Positions 1 through 64,000 of a stretch of 64,000 nucleotides of DNA are shown here, one piece after another (position 1 is the stretch's first letter; each line of letters begins with the position of its first letter). The stretch comes from an uncultured Mesonia sp. GTDB taxonomy: Bacteria; Bacteroidota; Bacteroidia; Flavobacteriales; Flavobacteriaceae. The translations under genes were made by a program, and so were the position numbers. Under the pieces are notes generated by a model that saw only the letters and a program-made list of their open reading frames with translations, did no database searches and was not told the origin of the DNA. The stretch spans positions 49,379 to 113,378 of the forward strand of contig CATQIB010000001.1 in assembly GCA_958296185.1 (NCBI GenBank), read 5' to 3'.

Positions 1-21
1 ATAATTAATAACGATGAAGTT

Positions 22-495
22 ATGAGTAAAGTATCTTATTACACTGCTGATGGTTTGAAAAAACTTAAAGCAGAGCTTGATCATTTAAGAGACGTTGAGC
101 GTCCTAAAGCTTCGCAGGCTATAGCAGAAGCTAGAGACAAAGGAGATTTAAGTGAGAATGCAGAGTATGACGCAGCTAAAGAAGCCCAAGGTTTATTAGA
201 AATGAAAATTTCTAAACTAGAAGAGGTGGTTTCAAATGCGAGAGTAATTGATGAATCACAACTAGACACCTCAAAAATATTAATCCACTCTACGGTGAAG
301 CTAAAAAACCTTGCCAATAATATGGAGATGCAATATAAATTAGTAGCCCAAAGCGAAGCCGATTTGAAAGCCGGTAAAATTTCGGTAGATTCTCCTATTG
401 GGAAAGGATTGTTGGGTAAGAAAGCAGGTGAAGAAGCTGAGATTCAAGTGCCTAATGGCAAGATTACTTTTGAAATCTTAGAAATTTCTAGGTAA
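22..495 (+). CDS. greA: transcription elongation factor GreA
   Basis: GreA rescues backtracked RNA polymerase by entering the secondary channel and stimulating cleavage of the transcript 3' end. The 157 residues match the family's usual length. Residues 1-75 form the N-terminal coiled coil, with the acidic tip in GDLSENAEYDAAKEAQ that coordinates the catalytic magnesium ion. The C-terminal FKBP-like globular domain contains SPIGKGLLGKKAGE. The start ATG is the first in frame and follows an AT-rich leader. A strong hairpin terminator lies just after the stop, so the gene appears monocistronic at its 3' end. It is a core housekeeping gene and sets the chromosomal context of the window. Confidence 0.97.
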   Translation: MSKVSYYTADGLKKLKAELDHLRDVERPKASQAIAEARDKGDLSENAEYDAAKEAQGLLEMKISKLEEVVSNARVIDESQLDTSKILIHSTVKLKNLANNMEMQYKLVAQSEADLKAGKISVDSPIGKGLLGKKAGEEAEIQVPNGKITFEILEISR

Positions 496-516
496 TTTAT
501 TAAATCTAAAATTTAG

Positions 517-551
517 AAAGAGGCGGAGAGATATCTTCGCCTCTTTTTTTA
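517..551 (+). terminator. rho-independent terminator after greA
   Basis: A 9-bp stem (AAAGAGGCG paired with CGCCTCTTT) encloses a 12-nt loop and runs into a T tract. It sits between the convergent greA and phosphorylase genes and overlaps the 3' end of the latter, so it may work in both directions. Confidence 0.85.
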
Positions 552-1358
552 TAAACTTGCGATGAGTTTACAGAATAAAGTGATCATTTGCGGCTCAGCT
601 TGCTTAGCGGCTTGCATTATACTTTTAATATTCACAGGTTTTAAATGGTCTGGATCACACAAATCGGTAATAACCGATAAAGCAATGACAGGTAGTTTTA
701 AATGATTGGCTACAATAATTTCTGGTACGGTGCTCATTCCTACTGCATCGGCGCCAATCAGTTTCAAATACCTATACTCTGCCCTGGTTTCTAATTGCGG
801 ACCCTTTACTGCGGCATACACCCCTTGATGTAGCTTAATGTTTTCTTCCTTAGCTATTTTCATTAGCTTTTTGCGCATACCAGTGTCATAGGGATTACTC
901 ATATCTACAAAACGCTCTCCATGTTTTGCAACACCTTTAAAAGCTAAAGGTGAATCTCCTAATAAGTTAATATGATCTTCAAGAAGCATTAAGTCGCTGG
1001 TCTTATAATTCAAATTTAAACCGCCAGCTGCATTAGATACCAATAAGTGTTTCACCCCTAGATTTTTCATTATACGTACCGGGTAAGTCACATCCCGTAA
1101 AGTATAGCCTTCATAAAAATGAAATCGCCCTTGCATAACCATAATTTTCTTTCCGCTTAACTCACCATATATAAGTTTCCCCTTATGAAATTCAACAGTT
1201 GCGGTAGGAAAATGCGGAATATGATTGTAAGATACCTCTTGAATAATATTGATATGATTCACAAAATCGCTCAATCCGCTACCTAATATGATACCAATTT
1301 CTGGTACCTCAAAACCTTTCTCTTTTAAATAGACAGAAGTCTCATTAATAAAACGCAT
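549..1358 (-). CDS. punA: purine nucleoside phosphorylase (trimeric type)
   Basis: The enzyme cleaves inosine and guanosine with phosphate to the free base and (deoxy)ribose-1-phosphate in purine salvage, in the cytoplasm. The 269 residues match the trimeric class. Visible motifs are the phosphate loop GSGLSDF near residue 26, HFPTATVEFHKG, MQGRFHFYEGY, VSNAAGGLN, GPQLETRAEYR and the substrate-binding GADAVGMSTVPE, followed by a C-terminal segment with VITDLCDPDHL. The stop codon falls in the T tract of the greA terminator. The gene is convergent with greA and has no close partner upstream. The family is clear; the exact base preference is not visible. Confidence 0.94.
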   Translation of the reverse strand: MRFINETSVYLKEKGFEVPEIGIILGSGLSDFVNHINIIQEVSYNHIPHFPTATVEFHKGKLIYGELSGKKIMVMQGRFHFYEGYTLRDVTYPVRIMKNLGVKHLLVSNAAGGLNLNYKTSDLMLLEDHINLLGDSPLAFKGVAKHGERFVDMSNPYDTGMRKKLMKIAKEENIKLHQGVYAAVKGPQLETRAEYRYLKLIGADAVGMSTVPEIIVANHLKLPVIALSVITDLCDPDHLKPVNIKSIMQAAKQAEPQMITLFCKLIASL

Positions 1359-1599
1359 AATTTTTAACCTTTAAATTAAGATTAAAGGTACAAAATTGAT
1401 CTTTAACTACAGATAATAGTTTTATGACGACGAAAAACAACCTTAAATCGATTTTACAAGTACTTTATCTAGAGTGATTTATCTGTATAAAGTTATTTTA
1501 ATTCACTGAAATACAATATGTTAAAAAAATATTAAAAAATTGTTTGTTATTTATCCGAAATAAAATACCTTTAATCGTGTAAAAATTAAGATAATCGAT

Positions 1600-1607
1600 T
1601 ATTTTTG
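1600..1607 (+). promoter_or_regulatory. Bacteroidota -7 promoter element for the T9SS surface protein
   Basis: TATTTTTG matches the Bacteroidota TAnnTTTG -7 consensus 32 bp upstream of the ATG at 1640. No convincing -33 TTTG was found at the usual spacing, so this is a half-match. Confidence 0.45.
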
Positions 1608-1639
1608 CCATCGATTTTAAGAATAAATTAGGAGTTGCT

Positions 1640-4600
1640 ATGAAATATGCTGTGTTGGTTGTTTTTTTGATCTTCAATATTGGATTTAGTCAGAATGTGC
1701 AGGTAGATGTGAATACATATAATGCACAAGACTTAAGTGAAATGTTATTGAATAATGCGTGTTCTAGTTTATTCAATGCCGAGATGTCATCCAGTCAAGC
1801 AGTTGGTTATTTTTCTCATAACAACAGTAATTTTCCTATTGAGGAAGGCGTGATTATTCGAAGTGGAAACGCAAAGCATAGCGAAGGTCCGTTTTCAGGG
1901 AACCACCTGAGTTCTCAAATAAATCAAAATACTAATGCCTACTTAGAAAATTTAAATGCTGCCTCGGGGCAACACGCTCAAATTACCGACGTGGCATTTT
2001 TATCATTTGAGTTTGTTCCGTTGTCTCATGACTTCAGTTTTAACTTTGTCTTTGCTTCAAATGAGTATGGGCAGTGGCAATGTGTATCTAGTGATGTTTT
2101 TGCGTTTTTATTGACCAATCTTAACACTGGTCAATCACAAAACCTAGCGGTAATACCCGGAACAACTACCCCTGTTTCCGTAAAGAATATAAAAGACAAG
2201 GCTTATAACAATTCTTGTTCATCAGATAATAAACATTTGTTTGGTGAATATTTGGTAAATAAACCCAATGCTGGTTTAAATATGCGCGGGTATACCAAGG
2301 TGATGAAAGCCTCGGCTCAAATTGTCCCAGGTGATACCTATAAAATAGAGCTTTTAATAGCAGATTCTAACGATGCTAATTTTGATTCGGCCATTTTTTT
2401 GGAGGCGGGTAGTTTTCAAACCAATGTAAATCTTGGAGACGATGAAGCTATTTGTTTGGGGCAATCTAAAACCTTGACTACGGGATTAGATACTCAGCTT
2501 TATAACCATACATGGAAAATGAATGGTAGCGTGGTGAACTACACCAATACCAATACCCTTACGGTGACCAATCCTGGGGATTATAGTGTTGAGGTTACCG
2601 AAAATAATACAGGTTGTCTTTTAACCGACGAGATACAATTGACACAAGTGCAAATAAATGAAGCTAATAATTTAAAGATATGTTACGACAATCGAGCTAA
2701 TTATTTCTGGGATTTAACCGTCAATAATCACCAGATTCTAGGTGTGTCGCCATCAGATTATGAGCTTTTTTATTACGCCAGTTTGCAAGATTTGAATAAT
2801 GATTTACCTATACCTGCAGCAAATACTTCAGCTTTTGCGGGTACACCCAACCAAAGTGTTTACATCAAACTGAAAGCTAAAAATAATAATAATTGGTGTA
2901 CCCAAATCATCGACTTTAAGTTAGAAGTAGCCGATAAAATTCACTTAGGGCCGTTAGAAGATATTCAACTGTGCGATATCACAAAAACACATCTGGTAGA
3001 TCTCACTCAGGTAAACGAAGATTTAGTAGGCTACACCCAAAACTATATGTTTGCATATTATTACAGTCAAGCTGATTTGGAAGCTGGTCAAAATGAGATC
3101 CAAAATTACCGAGCCTTTTCTGTTTCCCCTAGTCGACGCTCAAATAACCAGAACATCTATGTAAAAGTAACCGATAGATATATGCCCGAGTGTTACGTAT
3201 TTACCAGTTTTCAAATTCAAGTAAATGGATTGCCTTTGGTAGATGAATTGCCCGATGTTATTGAGTGTAGTACTTACACTTTGCCCCCCTTGACACACGG
3301 TAATTATTTTACCCGAGCGCAAGGTGGCGGAACCCCGCTTTTTGCAGGCGACATAATAGATGAAAGCGGAACCTATTATATTTATAACGGTCCAACAGAT
3401 GCAGGTTGTTATAACCAAAGCAGTTTTACGGTTCAACTCATTGAAGAGTATGGTATAAAAGATGAATACTGCGAATTTATGCGGGTTCCATCTCCACCTG
3501 CGGGCAATTTTTATACTTTGCCTGGTGGACCATCTGGTGGCGGAAAAATAATTCCGCCGGGTACCATCTATTATAATGACGCTAGCATTCATTATTATGC
3601 CGAAGTGAATGGTGTATTCTGTAAAGAAGATACCTTTTCTTTTCAGGTTTTTCCTTTGCCTCCAGTAGATCAACCAGCAGATGTAATTACCTGTAACAGT
3701 TACACCTTACCCGCCTTGACTCATGGTGATTATTACACACAGTCTGGCGGTGCGGGTGACCAATTGTTACCAGGAACAGTCATCACCGAGACCACTACGC
3801 TTTATGCCTTTAACTTTGATGGTAGATGCGCAAACGAATCAGAATTCACTGTATTCATAACCCCTCGATTTGACGATGTTGTCTCCTGTGGAGCTTTTCA
3901 ACTTCCCGAGGTCGAAGTAGGTGGTTTTTATAGCTTACCCAACGGTCAAGGAAACTTACTCACACCAACTACTAAAATTAAGTTTTCTCAGACTATATAT
4001 TATTTTGCAGAAACCACTACATCGCCAAATTGTACAACAAACCAAAGCTTTGAGGTGACAATTTTTGATAAACCTAAGGTAGACACTTTGCCTAATGTGG
4101 TGCAGTGTGCAAGCACTCCTTATGTTTTGCCTCCTTTGCAAGATGGTGAATACTTTACAGAGAAAAAACGGGGTGGGCAAATGCTAACTCCAGGCGATGT
4201 GATAGCAGAATCACAAACCATCTTTATCAATAATGCTACCACTACTTGTATGAGCGAGACCTCTTTTACCGTAACTTTAATTCCCTTACCCGTGGTGCCT
4301 AATTTTGCCGATGTTTATACTTGTGATACTTACGAATTGCCAGAGATAACAGGTGCAAAATACTTTAGTGGCCCTAATGGAAGTGGAAGTGAATACTTTT
4401 CAGGTGACCTAATTCATTCTACTCAGAAGTTATTTTTGTATAAAGAGTCTAGCAGTTTAGTGGGTTGCGACAATGAAGATTCTTTTACCGTATATGTAGA
4501 GGGCGTAGAGGCAACTCAATTACCTGATGTTCTTGCTTGTGAGACTTTTGTATTACCTCGATTAGCAGTAGGGGAGTATTTTACAGAACCTTATGCTAAG

Positions 4601-5704
4601 GGGCAGAAACTTGAACCTGGAACCGAAATTAAAGAGAGTAAAACAGTATATATTTTTGCTCAAAAAGGAGATCGATTTACGTGTTTTGATCAAACCACTT
4701 TTAGGGTAGAAGTAGAACCTAAAATAGATTTAAGCGCTTTTGAGCACTATACGCACTGCGGAGAATTATATCTGCCAGATCTGGCTCAAGAAAATCAAGA
4801 TTTTAGGTTTTTTGTAGATCCTAATTTCAGTAAACCTGTAAGTCCAAATGCTTTGCGATTAACAAAACCAGGAAAGTATATTTTTTATGTACAAGCCTCT
4901 TCTACTTTAATGGATGGTTGCATAAGTGAAGGCCGATTCGAGATAGAAATATTCCCGATAAAACAACTTAACATAGAACCGGCTGCTATATGTTTAGACC
5001 CAGCAACAGGTGAACTATTGTCTACAGCTTTTCTAGAAACAGGACTTGATCCAAATAAGTACAATGTCTACTGGTACCTGGAAAATCAACTGGTGCATGA
5101 AGGAGTTAACTTTGAGGTTACTCAGGCAGGAACTTTTGAAATAGAGGTAGAGTTAAAAGAGATTAGCTCTGTCGAGGATTGTGGCTATTACGCAACCCAG
5201 GTTCAGGTTTATGCCTCTAGCCGACCAGAGATTAAAGTTAATGTGTCTGAGCCCTTTTCTGGGGGAGCAGAGGTTTTTGTTGAGGTGGTAAAAGCTGAAG
5301 GTGAAATGATGTACCAAATCGATGATCAGCCTTACCAAGAAAGTCCTTATTTTACCGGAGTAGCTTCTGGCCCTCATTTGGTACGGGCTAAAGGTAAATA
5401 TGCCGATTGTGGCGAGGTAGTTAAAGAGATTCAAGTTATTAATTATCCTAAATTTTTCACCCCCAATACCGATGGAATAAACGATTATTGGAATATTAAC
5501 GATATGTACGATTATCCAGAGGCTAAAATTTATATTTACGATCGTTTTGGTAAATTAATTACTTCTACCAATCCGCGAAAGCGAGGTTGGGACGGTTCTT
5601 TTAACGGAAAACAAATGCCGTCTGCAGATTATTGGTTTCAAGTAGAGTATAAATATCAAGGAAATATAAAGGTGTTTAAATCACACTTTACGCTTAAAAG
5701 ATAG
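1640..5704 (+). CDS. choice-of-anchor L surface protein with T9SS type B sorting domain
   Basis: This is a large secreted adhesin-like protein. A signal peptide ends near residue 18 (FLIFNIGFSQ). Residues about 22-255 resemble the choice-of-anchor L domain (NEYGQWQC, PGDTYKIELLIAD). Then come Ig/PKD-like segments and at least five degenerate modules of about 75-85 residues. Each module has a C-x-T/S-Y-x-LP opening, a YFT/YYT centre and an SFTV close. The last 86 residues begin YPKFFTPNTDGINDYW and include IYDRFGKLI and GWDGSFNGKQMPSADYW. This is the gliding-motility-associated type B C-terminal domain, which targets the type IX secretion system. The protein is therefore expected on the cell surface or released. 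Ligand unknown. It appears to be a single gene with its own promoter. Confidence 0.92.
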   Translation: MKYAVLVVFLIFNIGFSQNVQVDVNTYNAQDLSEMLLNNACSSLFNAEMSSSQAVGYFSHNNSNFPIEEGVIIRSGNAKHSEGPFSGNHLSSQINQNTNAYLENLNAASGQHAQITDVAFLSFEFVPLSHDFSFNFVFASNEYGQWQCVSSDVFAFLLTNLNTGQSQNLAVIPGTTTPVSVKNIKDKAYNNSCSSDNKHLFGEYLVNKPNAGLNMRGYTKVMKASAQIVPGDTYKIELLIADSNDANFDSAIFLEAGSFQTNVNLGDDEAICLGQSKTLTTGLDTQLYNHTWKMNGSVVNYTNTNTLTVTNPGDYSVEVTENNTGCLLTDEIQLTQVQINEANNLKICYDNRANYFWDLTVNNHQILGVSPSDYELFYYASLQDLNNDLPIPAANTSAFAGTPNQSVYIKLKAKNNNNWCTQIIDFKLEVADKIHLGPLEDIQLCDITKTHLVDLTQVNEDLVGYTQNYMFAYYYSQADLEAGQNEIQNYRAFSVSPSRRSNNQNIYVKVTDRYMPECYVFTSFQIQVNGLPLVDELPDVIECSTYTLPPLTHGNYFTRAQGGGTPLFAGDIIDESGTYYIYNGPTDAGCYNQSSFTVQLIEEYGIKDEYCEFMRVPSPPAGNFYTLPGGPSGGGKIIPPGTIYYNDASIHYYAEVNGVFCKEDTFSFQVFPLPPVDQPADVITCNSYTLPALTHGDYYTQSGGAGDQLLPGTVITETTTLYAFNFDGRCANESEFTVFITPRFDDVVSCGAFQLPEVEVGGFYSLPNGQGNLLTPTTKIKFSQTIYYFAETTTSPNCTTNQSFEVTIFDKPKVDTLPNVVQCASTPYVLPPLQDGEYFTEKKRGGQMLTPGDVIAESQTIFINNATTTCMSETSFTVTLIPLPVVPNFADVYTCDTYELPEITGAKYFSGPNGSGSEYFSGDLIHSTQKLFLYKESSSLVGCDNEDSFTVYVEGVEATQLPDVLACETFVLPRLAVGEYFTEPYAKGQKLEPGTEIKESKTVYIFAQKGDRFTCFDQTTFRVEVEPKIDLSAFEHYTHCGELYLPDLAQENQDFRFFVDPNFSKPVSPNALRLTKPGKYIFYVQASSTLMDGCISEGRFEIEIFPIKQLNIEPAAICLDPATGELLSTAFLETGLDPNKYNVYWYLENQLVHEGVNFEVTQAGTFEIEVELKEISSVEDCGYYATQVQVYASSRPEIKVNVSEPFSGGAEVFVEVVKAEGEMMYQIDDQPYQESPYFTGVASGPHLVRAKGKYADCGEVVKEIQVINYPKFFTPNTDGINDYWNINDMYDYPEAKIYIYDRFGKLITSTNPRKRGWDGSFNGKQMPSADYWFQVEYKYQGNIKVFKSHFTLKR

Positions 5705-6327
5705 TCCTGATTATTTAATTTTTCTCACCCAATAAACAATGGTTAAATACCTATGAATTAAACCATTATATTTTTTCTGTTTAACGTTTTTATTCTAACT
5801 TAAAGAAAAAAAAGTTATGAATCCGAACAGTTAAAAAAAATCAGATCAAGAAAAAGATGAATTTATTCTAGCCGATATGCACTAAAATGGTGTTTACTTT
5901 GATGAGTCTGTGCTAAGACCTCTATCGGCCAAAGCACCAGCTAAGAAAAATACTAATAAAAGATTAGAGAAGTGATTATTGGCGGACTAAAAATGGGACT
6001 AACCAGTCTAAAATTTTAATTTGCAAATGTTTGAATACATTATATGCCCTTGGTATTATTGAGTCATTACTAGGAAAGGTTAAACAATTATCCTATTTTA
6101 ATTGCATCTTGTCTTGATTGGTTTGTAAAAGCGAAAAATCATATATAAATTGGTTTATTTGTACTACTAACCCTAAGAATATAATTTTTACCGATACATT
6201 TATCATATAAACTTAGTAATTGAGATAAAACTTTAAAATTTTTAACTTTTAGATGTTATTCTTTTTATTCTTGCAATTGTGTTTGGTCAAGCATCTAAAA
6301 AAAGTATAATTAAATTTAAAAAATAAA
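5705..6327 (+). other. long intergenic stretch with decayed coding traces
   Basis: No intact gene was found in about 620 bp. A short reading frame near 5856-5974 (beginning DEFILADMH, then NGVYFDES after an internal stop, ending RLEK before TGA) looks like the worn 3' end of a gene. A five-codon ATG frame (MNPNS) precedes it near 5818. The parent family was not recognised. The rest is AT-rich with no convincing RNA gene or repeat. Confidence 0.3.
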
Positions 6328-6408
6328 ATGAAAAATTTATTTAGAGTACCTTTTGTTAGGTTGTTAGCAAGTATGGTTTTTGCTACTTGTAGTAAGGAAG
6401 ACTATTAA
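6328..6408 (+). CDS. 26-residue lipoprotein-like micro-ORF, possibly a truncated gene
   Basis: This ORF is too short for the ORF track. It encodes a basic start (MKNLFR), a hydrophobic stretch and a lipobox-like VFATC, then stops six residues after the would-be lipidated cysteine (CSKEDY). Bacteroidota lipoproteins often begin this way, so the simplest reading is a lipoprotein gene truncated by a stop. A genuine tiny lipopeptide cannot be excluded. It lies directly upstream of two further small membrane-associated genes in the same direction. Confidence 0.3.
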   Translation: MKNLFRVPFVRLLASMVFATCSKEDY

Positions 6409-6413
6409 GAATA

Positions 6414-6590
6414 ATGAATAAAGACCGCGATATTTCTATTTTTTCCGTAGCTATATTACTTTTTATAGCTTTAAAACTATTTGGAGTTATTAATTTTCAT
6501 TCAGTTACAGGTATATTTTTTGCCGTATTAATTATAATTCCTGTAATTTTAAGAGTGATTAGACTTGCCTTGCAGAATTATCGAAAATAA
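6414..6590 (+). CDS. small 58-residue membrane protein
   Basis: This ORF is missing from the track because of its size. It begins MNKDRDISIFSV and contains two predicted hydrophobic helices (residues about 8-24 and 33-48) and a basic tail (NYRK). It ends 5 bp before the next ATG, so the two genes are probably co-transcribed. The function is not recognised. Confidence 0.45.
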   Translation: MNKDRDISIFSVAILLFIALKLFGVINFHSVTGIFFAVLIIIPVILRVIRLALQNYRK

Positions 6591-6595
6591 AATAA

Positions 6596-7348
6596 ATGAA
6601 TTATAGAATTTTATATTCAGTTAATACGCTAGTGGTTGTTTTTATGGCAATTAGCGTATTGGCTTCTTGTCAGAATAAAGCAAGAAGTGTGAAGCTTATA
6701 GATGAAGTGTATAGCGATTCTATTAGCTATACTATCTATGAAGGTAAAAATAAAACGAATGCAGATAATGATATTCAGTGTGCAAAATATTATTCCTATA
6801 AAAAACTAGAAAATGGTTATGATGTAAGAGGAGCAGATTTGCGACATTTAATTTCTTTTCTTCAAGATGTTGATTTAAAAGATGTTATTGTTGATACCAG
6901 CATTGACAAAAATTTTTACACTTTAGAGTATAGAGGCCAAAATGCTACAGCGCATAGAAACCATATATTAAAAAGGTTTCTTGATTATTATGATTTACAT
7001 ATAAATAAAAATCAAAAGTTAGAGAAAGGCTATATTTTAGGTCTAGAAAATGATAAAATAAAGATTTATCTGGCAGAAAACAATCAAAACACTAGTGTAG
7101 AGCAAAACGGCAGCATAGTTAATATGCGTAATGCTAATTTAAAAATATTAGCCAGTGTTATTCAAGATCTATATGGGGTAAAGGTTAATACGGGTAAAGG
7201 GCGAGAAAATTTACAAGGATATAATATAAACTTTGATTCAGGTATGTCTATTACTTCGTTACAAAACTTTTTAAATGAAAAATATGGTATTCAATTTGAA
7301 GAAGAGCAATTTAGTGTGTTGAAGTATAAGTTGACAAAGAAAGACTAA
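6596..7348 (+). CDS. lipoprotein with two STN / DUF3738-like repeats
   Basis: The N-terminus carries a hydrophobic signal and a lipobox at about residues 22-25 (LASC), so the protein is probably anchored in the periplasmic or outer-membrane face. Two segments (residues about 76-150 and 172-247) have the pattern of the secretin/TonB short N-terminal (STN) fold, also found in DUF3738 proteins: a short strand, a helix ending in LQDV or IQDLYG, a paired strand, and a second helix before a final strand. The gene lies tail-to-tail with the secretion operon containing a secretin that has related N-terminal domains. An accessory role with that secretin is inferred only from fold resemblance and position. 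Outer-membrane receptor signalling is an alternative. Confidence 0.55.
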   Translation: MNYRILYSVNTLVVVFMAISVLASCQNKARSVKLIDEVYSDSISYTIYEGKNKTNADNDIQCAKYYSYKKLENGYDVRGADLRHLISFLQDVDLKDVIVDTSIDKNFYTLEYRGQNATAHRNHILKRFLDYYDLHINKNQKLEKGYILGLENDKIKIYLAENNQNTSVEQNGSIVNMRNANLKILASVIQDLYGVKVNTGKGRENLQGYNINFDSGMSITSLQNFLNEKYGIQFEEEQFSVLKYKLTKKD

Positions 7349-7458
7349 TGAATTGCTTACACAAAGCTATTAAGTTATTCTATTCTTTCTGTGGTTGTCT
7401 CCTTGAATCTTATTTTTTTGCACATTCTTATATTTATCCACATTTAAAAAACCACTAG

Positions 7459-7473
7459 CATATTCGAGAGCTA
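7459..7473 (+). repeat. 15-bp direct repeat, left copy
   Basis: CATATTCGAGAGCTA lies just beyond the end of the minus-strand secretion operon. A copy matching at 14 of 15 positions lies just beyond the end of the plus-strand secretion operon (61179-61193). Confidence 0.4.
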
Positions 7474-7486
7474 TTTTAAATAAGTC

Positions 7487-8017
7487 CTATTCACGATTGC
7501 TGAAATTCCTCAGCAAGACTTCCGCTTGTAAGTAATTAGAGTTCTTTTTAAAGTCCCTCTTCTTTGCCAGACGAAGGTTGATAATTTCTCCAAAACGAGT
7601 TTTTTGTTCCAAATGATGAATTAACTTTAAAATAGAATTATAATCTCCTTGGATCGTAAAAGAGTAGGATTTGGTAATTAAATTATCTTGCTCATACTGA
7701 TGAGGTTCTATAAAACTGGTAATATCCAAATTGTTTTCCTCTGCATATCGGTTTAAAGTTTTCAAAAGGTTGTTTTGAAGAGAGCTTTCCTTGAGCTGGT
7801 ATTTTGTGAGGATAGAATCATAGTAACGTTCTTTTTGCTTCAATAAAGAAAACTGCTTTGGTATATTTTTAAAAATAGCTTCTTCTTGTAGAAGTTTCTC
7901 TTTCTGCTTCTTTAATTCTAAAGTTTTAGAAAATGCAAATTCATAACAGATAAAAAGGCTTAATATAAAACCAACTACTAGTAAGATATTTTTATATTTT
8001 TTAATCATTATCAACAA
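7487..8017 (-). CDS. GspM/PilO-like inner-membrane assembly protein
   Basis: The 176-residue protein has a single N-terminal transmembrane helix (residues about 8-28), a charged coiled coil (residues about 30-75) and a small C-terminal alpha/beta domain containing YSFTIQGDYNSILKLIHHLEQ. This is the layout of PilO and GspM, which dimerise with PilN/GspL on the inner membrane and link the cytoplasmic ATPase to the secretin. The family is poorly conserved, so the call rests on layout and operon position. The start overlaps the end of the upstream GspL-like gene by 17 bp. It is the last gene of the minus-strand arm. Confidence 0.7.
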   Translation of the reverse strand: MLIMIKKYKNILLVVGFILSLFICYEFAFSKTLELKKQKEKLLQEEAIFKNIPKQFSLLKQKERYYDSILTKYQLKESSLQNNLLKTLNRYAEENNLDITSFIEPHQYEQDNLITKSYSFTIQGDYNSILKLIHHLEQKTRFGEIINLRLAKKRDFKKNSNYLQAEVLLRNFSNRE

Positions 8018-9209
8018 TTTCTAATTTGATCATGAATTCAGTACTATCTTCTATATCTCCGTAATTTAGTATACTTACTTTCTTTATCCAATCCATCTTT
8101 TCCAACTCATAAATCCAATAAGAAAAGCCCTCCCTTTCAGTTGTAGTACCAGAGATTGTTATGCTGTTATTAGTGAATTCTACAGGTTTTTCTTTTCTTA
8201 TTCTTTTTTCTAGAGGTTGGTAGTCGAACTCTGTTAAAAGCACCGTAGGGGGCAAGGAATGGATAACCTCATTGAGAAAGAAGGAGCTAGCGGATGAAGA
8301 GCTATTCATAATGTTTTCTACGATCAGTTGTTTCTTTTCCACTTCGGCATTTAGAACATTAATGCTGTTTTTAGTATCACTATTTATTTTAGAGGTTTCC
8401 TGTAATTCTTGCACAGCAGTATAATTACTGTTAAAGAATATAAAGTTGATTAATAGCGAAATTAACAAGAAGGCAATCGCAAAATTGGAAAACAATTTAA
8501 AAAAGCGTTCTTGCAAATATGCTTTTTGTAGCTTTTTATTGCTTTCTACAAGGTTAGTATATAAAGGTTCAAAATTCAACAGTAACGAAATGGAAGCAAG
8601 AAAAGACAAGAGGTGATGATTGGAAACAGACAATCCTTTGAAACCGTAGTTTTCCTTTATATCCCCTAAATTTTTTCTTTTGATATTTTTTATACTGTTG
8701 CCCTCTATACTTATAACAGAGTTAGAAGTTTTAAATGTTTTATTTTCTGAAAATAGGTGGAGGTGTTGCGCTAAAAAGTTGCTCAAGTTCACTTCCACAA
8801 CTGGATATTTTAAAGCAGTAAACTTATTTACTATTTTTTCTAACTGAATTTTCCTGCAAAGAAAAATGTGTACATTAGAACCGTTGGAATTGATTTGATA
8901 AAAAAACTCTGCGATATTAATGTTCGGAAAAGCAATATTGATTAAGGTCTCTTCCTCTTTTTGGTTACTTTCAATGTATTTATAGAGGACATCTTTAGTG
9001 TTTATGACAAGCGATATAGCTCTATTTTTAGGAACATATTCTGGTAAAGAATCTATACTATCCGTTTGAAAGGTTTTATCGATATCTACCTCATCTTTGG
9101 CTTTCTTTATAACAGTCCCGTTCCATGCAAAACCATCGGAAGATTCCAAAAGCTCAATCCCATAGACGGTGTTCCCATAATATAGATATGTTTTTAAACT
9201 CTCGAGCAT
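8001..9209 (-). CDS. GspL / PilM-PilN-like assembly protein
   Basis: The 402-residue protein has an N-terminal cytoplasmic region (1-235) with the outline of a weak actin-like PilM/GspL fold. It is followed by one transmembrane helix (about 240-262, FAIAFLLISLLINFIFF), a coiled coil, and a periplasmic ferredoxin-like domain near 310-402 (SITISGTTTEREGFSYWIYELEKM) typical of PilN. It is expected to bind the GspE ATPase on the inside and the PilO/GspM-like partner on the outside. The ATG shares one base with the secretin gene stop, which indicates translational coupling. Sequence divergence keeps the exact family uncertain. Confidence 0.72.
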   Translation of the reverse strand: MLESLKTYLYYGNTVYGIELLESSDGFAWNGTVIKKAKDEVDIDKTFQTDSIDSLPEYVPKNRAISLVINTKDVLYKYIESNQKEEETLINIAFPNINIAEFFYQINSNGSNVHIFLCRKIQLEKIVNKFTALKYPVVEVNLSNFLAQHLHLFSENKTFKTSNSVISIEGNSIKNIKRKNLGDIKENYGFKGLSVSNHHLLSFLASISLLLNFEPLYTNLVESNKKLQKAYLQERFFKLFSNFAIAFLLISLLINFIFFNSNYTAVQELQETSKINSDTKNSINVLNAEVEKKQLIVENIMNSSSSASSFFLNEVIHSLPPTVLLTEFDYQPLEKRIRKEKPVEFTNNSITISGTTTEREGFSYWIYELEKMDWIKKVSILNYGDIEDSTEFMIKLEIVDND

Positions 9210-11356
9210 TAATAAATAATTGTGGGTTTGATCAATACGGTCAATTTTGATTTGGAATCCTCCCTTCTTCTGGAGCTAAATAACCATTTTATGATCGGAA
9301 TTCTTGAAAGCAATGGAACACCTGTGCCAGAATCATCTTTTACCTGTTCTTCCAATCCTCCAAGCACTACAATATCCTGATCTTCTACCCTGATGATGGA
9401 GCTAAATTCCCTAGAATTAATATTGGGAGGAGCATTTTCTTCTATCCTACTACCAAAATCGGATTGAATAACAAAGATATCCAAGGTTACCTGTCCGTCA
9501 CCAGAAACCAAAGGTTTGATGGTCAGACCCAATTCTGCGTCAATGGGAACATAGTTGGTTATTTCAGAAGTTTGAGGGTTATCCGTACCATAGATGTTTC
9601 TTTGGGTAACCGCATAATAGGAAGTCTGTCCATTGGAGAAAGTAGCCCGATGTCCATTTAGAGTAGATAGTTTTGGGGTAGACCTGATTTTCAGGTTGCC
9701 ATTTGCCTCCATTGCTTTAATAGTAGCATAAAAATTAGGCACTACTTTTCCGAGATTGAAAGAACCAAAACCATCAAAACCACCAATAACTTTATTAATG
9801 GTCTTTGAACTCAAGGTCATATTGGTGGAAGGAAATATAGACCCTTGGGTTACTACAGGCTCATCACCTATACCCCAACTCACACCAGTTTCCACGGTAG
9901 CACTTCTTCTTACTTCTATGATCATAACTTCTATAAGTACAACAGGTACGGGTTTGTCGATCTTTGCAATAAATGTTTTAAACCTTTTTATTTTCTCGCT
10001 TGTGCCGTTGACATAGAAACTGTTCATCTCAAAATCAATTTTGATGTCAAGCCCTTCTTTTATTTCATCTGGTAGTATACTAATCAGTGCCTCTGCCTTG
10101 GAATTATAATTACCAAAACTATTATTTTGAGGCGTAGCTACTTGTTCCCTATGCCTATTGGAGTAATTATCAAATTGACCGGAATTCTGGTAATTATTGC
10201 CATAATTGTTGTAATTACCTGTTGGGATATTCCCCGCTCTTCGGTTGGACGTATTTCCTTTTCCAGAAGGATCCGCTAATAACTCTACGGAACGATGCTG
10301 TAGGTGAACTATCTCGACCTCCCGAACGCTTAATTGATCTTTAGTCCCAAAGAAATACAGGTTGCCTTCTTTCTTATAAGTAAAAATGGTGTTATTTGAA
10401 CCATTTCCCTGTGGGTTGGTTCCATTGCCACTGGAGATATTTCCTTGTACTTTGAATATTTCAGAAAGCAACTGGTCAAAATAAATGGTTTTCGCCTTTA
10501 AAGTAATAGTACCTGCTTGTGAGAGAGGGGAAGCCGTAAAAATATCAATTCCCAGTTCTTCTCCGATGTTGTAGACGATATCTTCAACAGGAGAAGAGGT
10601 GAAATCCACGCTTAATAACTTAGATTCAGAATCCAGGATCTCATAGTTAAAGCCTGCCCTTCTCTGCCTTTTGGAAACAGGGGTGTTGTTGTTGGAAGAG
10701 GAAGACGGCGAGTCGTCCTCAAACAAGTAAAAATTATCCTCTGTTTTCTCCACAAAAAGATAATTGGCATATGCCAGTTTTTGCATCGCACTCTCAAAAG
10801 GAGTGTCCTTCATATATACCGTTAGCTTCTTGTTTTCGATACCTGGAGAAAAAACCAAGTTCTTTCCAGATTCGTTTATTATTTTTTTAAAAACCTCATA
10901 CAACTTGTCATTATTTAGGTCTAGGGAGATAAGGTCTTCATTGGGACTATAGGAAATTGGTATAATTCTTTTTTCAGGTACAGGTTCTGGTTCGTAGTAT
11001 TTCTTTACCGATAATATATTTCCTGTAAAATCAATCGTTAAGCTGTATTCCTTGCACAAAAAGACCAAAAGGTCTGCAACCGTGACATTGGAAAAATTGT
11101 TTACAATGTTAATTTGGTTGAGTTCGGGGGATACATTAATATTTAAGTTATGAATGTCAGAAATAGCCAATAAGAAATTACTTAAATTGACATTTGTTAC
11201 ATTGATTTCCGTCTTTACATTCTCCGTCAAACCTGGCTCTTCAACCGCCAGAATAGTCAATTGATTTTTTATACGCTCAATCCTATTGGGTTCTTGAGCG
11301 TTTAAAAAAGAGCTATAAATTAAGAATAAAAGAGTATATAGGAGTTTCTTGGACAT
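9209..11356 (-). CDS. gspD: type II secretion / type IV pilus secretin
   Basis: This is the outer-membrane channel subunit. After the signal peptide (ending near FLNAQ), residues about 45-340 hold three STN/N0-like domains. An Asn/Gly/Tyr-rich low-complexity linker (about 365-410) and an N1-type domain (DIKIDFEMNSFYVNGT) follow. The secretin core starts at VPVVLIEVMIIEVRR and includes the diagnostic VPLLSRIPIIKWLFSSRRRE and the final LTVLIKPTII. At 715 residues it is in the normal range. It lies 10 bp after the GspE ATPase stop. A secretin of this type would let folded substrates or a pseudopilus cross the outer membrane. No separate pilotin gene was recognised; nearby lipoproteins are candidates. 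Confidence 0.93.
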   Translation of the reverse strand: MSKKLLYTLLFLIYSSFLNAQEPNRIERIKNQLTILAVEEPGLTENVKTEINVTNVNLSNFLLAISDIHNLNINVSPELNQINIVNNFSNVTVADLLVFLCKEYSLTIDFTGNILSVKKYYEPEPVPEKRIIPISYSPNEDLISLDLNNDKLYEVFKKIINESGKNLVFSPGIENKKLTVYMKDTPFESAMQKLAYANYLFVEKTEDNFYLFEDDSPSSSSNNNTPVSKRQRRAGFNYEILDSESKLLSVDFTSSPVEDIVYNIGEELGIDIFTASPLSQAGTITLKAKTIYFDQLLSEIFKVQGNISSGNGTNPQGNGSNNTIFTYKKEGNLYFFGTKDQLSVREVEIVHLQHRSVELLADPSGKGNTSNRRAGNIPTGNYNNYGNNYQNSGQFDNYSNRHREQVATPQNNSFGNYNSKAEALISILPDEIKEGLDIKIDFEMNSFYVNGTSEKIKRFKTFIAKIDKPVPVVLIEVMIIEVRRSATVETGVSWGIGDEPVVTQGSIFPSTNMTLSSKTINKVIGGFDGFGSFNLGKVVPNFYATIKAMEANGNLKIRSTPKLSTLNGHRATFSNGQTSYYAVTQRNIYGTDNPQTSEITNYVPIDAELGLTIKPLVSGDGQVTLDIFVIQSDFGSRIEENAPPNINSREFSSIIRVEDQDIVVLGGLEEQVKDDSGTGVPLLSRIPIIKWLFSSRRREDSKSKLTVLIKPTIIY

Positions 11357-11366
11357 TGGTGTATAA

Positions 11367-12770
11367 TTAATCGGTTAAAAGCGAATATACTTCTTCTATA
11401 GAAGTCGTTCCAAATCGTATTAAATGGATGGCATTGCTTTTTAAGGTTTCTATATTATTCTTTTGTAAATAACCATCAATGGATAACTCATTGTCTTTGA
11501 TGTAAGGTATTAATCCCTTTGTAATGGGTATGATCTCATAAACGGCTTTCCTCCCCTTATACCCCGTATAATAACAACTACTACAACCAATAGCTTTAAA
11601 ATGTGTGTTTAAATTTTTAGGGATGGAAAAGTTCTTTGGGAACAGATTGGAGGAAATCACATCTTCTTTTTTACATTCATCACAGAGCTTCCTTACCAAA
11701 CGCTGTGCAATACTGACATTAAGCGTACTTGCAATTAAAAAGGGAGGGATACCCATATCGATCAATCTGGAAATGGTTGCCCACGCAGAATTGGTATGAA
11801 TGGTGGACAGTACCAAATGTCCTGTAAGAGAAGCACGGATAGCCATTTGTGCGGTTTTTACATCCCTGATTTCACCGACCATAATGATATCCGGGTCTTG
11901 TCTTAAGAATGTTCGTAGTGCACTGGCAAAATCTAGACCTATGTTTTCTTTTAATTGTACTTGATTTACTCCTTCTAATGTATACTCAATGGGATCTTCG
12001 ATAGTCAAAATATTGGAAGTTTCATCGTTTAAAACTTTAAGCGTGGCATAGAGGGTAGTGGTTTTTCCAGAGCCAGTAGGTCCAGAAATTAGCACAATAC
12101 CATTGGGGTTTTTAATGCTCTCTTTGTAGGTTTTAAGCTCCCTTGTATTAAAGCCTAAATCTTCAAGGTTTAAATGATTGGTTTCCTTACTTAAGATTCT
12201 CAATACTATTTTTTCACCATAAAGCGTTGGAAGGGAAGAGACCCTGATGTCAAATTCTTCTGTTTGGGATTTAAAGGTAATCCTTCCATCTTGCGGAAGC
12301 CGCTTCTCTGAGATATCCAGACCAGCCTTAATTTTAACTTTGTTAATGATTATTGGGTATTCTTCAAAAGAAATGGAATAATACTCTTTTAATTTTCCAT
12401 CCAACCGAAAACGGACTCTACAACTTTCTTCATAGGGTTCAAAATGGATATCACTGCTACCAATATCTTTTGCGGTAAATAAAAGTTTTTCTAAAAAGTC
12501 ATTACTATAATGAAAATCTCGATTTTGGTAAGAGGATTCCCGATAGTTCTGCGATAGGTATTTCTGTAAGATTTCCTTTGTGGTCAATATTAAATCGACG
12601 GATAAGCCCAATAGGATTTCCAGCTCTTGCTTTAGATCTTCGGAATCATTTTCACTATAAAGCGTCAGAAGATCGTCCTTAAAGTCCACAGGTACAATGC
12701 GGTAATGATACGCCTGTTTACTGCTGATTTTTTGTAGTAAAGAAGTTGATATGTTGTGTTTCTCTTCCAA
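11367..12770 (-). CDS. gspE: GspE/PilB-type secretion ATPase
   Basis: This is the cytoplasmic hexameric motor that drives pseudopilus assembly. A short N1E-like region is followed by the ATPase core: DIHFEPYEE (Asp/arginine-finger region), Walker A GPTGSGKTTT at 230-239, Asp box TIEDPIEY, Walker B DPDIIMVGEIRD near 292-303, and His box TGHLVLSTIHTNSA. A four-cysteine zinc site is visible (C363, C366, C396, C399), as in GspE and PilB. The 467 residues are slightly short because the N-terminal domain is reduced. The gene lies 10 bp after the prepilin peptidase gene. Assembly rather than retraction is favoured by the zinc site. Confidence 0.95.
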   Translation of the reverse strand: MEEKHNISTSLLQKISSKQAYHYRIVPVDFKDDLLTLYSENDSEDLKQELEILLGLSVDLILTTKEILQKYLSQNYRESSYQNRDFHYSNDFLEKLLFTAKDIGSSDIHFEPYEESCRVRFRLDGKLKEYYSISFEEYPIIINKVKIKAGLDISEKRLPQDGRITFKSQTEEFDIRVSSLPTLYGEKIVLRILSKETNHLNLEDLGFNTRELKTYKESIKNPNGIVLISGPTGSGKTTTLYATLKVLNDETSNILTIEDPIEYTLEGVNQVQLKENIGLDFASALRTFLRQDPDIIMVGEIRDVKTAQMAIRASLTGHLVLSTIHTNSAWATISRLIDMGIPPFLIASTLNVSIAQRLVRKLCDECKKEDVISSNLFPKNFSIPKNLNTHFKAIGCSSCYYTGYKGRKAVYEIIPITKGLIPYIKDNELSIDGYLQKNNIETLKSNAIHLIRFGTTSIEEVYSLLTD

Positions 12771-12780
12771 ATAATTCTGG

Positions 12781-13263
12781 TTAAATTCTATAAAGTGAAT
12801 CTACTACCCCCATCCAATAGGCAAGATAGGTAAATAGAAAAAACAAACTCATGTGACCTGCTAAGGGGACAGAAGACTGGGAGGCTTTATTTTTTAAAAT
12901 TAAGTGTAATGATAAAGAAAAAATCAACGACATCACAAATAATACAATAAAAGAAAATGAGCTAAAGGAAAATGTGATAGCAATAAAAAACAGGAGGTCC
13001 CCATAACCAAAAACATGGCTAAATTTTTCTTTTAACTTTAATTTTATATAAAAAAAGGTTAGTATGAAAATAAATAAGACGAAAAAGACATTATAGATTA
13101 AGGTAAGTAAAAAAACTTCTTTCAATACTTCATTAAAATGCAGAACACCTGTAAGAATACCTACAATAGGAAATAGAAACCAATACACCTCCCTATCCTT
13201 AAAATCTTGAAAAAAAATATAAAGGAGAGAAGCGATAAGAATCAATTTAATAGCAATGATCAA
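12781..13263 (-). CDS. A24-family prepilin peptidase (peptidase domain only)
   Basis: This integral-membrane aspartate protease cleaves the leader of pseudopilins. At 160 residues it has only the peptidase half and lacks the cytoplasmic methylase domain of PilD/GspO, like archaeal and Tad-type enzymes. The catalytic aspartates are visible as D20 in FQDFKDREVYW and D89 in GYGD (the GxGD motif at 86-89). Six or so hydrophobic helices cover the chain. The start overlaps the end of the pseudopilin gene by 4 bp, which indicates coupling to its substrate. All three pseudopilins of the locus carry serine rather than glycine before the cleavage site, so this enzyme is expected to accept serine there. 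Confidence 0.88.
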   Translation of the reverse strand: MIIAIKLILIASLLYIFFQDFKDREVYWFLFPIVGILTGVLHFNEVLKEVFLLTLIYNVFFVLFIFILTFFYIKLKLKEKFSHVFGYGDLLFFIAITFSFSSFSFIVLFVMSLIFSLSLHLILKNKASQSSVPLAGHMSLFFLFTYLAYWMGVVDSLYRI

Positions 13264-13661
13264 TCTTTTACGATTTGTTTTGGGTTTCCGTTTTCATCGA
13301 TTTCCCAGATGTTAAAAACTCCATCTCCATCAAAATCTGTAACAGCCGTAGCTCTTGCTTTAAAAGTATTATTGTTTGCTTGAATAATATCATAACTGTA
13401 ATTAGCAGCCCCACCATCTTTCACGGTTTTTGGAGCTTCAAAATCTAGTTCGCTTAAATCGGGCGAATATTTGGAGTACATATACATGTGAGTAGTCTGA
13501 GAATTATATAAATACTTTAACTGGGTCTGAGCTTCCACGCTCTTAGCTTTGCTGATCAAAGGCATTAAGTTAGGCAGCGCTAAGAGTAACAATATCCCGA
13601 TTATCGCTAAAACGATCAAGATTTCTTGCAGGTTAAACGAAGGTATTTTTTTCATGCTCAT
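13260..13661 (-). CDS. gspG: major pseudopilin, GspG-like
   Basis: The class III leader is short and basic (MSMKKIPS). It precedes the processing site and hydrophobic helix FNLQEILIVLAIIGILLLLA, which carries the invariant Glu at mature position 5. The globular part ends with TDFDGDGVFNIWEID, an acidic loop at the place where GspG binds calcium. Length (133 residues) and this loop favour the major pseudopilin. The residue before the cleavage site is Ser instead of the usual Gly. The gene is first in the minus-strand operon and is divergent from RHS cassette 1. An alternative start is Met3. Confidence 0.9.
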   Translation of the reverse strand: MSMKKIPSFNLQEILIVLAIIGILLLLALPNLMPLISKAKSVEAQTQLKYLYNSQTTHMYMYSKYSPDLSELDFEAPKTVKDGGAANYSYDIIQANNNTFKARATAVTDFDGDGVFNIWEIDENGNPKQIVKD

Positions 13662-13677
13662 TTCATTAATTATTCTG

Positions 13678-13685
13678 CAAATGTA
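13678..13685 (-). promoter_or_regulatory. -7 promoter element of the secretion operon
   Basis: On the minus strand this reads TACATTTG, a match to TAnnTTTG, 17 bp upstream of the pseudopilin ATG. The leader would be very short. The 157-bp divergent region also holds TTTATTTG-like sites facing RHS cassette 1. Confidence 0.5.
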
Positions 13686-13818
13686 AAAATTTTCTTAAAA
13701 TTTATTTGTAGCAAATGTTAAATATAGCTTTATTTGCGCTCTGCAAAATTATGTTGGTGGTTAAAATTCCTTTAAATTAACTAATGATCCAATTTAATTG
13801 TAAAAAAAATTTTATAAA

Positions 13819-16800
13819 ATGAAAAGAATTAAGCTTTTTTATGTTTTCTCACTTGTATCACTCATTGCTAACTCTCAAGACGCATTTACCAAATACGATA
13901 ATTTACATCAAAACTATTTCTTGGCACCAGAGGTTAAATCTTTTTTGCAGACAAACTTAACCTCTAATGATATGGTATCTGGTAAAATAGGTCTTACACT
14001 ACCATTGTATGAAATAAGATCTGGAAGATTGAGGTACCCAATACAGTTAAGTTATAATTCTGGGGGTGTTAATGTTAATCAAGAATCCTCCGAGGTAGGG
14101 CTAAATTGGAGTATTTCTAAGTCAGTTATTATAAGAAAAATTATGGACGGACATGATTTTGACAATAAGGGCTCTCAGTTTCTTGATCCTGTAGGAGGAG
14201 GTTTTTCTGTAAATAGTACCGAACATGATGATGATTGGAATTGGAGTAGAAAAAAAATGGGTTACTTGCTTAAAACCAAACTCAATTTCTTAGCAGATCC
14301 AGATATATCAAATGTAGATGACTTGCCTGACATTTTTACCTTTTTAAGTGCGGATGGCTATAATACTAAATTTTATTTAAAAAATTATAATACTATTGTA
14401 GAAATGACAGAAAAAGAATCTTTGTTCACGTTTGATACAATTAAAAAGTTTTATAATAATCCTGAATACGCATCCAATTCTTTTTATCCTGAATTCCCGA
14501 TGCGCGATATAAAGAAAGTAGTTATTAAAGGTAATAATGGAATTGAATACACTTTTGAGCATTTTGATGTTTCAATAACGAGAACAGAATACCTTGGAGG
14601 GTCATATTATCAACTCGCTGATATTTCACCACAGGTTAGCGCTTGGCATATTAGTAAGATTGAAGATATCAGAAATGGTGACAAGATAGAGTTTGAATAT
14701 CAAACATATAATCCTGATCCGATAAATTCAGAATATACTTATCCAAACTCTCCTATACCAGCAGGTTTAAAAGTCTTAAACTATACTAAAACTTTTCCGC
14801 ACAAAACTTGGCTGAACGATAATTTTATAAAAACTGCCTTTTCATCTATTGAGCAATCTATTGGTTATTACAGTACTCTGCAATCAGCCCAGCACAAGTT
14901 GAAATCCAATTTTTATACATACACTAGATTTCTTCAAAAGAATAAATTAACGAAGATTAAGTTCAATAAAGGAGTAGTGGTTTTTAATTGGTCAAATCGT
15001 CAAGATTTGTACGGAGATTATAAGTTAGACAGTATTAATGTATACAATAAAAAGGTTAATCCTGTCTTGGGGAATAGGGTGCGAAAGATTAATTTTAATT
15101 ATGGATACTTTAGTTCAAATAGCGGATGCAGAGATACTTATCTGTGTAAACGTTTGAAACTTAAAAGTTTGATTTTAGATGATTTGAAAGAATATTCATT
15201 TAATTATTATGATGAATACTCACAAACCTTTCCCAACAAGGAAAGTAATAGGCAAGATTTGTATGGGTACTATTCGAGTAACGTGAACGGAAATACAGAC
15301 TCACCAGATTTATATTTCTATCCAAATAAAAAGGAACTTTCTCTATTACCATTTAATATTCCGTATGTGGAAAGGTATCGAGTACCTGGCACTCATACTC
15401 TTACGTCCTCTTCCTTAGAGGATGTAAGAAAATGGACATTGTCTTCAATAAAACATCCAACAGGGATACTGGAGAGTTTTGAATATGAATTGAATGATGT
15501 TAATATTTTTAACCAAGACGTTATTACATCAGGGTTAAGATTGAAAGAGAATTTTTTTGAAAAAGAAGGAAAAACTATTCGGAAGTATAATTATTTATAT
15601 AAGAATGAAGCGGGGAAGAGTTCAGGTGTTTTAACACAGGTGCCAATTTTTGGTAAGCCAAATGCAATTATAACTCAATCAGATTTGCGAAATTGGAATC
15701 AAGAGTTAATCCACGAAACTTTTACAACTCACTCTATTCCAGCAATTTTTAGTTTTAGCCCTAAATCCAATTTGCTATATAATAGAGTTACTATGAAAGA
15801 GTCTGGAAACGGCTATGTGATAAATCATTTCACTACTTCTGACGAAAAGCCAAACATATACGATAGAAGTCCAATTTCTTCTCAAAATCTAAATGATTTT
15901 ACTGACGTAACACACATACCTAATTATCTATTGAATAATAGTTCATTTGGTTCAAATTTTTATCTAGATAACTCATTTCAAAGAAGAAAGCTATTAAAGT
16001 CCCAAACCTTTAATGAATCTGGGGATCTTTTGAAAGAGATTATAAATGTTTATAGCGAGAATTCAAGTTATTTTAAGGATGATTTTACAAAACGATTGTT
16101 TTTTAAACAGACACTTGGTTTTGATAATGATGATTATGAAAACGTAATCGATGTAAATATTGGCTACAAAAAAGAAACTTTAAAACTAGTCGAAACTACA
16201 GAAAAAAATTATTTTAATGAAGGAACTATAAACTCTAGTTTGACCTATACTTATAACCAGTTAGGACTATTATCGAGTTCATCCATGAAGTCTAATGAAA
16301 ATGAAGATAAATTTCACATTACCAATTATGTATATGGAATAGATACGGATAATCAATCAATAAAGAATACCCTCTCAGGCCTTCACTATCTTTCTAAAAT
16401 GCTCCAAAGAGAAGTTTTAGTTGAAAAAGACAACAATAAGATTTCACTTGAAAAACATGATATAGCTATTGATGCAAATGGTTTTGATAAACTTATCAGG
16501 CGTAGTAATAAAAGCTCTACTTATTTTCCTGAAAAAGAGATAACCAGGCGAGATAATAGGGGTAATATTTTGGAATACATCAATAAACAAGGACAAATTA
16601 TTTCTCTAATTTACGGTTATGGTTATAGTAACCCAATAGCAAGGGTAGAGAATGCTTCTTATGCACAAATAGCTTCAGCAATGAATGCAACTGTAAACTA
16701 TGTAAAAGGGCTTGATGAAACAGACATGTATCTAATAGACAACTTAAGAAATAAACCAGAAATGAAAGAAGCTAGAATAACAACATATACTTATAAACCT

Positions 16801-16938
16801 TTGGTTGGAATTACAAGAATACGAGATGAACGTGGTAGAGCAATAAATTACGAATACGATGATTACAATCGTTTAGAATTTATCAAGGACCAAGCCGGAA
16901 ATATCATTGAGGAGAATAAATATAATTATAAAGACTAA
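13819..16938 (+). CDS. RHS cassette 1: secreted YD-repeat partner protein
   Basis: The 1039-residue protein has a Sec signal peptide (residues 1-19, ending SLIANSQ). An N-terminal SpvB/TcaC-like region follows, recognised by GLTLPLYEIRSGRLRYPIQL, YNSGGVNV and VGLNWSISKS. Then there is a long beta-rich body and, at the C-terminus, YD/RHS repeats (YKPLVGITRIRDERGRAINY, YDDYNRLEFIKDQAGNIIEE). It ends without a toxin tip and without a T9SS sorting domain. The DUF6443-RHS gene starts 32 bp later, and the same gene order is seen in cassettes 2 and 3. By analogy with the shells of Tc toxins it may help cap or encapsulate its RHS partner; that role is inferred. Confidence 0.8.
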   Translation: MKRIKLFYVFSLVSLIANSQDAFTKYDNLHQNYFLAPEVKSFLQTNLTSNDMVSGKIGLTLPLYEIRSGRLRYPIQLSYNSGGVNVNQESSEVGLNWSISKSVIIRKIMDGHDFDNKGSQFLDPVGGGFSVNSTEHDDDWNWSRKKMGYLLKTKLNFLADPDISNVDDLPDIFTFLSADGYNTKFYLKNYNTIVEMTEKESLFTFDTIKKFYNNPEYASNSFYPEFPMRDIKKVVIKGNNGIEYTFEHFDVSITRTEYLGGSYYQLADISPQVSAWHISKIEDIRNGDKIEFEYQTYNPDPINSEYTYPNSPIPAGLKVLNYTKTFPHKTWLNDNFIKTAFSSIEQSIGYYSTLQSAQHKLKSNFYTYTRFLQKNKLTKIKFNKGVVVFNWSNRQDLYGDYKLDSINVYNKKVNPVLGNRVRKINFNYGYFSSNSGCRDTYLCKRLKLKSLILDDLKEYSFNYYDEYSQTFPNKESNRQDLYGYYSSNVNGNTDSPDLYFYPNKKELSLLPFNIPYVERYRVPGTHTLTSSSLEDVRKWTLSSIKHPTGILESFEYELNDVNIFNQDVITSGLRLKENFFEKEGKTIRKYNYLYKNEAGKSSGVLTQVPIFGKPNAIITQSDLRNWNQELIHETFTTHSIPAIFSFSPKSNLLYNRVTMKESGNGYVINHFTTSDEKPNIYDRSPISSQNLNDFTDVTHIPNYLLNNSSFGSNFYLDNSFQRRKLLKSQTFNESGDLLKEIINVYSENSSYFKDDFTKRLFFKQTLGFDNDDYENVIDVNIGYKKETLKLVETTEKNYFNEGTINSSLTYTYNQLGLLSSSSMKSNENEDKFHITNYVYGIDTDNQSIKNTLSGLHYLSKMLQREVLVEKDNNKISLEKHDIAIDANGFDKLIRRSNKSSTYFPEKEITRRDNRGNILEYINKQGQIISLIYGYGYSNPIARVENASYAQIASAMNATVNYVKGLDETDMYLIDNLRNKPEMKEARITTYTYKPLVGITRIRDERGRAINYEYDDYNRLEFIKDQAGNIIEENKYNYKD

Positions 16939-16970
16939 TCATCAACTAAGCCAGTCAAAAAAACTAAAAG

Positions 16971-19900
16971 ATGAAAAAAAATATATTTTTTATTTTATTA
17001 CTCCTTTCAATACATTTTATATCCAAAGCACAGAGCAGTACAGAAAATTACATACACACTAAAACGTATAAGGTTGAAACTACTAATGGTAATGTTAGTT
17101 CAGATAACATTCTAGAAAAAGTTGCTTATTATGACGGTCTAGGTAGGTTAAAACAAACTGCGAGAAAAAGTGGTAAGGATGGTGATAGGGTTGTTATTAT
17201 TCCTGTAGAATATGATGAGTATGGCCGTCAAACCAAAGAATACATGCCGTATTCAAAATATAGAATGAGCAGCACTGCTTTAGATTTTGAATCAAACAAC
17301 CTGGTTATTTCTGAATCAGAAAATTATTACACTAGTCAATACCCTAATGAACTTAATTCAAATAGTCCTAACGTTTACAGTGAAAAGTCATATGAAAAGT
17401 CTCCCCTAAGCAGAGTATTGGAGCAAGGAGCCCCAGGGAAATCTTGGGAGCTTACAAGCAGCAATGCAGACCATTCTATTAAGTATGCTTATGAAACAAA
17501 TATTGAGAATGAAGTTATTTATTTTAAAGTTAATTTTAATGACCCAAATAATACGGAAAAACCTAGCTTAATAAGAGAAGGTTTTTATATAGAAAACCAG
17601 TTATTTAAACAAGTAACAAAAGATGAAAATTGGCAGCCAAATCAAATCTTTCCTAATGATCATACGACACAAGAGTTTACAAATAAGGAAGGTCATCTGA
17701 TTCTAAAACGTACATTTAATAAGGGCATAGCACATGATACTCACTATATTTATGATGATTATGGAAATTTAACTTACGTTTTGCCTCCTGATAGTTACAC
17801 CACAGAAGTACATAATGAATTAATATATATATATCATTACGACACAAAAAACCGTTTGATTGAAAAAAAAATACCAGGAAAAGGTTGGGAGTTTATTGTA
17901 TATGACAACCGAGACAACCCTGTACTTACTCAAGATGCCAAATTAAGAAGTGTTAATGATTGGCTTTTTACTAAATATGATAAACTTGAACGGATTATTT
18001 ATACAGGTAAGCATCATTATTTACCGAAAGATACTCTTTATGAGAGTCAAGCACGGATAGAATTACAAAGCTTATTAAATAGTGAGAGTTTTTCGAACAG
18101 AGAAAGTCGAATTACTAATTCGTTACCTATTGATGGACCATCTTCCTTTTATTATACCAATAACCACTACCCAACATCGAACATAGAAATATACACTGTC
18201 AATTATTACGATAAGTATTTGAATGTGAGTGACACAAACGGAAACATTTTTTCTATACCAAATACAGTTGAAAACCAGTTGGTAAATCATGAAAGTTCAG
18301 GCTTACAAACAACTAATGTTGGACTAAAGTTAATCAATAAAACCCGTGTTTTAGGCACTAATGACTTTATTACAACGTTTAATGCCTTTGATAGAAAGGC
18401 TAGGTTAATATATAAAGCAATAGATAATCCATTTTTGCAAACACAGGATGAGTATAAAATTAAATTAGACTTTATCGGTAATGAGCAATACACAATTCAC
18501 ACTCATAATAGGTCTGGTAAATCACCAATCGTAATTACTGATGAGTTTAACTATGATTATGAAAACAGGCGTGTCTCGCATTTTCAAAAAGGATTACATA
18601 GCTTAATCTCTTCAAAAGAAAAAATTTATAGAAATGTATATGGTAAGCAGGGTAATTTGATTACAAAATATATTGGAGGTACTTTCCATAATATTAAGTC
18701 AGCATCTGGTCAAATTATACCCAATTATCATTTGCAAAAAATTGATTATAATTATAATATAAGAGGTTGGTTGACAGGGATTAATGAAACGCCTCTTATA
18801 GAAGAAGATTTATTTGGTTTTAATTTAGAATATGATAAATCTTCAATCTCACAATATAACGGTAATATAGGCTCAACAAGTTGGATGACTGCTACAGACT
18901 CACCAGGAATGTTATCTAATTCTGTTTTAAGACGCTATACATACAGATACGATGCTCTTAATCGTTTAAATAGTGCAAACTATACGGCTACATATATGCG
19001 TGCTTTTTTGAATGAGGATTATAGTTTAAGAGATGTTACATACGATAAAAGAGGTAATATTATTAATTTAAGTAGGATTGGAAAATTACATGATTCCCAA
19101 GGTAACCCTATATCCAGCTATCATAATGATCCTAATAATTTTAATTATATCGATAGGTTGACATACACTTATAAGCCTCATAGTAATACTTTAAGAAAAG
19201 TAGATGAAACAGCATCATCATATGATGGGTACAAGGAAAACACAAGCTATATAGAAGATTTCTCTTATGATGTTAATGGGAATATGATTGAAAATAAAGA
19301 TAAAAACATTACAGAAATTACTTATAACCACTTGAACCAGCCTCAATATGTACAATTTGGTCCTTTTACTGAAAATGGGACCGATTATTTAGGGGCCGGG
19401 ATAGAGTATGTGTATACAGCTACAGGAGAAAAAATACAGAAAAAAGTTATTAAATACAAACCTGATTCAAGGCCTTTTTTCAATCCAATAGTTGATTATG
19501 TAGAGGGAGTTATATATGAAAATTCAAATTTAAAATTTATTAATCATCCGGAAGGATATGCTGAGCCTAAAAACACTTTTGATTATTCACTTGGTTTTGA
19601 TTATATTTATCAATATAAAGACCACTTAGGGAATGTAAGATTAAACTATAAAGAAGATTTAACTGTTAATGTAGAAAATATAGAGGAGAGTGTTTTCTAT
19701 GATAATTTAGATGATAGTAGTGGTTGGGATAGTGAAGGGGCTTTATATGGTACTTTTGGTAATATTGTGAATGATTTTGGATACTCCGGCAATAATTCCG
19801 TGAGATTAAAATCAATTGATCAAAGCGTATATGCTCATAGCAATACTTGGGTTGAGATAGATAATCCCCAGACTACAACATATAAATTTTCAGGTTATAT

Positions 19901-21065
19901 GTATGTCACATCAACTGGACCATCTAATTCCTGCTACGCACGACTGTTGTTATTTATGAATGAGAATGAAGAACAAAGTTATTATACGAACGTTGTACAC
20001 GGAGAGAGACAGTACACAAAGGGACAGTGGGTGTATTATGAGGAAGAAGTAGATGTCCCTGCTAATATTGATAAGATTAACTTGCGGATAGACCTCGGAA
20101 GGAACACGTCTGGGAATTTTTCAGCTTGGTTTGATGATCTTAAAATTGAGCGAATATTAAAACAAAAACCTACAAAAATTTTAAAAGAGAATAATTACTA
20201 TCCTTTTGGACTTGAACATAAAGGGTACAATAATGTCGTGAACGGTACTGAAAACAATTATTTTAACTACAATGGTAAGGAGCTGAATGAAAGTCTTGAT
20301 CTGAATATGGTCGAGATGGACTGGAGACAATATGACCCAGCTATTGCAAGGTTCAATGTTGTTGACCCGTTGGCCGATTTCGCTAACCAGGTTGATAAAT
20401 CACCATATTCATTTGGTTGGAATAACCCAATTTTATATAGCGACCCATCAGGTCTATGCCCTGAATGCCCTAACCCATCCGACTATAATGAAGGGGATAC
20501 TTATGAAATTAATGGAGAAGTCTACGTAATTGATAGCACTGGACAATGGTCGAGGCAAGGAGGTGAGTTGGAGGCTTCTATCATTACCGCCCCCGCTGCT
20601 TCTAGTGATGATGAATCAGAGCTCACTACAGGTATGATGCCATCTTCATCTTATGATTATTCCAGTGAAGTTATACCTGGAAAACAGGATCAGGATATAA
20701 ATTTCATTTTAAATGGTTATGAACCGGGTATGGACACTATGCTTCATAGATTAGTGGCTATTTTGGATAGGGATTATAATGCAGATACTAACTCACAGGA
20801 AATGGTTGAAGTTTTGACTTTGACTACACCTTTTAAGGTCAAAGGAAAAAGCATTAATAGCAGTGTAACTATACCAAAAAAATTTAAAAAAACTAAAGAA
20901 TTTGGTAGGCAACATGGACAAGAAGTCTATAAATACAAAAATAAATATTATTCTCCTGATGTAGATTCACATAACGGCGGAACTTGGAAAGTCTTTGAAA
21001 AGAAAGGTGGCAAATTGGTTAGAATTGGAACAGCAGATGAAAATTTAAAAATCTTTAAAAAATGA
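16971..21065 (+). CDS. RHS cassette 1: DUF6443-RHS protein with Ntox21-like toxin tip
   Basis: After a signal peptide (MKKNIFFILLLLSIHFISKAQ), residues about 25-280 match DUF6443 (YYDGLGRLKQTARKSGKDGD, LEQGAPGKSW). YD repeats follow (YDALNRLNSA, YDVNGNMIEN). A jelly-roll-like insertion of about 160 residues (near 900-1060) separates YKDHLGNVRLNY from NYYPFGLEHKGYNN. The RHS core ends at VDPLADF...NPILYSDPSGL, the usual self-cleavage region. The tip is about 200 residues, and its last 60 (HGQEVYKYKNKYYSPDVD, HNGGTWKVF, RIGTADENL) resemble the Ntox21 predicted RNase family. The stop overlaps the ATG of the DUF3885 gene. Delivery to rival bacteria is inferred from the family. Confidence 0.85.
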   Translation: MKKNIFFILLLLSIHFISKAQSSTENYIHTKTYKVETTNGNVSSDNILEKVAYYDGLGRLKQTARKSGKDGDRVVIIPVEYDEYGRQTKEYMPYSKYRMSSTALDFESNNLVISESENYYTSQYPNELNSNSPNVYSEKSYEKSPLSRVLEQGAPGKSWELTSSNADHSIKYAYETNIENEVIYFKVNFNDPNNTEKPSLIREGFYIENQLFKQVTKDENWQPNQIFPNDHTTQEFTNKEGHLILKRTFNKGIAHDTHYIYDDYGNLTYVLPPDSYTTEVHNELIYIYHYDTKNRLIEKKIPGKGWEFIVYDNRDNPVLTQDAKLRSVNDWLFTKYDKLERIIYTGKHHYLPKDTLYESQARIELQSLLNSESFSNRESRITNSLPIDGPSSFYYTNNHYPTSNIEIYTVNYYDKYLNVSDTNGNIFSIPNTVENQLVNHESSGLQTTNVGLKLINKTRVLGTNDFITTFNAFDRKARLIYKAIDNPFLQTQDEYKIKLDFIGNEQYTIHTHNRSGKSPIVITDEFNYDYENRRVSHFQKGLHSLISSKEKIYRNVYGKQGNLITKYIGGTFHNIKSASGQIIPNYHLQKIDYNYNIRGWLTGINETPLIEEDLFGFNLEYDKSSISQYNGNIGSTSWMTATDSPGMLSNSVLRRYTYRYDALNRLNSANYTATYMRAFLNEDYSLRDVTYDKRGNIINLSRIGKLHDSQGNPISSYHNDPNNFNYIDRLTYTYKPHSNTLRKVDETASSYDGYKENTSYIEDFSYDVNGNMIENKDKNITEITYNHLNQPQYVQFGPFTENGTDYLGAGIEYVYTATGEKIQKKVIKYKPDSRPFFNPIVDYVEGVIYENSNLKFINHPEGYAEPKNTFDYSLGFDYIYQYKDHLGNVRLNYKEDLTVNVENIEESVFYDNLDDSSGWDSEGALYGTFGNIVNDFGYSGNNSVRLKSIDQSVYAHSNTWVEIDNPQTTTYKFSGYMYVTSTGPSNSCYARLLLFMNENEEQSYYTNVVHGERQYTKGQWVYYEEEVDVPANIDKINLRIDLGRNTSGNFSAWFDDLKIERILKQKPTKILKENNYYPFGLEHKGYNNVVNGTENNYFNYNGKELNESLDLNMVEMDWRQYDPAIARFNVVDPLADFANQVDKSPYSFGWNNPILYSDPSGLCPECPNPSDYNEGDTYEINGEVYVIDSTGQWSRQGGELEASIITAPAASSDDESELTTGMMPSSSYDYSSEVIPGKQDQDINFILNGYEPGMDTMLHRLVAILDRDYNADTNSQEMVEVLTLTTPFKVKGKSINSSVTIPKKFKKTKEFGRQHGQEVYKYKNKYYSPDVDSHNGGTWKVFEKKGGKLVRIGTADENLKIFKK

Positions 21066-21547
21066 TAGAACCTAATGAAATAGATCTAAAGTTAAAAGAA
21101 ACTTTTGGTTTAAAAAATTTTTTATCTTTAACTAATTTAGACAAGAGGAACAGGGTTGAATTAGGTCAGGATTATGACGGAAGCAAAAGAATTAAAGTAG
21201 CAGTAACTAAAGCTATTGAAGAACTAAATTCATGCTTTAAAGGGGAGAACTTATGGTTGAGAGTTATTTTGTGGGATAAGACTGATGAAAAAGACTTATT
21301 GAATCCGGTTTTGGAATCTATAAAGGAAAACTTGAAATATAGCTTGATTGAAGACAATAGCTTTATACTGTATTATTTTTTTGATATTTTTGATATTGAC
21401 AAAATAATTACATTAGTTAAATCAAGCATTTATTATGATTTAGGTATAGAGCCTTCTATCAATATTACGTGTTTTTATTTTAATTTAGAAACACAAATTT
21501 TAGTAAATATATATGATGATCGGGGAATGGATATTGTGGAGATATAG
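21062..21547 (+). CDS. DUF3885 candidate immunity protein
   Basis: The 161-residue cytosolic-looking protein has no signal or membrane helix. It matches the DUF3885 pattern: NRVELGQDYD early, a helix plus WLRVILWD in the middle, and the C-terminal signature DLGIEPSINI followed by IYDDRGMDIVE. The ATG overlaps the toxin stop (ATGA), the standard arrangement of a toxin and its cognate immunity gene. It probably binds and blocks the Ntox21-like tip. The family assignment is strong; the immunity role is inferred from position. Confidence 0.8.
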   Translation: MIEPNEIDLKLKETFGLKNFLSLTNLDKRNRVELGQDYDGSKRIKVAVTKAIEELNSCFKGENLWLRVILWDKTDEKDLLNPVLESIKENLKYSLIEDNSFILYYFFDIFDIDKIITLVKSSIYYDLGIEPSINITCFYFNLETQILVNIYDDRGMDIVEI

Positions 21548-21760
21548 CAAATAGTTTTGTTAAATCTTATCCTAATGTTGAGATATAATTGCAAAACTTC
21601 TTAAAAGTATTTTTTTAAATTATATAATAAGTGATGTAGCAAACGGGCTCTTTGCTAAAGCATCTTTTCTTAGTGTGTGAAAATCATTAAGCTAACAAAA
21701 TAAAACTTCTTATAAAGCCCTCCTACTTTCGTGCTTTGAAACAATAAAAACTCCTTAGAA

Positions 21761-21841
21761 GTTATAAAATAAGACTTTTGTATCTTTATGTGTATTAAAC
21801 TGGTGCCGTTTATTTGCAATTATGGATTGTAAGAATTGTAA
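21761..21841 (+). mobile_element. IS1-family left-end remnant 1
   Basis: The segment contains a leader and TTTATTTGC promoter-like site followed by ATGGATTGTAAGAATTGTAA, the first codons (MDCKNCK) of an IS1 InsA. It then runs directly into the orphan toxin tip. It resembles the corresponding part of remnant 2 at 22420-22520 over about 80 bp. Confidence 0.6.
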
Positions 21842-22078
21842 GGGAGAGTTACAAACGTAACTAAATCTCAAAGTACAATTTGGAAAAAATTTCAAAGTGC
21901 CAATGTAAATGGAAGAAAGATGTCAGGAAAAGGAAAAAAAAGGAAATATTATGAATGGGATCATACACATAATGATATAGAGGTTTATAATTTTCGTGGG
22001 ATTCATTTAGGTTCAATGAATCCTCAATCTGGTAAGATGTACAAGCCTGCTGTAGATGGAAGAACAATTGATCTTTAA
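21842..22078 (+). pseudogene. orphan colicin E3-type rRNase toxin tip
   Basis: This frame is open from 21842 to TAA at 22078 and has no upstream start; stops precede it in the IS1 remnant. The first ATG is at 21920. The translation contains GKGKKRKYYEWDHTHNDIEV, then GIHLGS and a C-terminal DGRTIDL. This matches the cytotoxic domain of colicin E3, which cuts 16S rRNA in the decoding site. The catalytic spacing is preserved: Asp in YEWD, His three residues later, Glu seven residues later, and the terminal Arg. It is a detached RHS tip lying downstream of cassette 1, ready to recombine with an RHS core. Expression without a start is unlikely. Confidence 0.8.
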
Positions 22079-22089
22079 AAAGTTTTAAT

Positions 22090-22371
22090 ATGAAACATTG
22101 TTGCAATAAAATGAATTTTTTCATAAAGGAAAGTAAGTTAGCAATAGGGTATAATGCTAAGTTCAGGGAATATTTTATTGACTTAAAAAATACCGATGGG
22201 AAACAGTTAATATGCTTTTGTCCTTGGTGTGGCTCTGCTTTACCTGAAAGCTTATTGGATCTGTGGTTCGATATATTAGAAAAACAACACAATATCGACG
22301 ACCCTCTACATGATAGAGATAAAATTCCAGATGATTATAAAACTGACACTTGGTGGAAAGCATTAAACTAA
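22090..22371 (+). CDS. DUF6980-like candidate immunity protein for the E3-type tip
   Basis: The 93-residue protein begins MKHCCNKMNFF, has a second cysteine pair in CFCPWCGSALPESLLDLWFD, and ends DDYKTDTWWKALN. This pattern matches my recollection of the DUF6980 family, small zinc-knuckle-like proteins common beside polymorphic toxin tips. It starts 11 bp after the orphan E3-type tip, so it is the likely cognate immunity gene. Retaining an intact immunity gene next to a broken tip would protect the cell against siblings that still deploy the toxin. The role is inferred. Confidence 0.65.
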   Translation: MKHCCNKMNFFIKESKLAIGYNAKFREYFIDLKNTDGKQLICFCPWCGSALPESLLDLWFDILEKQHNIDDPLHDRDKIPDDYKTDTWWKALN

Positions 22372-22419
22372 TCCAAAACCTTACCTTTAGTACTTGCAAA
22401 TTATAAAGGTTTGCTAGAG

Positions 22420-22940
22420 GTTATAAAATAAGACTTCCATATCCCTATGTGCAGTAAACGGGTGCTTGCCTATATTTGCAATTATGGATTGTAAAAATTG
22501 TAGTAGTCCCAATTGTATCAAAAAGGGAAGACGAAATGGGAGACAACGCTATTTTTGTAAAAACTGTAATTTTAATTTCAGTTAGATTATAGTTATAATG
22601 CCTATAAGCCGCAAACGAATATATTAATAAAAGACTTATTAAAAGAAGGCTGTGGAGTAAGGAGTATTTCCCGAATTATGAATATTTCCAGAAAAACTGT
22701 CCTTTCTAGAATGCTGAAAATAAGTAAACAAGCCAAAACTCCCTATTTCAATACGCTAGAGTGTAAGTTTGAAGTTGATGAGATGTGGACATACATAAAA
22801 CGAAAAAAAGATTTCACTTGGATTACTTATGTAATAGAGAGAGAATCAAAAACAGTAATTGATTTTTTTATCGGTCGTAAATTAAAGGATAATATAAAGT
22901 CCTTGATTAACAAGGTAGTTATTTTCTTAAAGAAAACCTC
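22420..22940 (+). mobile_element. IS1-family transposase remnant 2 (5' part)
   Basis: A promoter-like TATATTTG at 22471 precedes ATG at 22484, which encodes an InsA zinc-ribbon start (MDCKNCSSPNCIKKGRRNG, YFCKNC). The frame breaks near 22580 and resumes as LIKDLLKEGCGVRSISRIMN and FEVDEMWTYIKRK (InsAB helix-turn-helix and DDE start). It ends near NKVV at about 22920-22940 without the 3' half. The ORF track's 1012-residue frame begins inside this remnant; those first 106 residues are not part of the RHS partner. Confidence 0.75.
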
Positions 22941-22961
22941 CTCAGTCTTAAATTTTTATTT

Positions 22962-22969
22962 TAGGTTTG
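22962..22969 (+). promoter_or_regulatory. -7 element of RHS cassette 2
   Basis: TAGGTTTG matches TAnnTTTG 26 bp before the ATG at 22996, just after the IS1 remnant. This supports the start chosen for the partner gene. Confidence 0.5.
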
Positions 22970-22995
22970 TACAATACTTACATTACTATTTCTGT

Positions 22996-25900
22996 ATGAA
23001 ATTAAAACAAATTATGCCTATAATGTTTTTATTGGCAGCTTTTTTTTCTAAAAAATCATATTGTCAAATCCAGTTACAGAATGATAAACCCGAATTTGAA
23101 AAAGTGGTTTACCCTTCACCTACTGTTCAGGCTTTAGATGCTTTTAGTGAAGTTCCGGTAAATCATTACACAGGTGTTCCAGATATTAATATCCCGTTTT
23201 TTAATGTTAAAACCTTAAATAATAAAAAGGCCTTAAATTTGAATTTAAGGTATCACCCTTCTAATGTGAAAGTTGAACAAATACCAGGTTGGGAAGGTTT
23301 AGGTTGGTCATTATCTGGCTTAGGAGCAATTTATAAGAATATAAACGGTATTGATGATGAGAGTTATGTAGATGGTGGTGTTTATAACGCAAACAATCCA
23401 TTTGATAGTGAGTTCTTTGATTATAACGAGAATTTCATTTCTAGTACTTTAGGAATGAACGATGAAGAAATATATGACAGAAATTTTTTTCTGTATAATG
23501 CGGGTGTAAAGCATAAATTTGATACTAGTTACGATCTATACAACTTAAATTATGGAAATTTACAGGCAAAATTCTATGTAAAAAAATTAAATAACAATTA
23601 TTTAGTAAAACCATTGTTTTTAGATCAAGTTTTAGATATAAATGTATTGTCTGATACTTATGTTAATGGGAAGTTATATATAAAGGGTTTTGAAATTATT
23701 GACTCAAATGGCTTTAAATATTTGTTCGATGAAAAAGAAGAGGTTTTTATTTCCTCTGAAACCTATAGCTACACTGATGTAGAATCACGAAATATAGATC
23801 ATAGAAGTAACGTAAATGCTTTTTGGATTCGACAGATAAAAGGGCCTAACGATAATATTCTAATATCATTCGATTATGATATCATTAAAGAAGAGTATGC
23901 TAAAAGCAATGTTTCAAAATACAATGCTTTTCAAAATTTTATGAATCCTTGGTCCGATCCAAAGTATAATTCTCCACCTCGTCCAGGTAATAGTCTGCCG
24001 CGTCCGATTAATAGACCTTTGGGATTGAAACCTAATATGATTGCAAATTTTCTTTATTATACCGTCGATTCGAAAAAAATAAGTCATATAGACATAAAGG
24101 GGGTTGGTGATGTATATATTAATTCAGAGGTGGGAAGACTAGATTTTAAGAATCCTAATGAGGCATCTAAATTATCTGAAATAATCATAAAAAATAAAGA
24201 TAGCGTTACAATAAAAAAGATAAAGTTTAACCATAGTTATAGAAGTCAAGCTGACCGTTTGGTTTTAAATAGTATTGATTTTGTTAATCCCGCTGGTCAA
24301 ACCGAGAAAAGCTACAGTTTTTTTTATAAAAATATAGATCAACTGCCGATTTTTGACTCCAAGGAAAAAGATATTTGGGGATACTATAATGGACCCAACC
24401 TAACTAATACTCCTCACACTTATACACCCAATGAGAACTTTACAGATATCGGGTTGCTTAATAAAATGATAATACCCTCAGGAGGTGCATATGTTTTTGA
24501 TTTTGAAAGTAATGCGTATGCATATGTCAATGATGATTTACAGGAGGATTTTCCTAATAAGAATAACGAGCAACTTGTCTCAAAAAAAGATACATACATC
24601 GGTTATCAAGATGAGGGGGGCCAGATGAAAAATATAATCTATATCAGCAACGATCAGGAAGTTAAATTTATTTTAAAAGCTTTAAGTTACAACACTAGTT
24701 TCCCAGAAGATAAAGCGTTTTGGGATTTTGATATAAAACCCGTGATAATTGATGAGTCTCAGGTAAATATCAATAATTATTTGCCAGGAAATTTTCAATT
24801 GACACAAATAGACAAAGATTACCTTATAGATGACCTATATAATTCTGCTACCCAAAATGGTAGACCATCTTATCGAATTAATGCAGGGGACTTTCAGGAT
24901 TATTTAAATATCAATAACTATATTAAGACATTTTTATTAAGAAAAGGCTTCTATATAATTGATTTCAAAACCTCAGATGTAAACCCTATAGCTAATAATT
25001 CTGTTACCTATGAATTAGAATATGATTTTTATCATCATACAAATGAATATAAATATATACCTGGTGGTGGAAATCGGATAAAATCTATCGGCTATTTTAG
25101 TGACGGAAATATATCTTCTTCATTTTTTGAAGATAGAAATAACTATCCCATTTCTAATAAACCTGATATCGAAATTAATTATGATTATCAATTATTCGAT
25201 GCCGAAAGTACCTCTAGTGGATCAATAATATCCCTACCAAAGGCAAATTACTATTTAAATCATAATTTCTTAGTAAAAAAAACTGCACCAGATGGTCGAG
25301 AGTTTTTTAATCCATACAGTGTGTCCTATATTGTTGAAAACGATTATAATGTTTTAGAAGGTATCCAAACACAAGGAAATTATGTGGGTTATAAAAATGT
25401 AAAAGTTAACAAGATTGAAGCAAATGTGACAATTGAGAACTTTTTTGATATAATCATAGAGAAATATGAAAATGGAGAGTCCAGATACACTTATAGTTCA
25501 CCTATGGATATACCTTTTACGAGAGACAGTGATTTTCCTTTCGTTGAGCAACCTTATCCACATTATAGAAATGGTAATCTTTTAAAGGTTTCAAACTTTG
25601 ATGCCAAAGGAAAACTTTTAAAAGTCAAGATAACCTTTATAATTATGAAGAAAATCAAAGAGTTTATGGTATTAAAACTTTTTTGCCCAATGGAGGATGC
25701 CCATGGTTTTTTTTGAATGGCTTTTCTTCAGATCCCGCTCCCTCATATTTTTGTAATTATCCTTATATCCCATATGTTATAGATTACCGAGCATTAAAGT
25801 ATACTTATGGTAGATCTGATCTGATCTTTAGAAAATCTACCAACTACTATTATGACAAAAACGAAAACCTCGCTGGCACCGTTGAGACTAGGGAGGAATT

Positions 25901-26654
25901 CGACTACGAGCCGTTTAACTATCAGCTAAGAGAACACCGAACTTACTTAAATGATAATAGCCAAGAGCAAGAGTTTATAAAAGTGTATAAATATCCTTAT
26001 AATCTTTTAAGCAATACTGATGGCCAGGGCCTCTACAACAAGCATCGCCTTAATGAGGTATTGGAAGAATATCTGTACAAGGACGGAAAACTTTTATCGG
26101 TACGCAGGAACGAATACTCTGAATTCCCTGTAGGCTCTGGTAATTGGTTTTTAAGTAAAGTGAAAACAGGCAAGTTCTCGGGGAACACCTTAGGCCTCAC
26201 TAAGCAACAGATCCAACAGCAACTGGAGGACAGACTGGAGTACGTGGAATACGATGACCGTGGAAACCCACTGGAGCTTCGCAAAGCGGAAGGACTGCCG
26301 GTAAGCTATATTTGGGGCTACAGCCAAGCCTATCCCGTGGCAAAGATAGAGGGAGCCTCCTTGGGAGAGGTGAAAACGGCATTGGGCATCAACCCTTCAC
26401 AGCCCATAGACCTTGGAGCTTCGGGGCTCACACCCTCACAGGAAAGCGCTTTGCGAAACAATCTGACTGGGGCCCTGATCACCACCTATGATTACAAGCC
26501 CTTGGTAGGTATCACCAAGATTACTGATCCAAGAGGTAAAAAGACTACCTATCATTATGGTAGTTTTAACCGTTTAAAAGAAATCAGGGATGAAAATGGC
26601 AACATCATCGAGGATTACGATTACAATTACCGACCAACAACAATTACCCCCTAA
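22996..26654 (+). pseudogene. RHS cassette 2: YD-repeat partner protein, single frameshift
   Basis: The real start is ATG 22996 (MKLKQIMPIMFLLAAFFSKK, a signal peptide), codon 107 of the track ORF. The body is homologous throughout to the 1228-residue partner of cassette 3, sharing for example EVPVNHYTGVPDINIPFF, LRYHPSNVKVEQIPGWEG and DQLPIFDSKEKDIWGYYNGP. At the A run 25620-25623 one base appears to be missing: frame 1 ends at 25716, while the homologous sequence continues in the other frame (QDNLYNYEENQRVYGI) to the stop at 26654. That second frame holds the C-terminal YD repeats (YKPLVGITKITDPRGKKTTY). Restoring one A gives about 1219 residues. It could be a true lesion, phase variation, programmed slippage or a sequencing error. 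Confidence 0.8.
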
Positions 26655-26664
26655 TCAACCAAAG

Positions 26665-29600
26665 ATGAAAAGAACTCTATTTATACCTACAGTGTTGCTA
26701 AGTTTAATTGGTTACGGTCAATCCCTGCCAACCGATTCGGAGAACTACGTACACACCAGAACCTATAAAGTAGAAACCACCACAGGAAATGTAAGCCCTG
26801 ATGAAGTCTTGGAAAATGTCAGTTATTTTGATGGTTTAGGTAGGTTGAAACAAACCGTTGTAAGGGGAGGCAAAGATGGGGACAAAGTAATTATCACTCC
26901 TGTTGTATATGACAGTTATGGTCGGCAGACAAAAGAATACCTGCCTTATGTAAAGCATAGGCCTACCACTACGCTCCTGGGTTATGAGAACAACGATGTG
27001 GTAATCCCCGAACTGGAGACGTATTATATCAACCAGTACCCCAATGAGATTAACCAGACTTCTCCCAACCCATACAGTGAAAAGGTTTTTGAACTATCTC
27101 CACTGAACAGGGTTATGGAACAGGGAGCCCCGGGAACATCTTGGAAGGCAGATGGTGCAAGTGATAATGACCACACCATCAAATTCGGTTACCAGACCAA
27201 CCAATTTGAAGAAGTTGCCTATTTCAAGATGGTTTTTCCCGATCCGCAAAATACCGAAGAACCGAAACTCTTTAGGGACGGTTATTATGCTACGGCACAG
27301 CTCTACAAACAGATTACCAAAGATGAAAACTGGCAACCCAACCAACTATACCCCAATGACCATACTACGCAGGAGTTTACCAACAAGTTGGGACAGGTGG
27401 TGCTCAAACGCACCTTTAATGAAGGTCAAAACCACGATACCTATTACGTCTATGACGATTATGGCAACCTGACCTATGTGCTTCCCCCGGGAAGCTTTTC
27501 AACAACAGATGATGTAATTGTTTATTCAAGACCAGAAGGAGCAATCAACTATCCTTGGACAAGGCTGGTAGAAGTTGATGAAGGATTGGCCGCGGAATAC
27601 GAACACCTTTTGGAGGATTATGACAACGAACAGATCTTGAACGTTGACCTATCTGCTGAATATGGAGGCCAGGGAGGTTTCAGCATTAGCCCTTCGAGCA
27701 ACGGGGAGGAGCTGATTTTCAATATCAACTTTACGGCAACAGAAGCTTTTGCGCTCCAGCAAGGACAATTGGTTTCTTTGGAAGAATTCGGAATATTCAA
27801 CAATACAGAATTAGGCAGGCTCGAAGGAGAGGGCTACAACTATATTTTCACGATTTCGGAAAATAATATCTTAATTAGAGGGGATGGTAAAGTTAACAAT
27901 ATCAACAAGGTTTTCTCTAGCGGGGCAACGTTGGCCTACAGTAAAAATTACCCTTGGGTGGATTATATGAATGTTGAACCAGAGTATGTCGATCAATATT
28001 ATACCGCTTTGGAAGGCTATGAGAATGAAGATATTTTAACGGCTATTGTTCCCAATGAGTATAATGGTCTAGGAGGTTTGAACATCAGTGTAAGTGAAGA
28101 CGATATTGTCACTTTAACGCTTAACAGTAGTTATACGGGTAGCTTTTCGTTAAGAACAGGAGTTGTTATCCCTTTAGAACTAGGTAGAAGTATTGAAGAT
28201 AGGATTTTGGGCACCATTGAAGGGGAAGGTTATGAGTATGTGTTCAGTATTTATGAAAACAACCTTCGCATAGAGGGGGAAGGTGTATTGGTTGGCCATA
28301 GTTATGTTTGGCAGGTTTCAAACCCAATGACCGTATCGCAGACAGATATCTATGACGAACTGATCTATATCTACCACTACGACCATAGGAACAGGCTTAT
28401 CGAGAAGAAAATACCCGGCAAGGGCTGGGAACATATGGTTTACGACAACCAGGATATGCCAGTACTTACCCAGGATGCCAATCTAAGGAGTACCAACGAT
28501 TGGCTGTTCACCAAATATGACAGGTTGGGAAGGGTGGCCTATACCGGAAGCCACCATTACGTTCCGAGCTCAGGCTCTACCGATGAGAACAAGGGCAGGA
28601 AAGAACTACAGGATATACTTGACAACGAAAACTTTACGGACAGGGAAGAAAGAACCACAACGGCAAACACTGTAGCAGGGGCAGGTTCTTTTTATTATAC
28701 CAATACACACTACCCTACTGCCAGTATCGATATCTATACGATTAACTATTACGATAGCTACCTTAACACTGGTGACCCCAATGGCAACATCTTTAGCGTT
28801 CCCACTACGGTAGAGGGTCAGTCCGTCACAACGGCTACACAGGGTTTACCTACGGTCTCCAAGGTAAGGGTCTTGGAGAGCAATCCGCCTCAGTTTATCA
28901 CTGTCCTAACGGCCTATGAGGAAAAGCGTTTGACAGCGGTTTATACCGCTACGGACAATCCTTATCTCGGGACACAGGATGAGATAAAGACCAAGCTGGA
29001 TGAAAATTTTATAGGTAAAGTCAAGTATACAAAGCACGGGCATTCAAAACAAGGAAAAAGCCCTATTACCGTTACGGATAGTTACACCTATGATTATGAG
29101 GGAAAACTAATAGAGCATACCCAAACAGGGCTCCACTCTACTTTGAGCAAGGAAAGATTGGTGCTTAACCACTACGATGAACTGGGGCAATTGACAAATA
29201 AAAAAGTTGGGGGAACCGCTCCGGTACTGTCACAGACAGTGGATGAACTCCAACAAGTAGACTTTAAGTACAACATCAGGGGCTGGTTAAAGAATATAAA
29301 CGACCCTGCCAATCTAGCGAACGACCTGTTTGCCTTTGGTATTGGGTATGACTCGGGACAAAATGCCCTTTATAACGGGAATATCAGCAGTACCAGTTGG
29401 AAGACCGCCACACCTCCAACAGGGCCTGGGTCTTCACCGGTTCCAGCAGATAGAGGCTATAAATACACTTATGATGCTTTGAACCGTATAAAATCTGCGG
29501 ACTACAGTGCGAGCTATACCACAGCCCAGGGAAGTTCTCTGTTGCCAGAAAATTACACCTTGAGCAAAGTCAAATACGACAAAAGGGGGAATATCATAGA

Positions 29601-31161
29601 ATTAGATAGAAAAGGTTTCAATGGATCAACGGCAGGTTATATAGATAAGTTTACATATACTTATATAGACAAGCTCACTTATACTTATAAGGTTAATAGT
29701 AATCTTTTGGAAAGGGTGGATGATATAGCCTCCTCTTTGGAGGGTTATCAGGAAAATATTAGTAACATCGTAGACTTTACCTATGACATCAATGGCAATT
29801 TGATTTCTGATAAGGAAAAAGAGATAACAGAAATAAGTTACAACCATCTCAATTTACCTTTGCGAATAAGTAAAAACAATGATAATGAAGGCTATATCGA
29901 GTATGTATATGATGCCACTGGGGTGAAACTGGAAAAGACAGTAACCGACCTAAGTACTTCTTCGGCATTGAGCACAGCTTATGCAGGTAATTATATCTAT
30001 GAAAACAACGAACTTAAATTTATAAGCCACCCCGAGGGGTATGCGCAACCAAAGGATGCTAGCGACTATGCTCAAGGTTTTGACTATGTTTATCAATATA
30101 AGGACCATTTGGGGAACGTCCGACTGTCCTACAGCGACCTCGATGGAAACGGTAGTATAGACCCGAATACCGAAATCCTTAACGAGAAAAATTATTATCC
30201 ATTTGGGCTTGAACATAAAGGATACAATAATGTCGTCAATGGCGTTGAGAATAACTATAAGCACTATCAAGGACAGGAATGGACAGAAGACCTCGGTTTA
30301 AATGTTCACGAATTTAAATTTAGAATAAGTGACCCAGCCATTGGAAGGTTCTGGCAAGTTGATCCATTAGCTGAAAAATTTGCACATAATGGAGTGTATA
30401 ATTTTTCTGAAAATAGAGTTATTGATGGCATAGAATTAGAAGGTTTAGAGAGGTTAGATTTTAGATATACTTTGGATGACAATGGTTATGCTCAATTTTC
30501 TAGTTTAACTATTGATTTTGAGCAAGACTTTAGCGCAAACTACAATCTAAATGGAAGAAACACTTCTTTTGAAACAATAAGTAAAATTAATGGATGGTCA
30601 GAGAATGACCCTGTCGTGCAGAAAGGGATAGATAAATTGCGTTCTGATAATGCTAGTAATGGAGGTAATTTTTCAGATAATTATTATGCTGAATTTGGAG
30701 GTTTCTTAATAAATAATTCAATACCATCAATGTCAAGTATAAGAAATGATAAAAATTCAATGGGAGCAATAAAAGATGGGGTTAGCAGTGTTACAGGTTT
30801 TTTGGATAATACCACAGGTTTTGGCAATGGTAAAGGAGCTCCTTTATTCCATCTCTACGAAAATATGGTAAGAAAAAATGACGACACTGGTTATGACAAA
30901 TTAATGCATTTTTCATTTACAGCTAAATATGCAACATATGGTGTAGGTTTGTTTATGGGAGAAATGAAAGAATTCTTTAAGGATGAAGTCCCTAGTTGGT
31001 TTGGTAATGATAAAGGTTGGGATAATATGGATATTAAAGCGAATCAGCGAGGTAATAGTTATATGCTAAATATTATTAGACAAATTGGAGCTAATGACCC
31101 AACATCTTTACACAATAGTTCCTTGTTTAATAATAATCTTAATAAAGGAAGAAGATTTTAG
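26665..31161 (+). CDS. RHS cassette 2: DUF6443-RHS protein with DKxxHF-type tip
   Basis: The start chosen is ATG 26665 (MKRTLFIPTVLLSLIGYGQS, signal peptide) rather than the track start, giving 1498 residues. DUF6443 comes first (YFDGLGRLKQTVVRGGKDGD, MEQGAPGTSW). A tandemly duplicated beta-rich module of about 2 x 120 residues is inserted after YVLPPGS. YD repeats follow, then the RHS core (YKDHLGNVRLSY, an EF-hand-like DLDGNGSIDPNTEIL, NYYPFGLEHKGYNN), ending VDPLAEKF and ENRVIDGIELEGLE. The tip of about 240 residues contains DKLMHFSFTAKYA, GEMKEFFKDE, DNMDIKANQRG. The constellation looks catalytic or metal-binding, but I do not recognise its family. A membrane-protein gene follows with no gap. 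Confidence 0.82.
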   Translation: MKRTLFIPTVLLSLIGYGQSLPTDSENYVHTRTYKVETTTGNVSPDEVLENVSYFDGLGRLKQTVVRGGKDGDKVIITPVVYDSYGRQTKEYLPYVKHRPTTTLLGYENNDVVIPELETYYINQYPNEINQTSPNPYSEKVFELSPLNRVMEQGAPGTSWKADGASDNDHTIKFGYQTNQFEEVAYFKMVFPDPQNTEEPKLFRDGYYATAQLYKQITKDENWQPNQLYPNDHTTQEFTNKLGQVVLKRTFNEGQNHDTYYVYDDYGNLTYVLPPGSFSTTDDVIVYSRPEGAINYPWTRLVEVDEGLAAEYEHLLEDYDNEQILNVDLSAEYGGQGGFSISPSSNGEELIFNINFTATEAFALQQGQLVSLEEFGIFNNTELGRLEGEGYNYIFTISENNILIRGDGKVNNINKVFSSGATLAYSKNYPWVDYMNVEPEYVDQYYTALEGYENEDILTAIVPNEYNGLGGLNISVSEDDIVTLTLNSSYTGSFSLRTGVVIPLELGRSIEDRILGTIEGEGYEYVFSIYENNLRIEGEGVLVGHSYVWQVSNPMTVSQTDIYDELIYIYHYDHRNRLIEKKIPGKGWEHMVYDNQDMPVLTQDANLRSTNDWLFTKYDRLGRVAYTGSHHYVPSSGSTDENKGRKELQDILDNENFTDREERTTTANTVAGAGSFYYTNTHYPTASIDIYTINYYDSYLNTGDPNGNIFSVPTTVEGQSVTTATQGLPTVSKVRVLESNPPQFITVLTAYEEKRLTAVYTATDNPYLGTQDEIKTKLDENFIGKVKYTKHGHSKQGKSPITVTDSYTYDYEGKLIEHTQTGLHSTLSKERLVLNHYDELGQLTNKKVGGTAPVLSQTVDELQQVDFKYNIRGWLKNINDPANLANDLFAFGIGYDSGQNALYNGNISSTSWKTATPPTGPGSSPVPADRGYKYTYDALNRIKSADYSASYTTAQGSSLLPENYTLSKVKYDKRGNIIELDRKGFNGSTAGYIDKFTYTYIDKLTYTYKVNSNLLERVDDIASSLEGYQENISNIVDFTYDINGNLISDKEKEITEISYNHLNLPLRISKNNDNEGYIEYVYDATGVKLEKTVTDLSTSSALSTAYAGNYIYENNELKFISHPEGYAQPKDASDYAQGFDYVYQYKDHLGNVRLSYSDLDGNGSIDPNTEILNEKNYYPFGLEHKGYNNVVNGVENNYKHYQGQEWTEDLGLNVHEFKFRISDPAIGRFWQVDPLAEKFAHNGVYNFSENRVIDGIELEGLERLDFRYTLDDNGYAQFSSLTIDFEQDFSANYNLNGRNTSFETISKINGWSENDPVVQKGIDKLRSDNASNGGNFSDNYYAEFGGFLINNSIPSMSSIRNDKNSMGAIKDGVSSVTGFLDNTTGFGNGKGAPLFHLYENMVRKNDDTGYDKLMHFSFTAKYATYGVGLFMGEMKEFFKDEVPSWFGNDKGWDNMDIKANQRGNSYMLNIIRQIGANDPTSLHNSSLFNNNLNKGRRF

Positions 31162-31407
31162 ATGAGTAAAATTATTAAAATTATACTGTTATTAGTGATA
31201 ATAGTTATTGAAATAATAGCGATATCACTATTATATAATAAGTGGTTCGATACTCTTGATATGATAAATAGTGATGCTACTTTTAGTCCTGAAGAATATT
31301 ATAATAGACCTAGTAAAATATGGGAAAACATAATATTTTATTCTGCAATCATTTTATTTTTATTAGCAGACTTTATTTATATTAAAAAAGTTTTATTAAA
31401 GAAATAA
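31162..31407 (+). CDS. two-helix membrane protein, candidate immunity for RHS cassette 2
   Basis: The 81-residue protein has two transmembrane helices (about 5-25 and 57-75) separated by a loop with FSPEEYYNRPSKIWE. It starts at the base following the toxin stop, so translation is probably coupled. Position points to immunity. A membrane location suggests that the cognate tip acts at or near the inner membrane, or in the periplasm. No family was recognised. Confidence 0.6.
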   Translation: MSKIIKIILLLVIIVIEIIAISLLYNKWFDTLDMINSDATFSPEEYYNRPSKIWENIIFYSAIILFLLADFIYIKKVLLKK

Positions 31408-31417
31408 TACAAGAAAA

Positions 31418-31442
31418 GCCACTCTTCCAGAGTGGTTTTTTT
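31418..31442 (+). terminator. terminator after RHS cassette 2
   Basis: CCACTCT and AGAGTGG form a 7-bp stem with a 3-nt loop, followed by seven T. It closes the plus-strand cassette and abuts the stop of the convergent XRE gene, so it may serve both. Confidence 0.85.
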
Positions 31443-31770
31443 ATGCGTAAGTATTACGAGCTTTAGCATCACGAATTAATGCATTAATCGTAGTAAAGAT
31501 ATGCTCTCTATCTTCATTGTTCAACTTCTGTAAACTGGTAACAACATCAACAATATTTTTATCAAGTTCCAAATCAGATAAGCCAGTTAAATAATCCAAA
31601 GATACTTCGAGGGCTTTAGCAATCTTAAATGCTGTCTCAATAGATGGTTTTACTTCGTCTCGTTCGTAACGACCAATCACAGGAGCGTGTACACCAATCT
31701 GTTTAGCAAGTTCATCTTGCGACATCTTCCTTTTTTTACGAGTAATTAATAAGCGTTCACCAAACAACAT
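31441..31770 (-). CDS. XRE-family helix-turn-helix regulator
   Basis: The N-terminal HTH (residues about 5-60) shows GERLLITRKKRKMSQDELAK, IGVHAPVIGRYERDEVKPSI and ETAFKIAKALEVSLDYLTG, the SinR/Cro-like fold. A short C-terminal helical tail (NNEDREHIFTTINALIRDAK) is likely a dimerisation segment. At 109 residues it is typical of phage- or island-type repressors. It is convergent with RHS cassette 2 and divergent from the 31913 gene. It may regulate itself or that divergent promoter. A related regulator with a similar tail sits after RHS cassette 3 (54303-54671). Confidence 0.88.
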   Translation of the reverse strand: MLFGERLLITRKKRKMSQDELAKQIGVHAPVIGRYERDEVKPSIETAFKIAKALEVSLDYLTGLSDLELDKNIVDVVTSLQKLNNEDREHIFTTINALIRDAKARNTYA

Positions 31771-31847
31771 AAGTTCTAAATATATCGGTTAAATAAAGTA
31801 ATACGCAAATATATAAAACATAAAGTATCTATCTAAATATTAAATTG

Positions 31848-31879
31848 TTTGACAAATAAGAACATATTTTATACTTTTG
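31848..31879 (+). promoter_or_regulatory. canonical Bacteroidota promoter (-33/-7)
   Basis: TTTG at 31848-31851 and TACTTTTG at 31872-31879 are separated by 20 bp, the ideal Bacteroidota -33/-7 layout. The track's TTG start at 31877 lies inside this -7 box, so translation must start later, at ATG 31913. Confidence 0.7.
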
Positions 31880-31912
31880 GACAATATATGTTCTAAAAAA
31901 TATTTTTCAACA

Positions 31913-32245
31913 ATGTTAGATACGACCAATGCCAACAACTACTCATACATCACAAAACATCTTGAAATCCACATTTTAGGAGGTTTAAAGACCAATAAAT
32001 TAGAGAGTTTACGAGTAACCATTAGCATCCAAAAACTAAAGCAGTTCAACGTAGTTAGACAAAGCATTGATTTATACAACGACAATCAAATAGAAAAGTT
32101 AGTTAGGAAAATAGAAGGACAACCAACACAAAAAGCACAACGTGCAGGACATAATGTAGGTTATCCTATATATAAGCAACGTCAACTTGAAAGGCAAATT
32201 GAAAGATTAACTAATCCTTGGCCAAACACCAGTCTGAAATATTAG
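31913..32245 (+). CDS. mobile-element-type protein fragment
   Basis: The start was moved from the track's TTG (inside a promoter box) to ATG 31913, giving 110 residues. The region HLEIHILGGLKTNKLESLRV, then RQSIDLYNDNQIEKLVRKI, resembles the N-terminus of a much longer protein that I associate with Bacteroidota plasmids and integrative elements. Here it stops early, with an unrelated basic tail (YPIYKQRQLERQIERL), so it looks like a truncated relic that still has a good promoter. The family identity is from memory and unsure. Confidence 0.4.
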   Translation: MLDTTNANNYSYITKHLEIHILGGLKTNKLESLRVTISIQKLKQFNVVRQSIDLYNDNQIEKLVRKIEGQPTQKAQRAGHNVGYPIYKQRQLERQIERLTNPWPNTSLKY

Positions 32246-32250
32246 AAGTT

Positions 32251-32721
32251 ATGAAAAGAGTAATAATATTAACTTGCATACTTTTCTTAATACTAAGTAG
32301 TTGTAAATCTACTGGGGTAAGATCTTTTTACTGTTTGTCAAAAGATAAGTGCATAACCGTTTGGGAAACAAGGGATAATAGTACGTTTATTATTCTTGGA
32401 AAATATAATAGTTCAACAACACCTTCTGATGATTATATTAAATTGATTAATATTACTAATGCTGTTGATTGGTATGCAAGTGTTATATTTACTAAGGATG
32501 ATAAGTTGCTTGTTGATGTTGTCGATGATAATACAAAAGTTATTAGTCAATCTTCAAAAGGCACTATAGAGTTATATAATAATATAAAGACTTTGAATGA
32601 TAGCTTGTATACTTATTTTGATGGTAACTACAGGCGTTACAAGAATGACGTTGAATATATTAGTATAGATATAAAGGAAAACTATGCCACAGATAAAACG
32701 GGTAAAAAAATAGGACAATAG
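32251..32721 (+). CDS. lipoprotein of unknown function
   Basis: The start was set at ATG 32251 because it begins a proper lipoprotein signal: MKRVIILTCILFLILSSCKS, with the lipobox LSSC. The track's earlier start overlaps the previous gene. The mature part of about 140 residues looks like a small beta-rich domain (CLSKDKCITVWETRDNSTFI). It follows the preceding fragment by 5 bp. An orphan immunity lipoprotein is conceivable in this island, but nothing in the sequence proves it. Confidence 0.5.
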   Translation: MKRVIILTCILFLILSSCKSTGVRSFYCLSKDKCITVWETRDNSTFIILGKYNSSTTPSDDYIKLINITNAVDWYASVIFTKDDKLLVDVVDDNTKVISQSSKGTIELYNNIKTLNDSLYTYFDGNYRRYKNDVEYISIDIKENYATDKTGKKIGQ

Positions 32722-32734
32722 TTTTAAGAACAGA

Positions 32735-32761
32735 AAGTCATATAATTAGAATGGCTTTTTT
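32735..32761 (+). terminator. terminator between convergent genes
   Basis: AAGTCAT pairs with ATGGCTT (one G-T pair) around a 9-nt loop and is followed by T6. It lies between the lipoprotein gene and the minus-strand gene ending at 32764. Confidence 0.55.
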
Positions 32762-32763
32762 AT

Positions 32764-33075
32764 TTATAAAGCAACCTTATTTTTATTAAAAAAACCCTTA
32801 TATCTTTTTTTAGTCGGAATTGTGTATACTATCGGCACTTTTCTTTGCAGTAGCGTTACAGCTGGCAAATTATCTTTCTTTACTTTTAGACTATCCATTT
32901 TTGGAAGTATCGGGCAAAAGCACGGTTCTACCTTATAAAAACGTGGCTCGAAATGATAGACCTTTGTAGTGTCCTTTTTAACGGTCTTTTTTTCCTGTGC
33001 GGAAACCACGCAGAAAGCAAGTAGGAAAGTTATTGTAAAGAATACCCCCCCCCCGCTCCCGCACGATTGAAGCAT
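32764..33075 (-). CDS. small secreted protein, 5' end cut by an IS3 element
   Basis: The 103-residue frame has a hydrophobic signal (VFFTITFLLAFCVVSAQ) and a short basic, proline-rich mature region. Its apparent ATG is built at the junction with the IS3 end at 33076, so the native start was probably lost or altered. A run of ten G (minus strand) at 33045-33054 lies within codons 8-11, just before the signal sequence. Changes in its length would switch the frame. The function is not recognised. Confidence 0.4.
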   Translation of the reverse strand: MLQSCGSGGGVFFTITFLLAFCVVSAQEKKTVKKDTTKVYHFEPRFYKVEPCFCPILPKMDSLKVKKDNLPAVTLLQRKVPIVYTIPTKKRYKGFFNKNKVAL

Positions 33076-33179
33076 TGTAGGCTTCCCTTTTTTGGGACAC
33101 CTTAAAGTTCGATAAATAATTATTATTTAAGTTAGATTTGATGAAGAATTTAAATTCTTCATCAAATCTGGGCATATAT

Positions 33180-33900
33180 TCTTTAGGTGATTTATTTCCT
33201 AAGGATTTATGTGGATGGTTAAAATTATAGTCCTCTCTCCAAATTATCGCTTATTTTTTGCAATTGATATTTGTCATTGAAGTAATAGACATCTAATATA
33301 TCTTCTCTAAAGAATCGATTAAAACGTTCGATATATCCGTTTTGCATTGGTTTTCTAGGTTGTGTATATTTAATTTCTATAAAGCTCTTTTGACACCAGT
33401 TCATAAAGGTCTTAGAGATAAATTCTGGTCCGTTATCACATCTTATATATTTTGGTGTGCCTATTTCTTCTTTTAAACGTTCTAATGTATCTACTACAGC
33501 TCTAACTGGATATGATAGTCCTGCTTCAATGGCTAAAGCTTCTCGATTACAATCGTCAATAACGTTAAATACGCGCACCTTTATAACATCGGTAAGTACA
33601 TCACTCATAAAGTCCATACTTCAGCATTCATTGAGCTGCGTAGGTGTTTCCAAAGGTTGTTATACGCGTTTTACTAAACGCTTTTTGTGCTTATTCCTTA
33701 AACTTAGTTTCATATCTCTATAAATGCGAAGCACTCGCTTTCTATTTCATTTTAAGCCTTCACGACGGATTTTATGAAAATACTCATCAAAACCTTTAGT
33801 TAGATAGGATTCCGCAAGCTCTGTGAGTTTATCAATGACTTCGCTGTCATCTTTCTTGCGCTGATAATACCACATTGACCTACTTAAACCTACAACTTTG
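33180..33900 (-). pseudogene. IS3 element A OrfB (integrase) remnant
   Basis: The longest open piece (33225-33617) holds the rve/DDE core: NVIDDCNREALAIE, YIRCDNGPEFIS and QNGYIERFNRFFRED, giving all three acidic residues. The C-terminal part (DYNFNHPHKSLGNKSPKEY) continues in another frame below 33240, and the upstream HTH_21 part is split by further shifts and stops. Boundaries are approximate. Confidence 0.7.
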
Positions 33901-33970
33901 CAGGCTCGTACAATGGGCACTGTAAACTCCTTAACAAGTTATTTGACACGAACTCGCTTGTCGGAAGGCT

Positions 33971-34168
33971 TTAGAACTTTTTTGACAATACGTCCTTCAA
34001 CATCTTATTATCTAAACTCACATCCGCATACTTTTGTTTGAGCCTGTTGTTTTCCTCTTCAAGTTCCTTCAACCTCTTAAGTTGTTGCTGTTCCATACCC
34101 CCATACTTCTTACGCCAATAATAGAATGTACTTTTGTCAATCCCTAATTCGCTTGATAAAACGCCCAC
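33971..34168 (-). pseudogene. IS3 element A OrfA remnant
   Basis: The 65-residue frame shows the helix-turn-helix DKSTFYYWRKKYGGM and the leucine-zipper-like coil LKELEEENNRLKQKYADV, ending MLKDVLSKKF as in IS3 OrfA. The first helix lies upstream in a different frame, so the gene is broken. Confidence 0.7.
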
Positions 34169-34482
34169 AGATCTTCCTTGTTTGTTTTCCTTGAGTACCT
34201 TGATTATCTGACTCTCGCTAAATTTGCTTTTTTTTCATTGTGACAGTTTGAATTTAAAATTAATAAATTAGAATTTATAACTGTCCTGTTTTTTAGGGAT
34301 GCCTACAAAATCAATTTGATATAACATTTAATAAGGGTATCTTTAACGAGTATTATCTAGAAACAAAAAAACGTTTTTCACATTATTCGTTATATGTTTT
34401 TTTTTAATAGAAAATGAGAATGTTGTTTATAAAACTATTGAGTTAAAACCTTTTATCGAAGGCCGAATATTATTTATATAAA

Positions 34483-34845
34483 TCATTCAAATAAACTATA
34501 TTCTTTTTCTATTCTTTCCGTCAATTCTATGTAATAATTCTTTTTTTCTGTAGTAAGCTTTTGTTCTAGTTGAAATATGTGTTTAACAATTGATAAAAGA
34601 TCATTTTTTTGTTTTAAAACAAATAATTTTCCAACTTGAATATTTAATTGATCACAAATTAAAAGAAGTATTTCCCAATTACTACTATGTTCTGCCCTTT
34701 CAATACGTCCGATAGTGGTAGAAGTGCAATCAGTTAAAAGTGCTAACTCTCCTTGAGATAAGCCTTTTTTTAATCTAGCCAATTTGATAATGCAACCAAT
34801 TTGAAGTCGTATTAGCCTTATCTTAGTTTTATTCACACCACTCAT
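34483..34845 (-). CDS. XRE-family regulator of the SusCD-M16 locus (candidate)
   Basis: The 120-residue protein has a basic N-terminus (KTKIRLIRLQIG) and an HTH domain at about 15-75 (IIKLARLKKGLSQGELALLT, STTIGRIERAEHSSNWEILL). The C-terminal helical tail contains QKNDLLSIVKHIFQLEQKL. It is divergent from the SusC gene. Its own upstream region contains a perfect 14-bp inverted repeat that could be its operator. The natural inference is that it controls itself and perhaps the plus-strand transcript that begins opposite. Confidence 0.85.
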   Translation of the reverse strand: MSGVNKTKIRLIRLQIGCIIKLARLKKGLSQGELALLTDCTSTTIGRIERAEHSSNWEILLLICDQLNIQVGKLFVLKQKNDLLSIVKHIFQLEQKLTTEKKNYYIELTERIEKEYSLFE

Positions 34846-34865
34846 AGCGTAAATGTTGAAAAAAA

Positions 34866-34909
34866 AATAGTTTTTATTCGATACAAATTTGGGTTGAATA
34901 AAAACTATT
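34866..34909. promoter_or_regulatory. 14-bp perfect inverted repeat, candidate operator
   Basis: AATAGTTTTTATTC (34866-34879) and its exact reverse complement (34896-34909) are separated by 16 bp. They lie 21 bp upstream of the XRE ATG and immediately before the plus-strand -7 boxes. Half-site spacing of about three helical turns between centres suits binding by a dimer pair. Confidence 0.55.
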
Positions 34910-34911
34910 TA

Positions 34912-34938
34912 TATATTTGTTTGAATAACATATATTTG
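34912..34938 (+). promoter_or_regulatory. twin -7 promoter elements
   Basis: TATATTTG occurs twice, at 34912-34919 and 34931-34938, each matching TAnnTTTG. Either would start a plus-strand transcript running through the hairpin at 34984-35092 towards susC, with a leader of roughly 500 nt. Confidence 0.5.
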
Positions 34939-34983
34939 CGATTCTTCTTTAGATAAAATATTAGAAGCATTCGCTTTGAATCT

Positions 34984-35092
34984 CGGATTGAAAACTGGTA
35001 ATTTTTAGACAACGAGAGGATAAGCAAGGATGCTCACGACCCGGGCGTGAGTACTCGCTTATCGTTGTCAGGTATACCAGTACCCCAATCCG
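34984..35092 (+). ncRNA. candidate structured RNA: long five-helix hairpin upstream of susC
   Basis: Nested complementary segments form one long imperfect hairpin: CGGATTG/CAATCCG, ACTGGTA/TACCAGT, GACAACGA/TCGTTGTC, TAAGC/GCTTA (with a 5-nt GAGGA bulge) and CTCACG/CGTGAG around a 7-nt ACCCGGG loop. A second small hairpin follows (GTAAG/CTTAC, 35093-35108). It lies downstream of two -7 boxes, so transcription is plausible. It could be a leader element, a small RNA or a DNA-level hairpin. No known RNA family was recognised. Confidence 0.5.
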
Positions 35093-35358
35093 GTAAGTAG
35101 AGGCTTACGCCTATTTTTATAGGGTCCTTTTTAAATTTCAAGGCAGATATTTCTATTTTTTAGGTTATGAAGTTCGCTTCACTATACTTAAATGTATACT
35201 AACACCCAAAAGCCTATGAGATAAAAATGAATGTTGAAGTTTTGAGTTACTACACAAAACCATATTATAATGAGTTGGTAAACTTTTGGTTGAAAATTTA
35301 TTTGAAGTAAGAGAATTACTCCTCACAACGCTCTAAATAAAAGTTTGAGTTTACTGCT

Positions 35359-35399
35359 AAAAAAAAGCCCTCCTAAAGCTTTGCACGGCTAGGAAGGCT
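35359..35399 (-). terminator. minus-strand terminator in the susC leader
   Basis: Read on the minus strand, AGCCTTCCTA pairs with TAGGAGGGCT (one mismatch) and is followed by a T tract. It would end a transcript running antisense to the 5' end of susC. No minus-strand gene lies upstream, so an antisense RNA is possible. Confidence 0.45.
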
Positions 35400-35438
35400 A
35401 GATATTAATTTACTAAACGTAATTAACTATACAAAGTT

Positions 35439-38402
35439 ATGAAATTTTATTACACCCCCATTTATGGGTGCAGACTACTTTTGGCCATACTTTTCTTTTT
35501 ATCAGGAAAAGTATGGTCCCAACAAGAATATTCGCTTACAGGTAGTGTTACAGACACTACAGGATTAGCCATTCCTGGCGTACACGTACAACGCTTAGGA
35601 ACCTCAACGGGGAGCACCACAGATTTTGAAGGCAAGTTTAGCATAATGGTAAGCGCTACAGACAGCTTAAAGCTGACCTATTTAGGCTTTAAAACTAGAG
35701 TTCTCCCCGTTAATAATCGTACCCATATTAAGGTACAACTCTATCCTAATGAAGAAACTTTACAAGAGGTTGTCATCAATGCAGGCTATTATACCACCAC
35801 CGAGAGAGAACGTACAGGAAGTATCGCAAAAGTTACTGCAAAAGAAATTGAACTGCAGCCTGTAGTTAGTCCGTTGCAAGCCTTACAAGGTCGAATGGCA
35901 GGGGTAGAAGTAAGCCCAAGAAGTGATCTTCCTGGTGCTGCATCTAAAGTACAAATTCGTGGGCAAAATAGTTTGCGACAAAATGGTAATTTTCCTCTTT
36001 ATATTATTGATGGGATGCCATTTAACTCGACACCTTTAGAAACTAATAGTACCTTAAAGTTTACGGGTATTGACCCCTTGAATACAATGAACCCAGCCGA
36101 TATAGAAAGTATAGAAGTGTTAAAAGGTGCTGATGCTACGGCCATATACGGTTCAAGAGGTGCAAATGGGGTTATTTTAATAACCACCAAAAAAGGAACG
36201 CCAGGTGAAACGATGGTACAAGCACGAGTAAGCTCTGGATTTTCTGAAGTCCCTAACCGAATTGAATTGCTTAATACCGCAGAATATTTGAAAATACGCC
36301 AAAAAGCATTTGAAAACGATGGTATAGTACCTACCGAAAATAATGCTTATGATTTGTTGGTATGGGATCAAAACAGAGAAACCGACTGGCAAGAAAGGTT
36401 TTTTGGTAACCAAGCAGATTTTACCCAAGCCAACCTATCAATCTCAGGAGGAGGGACAACTAGTCGCTACCGTGTTAATGGCTCTTATTTAAACCAAGGG
36501 AGTATTTATCCTGGCGGTGCCAACTACCAAAAAGCCACAGGTAGTGCTCAATTCAATCATTTAAGTAAAGATGATAAACTTTCATTAGATATGGCGTTTA
36601 GTTATGGCGTAGATAATAATCAAACAATTGGTATAAGTGCTATAAATCGTCAAGTGTTCGACTTAGCACCTAACTCCCCAAAAATTTTTAATCTAGACGG
36701 TAGTTTACATTGGGAAGAATGGAGTAAAGTAGGTAAGGAAAATCCATTTCAAGGTTATTTAAATACCAGTGATATTAAAATAAATAATTCACTTGCTAAC
36801 CTAAACCTAAGTTATAGGTTGCTGAAAGGATTAAATTTTTCCGGTAATTTTGGTTATACTCGTGTTAATACTAGTGAATTAACTAAACGCCCAAAAGAGT
36901 CCTATAATCCTTTATACAGGGAATTTATAGACCATGAATCTGCTCATTTACAAGGTGAAAGTGCCTCCTGGGTTATCGAACCTCAACTTTCTTATCAAAA
37001 GAATAAAAATAAATTTGGAATTAAAGCATTACTGGGGGCTACACTACAAGAGCAAATAAACCGTCAAGATGGAGTTACTGGCACTGGCTATGCTACTCGC
37101 TCGATGATCGGGAATCTATCCGCAGCCACAAATTTAACTAGGGGGCTTCATCGAGAAACCAAGTACCGTTACTTGGCATTCTTTAGTCGATTGGGTATAG
37201 ATTGGGATAAAAAAATTTTTATAAACCTCACCGGTAGAAGAGACGGTTCGTCTCGTTTTGGCCCCGATAAACGTTTTGCTAATTTTGGTGCCATAGGAGC
37301 AGCTTGGATTTTCACAGAAGAAAACTGGGTTTCAAAACAAGTACCTTGGCTATCTTTCGGTAAACTACGAGGTAGTTATGGAAGTACCGGAAACGATCAG
37401 ATTGGGGATTATGGTTATTTAGACGCCTATGAAGCCACTCAGGGGCCTGGAGGCCTTTATCCTACCCGTTTAGCCAATCCGTCTTATTCCTGGGAGGTCA
37501 ATAAAAAATTAGAAACAGCGCTTCAGTTAGGTTTTTTAAAAGATCGTTTACAACTCAATGTCAGTTATTATAAAAATCGTTCCTCTAACCAATTGGTGGG
37601 CTATAGTTTGCCTAGTATTACAGGGTTTACTTCTGTACAGGCCAACTTACCTGCTACGGTTGAAAATAGAGGTTGGGAAATAGAAGCACACGCTAAAATT
37701 ATCAACACAAGTGACTGGAAATGGCATAGCTCTTTAAATTTTACCCTGCCTAAAAATGAGTTGGTAAGCTATCCCAATTTAGAACAGTCTCCTTATGCCA
37801 ATAGTTACCGGATTGGGAAACCATTAAATATAGAATTGTTATATCGTTATGAGGGCATTGATCCAAACACAGGTTTTTATCAAATTGCCGATGTTAATGA
37901 AGATGGAAGGCTAGATTACGAAGATAGAGTAATCACAAAAGATAGAAACTCCGAGTTATTTGGAGGATGGCAAAACAGCTTACAATTCAAAAATTTCAAC
38001 CTTCAATTTTTATTTCAATTTGCAAAAAAAGAAGGGGAGTTTGCATTAATTGATGCAGGCCGTGTTGGTGCCCTTCGGCAAGAAGATTATATTGGTTTAG
38101 AGGGTGATAAGTTTCAAACCATATCTACGCAACTCGATGCGATAAGAGGCTATAGTAATTTAATGCAAACCTCTTTCCCTTATACCGATGCTTCATTTAT
38201 ACGTCTTAAATCCTTAGCGTTAGGCTACTCAATTTCTAATAAGCCTCTTCAAAAAATTGGAATAAGGAGCTTTAAGTTATTTGTACAAGGTCAAAACCTT
38301 TTTACTCTTACCCGTTATCGTGGTATGGATCCTGCTATTGGAACAGGTTCTACATTTGGTGTCTTGCGTACACTTACGACCGGCATAGAAATTAACCTTT
38401 AA
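35439..38402 (+). CDS. SusC/RagA-family TonB-dependent outer-membrane transporter
   Basis: After the signal peptide (ending KVWSQ near residue 28), a carboxypeptidase-D-like beta-sandwich (about 30-110, SLTGSVTDTTGLAIPGVHV) is followed by EVVINAGYYTTTERERTG and the TonB plug (about 125-230, ALQGRMAGVEV, IRGQNSLRQ, IEVLKGADATAIYGSRGANG). The C-terminal 750 residues form the 22-strand barrel, ending GIEINL. The 987 residues are typical. It forms an operon with SusD (10 bp downstream) and an M16 protease. The INAGYY-TERERTG region is one I associate with SusC proteins beside M16/MauE/DUF6520 genes rather than glycan loci, which suggests a peptide-like substrate; this is inference. Confidence 0.93.
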   Translation: MKFYYTPIYGCRLLLAILFFLSGKVWSQQEYSLTGSVTDTTGLAIPGVHVQRLGTSTGSTTDFEGKFSIMVSATDSLKLTYLGFKTRVLPVNNRTHIKVQLYPNEETLQEVVINAGYYTTTERERTGSIAKVTAKEIELQPVVSPLQALQGRMAGVEVSPRSDLPGAASKVQIRGQNSLRQNGNFPLYIIDGMPFNSTPLETNSTLKFTGIDPLNTMNPADIESIEVLKGADATAIYGSRGANGVILITTKKGTPGETMVQARVSSGFSEVPNRIELLNTAEYLKIRQKAFENDGIVPTENNAYDLLVWDQNRETDWQERFFGNQADFTQANLSISGGGTTSRYRVNGSYLNQGSIYPGGANYQKATGSAQFNHLSKDDKLSLDMAFSYGVDNNQTIGISAINRQVFDLAPNSPKIFNLDGSLHWEEWSKVGKENPFQGYLNTSDIKINNSLANLNLSYRLLKGLNFSGNFGYTRVNTSELTKRPKESYNPLYREFIDHESAHLQGESASWVIEPQLSYQKNKNKFGIKALLGATLQEQINRQDGVTGTGYATRSMIGNLSAATNLTRGLHRETKYRYLAFFSRLGIDWDKKIFINLTGRRDGSSRFGPDKRFANFGAIGAAWIFTEENWVSKQVPWLSFGKLRGSYGSTGNDQIGDYGYLDAYEATQGPGGLYPTRLANPSYSWEVNKKLETALQLGFLKDRLQLNVSYYKNRSSNQLVGYSLPSITGFTSVQANLPATVENRGWEIEAHAKIINTSDWKWHSSLNFTLPKNELVSYPNLEQSPYANSYRIGKPLNIELLYRYEGIDPNTGFYQIADVNEDGRLDYEDRVITKDRNSELFGGWQNSLQFKNFNLQFLFQFAKKEGEFALIDAGRVGALRQEDYIGLEGDKFQTISTQLDAIRGYSNLMQTSFPYTDASFIRLKSLALGYSISNKPLQKIGIRSFKLFVQGQNLFTLTRYRGMDPAIGTGSTFGVLRTLTTGIEINL

Positions 38403-38412
38403 ACATTAAATT

Positions 38413-39789
38413 ATGAAACTATATAACAAAATAAGTGTTTTACTTATTCTCTGCTTTTTAACTTCATGTGAAGATTTCGTCGAAGTAGATACTCCCAACC
38501 ACCAATTACCTGTTACTATGGTATTCGAAAATCAGGAAACCGCGCGTAGTGCTATGTTGGGCATCTATTATCAGCTTTTTAGAAGTGTAGATTTTAGCAA
38601 TGGTCACAGCAGTAGTGTTACTGCCTTAGCGGGTCTCAGCGCGGGCACCTTAGCTCCTCTAGATGCTACCAACACTGTTTATACAGAGTTTATGCAGCAC
38701 GAAGTATTACCTCAAAATCCTAATAATTTAAAATTATGGTCTAGCGCCTACCAAACCGTTTATATGGTCAATTCATTTTTGGAAGGACTCGAAGCAGCAG
38801 ACAGCCTGCCCGAAGAATTAACTAACCAATTAAGGGGAGAAGCCTTGTTTGTTAGAGGGTTTACCTACTTTTACTTAAGACAGCTATATGGGAAAGCACC
38901 TTTAATTGTTACAAGTGATTACCGTATAAATGCTTCGGCCACCTCTAATACACCAGAAGAAATACTCACTCAAATTCTAGCCGATTTAAAAATAGCAGAG
39001 AGTCTTCTTTCCGATGCTTACTCTCACCAAGAGCGTACCTATGTAAATCGATATGTAGTAAAAGCCTTATTGGCACGTATAGCCCTCTATGAAGAAAACT
39101 GGGAGCTTGCCTTGCAATACAGTAGCGAAGTAATCGCACATACTGCGCTTTACAATTTAGAAGCAAGCTTAAACGACGTGTTTTTGGCCAATAGCCAGGA
39201 AGCCATTTGGCAAATTTCACCATTAGGAGGAGGTAATAGCACTACCAATACCCACGAATGGACAATTTTTTCGTCTACATTTCCTCGATTACGATTAACA
39301 ACTGGTTTTGAAAATAATTTTGAAACAGGAGATTTGCGTAAAGAGTACTGGATAGAGCAGCCAGAAAATTCAACCTATCGTCCTTTTAAATACAAAGCAG
39401 GTAATACAGGTAGTGCTATTACAGAATATTCTATGGTACTTCGTTTAGCAGAGCAGTATTTTATACGAGCAGAGGCACAAGCACAACTAGGCAATATGCC
39501 AGCTGCGATAGCCGATTTAGATCACATTAGAGCAAGAGCAGGGGTTTCTCTAATAGCACAAACACAGCCTAGTATTACTAAGGAAGATTTTTTAATACTG
39601 CTATTAGAAGAGCGCCACAGAGAACTCTTTGCCGAATGGGGGCATCGTTGGTTAGACTTGCGACGTACCCAGAGAGCAGCCGCAACTTTTGGCGATAGTC
39701 CGTTTTGGGAACCTACAGATGAACTGTACCCCATACCAGAGGAAGAACGTATAAAAAACCCCAACTTAACCCAAAACCCTGGTTACTAA
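38413..39789 (+). CDS. RagB/SusD-family surface lipoprotein
   Basis: The lipoprotein signal LLILCFLTSCEDF has its lipobox at about residues 16-19. The mature protein contains SusD helical TPR-like repeats (ALFVRGFTYFYLRQLYGKAP, LRLAEQYFIRAEAQAQLGN) and ends with the characteristic RHRELFAEWGHRWLDLRRT and LYPIPEEERIKNPNLTQNPG. SusD caps the SusC barrel and captures substrate. The 458 residues are at the short end of the family. The stop overlaps the M16 gene start by one base. Confidence 0.93.
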   Translation: MKLYNKISVLLILCFLTSCEDFVEVDTPNHQLPVTMVFENQETARSAMLGIYYQLFRSVDFSNGHSSSVTALAGLSAGTLAPLDATNTVYTEFMQHEVLPQNPNNLKLWSSAYQTVYMVNSFLEGLEAADSLPEELTNQLRGEALFVRGFTYFYLRQLYGKAPLIVTSDYRINASATSNTPEEILTQILADLKIAESLLSDAYSHQERTYVNRYVVKALLARIALYEENWELALQYSSEVIAHTALYNLEASLNDVFLANSQEAIWQISPLGGGNSTTNTHEWTIFSSTFPRLRLTTGFENNFETGDLRKEYWIEQPENSTYRPFKYKAGNTGSAITEYSMVLRLAEQYFIRAEAQAQLGNMPAAIADLDHIRARAGVSLIAQTQPSITKEDFLILLLEERHRELFAEWGHRWLDLRRTQRAAATFGDSPFWEPTDELYPIPEEERIKNPNLTQNPGY

Positions 39790-42644
39790 TGAAAATAAAA
39801 CATAACCACCTAAAAAGCTTTTGCTTCATACTTCTAGCAGTTTTATATTTTGCTAGTTATGGTCAAGCTCCAGCAACTATAAAAGACTTATCTTTAGATC
39901 CAAGCATTATACACGGGCAACTCTCTAATGGCTTAACCTATTACATTAAGCCTTTAAAAGAAAGTACATCTGATGTTAAAATGAGTTTATGGGTAAAAGC
40001 AGGAATAATGCAACAAGGAGTAAACCAACCTGATCTCGCTCATTTTTTAGAGCATATGGCCTTTAAATCCAGCACCCATTTTCCTGAAGGATTAAAAGTA
40101 GATAGTTTACGTTTAACCAAAGCAGGCATCCGAAATTTAAGGGATGTTAACGCAGCCAGCGGGTATTACAGCACTAATTACCAATTCCCCGTCGCATCGA
40201 GCAATCCCGAAGGAATCCACACGGCTTTATTATGGTTTAAAGATATTGCACATGGCTTAAAACTTACCGATGAAGATATTGAGAATGAACGGGGGGTATT
40301 GCTACAAGAATTTAATACACGGGTGCAAAATTTGGCTGCGCATCGGGCCAAATCAAAGATGCTGCAACACGTTAATCCCTGTTTTTCCTCTTCAGAAAAT
40401 TTCTTCGACTACAATGCCCATTTTCCTGCAACAGAATTACGGGAGTTTTATGCCACTTGGTACCGTCCTGATTTGATGGCAATAGGTGTGGTGGGAAATA
40501 TAGAAAATTCTGAAGAGCTCAAGGCAAAAATCGAACGAATGTTTGGAGGTATCCCCATGCCTAAAAACCCAAAACCACTCCCTGAATGTGAGTTGACGGG
40601 GCAACCCACCTCTTGGGTTAACATCACTCAAGGAGAAAAAGAGATTACACAAGTCAAAAACAACCGAAATCGATTATATTTAGGTTTTAGAGATTCATCT
40701 ACCCAAGAAAAAATACATCGTCTTGAAGGACTAAAACAACTTTTCCTTTGGCAATCCACGACACAACTTTTGCAAAACCGCTTGAATAAATTACAGCAGT
40801 CTTATGACATTCATTTTAATTTTTTAAATAAGCACACCTACCGGTCACAAGTCGTTATGAGTTTTAAAGCGCATAATGTTTTGATTGATTTTGAAGTAGG
40901 ATACGGGGAAAAAGCTTTAGAGACCTTTATAAGTTATTTACATCAATTGAAAGAATTCGGAGTGCATCCAGAGGAATGGTCAGAAGTGGTAAAAAATCAA
41001 AATCTTATTCTTGATTCCCAAGACACCACTAGTACGAACTATTGGTCGCAAGAAATTTACCGGCATTATGTAACAGGAGAAGCCTTACCTGCCCAGAAAA
41101 AAACTTTATTAAAACAATGGTGGAATGAGATGAGTGTCACCCAATTCAATCAAGAACTTAAAAAATTAATCCAATTGGTACCAGAAGACATAGCCGTGAT
41201 TGCCACAAAAGGAAGTGAAGCGGCCAATTATACGGAAGTGCAGGTAAGAAATCTAATTGATAAAACGCTTCAAAAGCCTGTCAAACCTTACCTGCCAGAA
41301 AAATGGAACCAGTCTTTGTTGAGCAGCGAGATGATCGCCTCTTTGACGTCTCAAAAAATCAAAGCGAAAGGAACGACCAAAAGTGGTGGTAAACGATTTT
41401 CCTTAAAGAATGGCGCACAATTGATTTTCCATAAAGATACCACTGCCCGTTATAAAAACGGTAAAGTAGAAATTATGGGTTTTAATCCGTGGGGTAGTCA
41501 TTGTTTTCCATACCCCGTTAACTATGCCGCACAAAATGCGGCAAATATAGTACTTCAATCGGGCATGAGTGCTTGGGATAAATTTGATCTCGAACAATTT
41601 ATGGAACAGCAGCCCCAACCCTTTACCATCGCACCCTATATCGAAGCGGAGGAATCAGGTATTGCAGGTAAAGCTTCGATAGAAACTTTAGAAAAATGGT
41701 TTCAAATGATGTATCTTTATATGACTCAACCCCGTTATGACACCAAGGCATTTCATTATTGGAAACGGCAGAAAAAGATAGTATATTTTCAATCTCCCTA
41801 TGACGTCTCTTTTTTAAACTTTAAAAATCGGGTAGATGAACTTATGGGTCGAAATACTTATGCGAATGTAGGAGAACAATTATGGACCGGTGTTAAAAAG
41901 ACAGATTTAGACACCGCCTACCGAAGCTATCAGCAGCTCTTCGGGCAGACCCATGATTTTACTTTTGTGGTGAGGGGAAATATAGAAGAGTCTGCGTTAC
42001 TTTCCCTAGCTCAAAAATATATAGGTAACCTACCGCAGAGTAATTCTAAATTTAAATGCCAACCTAGGCTAAAGCAAAAAAACAAAGCACAAAAGCACCC
42101 TGTACTCAATAATATAGGCGACACGATAATTAATTCAGAGAAGACTCAATATTTAATACGTTATATATTGACCGATATTCCACCAAATAGCCAAGAGTAT
42201 TTAGGCTTACAGATGCTTAGCCGAATATTAGGGGAACGTCTCATGAACTTGCGCTACGAGGAGAATTTTTCTATCTATGGGGTGAATGCTAGTTTTAACC
42301 CGCCATCTAAATCCCATGCCTATGATTTTTCATTTCATATGGGCTGTAAGGCCAAAGAACTGCCATTGATACGAAAAGAAGCAAAAAAAATAATAGAGAA
42401 TATAAAATTGGGAAATATAGATAAAGAGGAGTTTAAAGCTGCCCAATCCTATGTCATAAGTTTGGCTTCAGGCTCCCTGTCAACCCAAAATCGACTCTTA
42501 GCTTATTATAAAGGGCATAGCCCTTGGGTTAACTTAGAAAGCATAAAATTAACTGTAAACGCTATTACTCCAAAATTACTTAAAAACCTAGCAAAACGAT
42601 ATATAAGGGACGAATGCCTGTACGAATTTGCAACTTATGAGTAG
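39789..42644 (+). CDS. M16-family zinc metallopeptidase, secreted
   Basis: The 951-residue protein has a signal peptide (ending ASYGQA near 27) and two M16 halves. The inverted zinc motif HFLEH is at residues 85-89 and the third ligand lies in ENERGVLLQEF at about 165-175, so the N-terminal half is catalytically competent. The C-terminal half is the inactive lobe. Such clamshell peptidases cut short peptides or presequences. Translational coupling to SusD (1-bp overlap) suggests that it processes what SusCD moves, or matures a peptide exported from the neighbouring DUF6520 gene. Substrate unknown. Confidence 0.9.
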   Translation: MKIKHNHLKSFCFILLAVLYFASYGQAPATIKDLSLDPSIIHGQLSNGLTYYIKPLKESTSDVKMSLWVKAGIMQQGVNQPDLAHFLEHMAFKSSTHFPEGLKVDSLRLTKAGIRNLRDVNAASGYYSTNYQFPVASSNPEGIHTALLWFKDIAHGLKLTDEDIENERGVLLQEFNTRVQNLAAHRAKSKMLQHVNPCFSSSENFFDYNAHFPATELREFYATWYRPDLMAIGVVGNIENSEELKAKIERMFGGIPMPKNPKPLPECELTGQPTSWVNITQGEKEITQVKNNRNRLYLGFRDSSTQEKIHRLEGLKQLFLWQSTTQLLQNRLNKLQQSYDIHFNFLNKHTYRSQVVMSFKAHNVLIDFEVGYGEKALETFISYLHQLKEFGVHPEEWSEVVKNQNLILDSQDTTSTNYWSQEIYRHYVTGEALPAQKKTLLKQWWNEMSVTQFNQELKKLIQLVPEDIAVIATKGSEAANYTEVQVRNLIDKTLQKPVKPYLPEKWNQSLLSSEMIASLTSQKIKAKGTTKSGGKRFSLKNGAQLIFHKDTTARYKNGKVEIMGFNPWGSHCFPYPVNYAAQNAANIVLQSGMSAWDKFDLEQFMEQQPQPFTIAPYIEAEESGIAGKASIETLEKWFQMMYLYMTQPRYDTKAFHYWKRQKKIVYFQSPYDVSFLNFKNRVDELMGRNTYANVGEQLWTGVKKTDLDTAYRSYQQLFGQTHDFTFVVRGNIEESALLSLAQKYIGNLPQSNSKFKCQPRLKQKNKAQKHPVLNNIGDTIINSEKTQYLIRYILTDIPPNSQEYLGLQMLSRILGERLMNLRYEENFSIYGVNASFNPPSKSHAYDFSFHMGCKAKELPLIRKEAKKIIENIKLGNIDKEEFKAAQSYVISLASGSLSTQNRLLAYYKGHSPWVNLESIKLTVNAITPKLLKNLAKRYIRDECLYEFATYE

Positions 42645-42691
42645 GAATAGCTCAAACTTTAAAAAACATACTAACAAATTGAAAAAAAATA

Positions 42692-42723
42692 AGAAACCGG
42701 ACTATCGCCCGGTTTCTATTTTT
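42692..42723. terminator. bidirectional terminator
   Basis: AGAAACCGG pairs with CCGGTTTCT around an 8-nt loop, with A-rich sequence on the left and a T tract on the right. It separates the convergent M16 and DUF6520 genes and could stop transcription in both directions. Confidence 0.8.
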
Positions 42724-42728
42724 AAAGA

Positions 42729-43004
42729 TTAATCTAAAGTAACTTCTCCTACCACTTTCCCACTACCAATTTTGGGGTCAGAGAAACTTTGTGAATCATA
42801 AATTGGATAGTTTGTGCCATCGGGCAGTACACGTACCAAACAGCTTTGGTCTTGATTAACACAACTCATCTCAGGGATGGCATGCCAACTTCCATTTTTG
42901 AAGATAAAATCTTCGCTTGGATTTGCTTCTGTATCGGCCGTTGTAAAGGCCATCGCTGTAGAAAACACTACAGCCAACATCGGAATTAAAAATTGCTTTT
43001 TCAT
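42729..43004 (-). CDS. DUF6520-family small secreted peptide
   Basis: The 91-residue protein starts with a signal sequence (MKKQFLIPMLAVVFSTAMAF), then a mature part with one cysteine pair (PEMSCVNQDQSC) and ends GSGKVVGEVTLD. The pattern fits the DUF6520 family: short exported peptides of unknown role that occur beside MauE-like proteins in Bacteroidota. It lies 29 bp downstream of the MauE-like gene in the same direction and is convergent with the SusCD-M16 operon. The disulfide pair and redox neighbour suggest oxidative folding in the periplasm. Confidence 0.75.
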   Translation of the reverse strand: MKKQFLIPMLAVVFSTAMAFTTADTEANPSEDFIFKNGSWHAIPEMSCVNQDQSCLVRVLPDGTNYPIYDSQSFSDPKIGSGKVVGEVTLD

Positions 43005-43033
43005 ATTAAAAGAATTTAAGTGAATATTAATGT

Positions 43034-43495
43034 CTACTCTGTTTTGCCAGGTTTTCGATCTACACCCTGTTTACTGCGCAGTAAAAAAAAGTTATATATA
43101 TTAAAGATTACGAGAACTATATAAACCAAGCTAGCATAAAAATGCACTTCCCAACTCAAAAACGGAAACAGACTCTTACAAGTGCAGGCTATGCTTTCTT
43201 GTACATACACCAAATGCCAAAGTAAAGAGGTGTAAAAGAGCATGAGTAAAAGCGCCAATGCATAGAGCCAAAAAGAGCTATAGAAACATAAAGCTATACC
43301 CAGTAAGAGCTCTAAAAAAGCCAATGACCAACTCAATAGGCTTAGGCCGGTAGTAAAGCCTAAAAACTCTGCATCTGCCAAACTACGTACAAATACATCT
43401 ATGCCCCGGAGCTTTACTATTCCAGCATAAATCAAAATCCCTCCCAAGATTAAGTGATTCAGACCGTTTAAAATAGATATACGATAAGGGCGCAT
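43034..43495 (-). CDS. MauE/DoxX-like redox-associated membrane protein
   Basis: The 153-residue protein has four hydrophobic helices (LILGGILIYAGIVKLRGID, LLSWSLAFLELLLGIALCF, LALLLMLFYTSLLWHLV, FYASLVYIVLVIFNIYNFF). A periplasmic-side cysteine pair ACTC sits before the last helix. This is the MauE layout, associated with disulfide formation or electron supply for exported proteins. With the cysteine-containing DUF6520 gene downstream, a role in maturing that peptide is a reasonable inference. It ends with a basic cytoplasmic tail. Confidence 0.8.
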   Translation of the reverse strand: MRPYRISILNGLNHLILGGILIYAGIVKLRGIDVFVRSLADAEFLGFTTGLSLLSWSLAFLELLLGIALCFYSSFWLYALALLLMLFYTSLLWHLVYVQESIACTCKSLFPFLSWEVHFYASLVYIVLVIFNIYNFFLLRSKQGVDRKPGKTE

Positions 43496-43554
43496 AATGC
43501 TCGATTTTTAAGTGAACAACTAATTTACAGCCTAAACCTAGAAGTGGGGTAGTG

Positions 43555-43791
43555 TTTTGAATTACTATAGGTAGTTGAAAAATACACTGCTGGCCATTTA
43601 AAGCCTTAAAAGCCTATGCCAAGCCGCGTTTTACCTAAGAGATACGGCATAGCTACCTCGGAGCTTCCTCGTAACTCCTTCGATAAAACTTCGATAAATC
43701 CTTATATTACGAGGAAGCAACGAAGAAGTATCGAAGGAGTTACGAACTAGGTACACTTTTGAACTACTTTTTGTAGTTGAAAAATCTACTG
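43555..43791. repeat. direct repeats flanking interleaved inverted repeats
   Basis: Two 35-bp direct repeats (43555-43589 and 43757-43791, about 29 of 35 positions equal, each with GTAGTTGAAAAAT) flank a compact structure. One inverted repeat is CTTCCTCGTAA (43664-43674) with TTACGAGGAAG (43707-43717). A second is the perfect 17-bp TCGTAACTCCTTCGATA (43669-43685) with its complement at 43729-43745. The two stems share bases and so are mutually exclusive. This region accounts for most of the 347-bp gap; no gene was seen in it. Confidence 0.6.
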
Positions 43792-43842
43792 TTTTAGCTA
43801 TTAGTGAGGCTAACTTTATATCGAGATCAAAAACAAAAGAAA

Positions 43843-44484
43843 ATGGCAAGAATTACCGAAAATACATTGGGACGCTTATCGGGTAAGGTGGGTGGTTTGG
43901 TTTTTAAGCAAAGTGAGTTTGGCGACTACGTAAGTGCTATGCCTAGCGCTACCCAACATAAGCCCAGTTTAGCCCAGCGTCGGCAACGGAATCGCATGCG
44001 TTTGTGTATGGATTTTATTAAAGGTGTAGGGCATATCATCCAGCACGTTTATTTACCCACGGCTAGCACAAGAACACGGCACAATCAGCTAAAATCACAC
44101 CTGCTTAAAAATGCGATGCAAAGTACGGGTAAGGGCTTATCTTTAATTTATTCTCAAGTAATGCTGAGTAGAGGAGATTTGCGGCCATTAATGCTAAAGC
44201 AGTTAGAAAATTTGGGAGCAGGGGAGTATGGTTTAAAATTTGACCCCCAATTGAATCAAGCCATGACCCACGCAGACGATCAGGTGTTTTTGGTGCTTTA
44301 CCGTCCTGCACAACCACAATTTCATTGGAGTCCGTTGCTGGGCTACCGCACGGCAGCTAGCATCCGCTTTTGTACTCCAAAGGTGTGGCCAAGTGGAGAA
44401 CCCTTACACGCCTGGGTAGGTTTTTTTAATCCAACTCTTAGCGAAGCCTCTATTAGCACCTATTTAGGCGAAATAGTTAGTTAA
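43843..44484 (+). CDS. DUF6266-family protein
   Basis: The start was moved to ATG 43843, whose product begins MARITENTLGRLSGKVGGLV, the typical DUF6266 opening, giving 213 residues. Further family features are AQRRQRNRMRLCMDFIKGVG and a C-terminal beta-rich half (DDQVFLVLYRPAQPQF, AWVGFFNPTLSEASISTYLG). There is no signal peptide or membrane helix. The function of DUF6266 is unknown. It stands alone between the repeat cluster and RHS cassette 3. The gene looks richer in G and C than its neighbours. Confidence 0.75.
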   Translation: MARITENTLGRLSGKVGGLVFKQSEFGDYVSAMPSATQHKPSLAQRRQRNRMRLCMDFIKGVGHIIQHVYLPTASTRTRHNQLKSHLLKNAMQSTGKGLSLIYSQVMLSRGDLRPLMLKQLENLGAGEYGLKFDPQLNQAMTHADDQVFLVLYRPAQPQFHWSPLLGYRTAASIRFCTPKVWPSGEPLHAWVGFFNPTLSEASISTYLGEIVS

Positions 44485-44708
44485 TATGATAGAGACGATT
44501 AGCAGTTGCGTTTCTCTGGGATTATTTGGGATATTCTAAATCTTCTGTTTGCTTAAAAATGCCCTTAGAGCACTACAAACTAATTTTTTTTAGTTGTATG
44601 TTTTTCAATTTGTAAATAGATAAAAAAATATTTTCATCTGTATTATTTTTAGTAAGTTTTGTAGATATTATGAATATTTTATTTATTTGCAGTTAAATTT
44701 TGAAAAAA

Positions 44709-47700
44709 ATGAAAAATTACTTAGTAGCCTTGATTGTTCTAGTTTTGTTTGAAACGAGTTTTGCACAAGGGCAAGGAGGGGGTATGGAGTTTGATAAAGT
44801 ATTGGGGCCTTCGCCTACAGTGCAATCCTTTGCGACTTTTCAAGAAGTTCCAGTGAATAATTATACGGGGATACCAGATATTAAAATACCGCTTTTTGAA
44901 ACAGAAACTTTAGGGAGTCAGCGTAAATTTACGTTGGCATTAAGGTATCATCCTTCTAATGTTAAGGTTGAGCAGGTGCCTGGTTGGGAGGGTTTTGGTT
45001 GGTCCCTAATGGCTGGCGGCGCTATATATAAATCTGTTTCAGGGGATGACGATGAGAATTATGTAAACAGTAAAGGTATGTATGGCGTTGAGAATCCGTT
45101 TGAGGAAGAATTTTTTGACTCATACGACCAATTTATTTATAATATTTTGAATTTTACAGATGATAGAATTAAACAAAGAAATAAGTATTTGTATGATGTT
45201 ACTTATTTAAATAAATACGACACAAGCTATGATCTATATAGCCTTAATTATGGCAGTTTGAGTGCTAAATTTTATATAAAAAAGCCCGGTGGAGTGCATA
45301 ACTATGACTATCAAATTGAATATCTCAGTAATGACAATAGAATAAAGATAAGTGTTATATCAGAACTTATTGGGGGCGCTCCGTATATAAAAGGCTTCGT
45401 GGTAACAGATGATAATGGTTTTGTTTACACTTTCGATCAAAAGGAAAAAACTGAGGTTATTACCGAAACTCAAACTATAAATTTTGTTCACGAGCCTCCT
45501 AATATGTCTAATTCATACGATACTTATTCAAGTGCATTCTGGGTGAGTGAGGTAAAGGATCCGCAAGGCAATGTTTTAATTGATTTCGATTATAATACCA
45601 TACTAGAAGAATATAAAAAAAATAATTTCATTCAATATATTTCGGAAGACCATCCTTATTGTACACCTATTGATAGCTTTGCTGTTTATACCGGATTGAT
45701 GCCTTATAATGTTTCTAATACCCTTTATACAAAGGTTACATCGCAAAAACTTTCCAAAATTGATGTAAAAGGCAAGTGTAAAGTGTATTTTACTACAGAA
45801 ACGGGTAGGATGGATATGGAAAATCCTAATGTTGCTGTGAGATTATCTCAAATTAATATAAAGAATTATGAAAATGAAACTATACAAGAAATAGAACTGG
45901 GACATTCTTACCGATCTCAAGCGCAGAGGCTCATTTTGGAAAAGGTAAGATTTTTTGATAAAAATCAGGAGTTGTCAAAAAAATATGAATTGAATTATAA
46001 TAAAATAGATCAGTTGCCTGCTTTTGACTCAAAAGAAAAAGACTTGTGGGGCTTTTATAATGGACCCAATGCTTCTGGAACGGCGCATAACTTTTTGCCT
46101 GACGAAAAATACTCAACGGTTGGTTTGCTTAATAAAATGGTTATTCCGACAGGGGGAGCCTATATTTTTGATTTCGAAAGTAATGATTATGCATTTGTAG
46201 CTAGCACCATGCTAGATGATTTTTTGAATCGCGAAAACGAACAAGAGATGGTTAAGAGTTTAAACTATAAAGGTTTTCAAGATGAATCGAATACTAATGT
46301 GGAAATTTTTTATATTTCTAACGATCAAGATGTGGTTTTTGATTTAGAAGCACTTAGTTTTAATCCAAATAGTTTAATAGATAAGGCCTTTTGGAGTTTT
46401 GATATTAGGCCTGTTAAGATTGATGAAAGTCAAGCAAATATTGATAATTATTTGCCCGGTCCATTTCAATTGTCATCAATCAATGAAAATTTCTTGTTAG
46501 ACGATATTTATTCAGGGGTGCTTCCAGGTGGGCGCTTTTTGAAAAAAATGAATTTAAGTAATTCACAGAATTTTCCGTCCGGGGTATCGCAGCACAATAT
46601 CTTTTTTTTGAAAAAAGGCTTTTATGCGATCAAGTTTTATCAAGATCCTGAGCAAACTATAGCCACAAACGGGGTAGAGTATAATTTGGAATATAAATTT
46701 ACAGCTAACACTAACCAATACAAGTACAACGTTGGCGGAGGTAATAGAATTAAGAGTATAGGTTATTTCGCAAATGCTGGCGTCTCTCCAAATTTTTTTA
46801 ATGATCGTGAATCGTATAGTTTAAATTACAAGCCCAAAGTAGAGGTTAATTTTAACTATAGGAGTTTTGAAGACGGGTCTATGTCTAGTGGTGGGGTAGT
46901 TTCAATACCTAGAAACAGTTATCCTATTAAAAATAATTATCTTTTTGAGATTCCTAGTAAATTTTTAAAGGATAGGCGTTCTCATGAATTTTTAGTGCTC
47001 GGTGATTATAACCTTATAGGCGGACTTCAAACCCAAGGTAGTTATGTGGGTTATAAAAATGTCGAGGTTAGTAAAGTAGTTACGGAACAAGAGGTTTTTA
47101 ATTCATTTGATATAGTTTTGCATAAATATAAAAATGGTGTTGTTGAGTATACCTATAGTTCACCGATAGATGTTCCTTATTATATTAACATAAATTATCC
47201 TTTTGTCAATGAACCTTATCCTCACTTTAAAACCGCAAATTTGTTGAAACAAGTTACAAAGGATCGTGCTAACAGAATACAGGTTGAAGAGAATTATGAA
47301 TATAATTACACTTTCAACGAAAAAATTTATGGTATAAAGTCTTATTATGTAAACGGCGGCTGTGAATTTTTTAGTAAAACTATTGGATTTGGATCTTATT
47401 ACAATGAATACTTAAGAGGTTTAGAGTCTGGACATCCTCAAAATACCTGTGGTTATCCACTATTTTTACGAATAATTGATTTTATGCCGATTAAATATAA
47501 ATACGGAAGAGCTGATTTAGTAACTAAGAAGACACGTAATTTTTTCTATAATGAAATCAATAGTGGTCTGCAGGATACGGTTACTACTACTACGTCCTTT
47601 ACCTATCACCCTTTTAATTATCAAATGAAGGAAAAGAAAAATTTCGTTACCAAAGAAGGAAAATCAATCGAAATACGGGAGGTGTATGATTATCCAAGTA

Positions 47701-48392
47701 GACAAGACCCAGAGTATTATTCGGTAGATTTATTCAATCAGCACAGGTTGAATGAAGTCTTATCGGTGAGAACTTATAAAAATGATACTTTGTTATCGGT
47801 AAGAAAGAATAGGTTTGGTTATCCTATTTGTGGCTTAGGACAAGTGATTACTGCTGAAGGTCAGCAAGATAGTTCGAGTACGGGTGCTGCTGGTTTATTT
47901 CTTAAGTCAGTTGAGCTTGGTAAATACAATCTGGCTAGTGACGAAATTACATCAGCTTTAATTGAAGCAGGGCTAGAGGAGCGACTATCTTATGATTGTT
48001 ATGATCAATTTGGTAATCCGTTACAGATCCATAAACCAAATGGAGTCTCTATTTGTTATATCTGGGGTTATAATAATTCATATCCAGTAGCTAAGGTAGA
48101 GAATGCAACCTATGCCGAGATTGAATCTGTCTTAGGTAATGACTTTGATTTGGGAAATAATGGACTTAGTGGGACACAAGAGAGTGATCTTCGCAATGCA
48201 TTAGTTTTTAAAGATGCAATGATTACTACGTTTGATTATGAACCGTTAGTAGGGGTAATTAGACAGACGGATTACCGGGGTTACACCATTTATTATAAAT
48301 ACGATTCACAAAATCGTCTTAAATATATTCAGGACACTAATGGTAATGTTTTGAAATCTTTTGATTATAACTACCGTACAGTATCGAAATAA
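44709..48392 (+). CDS. RHS cassette 3: secreted YD-repeat partner protein
   Basis: The ATG at 44709 (MKNYLVALIVLVLFETSFAQ, a clean signal peptide) is preferred to the TTG nine bases upstream, giving 1227 residues. The N-terminal SpvB-like part shows EVPVNNYTGIPDIKIPLF, LRYHPSNVKVEQVPGWEG and FGWSLMAGGAIYKSV. The body is collinear with the frameshifted partner of cassette 2. The C-terminal YD repeats include YEPLVGVIRQTDYRGYTIYY. It is intact, so it serves as the reference for the cassette 2 lesion. The paired RHS toxin gene begins 19 bp downstream. There is no T9SS sorting domain. Confidence 0.82.
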   Translation: MKNYLVALIVLVLFETSFAQGQGGGMEFDKVLGPSPTVQSFATFQEVPVNNYTGIPDIKIPLFETETLGSQRKFTLALRYHPSNVKVEQVPGWEGFGWSLMAGGAIYKSVSGDDDENYVNSKGMYGVENPFEEEFFDSYDQFIYNILNFTDDRIKQRNKYLYDVTYLNKYDTSYDLYSLNYGSLSAKFYIKKPGGVHNYDYQIEYLSNDNRIKISVISELIGGAPYIKGFVVTDDNGFVYTFDQKEKTEVITETQTINFVHEPPNMSNSYDTYSSAFWVSEVKDPQGNVLIDFDYNTILEEYKKNNFIQYISEDHPYCTPIDSFAVYTGLMPYNVSNTLYTKVTSQKLSKIDVKGKCKVYFTTETGRMDMENPNVAVRLSQINIKNYENETIQEIELGHSYRSQAQRLILEKVRFFDKNQELSKKYELNYNKIDQLPAFDSKEKDLWGFYNGPNASGTAHNFLPDEKYSTVGLLNKMVIPTGGAYIFDFESNDYAFVASTMLDDFLNRENEQEMVKSLNYKGFQDESNTNVEIFYISNDQDVVFDLEALSFNPNSLIDKAFWSFDIRPVKIDESQANIDNYLPGPFQLSSINENFLLDDIYSGVLPGGRFLKKMNLSNSQNFPSGVSQHNIFFLKKGFYAIKFYQDPEQTIATNGVEYNLEYKFTANTNQYKYNVGGGNRIKSIGYFANAGVSPNFFNDRESYSLNYKPKVEVNFNYRSFEDGSMSSGGVVSIPRNSYPIKNNYLFEIPSKFLKDRRSHEFLVLGDYNLIGGLQTQGSYVGYKNVEVSKVVTEQEVFNSFDIVLHKYKNGVVEYTYSSPIDVPYYININYPFVNEPYPHFKTANLLKQVTKDRANRIQVEENYEYNYTFNEKIYGIKSYYVNGGCEFFSKTIGFGSYYNEYLRGLESGHPQNTCGYPLFLRIIDFMPIKYKYGRADLVTKKTRNFFYNEINSGLQDTVTTTTSFTYHPFNYQMKEKKNFVTKEGKSIEIREVYDYPSRQDPEYYSVDLFNQHRLNEVLSVRTYKNDTLLSVRKNRFGYPICGLGQVITAEGQQDSSSTGAAGLFLKSVELGKYNLASDEITSALIEAGLEERLSYDCYDQFGNPLQIHKPNGVSICYIWGYNNSYPVAKVENATYAEIESVLGNDFDLGNNGLSGTQESDLRNALVFKDAMITTFDYEPLVGVIRQTDYRGYTIYYKYDSQNRLKYIQDTNGNVLKSFDYNYRTVSK

Positions 48393-48411
48393 ACTATAAC
48401 AGAGAGTAATT

Positions 48412-51400
48412 ATGAAAAATATCCTAACTAGTTTTACTTTGTTTTTAATCACTGGTTTAGTGATTGGGCAAACCGATACAGAAAATTACGTTCAAACAAC
48501 CACCTATAAAAAAGAAGGAGTTACAATTCTTGAAATTGAAAATAACCAGGTGCCCTCGATCGATAAAATAGAAGATATTACATATTATGACGGACTTGGA
48601 AGACCAATTCAGCAGATTTCGGCTCAGGCAGGAGGTAACGGTCAAGATATTATTAAATATATGAGTTATGATGGTTACGGGCGTCAAGTCAAAGAATACC
48701 TACCCTTTGCCGATGCGGAACAAACTTTTAATAATTCAAGCTTAGATTATCGCCCAAACATTTTAAGAGAAATAGAGACCTTTTATAAGACCCGCTATTC
48801 TACTGAAATAGACACTGCAAATCCTAATCCATATACAGAAAAAATTCTTGAAGATTCTCCTTTAGGGCGTGTATTGGAGCAGGGGGCTCCTGGAAAAACT
48901 TGGCAGATTAGTGATAGTAGTAGTGGGCATACCGTCAAATTTAAATACCAATCAAATAAAGCAAGCGAAGTACTTCATTTTAAAACAATCTTTCCCAATC
49001 AGTTCGAAACTGATAAGCACGAATTAAAATATTCAGGTCACTATCACCGTGGTGAGTTATATAAAACTATTACAAAAGATGAGAACTGGTATCCTAACCA
49101 GAAATATGAGAATGACCATACAACAGCAGAATTTAAGGATGTTCAAGGTAATATTGTATTAAAAAGGACATATAATAAAGGACTGCAACACGATACTTAT
49201 TATGTATATGATAAATACGGAAATTTGTCCTATGTGATACCGCCTAAAGCTTCAGCTTCTATTATTAAATCAGATTTAATTCCTACGGGAATAGAAGCAA
49301 TCCATCGCCCGTGGACTTCTTTAGCCGCTGTAGATAGTGATTTTGCCGAGGAATACAATAGGCGTTTGTTGGAATATGAAGACGCAGACATTTTAAATGC
49401 AGATATTGAAAATGAATATGGGGGCCAAGGCGGGTTTAGTATAACTTCTAATAATGGCACACTCTCTGTGAATGTCACTTTATCAACGAACACCCCGCTA
49501 GTTTTAAGGAATGGTCAGATTGCAAGCTTGAATGAGCTGGGGTCATTCCCTGATATGGAGATGGGTAGAATTGAAGGAGCAAACTTTCATTATGTTTTTT
49601 TAATTATAGATAATCATTTGTATATAGAAGGAGATGGTGAGTTGCATACAATTAACAAAACCTTTTTAGGTGAGAATAAATTGGAATATACTAAAAACTA
49701 TTCTTGGATAGATTATGTTAAGGTTGATGAAATGGATAGAACTACATATAAAGAGCAATTGAGATCTTATGAAGATCATCAAATATTAACAGCCAACATA
49801 GCTAACCCTTATAACGGGATAGGAGGCTTTCAATTTCACCTAACGACGAATAATGAACTAACTATTACGCTAAATCATACTACGGGATCTTTGGTAGAAC
49901 TAGAAACAGAACGTCCTATCCCTTTAGATATCGAACGGAGATTGCCCAATATGGAGCTAGGGAGTATACGCGGGGCAGGCTATGAATATACATTTTCTGT
50001 TTTAGAAAATAATCTTGTGATTCAGGGTGAAGGTAAAATAACTGGGCCAGTTAATACCATTCTTAATGCCGCTTATGTTGTAAATAACTCAATACGCTCT
50101 GAGGCAATAGAAGGCTTGTGTTATATTTATAATTATGATGATAGAAACCGGTTAATACGCAAGAATATTCCAGGTAAAGGTTGGGAATATATAGTCTACG
50201 ATAGACTCGATCGCCCTATAATGTCTCAAGACGCTAGACAACGATTAGATCATCAATGGTTGTTTACTAAATATGATGTGCATAATAGAGTAGTATATAC
50301 AGGGAAATACGTAATTCCGGAGCAAACAATAATATCACCCAATTTTGGCGATGCCCAGGATTGGGTGAGAGAACAAGTTGAAAATACGTCCCATTTAAAT
50401 GAATACTATACAGAAAATTTAGGTACCTGGACTCAAGAAGATATTTACTATACAAACAGGGTTTTTCCTACTTATGACTACCAGAATGGGGGGGATGAGC
50501 TGTTTACTATCAACTATTATGATGTTTATCCCGTAGGATATAATAATATCTTCCCCAGCCAGATTACAGTGCCAACTTTAGAACTCACTGATAAAACGCA
50601 TTCGCTACCTACGGTAAGCCGAATTAAAACACTAGGTACACACCAGTGGTCTACGAGTGTGACTAAGTATGATGACAAAGGACGAGCCCTTTATATTGCC
50701 GCCATAAATGAAACGCTTCAAAGTGAAGATTATGTGGTAAACACTTATGACTTTCTAGGCAATACTACAAAGGTAGAGACCGAACACAGTAAAAACGGTA
50801 AAGCCCTTACCATTAATAATATTTATTCTTATGATCATATAGGTAGGGCAACTCGACTTAAACAGGTAATAAATGGAGGTGCCGGTTTTAATCCTATAAT
50901 CTTTAAAAATATGTATGACGAGCTAGGTCAACTGAATGTTAAAGAAATAGGCGGGAAAGTAAATTATTACGGTACTTTGAAGGAGCCATTGCAAAAAGTA
51001 AATTATTCTTATAACATTCGTGGATGGTTACGTAAAATCAATAATCCAAATGATCTTAGTTTAGGACAAGCTAGTGATATGGCCGATTTATTCGCCTTTG
51101 AAATTGGCTACGATCAACCTTCAGTTTTCTCTAGCACAAAAGCTCTATATAACGGTAACATCACTGAGACAAGTTGGAAGACTGCCAATGATAATAAGTT
51201 AAGAGGTTATTATTATAAATATGATGCTTTAAACCGTATTGTCAAGGCAAGTAACCCGCCAATTAACCTAAAGCCAGGCGAATTTTATTCAAGTTATGAT
51301 TTGTCTTCCGTGACTTATGACCGTAATGGAAATATTTTAAACTTAAAACGTACTGGTCAATCTTCAATTATGGTGCAGGGGTATAATCATACTGACATTA

Positions 51401-52872
51401 TAGACGATTTAACCTATCATTACAAACCTTATAGTAACCAATTAGAAAAAGTAGAGGATGCACAGCTTGGTCAAGTTAATGACCAAGGGTTTATAGACGG
51501 TGCCAGTGGTACAGACGATTATAGCTACGACCTAAATGGTAATATGATTACAGATGCCAATAAACAAATAGTATCGATAGACTATAATCACTTACATCTT
51601 CCTAATCGAATAGAAATAGAAAGTAGAATTAATAATAATATAAATTATATTGACTATATTTACGATGCTACGGGGGTAAAATTAGAAAAGCGAGTAACTG
51701 ATTACGATAACGAAATTAATGGGGATCCCACCAATACTATTACCCAGTATGCAGGGAACTATATTTACAAACAAGAGAACCAGTTACAGGCTATGAATTT
51801 AAAGTTCTTCAGCCACCCAGAGGGTTATGTGGAACCAAAGGATCCTAGTAATTATACACAGGGGTTTGACTATGTATATCAATATAAAGACCACTTGGGG
51901 AACGTTAGACTGTCCTACTCGGACCTTGATTTGAACGGGGCCATCGACCCAAATACGGAAATCCTTTCAGAGAAAAACTACTACCCATTTGGACTTGAAC
52001 ATAAAGGGTACAATAATGTTGTGAATGGTACTGAACACAAGTGGAAATATCAAGGTAAAGAACACGAAGAAGAACTTGGGTTAAATACTTATGATTTTGG
52101 TGCGAGAAATTATATGTCTGATTTAGGAAGATGGACAACTATTGACCCGTTAGCAGATGCTACAGGTCAAATACATAACTCACCTTACAATTATGCTCTC
52201 AATAATCCAATTTACTTTATAGATCCGGATGGTAATTGCCCTCCAGGTATTGATTGTTCTGGAATTATTTCAGCATTATTTAATGGTGCCAAAGATAAAG
52301 TTAATAATTTCCTTGAAAATAATGATTTAGTTTTTGATGTTAAAGGGGGTGTAGATTTAAAAATAGGGGCAGGTTTAGAGGTAGATTCAGAAAATTTGGA
52401 TATGGCTGCTGATGTGGAATTACTAAATGTCGAATTGATGTCCTTTGAAGGAGATATGACAGATTTGAATAATAGTGAAATTGATTTTGTTGGAAAAGAT
52501 GGGGAATTGGAAATTAGTCAAAAAGCAGAATTCAGTTTAACAACAAAAGATACAAAATTCACTGCCGTCGATGCAAAAAGTAGTTTTTCTGCTTATGCTC
52601 CCGATTATTCTGCTACTAATAAAACTTCAAGTACTGAATTTTTCAGTAAAACTTCTTTAACAATGGGGAGTAGTACTGGCGAGAGTGGTGGATTAAGTAG
52701 AGAGAGTACTCACGGGAACACTACGGTAAGTAATGGAACAACAAGAACCCCTAAAGCTTCAGCTAAGTTAAATGCTACTAATAATTCTTCGACAGTTAGT
52801 TTTGGTGTAAAAGGTGGAGCAATTCTAAATTATAACTTCAGTGTGAATTTAGGGTTTAAAAAGAAAGAATAA
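48412..52872 (+). CDS. RHS cassette 3: DUF6443-RHS protein with novel beta-rich tip
   Basis: The 1486-residue protein has a signal peptide (ending LVIGQ near 21), DUF6443 (YYDGLGRPIQQISAQAGG, LEQGAPGKTW), the duplicated beta-rich module (two copies, RPWTSLAAVDS and YSWIDYVKVDE starts), YD repeats, and the RHS core (YKDHLGNVRLSY, NYYPFGLEHKGYNN, YALNNPIYFIDPDG). The tip of about 215 residues opens with CPPGIDCSG and is then rich in Ser, Thr, Asn and alternating hydrophobics (LKIGAGLEVDS, KASAKLNATNNSSTVSFGVK), ending VNLGFKKKE. I recognise no toxin family; a pore-forming or beta-barrel-like tip is one possibility. The final A of the stop is the first base of the next ATG. Confidence 0.8.
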   Translation: MKNILTSFTLFLITGLVIGQTDTENYVQTTTYKKEGVTILEIENNQVPSIDKIEDITYYDGLGRPIQQISAQAGGNGQDIIKYMSYDGYGRQVKEYLPFADAEQTFNNSSLDYRPNILREIETFYKTRYSTEIDTANPNPYTEKILEDSPLGRVLEQGAPGKTWQISDSSSGHTVKFKYQSNKASEVLHFKTIFPNQFETDKHELKYSGHYHRGELYKTITKDENWYPNQKYENDHTTAEFKDVQGNIVLKRTYNKGLQHDTYYVYDKYGNLSYVIPPKASASIIKSDLIPTGIEAIHRPWTSLAAVDSDFAEEYNRRLLEYEDADILNADIENEYGGQGGFSITSNNGTLSVNVTLSTNTPLVLRNGQIASLNELGSFPDMEMGRIEGANFHYVFLIIDNHLYIEGDGELHTINKTFLGENKLEYTKNYSWIDYVKVDEMDRTTYKEQLRSYEDHQILTANIANPYNGIGGFQFHLTTNNELTITLNHTTGSLVELETERPIPLDIERRLPNMELGSIRGAGYEYTFSVLENNLVIQGEGKITGPVNTILNAAYVVNNSIRSEAIEGLCYIYNYDDRNRLIRKNIPGKGWEYIVYDRLDRPIMSQDARQRLDHQWLFTKYDVHNRVVYTGKYVIPEQTIISPNFGDAQDWVREQVENTSHLNEYYTENLGTWTQEDIYYTNRVFPTYDYQNGGDELFTINYYDVYPVGYNNIFPSQITVPTLELTDKTHSLPTVSRIKTLGTHQWSTSVTKYDDKGRALYIAAINETLQSEDYVVNTYDFLGNTTKVETEHSKNGKALTINNIYSYDHIGRATRLKQVINGGAGFNPIIFKNMYDELGQLNVKEIGGKVNYYGTLKEPLQKVNYSYNIRGWLRKINNPNDLSLGQASDMADLFAFEIGYDQPSVFSSTKALYNGNITETSWKTANDNKLRGYYYKYDALNRIVKASNPPINLKPGEFYSSYDLSSVTYDRNGNILNLKRTGQSSIMVQGYNHTDIIDDLTYHYKPYSNQLEKVEDAQLGQVNDQGFIDGASGTDDYSYDLNGNMITDANKQIVSIDYNHLHLPNRIEIESRINNNINYIDYIYDATGVKLEKRVTDYDNEINGDPTNTITQYAGNYIYKQENQLQAMNLKFFSHPEGYVEPKDPSNYTQGFDYVYQYKDHLGNVRLSYSDLDLNGAIDPNTEILSEKNYYPFGLEHKGYNNVVNGTEHKWKYQGKEHEEELGLNTYDFGARNYMSDLGRWTTIDPLADATGQIHNSPYNYALNNPIYFIDPDGNCPPGIDCSGIISALFNGAKDKVNNFLENNDLVFDVKGGVDLKIGAGLEVDSENLDMAADVELLNVELMSFEGDMTDLNNSEIDFVGKDGELEISQKAEFSLTTKDTKFTAVDAKSSFSAYAPDYSATNKTSSTEFFSKTSLTMGSSTGESGGLSRESTHGNTTVSNGTTRTPKASAKLNATNNSSTVSFGVKGGAILNYNFSVNLGFKKKE

Positions 52873-53225
52873 TGAAAATTGGTAGAGGAGGAAAGATTTT
52901 AATCTATACTGTATTAGGTGTTTTTTTATTTGTGATAATAGTAACAGTGGGAAACACCATAAGAATATCTAACTCCAGAGAGTTTTTAGTTGCGAAGGAG
53001 TACTTGAAGTCAAATCCTGAAATATTAGAAAAGGTTGGTGAGATAAAAGATTTCGGGAACTTTCCTTCTGGTAGTATTAGGAGCGAGGACGGCAGCATTT
53101 TTGCCCAAATAGAAGTAGAAGTGCAAGGGGCAAAATCTAGAGCTGATATTGTTTTAATTATGAGTAAAAGCCCAAATGCGGCGTGGTCATATGACGAAAT
53201 ATTAATTAAGGATAGTAATGATTAA
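52872..53225 (+). CDS. Coa1-like membrane protein, candidate immunity 3a
   Basis: The 117-residue protein has one N-terminal transmembrane helix (about 9-28, ILIYTVLGVFLFVIIVTVG). Its soluble domain resembles the cytochrome-oxidase-assembly 1 (Coa1) pattern: EYLKSNPEILEKVGEIKDFG, then IFAQIEVEVQGAKSRADIVL and a late W. It overlaps the toxin stop by one base and the next gene by 8 bp. In bacteria Coa1-like domains often appear in small membrane proteins beside toxins, and that placement is the basis for the immunity suggestion. Confidence 0.65.
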   Translation: MKIGRGGKILIYTVLGVFLFVIIVTVGNTIRISNSREFLVAKEYLKSNPEILEKVGEIKDFGNFPSGSIRSEDGSIFAQIEVEVQGAKSRADIVLIMSKSPNAAWSYDEILIKDSND

Positions 53226-53421
53226 ATTCTTGTACGTTTTAGCTTCAGTATTTACAATAGTTGCTTTATTTTCTATAATTAATTTAATAGGGTATCTTTT
53301 AGATGGAGAATTCATTTTAATAGAAGTTCTCCAGTATTCAGCAGAGATACTATTTTTTAGTCTCTTATTTTTCATCTCTTATTTTTATATTAAAAAGCTA
53401 AAAAAGAGGAAGTCAGATTAA
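53218..53421 (+). CDS. two-helix membrane protein, candidate immunity 3b
   Basis: The 67-residue protein has two transmembrane helices (about 4-26 and 40-58) and a strongly basic tail (IKKLKKRKSD). It overlaps the Coa1-like gene by 8 bp, so the three genes form one translationally coupled unit. It has the same size class and topology as the candidate immunity protein of cassette 2, without clear sequence similarity. Whether one or both downstream genes protect the cell is unknown. Confidence 0.55.
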   Translation: MIKFLYVLASVFTIVALFSIINLIGYLLDGEFILIEVLQYSAEILFFSLLFFISYFYIKKLKKRKSD

Positions 53422-53427
53422 ATAAAT

Positions 53428-54183
53428 TTATTGCTTGAGAGTAATTGAGTACCCCAACTCTTGGAATAATAATCTATAATTAGAAATTTCATTTTTAGGT
53501 GAATTGCCATTAAAAGTTATGACTTTGTTATTAATTTCTAACCATATTAATACTCCTGCGATATCGACTTCATTAGTCGTTGAAAGATATTTTAATTCAA
53601 AAGAAGGTATTCTACTTATTTTACTTTCTTTAAATTCTATTTCTTTGAAATTTTCAATAGCATCTGTTAAAGCTTCTACGTTTTTAATAACATAATCCTC
53701 GAATTGGGTATTTCCTAACTCTTCATAACTAACTACAATATTAGGACAATAAGAGCTTTGGTTTTCACAATCTTTTACAGAGGTCAACAAAATATTTTGA
53801 TTACTTAAATCGAGGTTAGTTTTCCAGTTTTTAGGAATAGCTAAATATGAATTTATTTCTTTTAAGTATTTCTCTTCATACTTATAATCATTCTCGTCTA
53901 AAACAAGCTGTAAACTATCATTAACATATTTTTCAGCTTTAACTAAATCATTGTTTTGATAATACTTCCATACACCTACCTTCTTGCCTTTTAACATATA
54001 ACCTTCTTTCACTTTGGCCCCTTTAGGATTTAATTCTATATATTTTCCATGATATTGTCCGTTTACTTTATCAGCTTCTATTTCATTTGATGATTGAGAT
54101 TTTGAGCTGGTACTTGTTTCATTTTTACATGAAACAAATGAGACTAAAGCTATGAGTAAGATATAAGTATATATTTTTTTCAT
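53428..54183 (-). CDS. lipoprotein with MORN-like and DcrB-like regions
   Basis: The lipobox is VSFVSCKN near residues 15-20. A Ser-rich linker precedes a MORN/YwqK-like stretch (YHGKYIELNPKGAKVKEGYM, KKVGVWKYYQNNDLVKAEKY). The C-terminal 140 residues resemble the DcrB/PsbP-like fold (YLAIPKNWKTNLDLSNQNIL, QFEDYVIKNVEALTDAIENF). The protein should sit on a membrane facing the periplasm. It is convergent with RHS cassette 3, only 6 bp from the last small gene. The function is unknown; relation to the cassette is possible but unproven. Confidence 0.55.
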   Translation of the reverse strand: MKKIYTYILLIALVSFVSCKNETSTSSKSQSSNEIEADKVNGQYHGKYIELNPKGAKVKEGYMLKGKKVGVWKYYQNNDLVKAEKYVNDSLQLVLDENDYKYEEKYLKEINSYLAIPKNWKTNLDLSNQNILLTSVKDCENQSSYCPNIVVSYEELGNTQFEDYVIKNVEALTDAIENFKEIEFKESKISRIPSFELKYLSTTNEVDIAGVLIWLEINNKVITFNGNSPKNEISNYRLLFQELGYSITLKQ

Positions 54184-54302
54184 TTTAATGTTTATTTTTT
54201 CGGTTTTATTTATATCTCATAACTTCTCTAAATAAAAATCCACTCTGTGAATTGGGTCCGTAGTTTTACAAAACAAGAGCAAGTATGGAAGTTTTTTACA
54301 CT

Positions 54303-54671
54303 TCAAAGCGAAGCAACATTTTTAGAAAAGAAATCCTTAAACTTTTTAGAAGTCAGCATCTTATCAATCATCTTAAAGATAATAGCTCTATCATCAGTAT
54401 CGAGTTCAGAAATCAAACGTAACTGTTCTTGTGCTTGCTTATCTTCAATAACAACTTCTTTGGGCAAACCATCATTGAGGTTAATCACTTGGTCAACCGT
54501 AATATTATAAAACTCTGCAAGTCTCTGTAATTCTTTTACGGAAATCTCACGATTACCGTTCTCAATTTTATTGTAGTTGGAATAACCAATATCAAGAGCG
54601 TTGTTGGCAACCTCTTTTTGGCGAAGCTCTTTATCTTCTCTTAATTTTTTAATATTATCAGCTAAACTCAT
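54303..54671 (-). CDS. XRE-family helix-turn-helix regulator
   Basis: The HTH domain covers about residues 4-65: LADNIKKLREDKELRQKEVA, IGYSNYNKIENGNREISVKE, LQRLAEFYNITVDQVINL. The C-terminal tail (LDTDDRAIIFKMIDKMLTSK) resembles the tail of the regulator at 31441-31770. At 122 residues it is a typical small repressor. It lies after RHS cassette 3 and next to IS3 copy B1, the same relative position as the other regulator after cassette 2. Target unknown. Confidence 0.88.
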   Translation of the reverse strand: MSLADNIKKLREDKELRQKEVANNALDIGYSNYNKIENGNREISVKELQRLAEFYNITVDQVINLNDGLPKEVVIEDKQAQEQLRLISELDTDDRAIIFKMIDKMLTSKKFKDFFSKNVASL

Positions 54672-54802
54672 ATAAACCTGTATTAGAAGTTGTAAAAGTA
54701 GCGAAAAACGATATAAATATGAAATATTAGTGAAATATCAAATTATTAATGTGTTTTGACCCCTATAAAACAAGAGTATTCTTTTAAATTTCGTTAGTTA
54801 AA

Positions 54803-55690
54803 TTATGCGGTTAATTTTCTCATTAAAATTAGATGTTTTTTAGCGTTCCATTTTTCCATCGGTGTTATTCTTCCCAATAGTCCGTGTAGCCTTTCGTTAT
54901 TGTAAAACAGCACGTAATCCTTAAGTATTTTCTCTATTTCTCCAAAGGTCCTATATTCAAATCGGTTGAACACTTCTTTCTTTAAAATTCCGTGATAAGC
55001 TTCTATATGAGCATTTTCTCCTGGTGTTGCAATGTGGGTAAACTCTTGGCCCACGCCTATTAGGGCTAAATATTCTCGGACGTTCTTTGCGATAAACTGA
55101 CTTCCATTATCGCTTCTTATGACAACATCATCGGGATGCTGATATTTCATAAATAATTCTGATAGTAGGTTTATTACTTGGGCCTGTTTAATTGAAAAGG
55201 CAAAGAGATATATTAATATTCTTCGGGTGTGAACATCTATTACAGATAGCAGGTATGCATTTTTACCTGCGTGGGGAATCCAAACCATCTTTATATCCAT
55301 CTCTAGACATTCAAAAGGTCTTTGAGTGTTTACCTTTCTAAACTTAACAAACTTACGTCCAGAACCACTTCTATCTATCCGGTCTTCTAGTTTTAATAGG
55401 TTTGCCTCTTTCATTATTCTATAAAGCTTTTTATGGTTTATAATATAGCCATCTCGCTTTAAATAAGAGGTCATTAATCGATATCCACAATCTATAAATG
55501 GGTGGCTCAAAATTGACTTTACAGACTCAATAACAGTGTCTTGGGTAACTAGACCTTTTTTATGGTGGTAAGTAAATTCACTTGGCTTATTTCCCTTCTT
55601 ACCATGGGTGGATTTTCTGTAATAGCTGCTAGGAACCATTCCTACCATATTGATAAGCTTGGTTTTACTGATCTTATGCTTGTTATACAT
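54803..55690 (-). CDS. IS3-family transposase OrfB, copy B1
   Basis: The 295-residue DDE integrase has an HTH_21 region (GYRLMTSYLKRDGYIINHKK) and the rve core with all three acidic residues: Asp in CLEMDIKMVW, Asp in VIRSDNGSQF, and Glu in NAHIEAYHGILKKEVFNR. It normally functions as an OrfAB fusion made by -1 frameshifting at the A9 run at the end of OrfA. The upstream part of this frame reads through the OrfA end (KVWDIRSKKDLVDRM). Confidence 0.93.
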   Translation of the reverse strand: MYNKHKISKTKLINMVGMVPSSYYRKSTHGKKGNKPSEFTYHHKKGLVTQDTVIESVKSILSHPFIDCGYRLMTSYLKRDGYIINHKKLYRIMKEANLLKLEDRIDRSGSGRKFVKFRKVNTQRPFECLEMDIKMVWIPHAGKNAYLLSVIDVHTRRILIYLFAFSIKQAQVINLLSELFMKYQHPDDVVIRSDNGSQFIAKNVREYLALIGVGQEFTHIATPGENAHIEAYHGILKKEVFNRFEYRTFGEIEKILKDYVLFYNNERLHGLLGRITPMEKWNAKKHLILMRKLTA

Positions 55691-55698
55691 CCTATCTA

Positions 55699-56010
55699 CT
55701 AAATCTTTTTTGGATCTGATGTCCCAAACTTTTTTTTTAAAAGCTCACGTTGAATCTCCAATTCAACTTCCTTGTCACACAGAAGCTTACGAAGAACCCT
55801 ATTCTCCTCTTCAGCTTGTTTGAGTTCCTTGCTTCTATCGTCATAAGTTACTTTTAAACCCGCTTCTCCGTGATTCTCATACTTGCGTTTCCAATTGTAA
55901 AATGTACCAGTACTAAGACTGTATTTACGGCAGGCAGAAACAACTCCTATTTCTTCTGCACAGGATAGAATTTCAAGCTTTTCTTTTAAACTCCACTTCT
56001 TATATTTCAT
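55699..56010 (-). CDS. IS3-family transposase OrfA, copy B1
   Basis: The 103-residue DNA-binding protein has the helix-turn-helix KLEILSCAEEIGVVSACRKY and STGTFYNWKRKYENHGEAGL, and a leucine-zipper coil (KELKQAEEENRVLRKLLCDK). Near its 3' end a run of nine A (minus strand) offers slippage into the OrfB frame. Its protein sequence is identical to that of the B2 copy. Confidence 0.92.
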   Translation of the reverse strand: MKYKKWSLKEKLEILSCAEEIGVVSACRKYSLSTGTFYNWKRKYENHGEAGLKVTYDDRSKELKQAEEENRVLRKLLCDKEVELEIQRELLKKKFGTSDPKKI

Positions 56011-56070
56011 ATTTCAAAGGTATTAATTGAAATTTAAAATATCACTCCGAACTATTAAGGGGCTAAAGTA

Positions 56071-56326
56071 AAATATTTACCCCAGTATGATCCCAAAAGA
56101 AATTCACAGACGATTTCAATATGCTACCAATAAAATCGAAAGAATGAATCTAACTCTCAGAACCCATATTAAGAGGCTAGGCAGAAAGATGATATGTTTT
56201 TCAAAGAAAACGCTTTACTTAGAAGCACCTTTAAAGATATACTTTTGTGGCATTAACTTCCCACTTTTTGAAATGACAGTTATAAAATTACTTACAAATC
56301 TTGAAAAAATAAATATTGAATCTTAA
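56071..56326 (+). mobile_element. IS1-family transposase 3' remnant
   Basis: The frame continues upstream of the track ORF as NIYPSMIPKEIH and includes YATNKIERMNLTLRTHIKRL and GRKMICFSKKTLYLEAPLKI, the conserved C-terminus of IS1 InsB. The 5' part is missing, replaced by IS3 copy B1. It is the complementary end of the kind of element whose 5' part remains at 22420-22940, with about 40 codons in neither piece. Confidence 0.75.
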
Positions 56327-56374
56327 GAGTTTTTGATTACTTAAAATTTAACTAACTTTACCGAAAGTTATGGA

Positions 56375-57106
56375 ATGACTTCACGTTTTGTATTTGTACT
56401 AATTTTTTTTTCTGTTTTCTCAGCCTGTAAAACCGTTTCCATCAACCAAGATACCTATAGGATTACTAGTGATTCTGTACTGTTAGGAAGTATTGGTACT
56501 GGTAAAGAATACGTATTAGAAGGAGATTATAATAATACTGCTTTTGTAGCATACGAACAGCCGATAAAGCTGAGCAGTTCTATCCTTCCTTTTTCAAAAA
56601 AGACGTATCAGCTATTTACTGAGGCCTCAAAAAAGCAACCTAGTGGTCTAAATATTAATTACACCGATTCTCTGAACGAAAAACCTAAGTTTGTTCAATT
56701 GCATATTTCTGATAAAGTAACTGTTTTAGATCAGTTAAATAATGAAAACAACGAACATTTGTTAAACTATTTAAAAGTACAACCTGAAGCTAAAATGGTG
56801 ACATCGATTTCCTTGGCTTTAAGTCAAGAACATATGAAGCAGATTCAAATTGCAGAAAGTGTTTTTTTAATCCAATCTGGTTATAAACATTATGTGATTA
56901 GCTTATATAAGGAAGGAGAACCAATAGATCAAATACAATTTAACGATGGGGCGGTTTTTGCTTACGAAACCAGTTCTTTCTGTTGGAAAGAAAACAAGAG
57001 ACGCCAATTACAAATCGTGGATATTACCAATGAGGATCCCTGTCCTAAAAAAACATATTCCAACTCAAGAAAAGTAATTAAGGAAGAAAATTATTTTAAA
57101 CTTTAA
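56375..57106 (+). CDS. lipoprotein, first gene of the plus-strand secretion arm
   Basis: The 243-residue protein has a lipoprotein signal with SVFSAC at about residues 13-18. The mature part is soluble (KEYVLEGDYNNTAFVAYEQP, LNNENNEHLLNYLKVQPEAK) and ends with a basic tail. No family was recognised. It is followed after 10 bp by another lipoprotein gene and then by the GspC-like gene, so it may be a secretin pilotin or outer-membrane accessory; this is inference from position. The start ATG follows the IS1 remnant by about 50 bp. Confidence 0.65.
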   Translation: MTSRFVFVLIFFSVFSACKTVSINQDTYRITSDSVLLGSIGTGKEYVLEGDYNNTAFVAYEQPIKLSSSILPFSKKTYQLFTEASKKQPSGLNINYTDSLNEKPKFVQLHISDKVTVLDQLNNENNEHLLNYLKVQPEAKMVTSISLALSQEHMKQIQIAESVFLIQSGYKHYVISLYKEGEPIDQIQFNDGAVFAYETSSFCWKENKRRQLQIVDITNEDPCPKKTYSNSRKVIKEENYFKL

Positions 57107-57116
57107 ATCTCCTCAA

Positions 57117-57488
57117 ATGAAAGCCCAGTTTCTTATAATTATTTTAACAGCCTCTACAATGCTAACAGGATGTGAAGATATCATAGAAGTAGATAATATT
57201 TCGGAAGAAAAGGTTAAATTATTGGCGCCAGCAGATGATGTGATTTCAAAAAGCACTACCATATCTTTTAGTTGGGAAAAGGTAGAAGAAGCGGATACTT
57301 ATCAGCTCCAGATTGCTAAACCTGCTTTTGAACAAGCTTTAGAAATTGTTACCGATACCACATCCAGTTCCACCAGATATTCGGAAACCTATAGCGAGGG
57401 TAGCTTTGAGTGGCGGGTAAAAGCTTTGAACAGTGCATATGAGACTGAATATACAACCCACAGCTTCTCGATCGTACAAGAAGAATGA
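57117..57488 (+). CDS. lipoprotein with a fibronectin type III-like domain
   Basis: The lipobox MLTGC lies at about residues 15-19, followed by an acidic linker (EDIIEVDNISEEKV). A single Ig/FN3-like sandwich follows: KLLAPADDVISKSTTISFSW, EADTYQLQIAK and GSFEWRVKALNSAYETEYT. At 123 residues it is a one-domain surface or periplasmic lipoprotein. It lies 6 bp before the GspC-like gene. A role as docking factor or substrate receptor of the secretion machine is possible. Confidence 0.7.
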   Translation: MKAQFLIIILTASTMLTGCEDIIEVDNISEEKVKLLAPADDVISKSTTISFSWEKVEEADTYQLQIAKPAFEQALEIVTDTTSSSTRYSETYSEGSFEWRVKALNSAYETEYTTHSFSIVQEE

Positions 57489-57494
57489 CCAAAG

Positions 57495-57962
57495 ATGAAA
57501 AAGCGTACCAAAACATATGTTTTGCTAAGTATAGTGATTGTGGTATGGGCTATTATTGGCTACAAGGTTATTTCAGCTTTAAATCCAGATGAGCCCAATA
57601 ACCAACATATCAAAAATTTTAAAACGGTTTTCAACCCGACAAATCAAGAGGCAAGGGACACTTTTTCAGTACAGCCCGTTAGAAAAGATCCATTCCTTGG
57701 TATTTTATTGATAAAACCCGAGACAAAGAAAATAACAAAATCTACCGTAAACACAAAGAAATTACAGTGGCCAACGGTCAGCTATCAAGGACTTGTCAGT
57801 AAAATGAGTTCCAAACGAGATAAAGTATATATTGTAACAATCAATCAAGTTCAGTACTTGGCGAAGAAAGGTCAAATCATTGATAGTATCAAGGTAGTTA
57901 ATGGAAATGAAAACCAAGTCGTTCTAAGGTATAAAAATGAACTAAAAACAATTTCCTTATAA
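57495..57962 (+). CDS. GspC/PilP-like inner-membrane linker protein
   Basis: The 155-residue protein has one N-terminal transmembrane helix (about 8-28), a flexible periplasmic stretch, the motif RKDPFLG near residue 57 typical of PilP/GspC, and a C-terminal small beta domain (WPTVSYQGLVSKMSSKRDKV, QYLAKKGQIIDSIKVV, QVVLRYKNELKTI) resembling the HR/PilP domain that contacts the secretin N0 domain. It supplies the inner-to-outer membrane link absent from the minus-strand arm. It lies 9 bp before the next gene. Confidence 0.75.
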   Translation: MKKRTKTYVLLSIVIVVWAIIGYKVISALNPDEPNNQHIKNFKTVFNPTNQEARDTFSVQPVRKDPFLGILLIKPETKKITKSTVNTKKLQWPTVSYQGLVSKMSSKRDKVYIVTINQVQYLAKKGQIIDSIKVVNGNENQVVLRYKNELKTISL

Positions 57963-57971
57963 AAATTAATT

Positions 57972-59264
57972 ATGTTCTTTAAAGTAAAGGCAGGGGCATT
58001 GCAATTGACCATTTATATTGTGGTGGTTATAGCTATCCTTCTGTCCGGTTTTTTGATCCTGGTACATACCCAAAACTATTTTAAGCTTACACACGAGCAA
58101 TTATTAAATGCCACTAAATTAAACGACAAAGCAATAAACCATTCTTTGATTCATCATCCAATTCCTTTAGAAGACTCTTTAAACCTTGAGCTTTTTGAGG
58201 ACGAAAATATGCAAGTAAGTGTTAAAAGAACTTATTGGGGAATTTTTAATAGAATCGAAGCGACAAGCACATTCAAAAGAAATTCAATCAAGAAGATTGC
58301 CTTAACTGGTGCAAAACAAGAACTGAATTCGAGACCCGCATTATATTTAGCAGATTTTAATAGACCATTGGTGGTTGTCGGAAGTACATATATCAAAGGA
58401 ACGGCGTATGTTACCCCGCAGGGCGTTCGGGCAGGGAATATTAATGGGAAAAGCTTTTACAGTTCACAATTAATAGAGGGACCAGTTTATAATTATCCAC
58501 GGAAATTACCTCAACTAAACAATGAGTTACAACACCAAATCAGGTTCATTCCAGAAAATTTTAAAGAATTATCGGACTCTCATTTTTTGCCAAATACTAT
58601 TGTTGATTCCATTAGTAATTCGTTTCACTCTCCTGTTCAAATCTTATATGAGAAAAAATCACTTAATCTTGAGCATTGTAGAATAACAGGAAACTTTATC
58701 ATCCAATCGAATAACAAAATAACGGTTGCGCCAACAGCTAAATTAACAGATGTCGTTTTGATAGCACCTGAGATAGAAATACAAGACCATACAAATGGAA
58801 CATTTCAAGTATTTGCCACAGAGAAAATTACTGTTGGAAAAAATGTAACTTTACAATATCCATCCGCTTTAGTACTGAACAAAAAAAAAGAAAGAAAGGC
58901 AGCGGATAGTACTAAAAATATAATCCCGAATAATTCAAAAAGTCGCCTTAAAATCGATAGGGATTCCACAATTGAAGGAATTGTATTGGATCTGGGAGAG
59001 TATAATCCCCAAAGCTATAATTCAGATGTTTTAATGGAAGAGAACACAGAGATACTTGGCGAACTTTATGCCACGGGAAATATTGAACTAAAGGGGAGGA
59101 TCAAAGGAACGGTGTATGCCAATAATTTCTTAACTAAGGAAAAAGGCTCTATTTACCAGAACCATTTGTTCAACGTAACCATAGATGTCAGTAAGCTATC
59201 AGAGGAGTATGTGGGTCTGGATATCGAGAACAAAGAAAAAGGAATTGTTAAATGGTTGTACTAA
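57972..59264 (+). CDS. GspK-like minor pseudopilin with beta-solenoid body
   Basis: The N-terminus (MFFKVKAGALQLTIYIVVVIAI) has a short basic leader, small residues at a possible processing site, and a long hydrophobic helix without Glu at position 5, as in GspK tip pseudopilins. The 380-residue body is not GspK-like in sequence. It contains turns resembling bactofilin or polymer-forming beta-solenoids (VVGSTYIKGTAYVTPQGVRA, TILGELYA-type, IELKGRIKGTVYANNF). The end overlaps the GspI-like start by 13 bp. It probably caps the pseudopilus; a PilX-like protein is an alternative. Confidence 0.6.
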   Translation: MFFKVKAGALQLTIYIVVVIAILLSGFLILVHTQNYFKLTHEQLLNATKLNDKAINHSLIHHPIPLEDSLNLELFEDENMQVSVKRTYWGIFNRIEATSTFKRNSIKKIALTGAKQELNSRPALYLADFNRPLVVVGSTYIKGTAYVTPQGVRAGNINGKSFYSSQLIEGPVYNYPRKLPQLNNELQHQIRFIPENFKELSDSHFLPNTIVDSISNSFHSPVQILYEKKSLNLEHCRITGNFIIQSNNKITVAPTAKLTDVVLIAPEIEIQDHTNGTFQVFATEKITVGKNVTLQYPSALVLNKKKERKAADSTKNIIPNNSKSRLKIDRDSTIEGIVLDLGEYNPQSYNSDVLMEENTEILGELYATGNIELKGRIKGTVYANNFLTKEKGSIYQNHLFNVTIDVSKLSEEYVGLDIENKEKGIVKWLY

Positions 59265-59587
59265 AAAAAATAAAATCCTCGACACTAATGGAAACCTTGG
59301 TGGCTACCATAATCCTTATCATCATATTTGTGATATCAAGTTTAATTCTGAACAATATTTTTGGTGCTAGCATTCAGGGCGATAAAGGAAAGATCAATAA
59401 TAGGCTAAAGGAACTGGAATATTTTTACAGATATGATAAAATAGAATTGCCATATGAAGAGGATTTCAATGGATGGGGAGTCTATATCAATTCTTATATA
59501 GAAAGTAATCAACAGCTGGTGCGTTTTGAAATAACGAATAAAGACACTAATAAATCCTTGATTTACAGCATATATGCAGAAGATTAA
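59252..59587 (+). CDS. minor pseudopilin, GspI-like
   Basis: The leader MVVLKKIKSS is followed by the pilin helix STLMETLVATIILIIIFVIS, with Glu at mature position 5. A small globular domain (FNGWGVYINSYIESNQQLVR) follows. The residue before the cleavage site is Ser, as in the other two canonical pseudopilins here. Size (111 residues) and order (before the GspJ-like gene) match GspI. It overlaps both neighbours. Confidence 0.78.
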   Translation: MVVLKKIKSSTLMETLVATIILIIIFVISSLILNNIFGASIQGDKGKINNRLKELEYFYRYDKIELPYEEDFNGWGVYINSYIESNQQLVRFEITNKDTNKSLIYSIYAED

Positions 59588-60041
59588 AAAAATACCTTCC
59601 TATACGCTAAGTGAGTTAGTGGTAGTGATTATTATAACAAGTATTGTTGTGGGGCTGGCATTTTCTATACTGCGCCTGGTTCAGAATCAAATATTCTCTA
59701 TCAGAAAGAATTTTGAAAATACCACAGAATTAAGAAAACTCGAGCAATCCTTAACTCTAGATTTTAATAGGTATTCAACCATAAGCTATGACCCTATAAA
59801 AGATAAATTGTATTTTTCAACTCCGATCAATTCCACAAATTACCAATTTGAAGATGATTTTGTGGTAAAAGAGTTAGATACCTTTCGAGTTTCTATAGAA
59901 AGAAAAAATTTTTATGAAATGGGAGAAACGGTTAATGATGGTAAAATAGATGGGATGAAGCTATTCTGCTCTAAAACAAATCAATCCAGAGAATTGTTTA
60001 TTTTCAAACAGAATGCAGCAATAGATTATATAGAAGAATGA
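59574..60041 (+). CDS. minor pseudopilin, GspJ-like
   Basis: The leader MQKIKKIPS precedes YTLSELVVVIIITSIVVGLA, a canonical class III pilin helix with Glu at position 5. The 120-residue body (RKLEQSLTLDFNRYSTISYD, DKLYFSTPINSTNYQFEDDF) fits the GspJ pattern of an early helix followed by beta strands. Ser precedes the cleavage site. It overlaps the GspF start by 4 bp. Confidence 0.78.
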   Translation: MQKIKKIPSYTLSELVVVIIITSIVVGLAFSILRLVQNQIFSIRKNFENTTELRKLEQSLTLDFNRYSTISYDPIKDKLYFSTPINSTNYQFEDDFVVKELDTFRVSIERKNFYEMGETVNDGKIDGMKLFCSKTNQSRELFIFKQNAAIDYIEE

Positions 60042-61171
60042 GTTTTCGTATTGATGAGATAAAAGTAGAAGGAAAGCGGAACAAAAATAAAACTCCAACT
60101 ACCTCTATTTTAAAAAAGGAGATTGTGCTCTTTGGAAATTCCTTTTCCAATAAAGTAAAAGAGGATTTTTATACAGAACTGGGAGTACTCTTAAAAGCAG
60201 GGGTTTCCTTGAAAGAATCTTTAACCCTGTTAAGAAATGCTCAAAAAAAGAACATAAATAGAGAAACGCTTGATAATGTAATTCACCAAATTGTAGAAGG
60301 AAAAGGTTTTTCGGAGGCTGTTTGGGAAGCGAATCATTTTTCAGAATATGAATATTACTCCTTAAAAATTGGAGAAGAAACAGGAACGTTAGCAAAAGTG
60401 TCGGAGCAGTTAAGTGAATATTATTTCCGTAAAAATGAACAAAGAAGGAATATAATCAATGCGTTGACCTATCCGATAATTATTTTAAGCACCGCAATTT
60501 TGGTGGTCATCTTTATGCTACAATTTGTGGTTCCAATGTTCCAAGATATTTTTGAACAGCAAAACGTAGAATTACCATTTATTACGCAATTTATCGTTGA
60601 TGTATCCGAAAGACTTCAAAAATATGGGTGGTGGGTGTTACTTGCCATAATCTTCTTTTTTATTGGTTGCATTTTTTTAAACAAAAAACTATGGTTTAGA
60701 AAAGTGAAAGATAAGGCACTTTTAAAAATTCCATTTCTGGGTGATTTCTATAAAACCGTTTACCTATCTCAATTCACCCAAGCAGTATCCTTGTTAATGT
60801 CTTCGAAGGTTCCAATGGTTCATAGTATTCAATTAGTAAAAAAAATGATTAATTTTTACCCGTTGCAAAAAGCTTTATCACAAGTTGAGAAAGATTTGCT
60901 ACGAGGAGAGTCGTTAAGTAAAAGTTTAAAGGGACACCACATATTTGATGAGAAGATGATCGCTCTTGTAAAAGTAGCAGAGGAAACCAATCAGAACGAG
61001 TTTATTTTCGATAGATTAAATCACCAGTACAATACCCAGATGCAGCAAAAATCAAAGTTGCTTTCAACGGTTATGGAACCGTTTATTATCCTTTTTGTAG
61101 GAATCTTAGTTGGGGTAATCCTTATTGCAATGTACTTACCTATGTTTAAGTTGAGCAGTGTTTTAGGATAA
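60038..61171 (+). CDS. gspF: GspF/PilC-family inner-membrane platform protein
   Basis: The 377-residue protein has two T2SSF domains, the first at about 45-165 (FYTELGVLLKAGVSLKESLT, YSLKIGEETGTLAKVSEQLS) and the second at about 240-370 (FTQAVSLLMSSKVPMVHSIQ, MIALVKVAEETNQNEFIFDR). Three transmembrane helices are visible (about 147-168, 198-217 and 350-371). It is the only GspF in the window, so the ATPase encoded in the other arm must work with it. This is the last gene of the plus-strand arm. Confidence 0.92.
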   Translation: MSFRIDEIKVEGKRNKNKTPTTSILKKEIVLFGNSFSNKVKEDFYTELGVLLKAGVSLKESLTLLRNAQKKNINRETLDNVIHQIVEGKGFSEAVWEANHFSEYEYYSLKIGEETGTLAKVSEQLSEYYFRKNEQRRNIINALTYPIIILSTAILVVIFMLQFVVPMFQDIFEQQNVELPFITQFIVDVSERLQKYGWWVLLAIIFFFIGCIFLNKKLWFRKVKDKALLKIPFLGDFYKTVYLSQFTQAVSLLMSSKVPMVHSIQLVKKMINFYPLQKALSQVEKDLLRGESLSKSLKGHHIFDEKMIALVKVAEETNQNEFIFDRLNHQYNTQMQQKSKLLSTVMEPFIILFVGILVGVILIAMYLPMFKLSSVLG

Positions 61172-61178
61172 TCACGAA

Positions 61179-61193
61179 CATATTCAAGAGCTA
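61179..61193 (+). repeat. 15-bp direct repeat, right copy
   Basis: CATATTCAAGAGCTA lies 8 bp after the gspF stop and differs at one position from the copy at 7459-7473 beyond the other secretion arm. Confidence 0.4.
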
Positions 61194-61395
61194 AAACTAA
61201 ATCAGCAATTAAATTTTAAGTTACATATGGGTAAACGAAAATTTAATGTGGTACTATGAGAAGCTTATTTAGGAAATTTCAAATACCCTTTAAGATATAC
61301 TACAAATAATACTGACCGATTCGCATTTTAAATTTAGACCTTATTATTTTCTGTGTTTTGACCCCTATAAAACAAGAGTATTCTTTTAAATTTCG

Positions 61396-62292
61396 TTAGT
61401 TAAAGTATGCGGTTAATTTTTTCATTAAAATTAGATGTTTTTTAGCGTTCCATTTTTCCATCGGTGTTATTCTTCCCAATAGTCCGTGTAGCCTTTCGTT
61501 ATTGTAAAACAGCACGTAATCCTTAAGTATTTTCTCTATTTCTCCAAAGGTCCTATATTCAAATCGGTTGAACACTTCTTTCTTTAAAATTCCGTGATAA
61601 GCTTCTATATGAGCATTTTCTTCTGGTGTTACAATATGGGTAAACTCTTGGCCCACGCCTATCAGAGCTAAATATTCTCGGACGTTCTTTGCGATAAACT
61701 GACTTCCATTATCGCTTCTTATGACAACGTCATCGGGATGCTGATATTTCATAAATAATTCTGATAGTAAGTTTATTACTTGGGCCTGTTTAATTGAAAA
61801 GGCAAAGAGATATATTAATATTCTTCGGGTGTGAACGTCTATTACAGATAGCAGGTATGCATTTTTACCTGCGTGGGGAATCCAAACCATCTTTATATCC
61901 ATCTCTAGACATTCAAAAGGTCTTTGAGTGTCTACCTTTCTAAACTTAACAAACTTACGTCCAGAACCACTCCTATCTATCCGGTCTTCTAGTTTTAATA
62001 GGTTTGCCTCTTTCATTATTCTATAAAGCTTTTTATGGTTTATGATATAGCCATCTCGCTTTAAATAAGAGGTCATTAATCGATATCCACAATCTATAAA
62101 TGGGTGGCTCAAAATTGACTTTACAGACTCAATAACAGTGTCTTGGGTAACTAGACCTTTTTTATGGTGGTAAGTAAATTCACTTGGCTTATTTCTCTTC
62201 TTACCATGGGTGGATTTTCTGTAATAGCTGCTAGGAACCATTCCTACCATATTGATGAGCTTGGTTTTACTGATCTTATGCTTGCTATACAT
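61396..62292 (-). CDS. IS3-family transposase OrfB, copy B2
   Basis: The 298-residue integrase is nearly identical to copy B1, with few amino-acid changes (for example TPEENA for TPGENA and VDTQRP for VNTQRP). A three-residue longer C-terminus (YFN) arises because the stop codon of B1 is changed. The DDE residues are intact, so it is potentially active. Confidence 0.93.
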   Translation of the reverse strand: MYSKHKISKTKLINMVGMVPSSYYRKSTHGKKRNKPSEFTYHHKKGLVTQDTVIESVKSILSHPFIDCGYRLMTSYLKRDGYIINHKKLYRIMKEANLLKLEDRIDRSGSGRKFVKFRKVDTQRPFECLEMDIKMVWIPHAGKNAYLLSVIDVHTRRILIYLFAFSIKQAQVINLLSELFMKYQHPDDVVIRSDNGSQFIAKNVREYLALIGVGQEFTHIVTPEENAHIEAYHGILKKEVFNRFEYRTFGEIEKILKDYVLFYNNERLHGLLGRITPMEKWNAKKHLILMKKLTAYFN

Positions 62293-62300
62293 CCTATCTA

Positions 62301-62612
62301 CTAAATCTTTTTTGGATCTGATGTCCCAAACTTTTTTTTTAAAAGCTCACGTTGAATCTCTAATTCAACTTCCTTGTCACACAGAAGCTTACGAAGAACC
62401 CTATTCTCCTCTTCAGCTTGTTTGAGTTCTTTGCTTCTATCGTCATAAGTTACTTTTAAACCCGCTTCTCCGTGATTCTCATACTTGCGTTTCCAATTGT
62501 AAAATGTGCCAGTACTAAGACTGTATTTACGGCAGGCAGAAACAACTCCTATTTCTTCTGCACAGGATAGGATCTCAAGCTTTTCTTTTAAACTCCACTT
62601 CTTATATTTCAT
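62301..62612 (-). CDS. IS3-family transposase OrfA, copy B2
   Basis: The 103-residue HTH protein is identical in amino-acid sequence to the B1 copy, including the A9 slippery run near its end. It is expected to be produced alone and as a frameshifted OrfAB fusion. Confidence 0.92.
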   Translation of the reverse strand: MKYKKWSLKEKLEILSCAEEIGVVSACRKYSLSTGTFYNWKRKYENHGEAGLKVTYDDRSKELKQAEEENRVLRKLLCDKEVELEIQRELLKKKFGTSDPKKI

Positions 62613-62673
62613 ATTTCAAAGGTATTAATTGAAATTTAAAATATCACTCCGAACTATTAAGGGGCTAAAGTAG

Positions 62674-63139
62674 GAGCAAAGAAGAAATTTCAATCAGTTT
62701 TTTAAAGAATTACAAAAAGAGAACTTAATAAATAAAGAAAAGGACTATGTAGCGACTATTAGGAGATTAGGTTTAATAGCGTTTCGTCTAATGATGATTT
62801 TAACTTGTATTAGAAGAGCAGAAAATAAAACAATTACTAGTGAAATGAAATGTGAAAATGATGATTTTAATTCTGCATTAGAGATTGTAAAAGTATTAAT
62901 AATCCACGCTAATGCTATTCACGATAAACTTCCACAAACAGAACAAACGGGTAAGGCGAGAAGAAAGAAAAATTTTTGAAGCTTTTACCGAAAAATTTTG
63001 ATAGAAATGTTTATAGCAATGGGCTAATTCTTTAGATATAAAATATAAAACAGCAGAAGCATAAATTACAGAGTTTATTAAAGAGGGTTACTTATCCAGA
63101 CCAGAGCACCGTAAATATTTAAACCTATCTAAACTTTAA
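62674..63139 (+). pseudogene. DUF3987 primase/helicase-like gene, 3' remnant
   Basis: An open frame starts at the IS3 end and contains DYVATIRRLGLIAFRLMMIL and FNSALEIVKVLIIHANAIHD, the C-terminal pattern of DUF3987 proteins found in plasmids and integrative elements. It stops at 62979. Recognisable continuation (LKLLPKNFDRNVYSNG, FIKEGYLSRPEHRKYLNLSK) follows in other frames with stops up to about 63139. The 5' end was removed by IS3 copy B2. It is non-functional. Confidence 0.65.
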
Positions 63140-63244
63140 GCATAGGAATTGAGGAAATAAATGCTTACAATTTTTGTAGGTCTTTTTTTATACAATTTAT
63201 TTTTAAAATTATATATAAAAAAATACAATATAATTTAATTTTTA

Positions 63245-63252
63245 TATATTTG
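63245..63252 (+). promoter_or_regulatory. -7 element of the gene at 63329
   Basis: TATATTTG matches TAnnTTTG. The predicted transcript would start near 63259, directly before a 9-bp hairpin. No -33 TTTG was seen at the usual spacing. Confidence 0.5.
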
Positions 63253-63264
63253 TAAGGTAAAAAA

Positions 63265-63288
63265 ATATCTCTGCGCCAACAGAGATAT
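63265..63288 (+). promoter_or_regulatory. 5'-leader hairpin
   Basis: ATATCTCTG and CAGAGATAT form a perfect 9-bp stem around a 6-nt loop (CGCCAA), about 40 nt before the ATG at 63329. No T tract follows, so it is more likely an mRNA-stabilising or regulatory element than a terminator. Confidence 0.5.
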
Positions 63289-63296
63289 TAAATATT

Positions 63297-63973
63297 CGGT
63301 CGTACCGATTTCAAATACTTTTTATTTTATGTTACAAAATTACGAAAAAAAAACCAATTATCGTCAAAATAAAAGACGATTAGCAACTTTGCAGGGTGCA
63401 AAGTTTGATTTAGAAAAAGAGCTTCCTTTAATGTTTAAGGCGTTTCGAGAGGCTTATGAACTTTACGAAATTGAAATTTCTAATACTCCACCTCAAGCTA
63501 GAGCTAGAGCTTTTGAAGCTTCATTATTGAACTCAAAAATGATTCAATCTATACAAAAGTATTTCCCTAATCATTGGAGGTTTGGAAAATACAAGAGATT
63601 TACACTTCGTACCAATGGTTATATTGTTTTATTCAAGAAATTGGATAATTACAATAGACCAATGAATGTGAAAACCAAATCTGTTTTAGCAATTTCTCAA
63701 CAGCTTTCACTACCATTATATAGTGAAGCAAATTTTGTTGAGGAACCAATATTATTTTTCGGTTATAAAAAGGATAAAGTTGGTAATATTGCAGAACCTA
63801 AATTGGTTTATTTAGATGAAGAACGAGTAAAGTGGATAGTTACACCTAATGATATTACTGTAGATACATCAGTAAAGACTTCTACTCAATCTCGAAAAGT
63901 TGCTGCTCCTATAATAAGAAACAGCAACAAAAAAATTGGCTAATTATTTATTAATCTAATCTAGTACGACCGA
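63297..63973. repeat. 10-bp inverted repeats flanking the gene at 63329
   Basis: TCGGTCGTAC at 63297-63306 has an exact reverse complement, GTACGACCGA, at 63964-63973, just outside the two ends of the gene. They could bracket a small mobile unit or be coincidental. Confidence 0.35.
63329..63943 (+). CDS. conserved-looking protein of unknown function
   Basis: The 204-residue cytosolic-looking protein is basic at its start (YEKKTNYRQNKRRLATLQGA), has a helical segment (FREAYELYEIEISNTPPQAR) and a middle rich in aromatic and basic residues (IQKYFPNHWRFGKYKRFTLR, YIVLFKKLDNYNRPMNVKTK). It ends with a flexible basic tail. There is no signal or membrane helix. I do not recognise the family; nucleic-acid binding would suit the charge but is a guess. 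It has its own promoter-like site and a leader hairpin. Confidence 0.55.
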   Translation: MLQNYEKKTNYRQNKRRLATLQGAKFDLEKELPLMFKAFREAYELYEIEISNTPPQARARAFEASLLNSKMIQSIQKYFPNHWRFGKYKRFTLRTNGYIVLFKKLDNYNRPMNVKTKSVLAISQQLSLPLYSEANFVEEPILFFGYKKDKVGNIAEPKLVYLDEERVKWIVTPNDITVDTSVKTSTQSRKVAAPIIRNSNKKIG

Positions 63974-64000
63974 TTATTTTAAACTAAAACAAAATCTTAA

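Follow-up and report, generated by a model that had tools for sequence, protein, structure and literature searches.

The 64,000-nucleotide stretch of DNA from an uncultured Mesonia sp. analyzed here, referred to as the window, includes a toxin-like frame without a start codon, followed by an intact small gene, downstream of a full-length RHS gene. A sequence-only reading had described this arrangement as a spare colicin E3-type toxin/immunity cassette. Orphan toxin/immunity cassettes, as well as E3-type tips on polymorphic toxins, are already known. The question raised by this locus is how its toxin tip came to be separated from a core and a start codon, and what use, if any, the pair still has.

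The frame extends from stop to stop over nucleotides 21842 to 22078 (+ strand, 78 codons) and, judged by its sequence, is an entire cytotoxic domain of the colicin E3 type. The profile search suggested by the sequence-only reading returned the Pfam family Cytotoxic (PF09000) with 45.2 bits over a cut-off of 22 (E=1.2e-11), and phmmer against PDB sequences matched the frame to colicin E3 (E=4.5e-6), which puts the similarity well outside what chance would give. A structure model generated with AlphaFold2 from an alignment of 12 relatives has a pLDDT of 91.8 across the 78 residues. The four top Foldseek matches to this model, each with prob 1.00 and E values of 1.1e-3 to 3.1e-3, are all colicin E3. 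Their superposition is moderate (TMq 0.53-0.54, rmsd ~5), and the next, unrelated match has an E of ~1, so that no PDB entry other than colicin E3 is matched with confidence. The characteristics of the domain include the residues Y37-E38-W39-D40, H43 and E47, located 3 and 7 positions after D40 as had been claimed, and R74, which is the fifth residue counting from the C-terminal end and not the terminal one as had been thought. Residues W39, D40, H43, E47, H55, and R74 are invariant in an alignment with colicin-type and stand-alone members, and D40, H43, E47, and H55 correspond to D55, H58, E62, and H72, the active-site residues of colicin E3 (PMC3482391). The tip retains 16 of the 17 columns that are invariant in its 11 nearest relatives, a value that several other members reach as well. 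Cleavage of 16S rRNA in the decoding centre is the predicted activity.

The gene located behind the frame (nucleotides 22090 to 22371, + strand) has its own ATG, which lies 11 bp past the toxin-frame stop, and codes for a 93-amino acid putative immunity protein. The earlier description of this gene as DUF6980-like was correct, since the protein matches PF22400 with 61.6 bits (cut-off 27). The cysteines of the family are kept as CC (residues 4-5) and CPWCG (residues 44-48), that is C4, C5, C44, and C47, and so is the C-terminal motif; the DGG[ST]S stretch present in most DUF6980 relatives is missing. The model of the protein has a pLDDT of 92.7, and a fold search of the PDB with it gave no convincing match, which does not imply that the fold is novel.

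To place the tip among its relatives, a tip-alignment scan of ~85,000 species genomes was carried out and yielded 80 loci. The closest relatives are 40-61% identical and in most cases form the C-terminal tip of a larger protein. As the sequence-only reading anticipated, the same tip occurs on RHS cores: Rhs_assc_core is fused to it at three loci (L021, L025, and L029), and at a fourth (L023) falls just below the cut-off. At L026 the tip is found on a FilH/CDI-type protein and at L022 it follows a PT-HINT end. A DUF6980-type gene lies directly behind nine of the 11 closest tips (L022-L025, L027-L031); Pfam confirmed PF22400 in all 8 neighbours tested, and L031 was assigned by motif only. The recurrence of DUF6980 behind tips across unrelated hosts is the normal signature of a cognate toxin and its immunity protein. 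The toxin/immunity assignment is thus upheld, and DUF6980 is likely the cognate immunity protein of the E3-type tip, which it would be expected to bind. A tree built from 86 tips places that of the window in a clade of 13 (support 100/99), 10 of which, the window counted, have DUF6980 directly behind them. The ImmE3-paired colicins and the stand-alone E3-like genes group elsewhere; the few columns of the alignment leave the branching order inside the clade unresolved. The nearest relatives come mostly from Pseudomonadota, whereas the window is from Bacteroidota.

Two tips of the DUF6980 clade are followed by related proteins of ~107 amino acids instead of DUF6980 (L021:6222-6545 and L026:6227-6544). 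These have no match in Pfam or NCBIfam and are probably another immunity family. Another close relative of the tip (L014), found in plasmid record CP079755.1, listed as Klebsiella, is annotated as a SAR2788-family toxin and adjoins an S8 peptidase; it has a Gram-positive look, and contamination of this record is possible.

DUF6980 is not always found beside unrelated genes, as the E3-linked loci demonstrate. It is also found apart from E3 toxins, in the trp operon (L007 and L008), as single genes (L006 and L105), and on Streptomyces plasmids (L017 and L018), so the family is not exclusively one of E3 immunity. The trp operon cases are a short form located between trpC-like and trpF-like genes in two Bacteroidota genomes (L007:1447-1695 and L008:1498-1869), from which it follows that immunity is not the only role of the family. 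The gene at L105:1321-1704 is one of several small genes in a row with similar spacers between them, an arrangement reminiscent of an integron cassette array.

The upstream boundary of the toxin frame coincides with insertion sequence DNA. A left-end remnant of the IS1 family including the first codons of insA (ATG 21822) occupies nucleotides 21726 to 21841 approximately (+ strand, 116 bp) and was recognized by its similarity to a second IS1 left end, to which it is 83% identical over 86 bp. The remnant stops where the toxin homology starts, and the stop codon directly before the toxin frame sits in IS1-derived sequence. Since homology to related tips extends back to residues 1-2 of the frame, the domain is present in full in the window, with no part of a core. 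A second IS1-family remnant, which consists of the left end, insA, and part of insB, is located behind the immunity gene (nucleotides 22385 to 22920, + strand; NF033558, 81.6 bits). The genome's only IS1-transposase pieces, 22490-22920 and 56072-56188, lie 33 kb apart and cover model positions 1-148 and 161-199, respectively; they are possibly one split element. We also considered a programmed frameshift from the insA start into the toxin frame, which insA meets in a different reading frame; this is unlikely, as their overlap (21842-21857) has no slippery heptamer.

The RHS gene upstream was correctly described as full length. It spans nucleotides 16971 to 21065 (+ strand), codes for an RHS/DUF6443 protein (PF20041, TIGR03696) with its own Ntox21 tip (PF15526) at the end, and is overlapped there by a DUF3885 gene (21062 to 21547, + strand; PF13021, 50.6 bits) that, from its position, is presumed to be the immunity gene for that tip. 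A pattern scan for terminators found none in the interval from the DUF3885 gene to the cassette, so that co-transcription of the cassette with the RHS gene is possible. The Bacteroidetes-type promoter element TAnnTTTG was searched for directly upstream of the tip and immunity gene and gave a single match (21552), about the number expected by chance. The window includes three serial pairs of large RHS/YD-repeat genes (13819-31161 and 44700-52872). The first gene of the second pair starts inside the IS1 remnant and is broken by a frameshift near nucleotide 25700, and no Pfam family matches the tips of the second and third pairs. Two copies of a two-gene transposase with an IS3-like look, almost identical to each other, are found at 54803-56010 and 61396-62612, flanking a pilus-like gene cluster (56375-61171).

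We consider it probable that the locus is an orphan toxin/immunity cassette in which an E3-type tip was cut from its core and start by an IS1-associated rearrangement and DUF6980 is the cognate immunity protein. The 78-codon frame would once have formed the end of a polymorphic toxin, which was probably an RHS protein rather than one with another core, a source that is not visible in the sequence itself. The rearrangement at the N-terminal border of the domain would have removed both the delivery core and the start codon, and the tip would then not be translated as a whole toxin. Lacking a translation start and a core, the toxin frame is most likely silent, and it was most likely acquired horizontally; the DUF6980 gene, with its own start codon, is putatively expressible. 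If expressed, its product would bind and block E3-type tips of the same subclade delivered by competitors; the present use of the cassette, if any, would be immunity. To the extent that its survival has been selected at all, immunity against E3-type tips is, by analogy with an orphan CDI tip of E. coli EC93 (PMC3150448), most likely the reason. A single genome does not suffice to retrace the mutational steps exactly, as the locus is missing from the samples of the genus (15 other genomes), and a sample of 397 genomes from the family yielded no further E3 domain.

A less probable reading, which nevertheless deserves some weight, is that tip and immunity gene are pure debris, unexpressed leftovers of a horizontally acquired cassette that was stranded recently and is intact only for that reason. 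The missing start, the IS1 fragments on both flanks, the fact that no other genome in the genus and family samples has the cassette, and the lack of the DGG[ST]S stretch in DUF6980 would all fit such an origin. On the other hand, the toxin frame is free of stops and frameshifts, an open frame of 78 codons being expected by chance at this base composition with p ~6e-4, and it retains its catalytic residues. The DUF6980 gene still has its start codon, together with the cysteines and the C-terminal motif that mark its family.

We regard as quite unlikely that the locus is a live small toxin-antitoxin pair, with the E3 domain made at low level and DUF6980 acting as antitoxin in the same cell. Codons 1-26 of the frame include no ATG, GTG or TTG, and translation would have to begin at a non-standard start or at the sole in-frame ATG preceding the catalytic motif (21920-21922, + strand, codon 27), the point up to which the earlier description of the frame as start-less holds. 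The 52-amino acid product of this ATG would retain D40, H43, E47, H55, and R74, all encoded downstream of it, but the N-terminal helix and the invariant W14 are lost. Stand-alone E3-like genes do exist in modules of toxin-antitoxin appearance elsewhere, but they form a separate clade (96/91) and have a partner other than DUF6980. The window cassette was rejected as a member of that group because it has no start, its partner is DUF6980, and it falls in a different clade.

These stand-alone ORFs, mostly 75-110 amino acids long and of the TWDSLHGEIEVFN type, make up 53 of the 86 E3 loci (L004 and part of L032-L100). An uncharacterised protein of ~105 amino acids with the motif ELHEFLGMxxxEY is found behind them and has no match in Pfam, NCBIfam or PADLOC. 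In 34 of 52 cases an M78 (HELGH) peptidase motif follows as well, at a constant distance of 525-561 bp, and the M78 peptidase of L004 resembles PADLOC's CapP. Together, the three genes form a toxin-antitoxin-like module present in many phyla with an E3 clade of its own.

If the word "spare" in the sequence-only reading is taken to mean a tip that can be recombined onto the neighbouring RHS gene, we find this highly improbable. A place behind a full-length RHS gene that carries its own tip would suit such a function, for which there is precedent: in Salmonella a start-less Rhs orphan is activated via recombination with the main rhs gene, a process for which shared core sequence is needed (PMC3967940). 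Here, no match to any RHS protein was found upstream of the tip in any frame (21540-21860), and the only long repeat adjoining the tip is IS1-derived. With an IS1-family remnant in that place, no shared sequence was found that would allow a swap of the tip onto the RHS gene; the orphan toxin/immunity character stands, "spare" in this sense is unproven, and the likeness to classical displaced Rhs tips is not supported. As background, a core remnant upstream of orphan Rhs or CDI tips is frequent, not required, and missing in some published orphans. Finally, a misjoin concealing an intact RHS-E3 gene has a negligible chance despite the draft, repeat-rich assembly (29 contigs), because the locus is interior to a 113-kb contig, the junction repeats are merely 74-97% identical to each other, and the genome yielded neither a second E3 domain or further copy of the locus nor a detached core end.

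Under the orphan-cassette interpretation, this is a well-documented case outside enterobacteria of a toxin tip that has no start and escapes ORF callers, with an insertion-sequence remnant exactly at the module border. It also gives DUF6980 a testable function, namely immunity towards one subclade of E3-type rRNases. In a broad survey, the immunity families given for Tox-ColE3 are Imm-Cloacin and Imm45 and do not include DUF6980 (PMC3482391), and no mention of DUF6980 was found in the non-subscription papers searched. The pairing of an E3-type tip with DUF6980 is therefore probably undescribed so far, yet it extends a known theme. A tentative further proposal, which could well prove wrong, is that DUF6980 represents an immunity family that has not been described before, probably binds zinc, and is dedicated to one distinct subclade of E3-type rRNases. 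Its fold would differ from that of ImmE3, and it would hence block the same enzyme in another way; the cassette in the window would be a functional orphan-immunity gene of this family in a Bacteroidota genome.

The closest parallels are the orphan rhs-CT/rhsI and cdiA-CT/cdiI modules, which share with the window a start-less tip and an intact immunity gene downstream of a full-length toxin gene (PMC3150448, PMC3967940). One CDI orphan of E. coli EC93 has a tip without a start codon that is transcribed; its toxin is apparently not made, while the immunity protein is made and protective (PMC3150448). As is the case for orphan rhs-CT/rhsI modules, tips homologous to that of the window are fused to full-length RHS proteins elsewhere. 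Unlike these orphans, the window tip has no RHS-core remnant or DPxGL/VENN-type motif, an IS1-family remnant being found in its place, and the core sequence that the Salmonella orphan shares with its main gene is missing. Tox-ColE3 of the polymorphic toxins is the same class of domain carried on RHS, FilH, and HINT proteins, and stand-alone cassettes were described in that survey (PMC3482391); the difference lies in the partner, DUF6980 in the window and not Imm-Cloacin or Imm45. The stand-alone E3-like genes have in common with the window a short E3-type ORF and a small gene downstream, but differ from it in that most have their own start codon, and in partner and clade. With the colicin E3 cytotoxic domain (PF09000) and its ImmE3 the window tip shares the toxin fold and the active-site residues; it is not carried on a colicin, however, and belongs to a separate subclade, of the YEWDHTHNDIEVY type, whose usual partner is DUF6980 rather than ImmE3/Imm-Cloacin.
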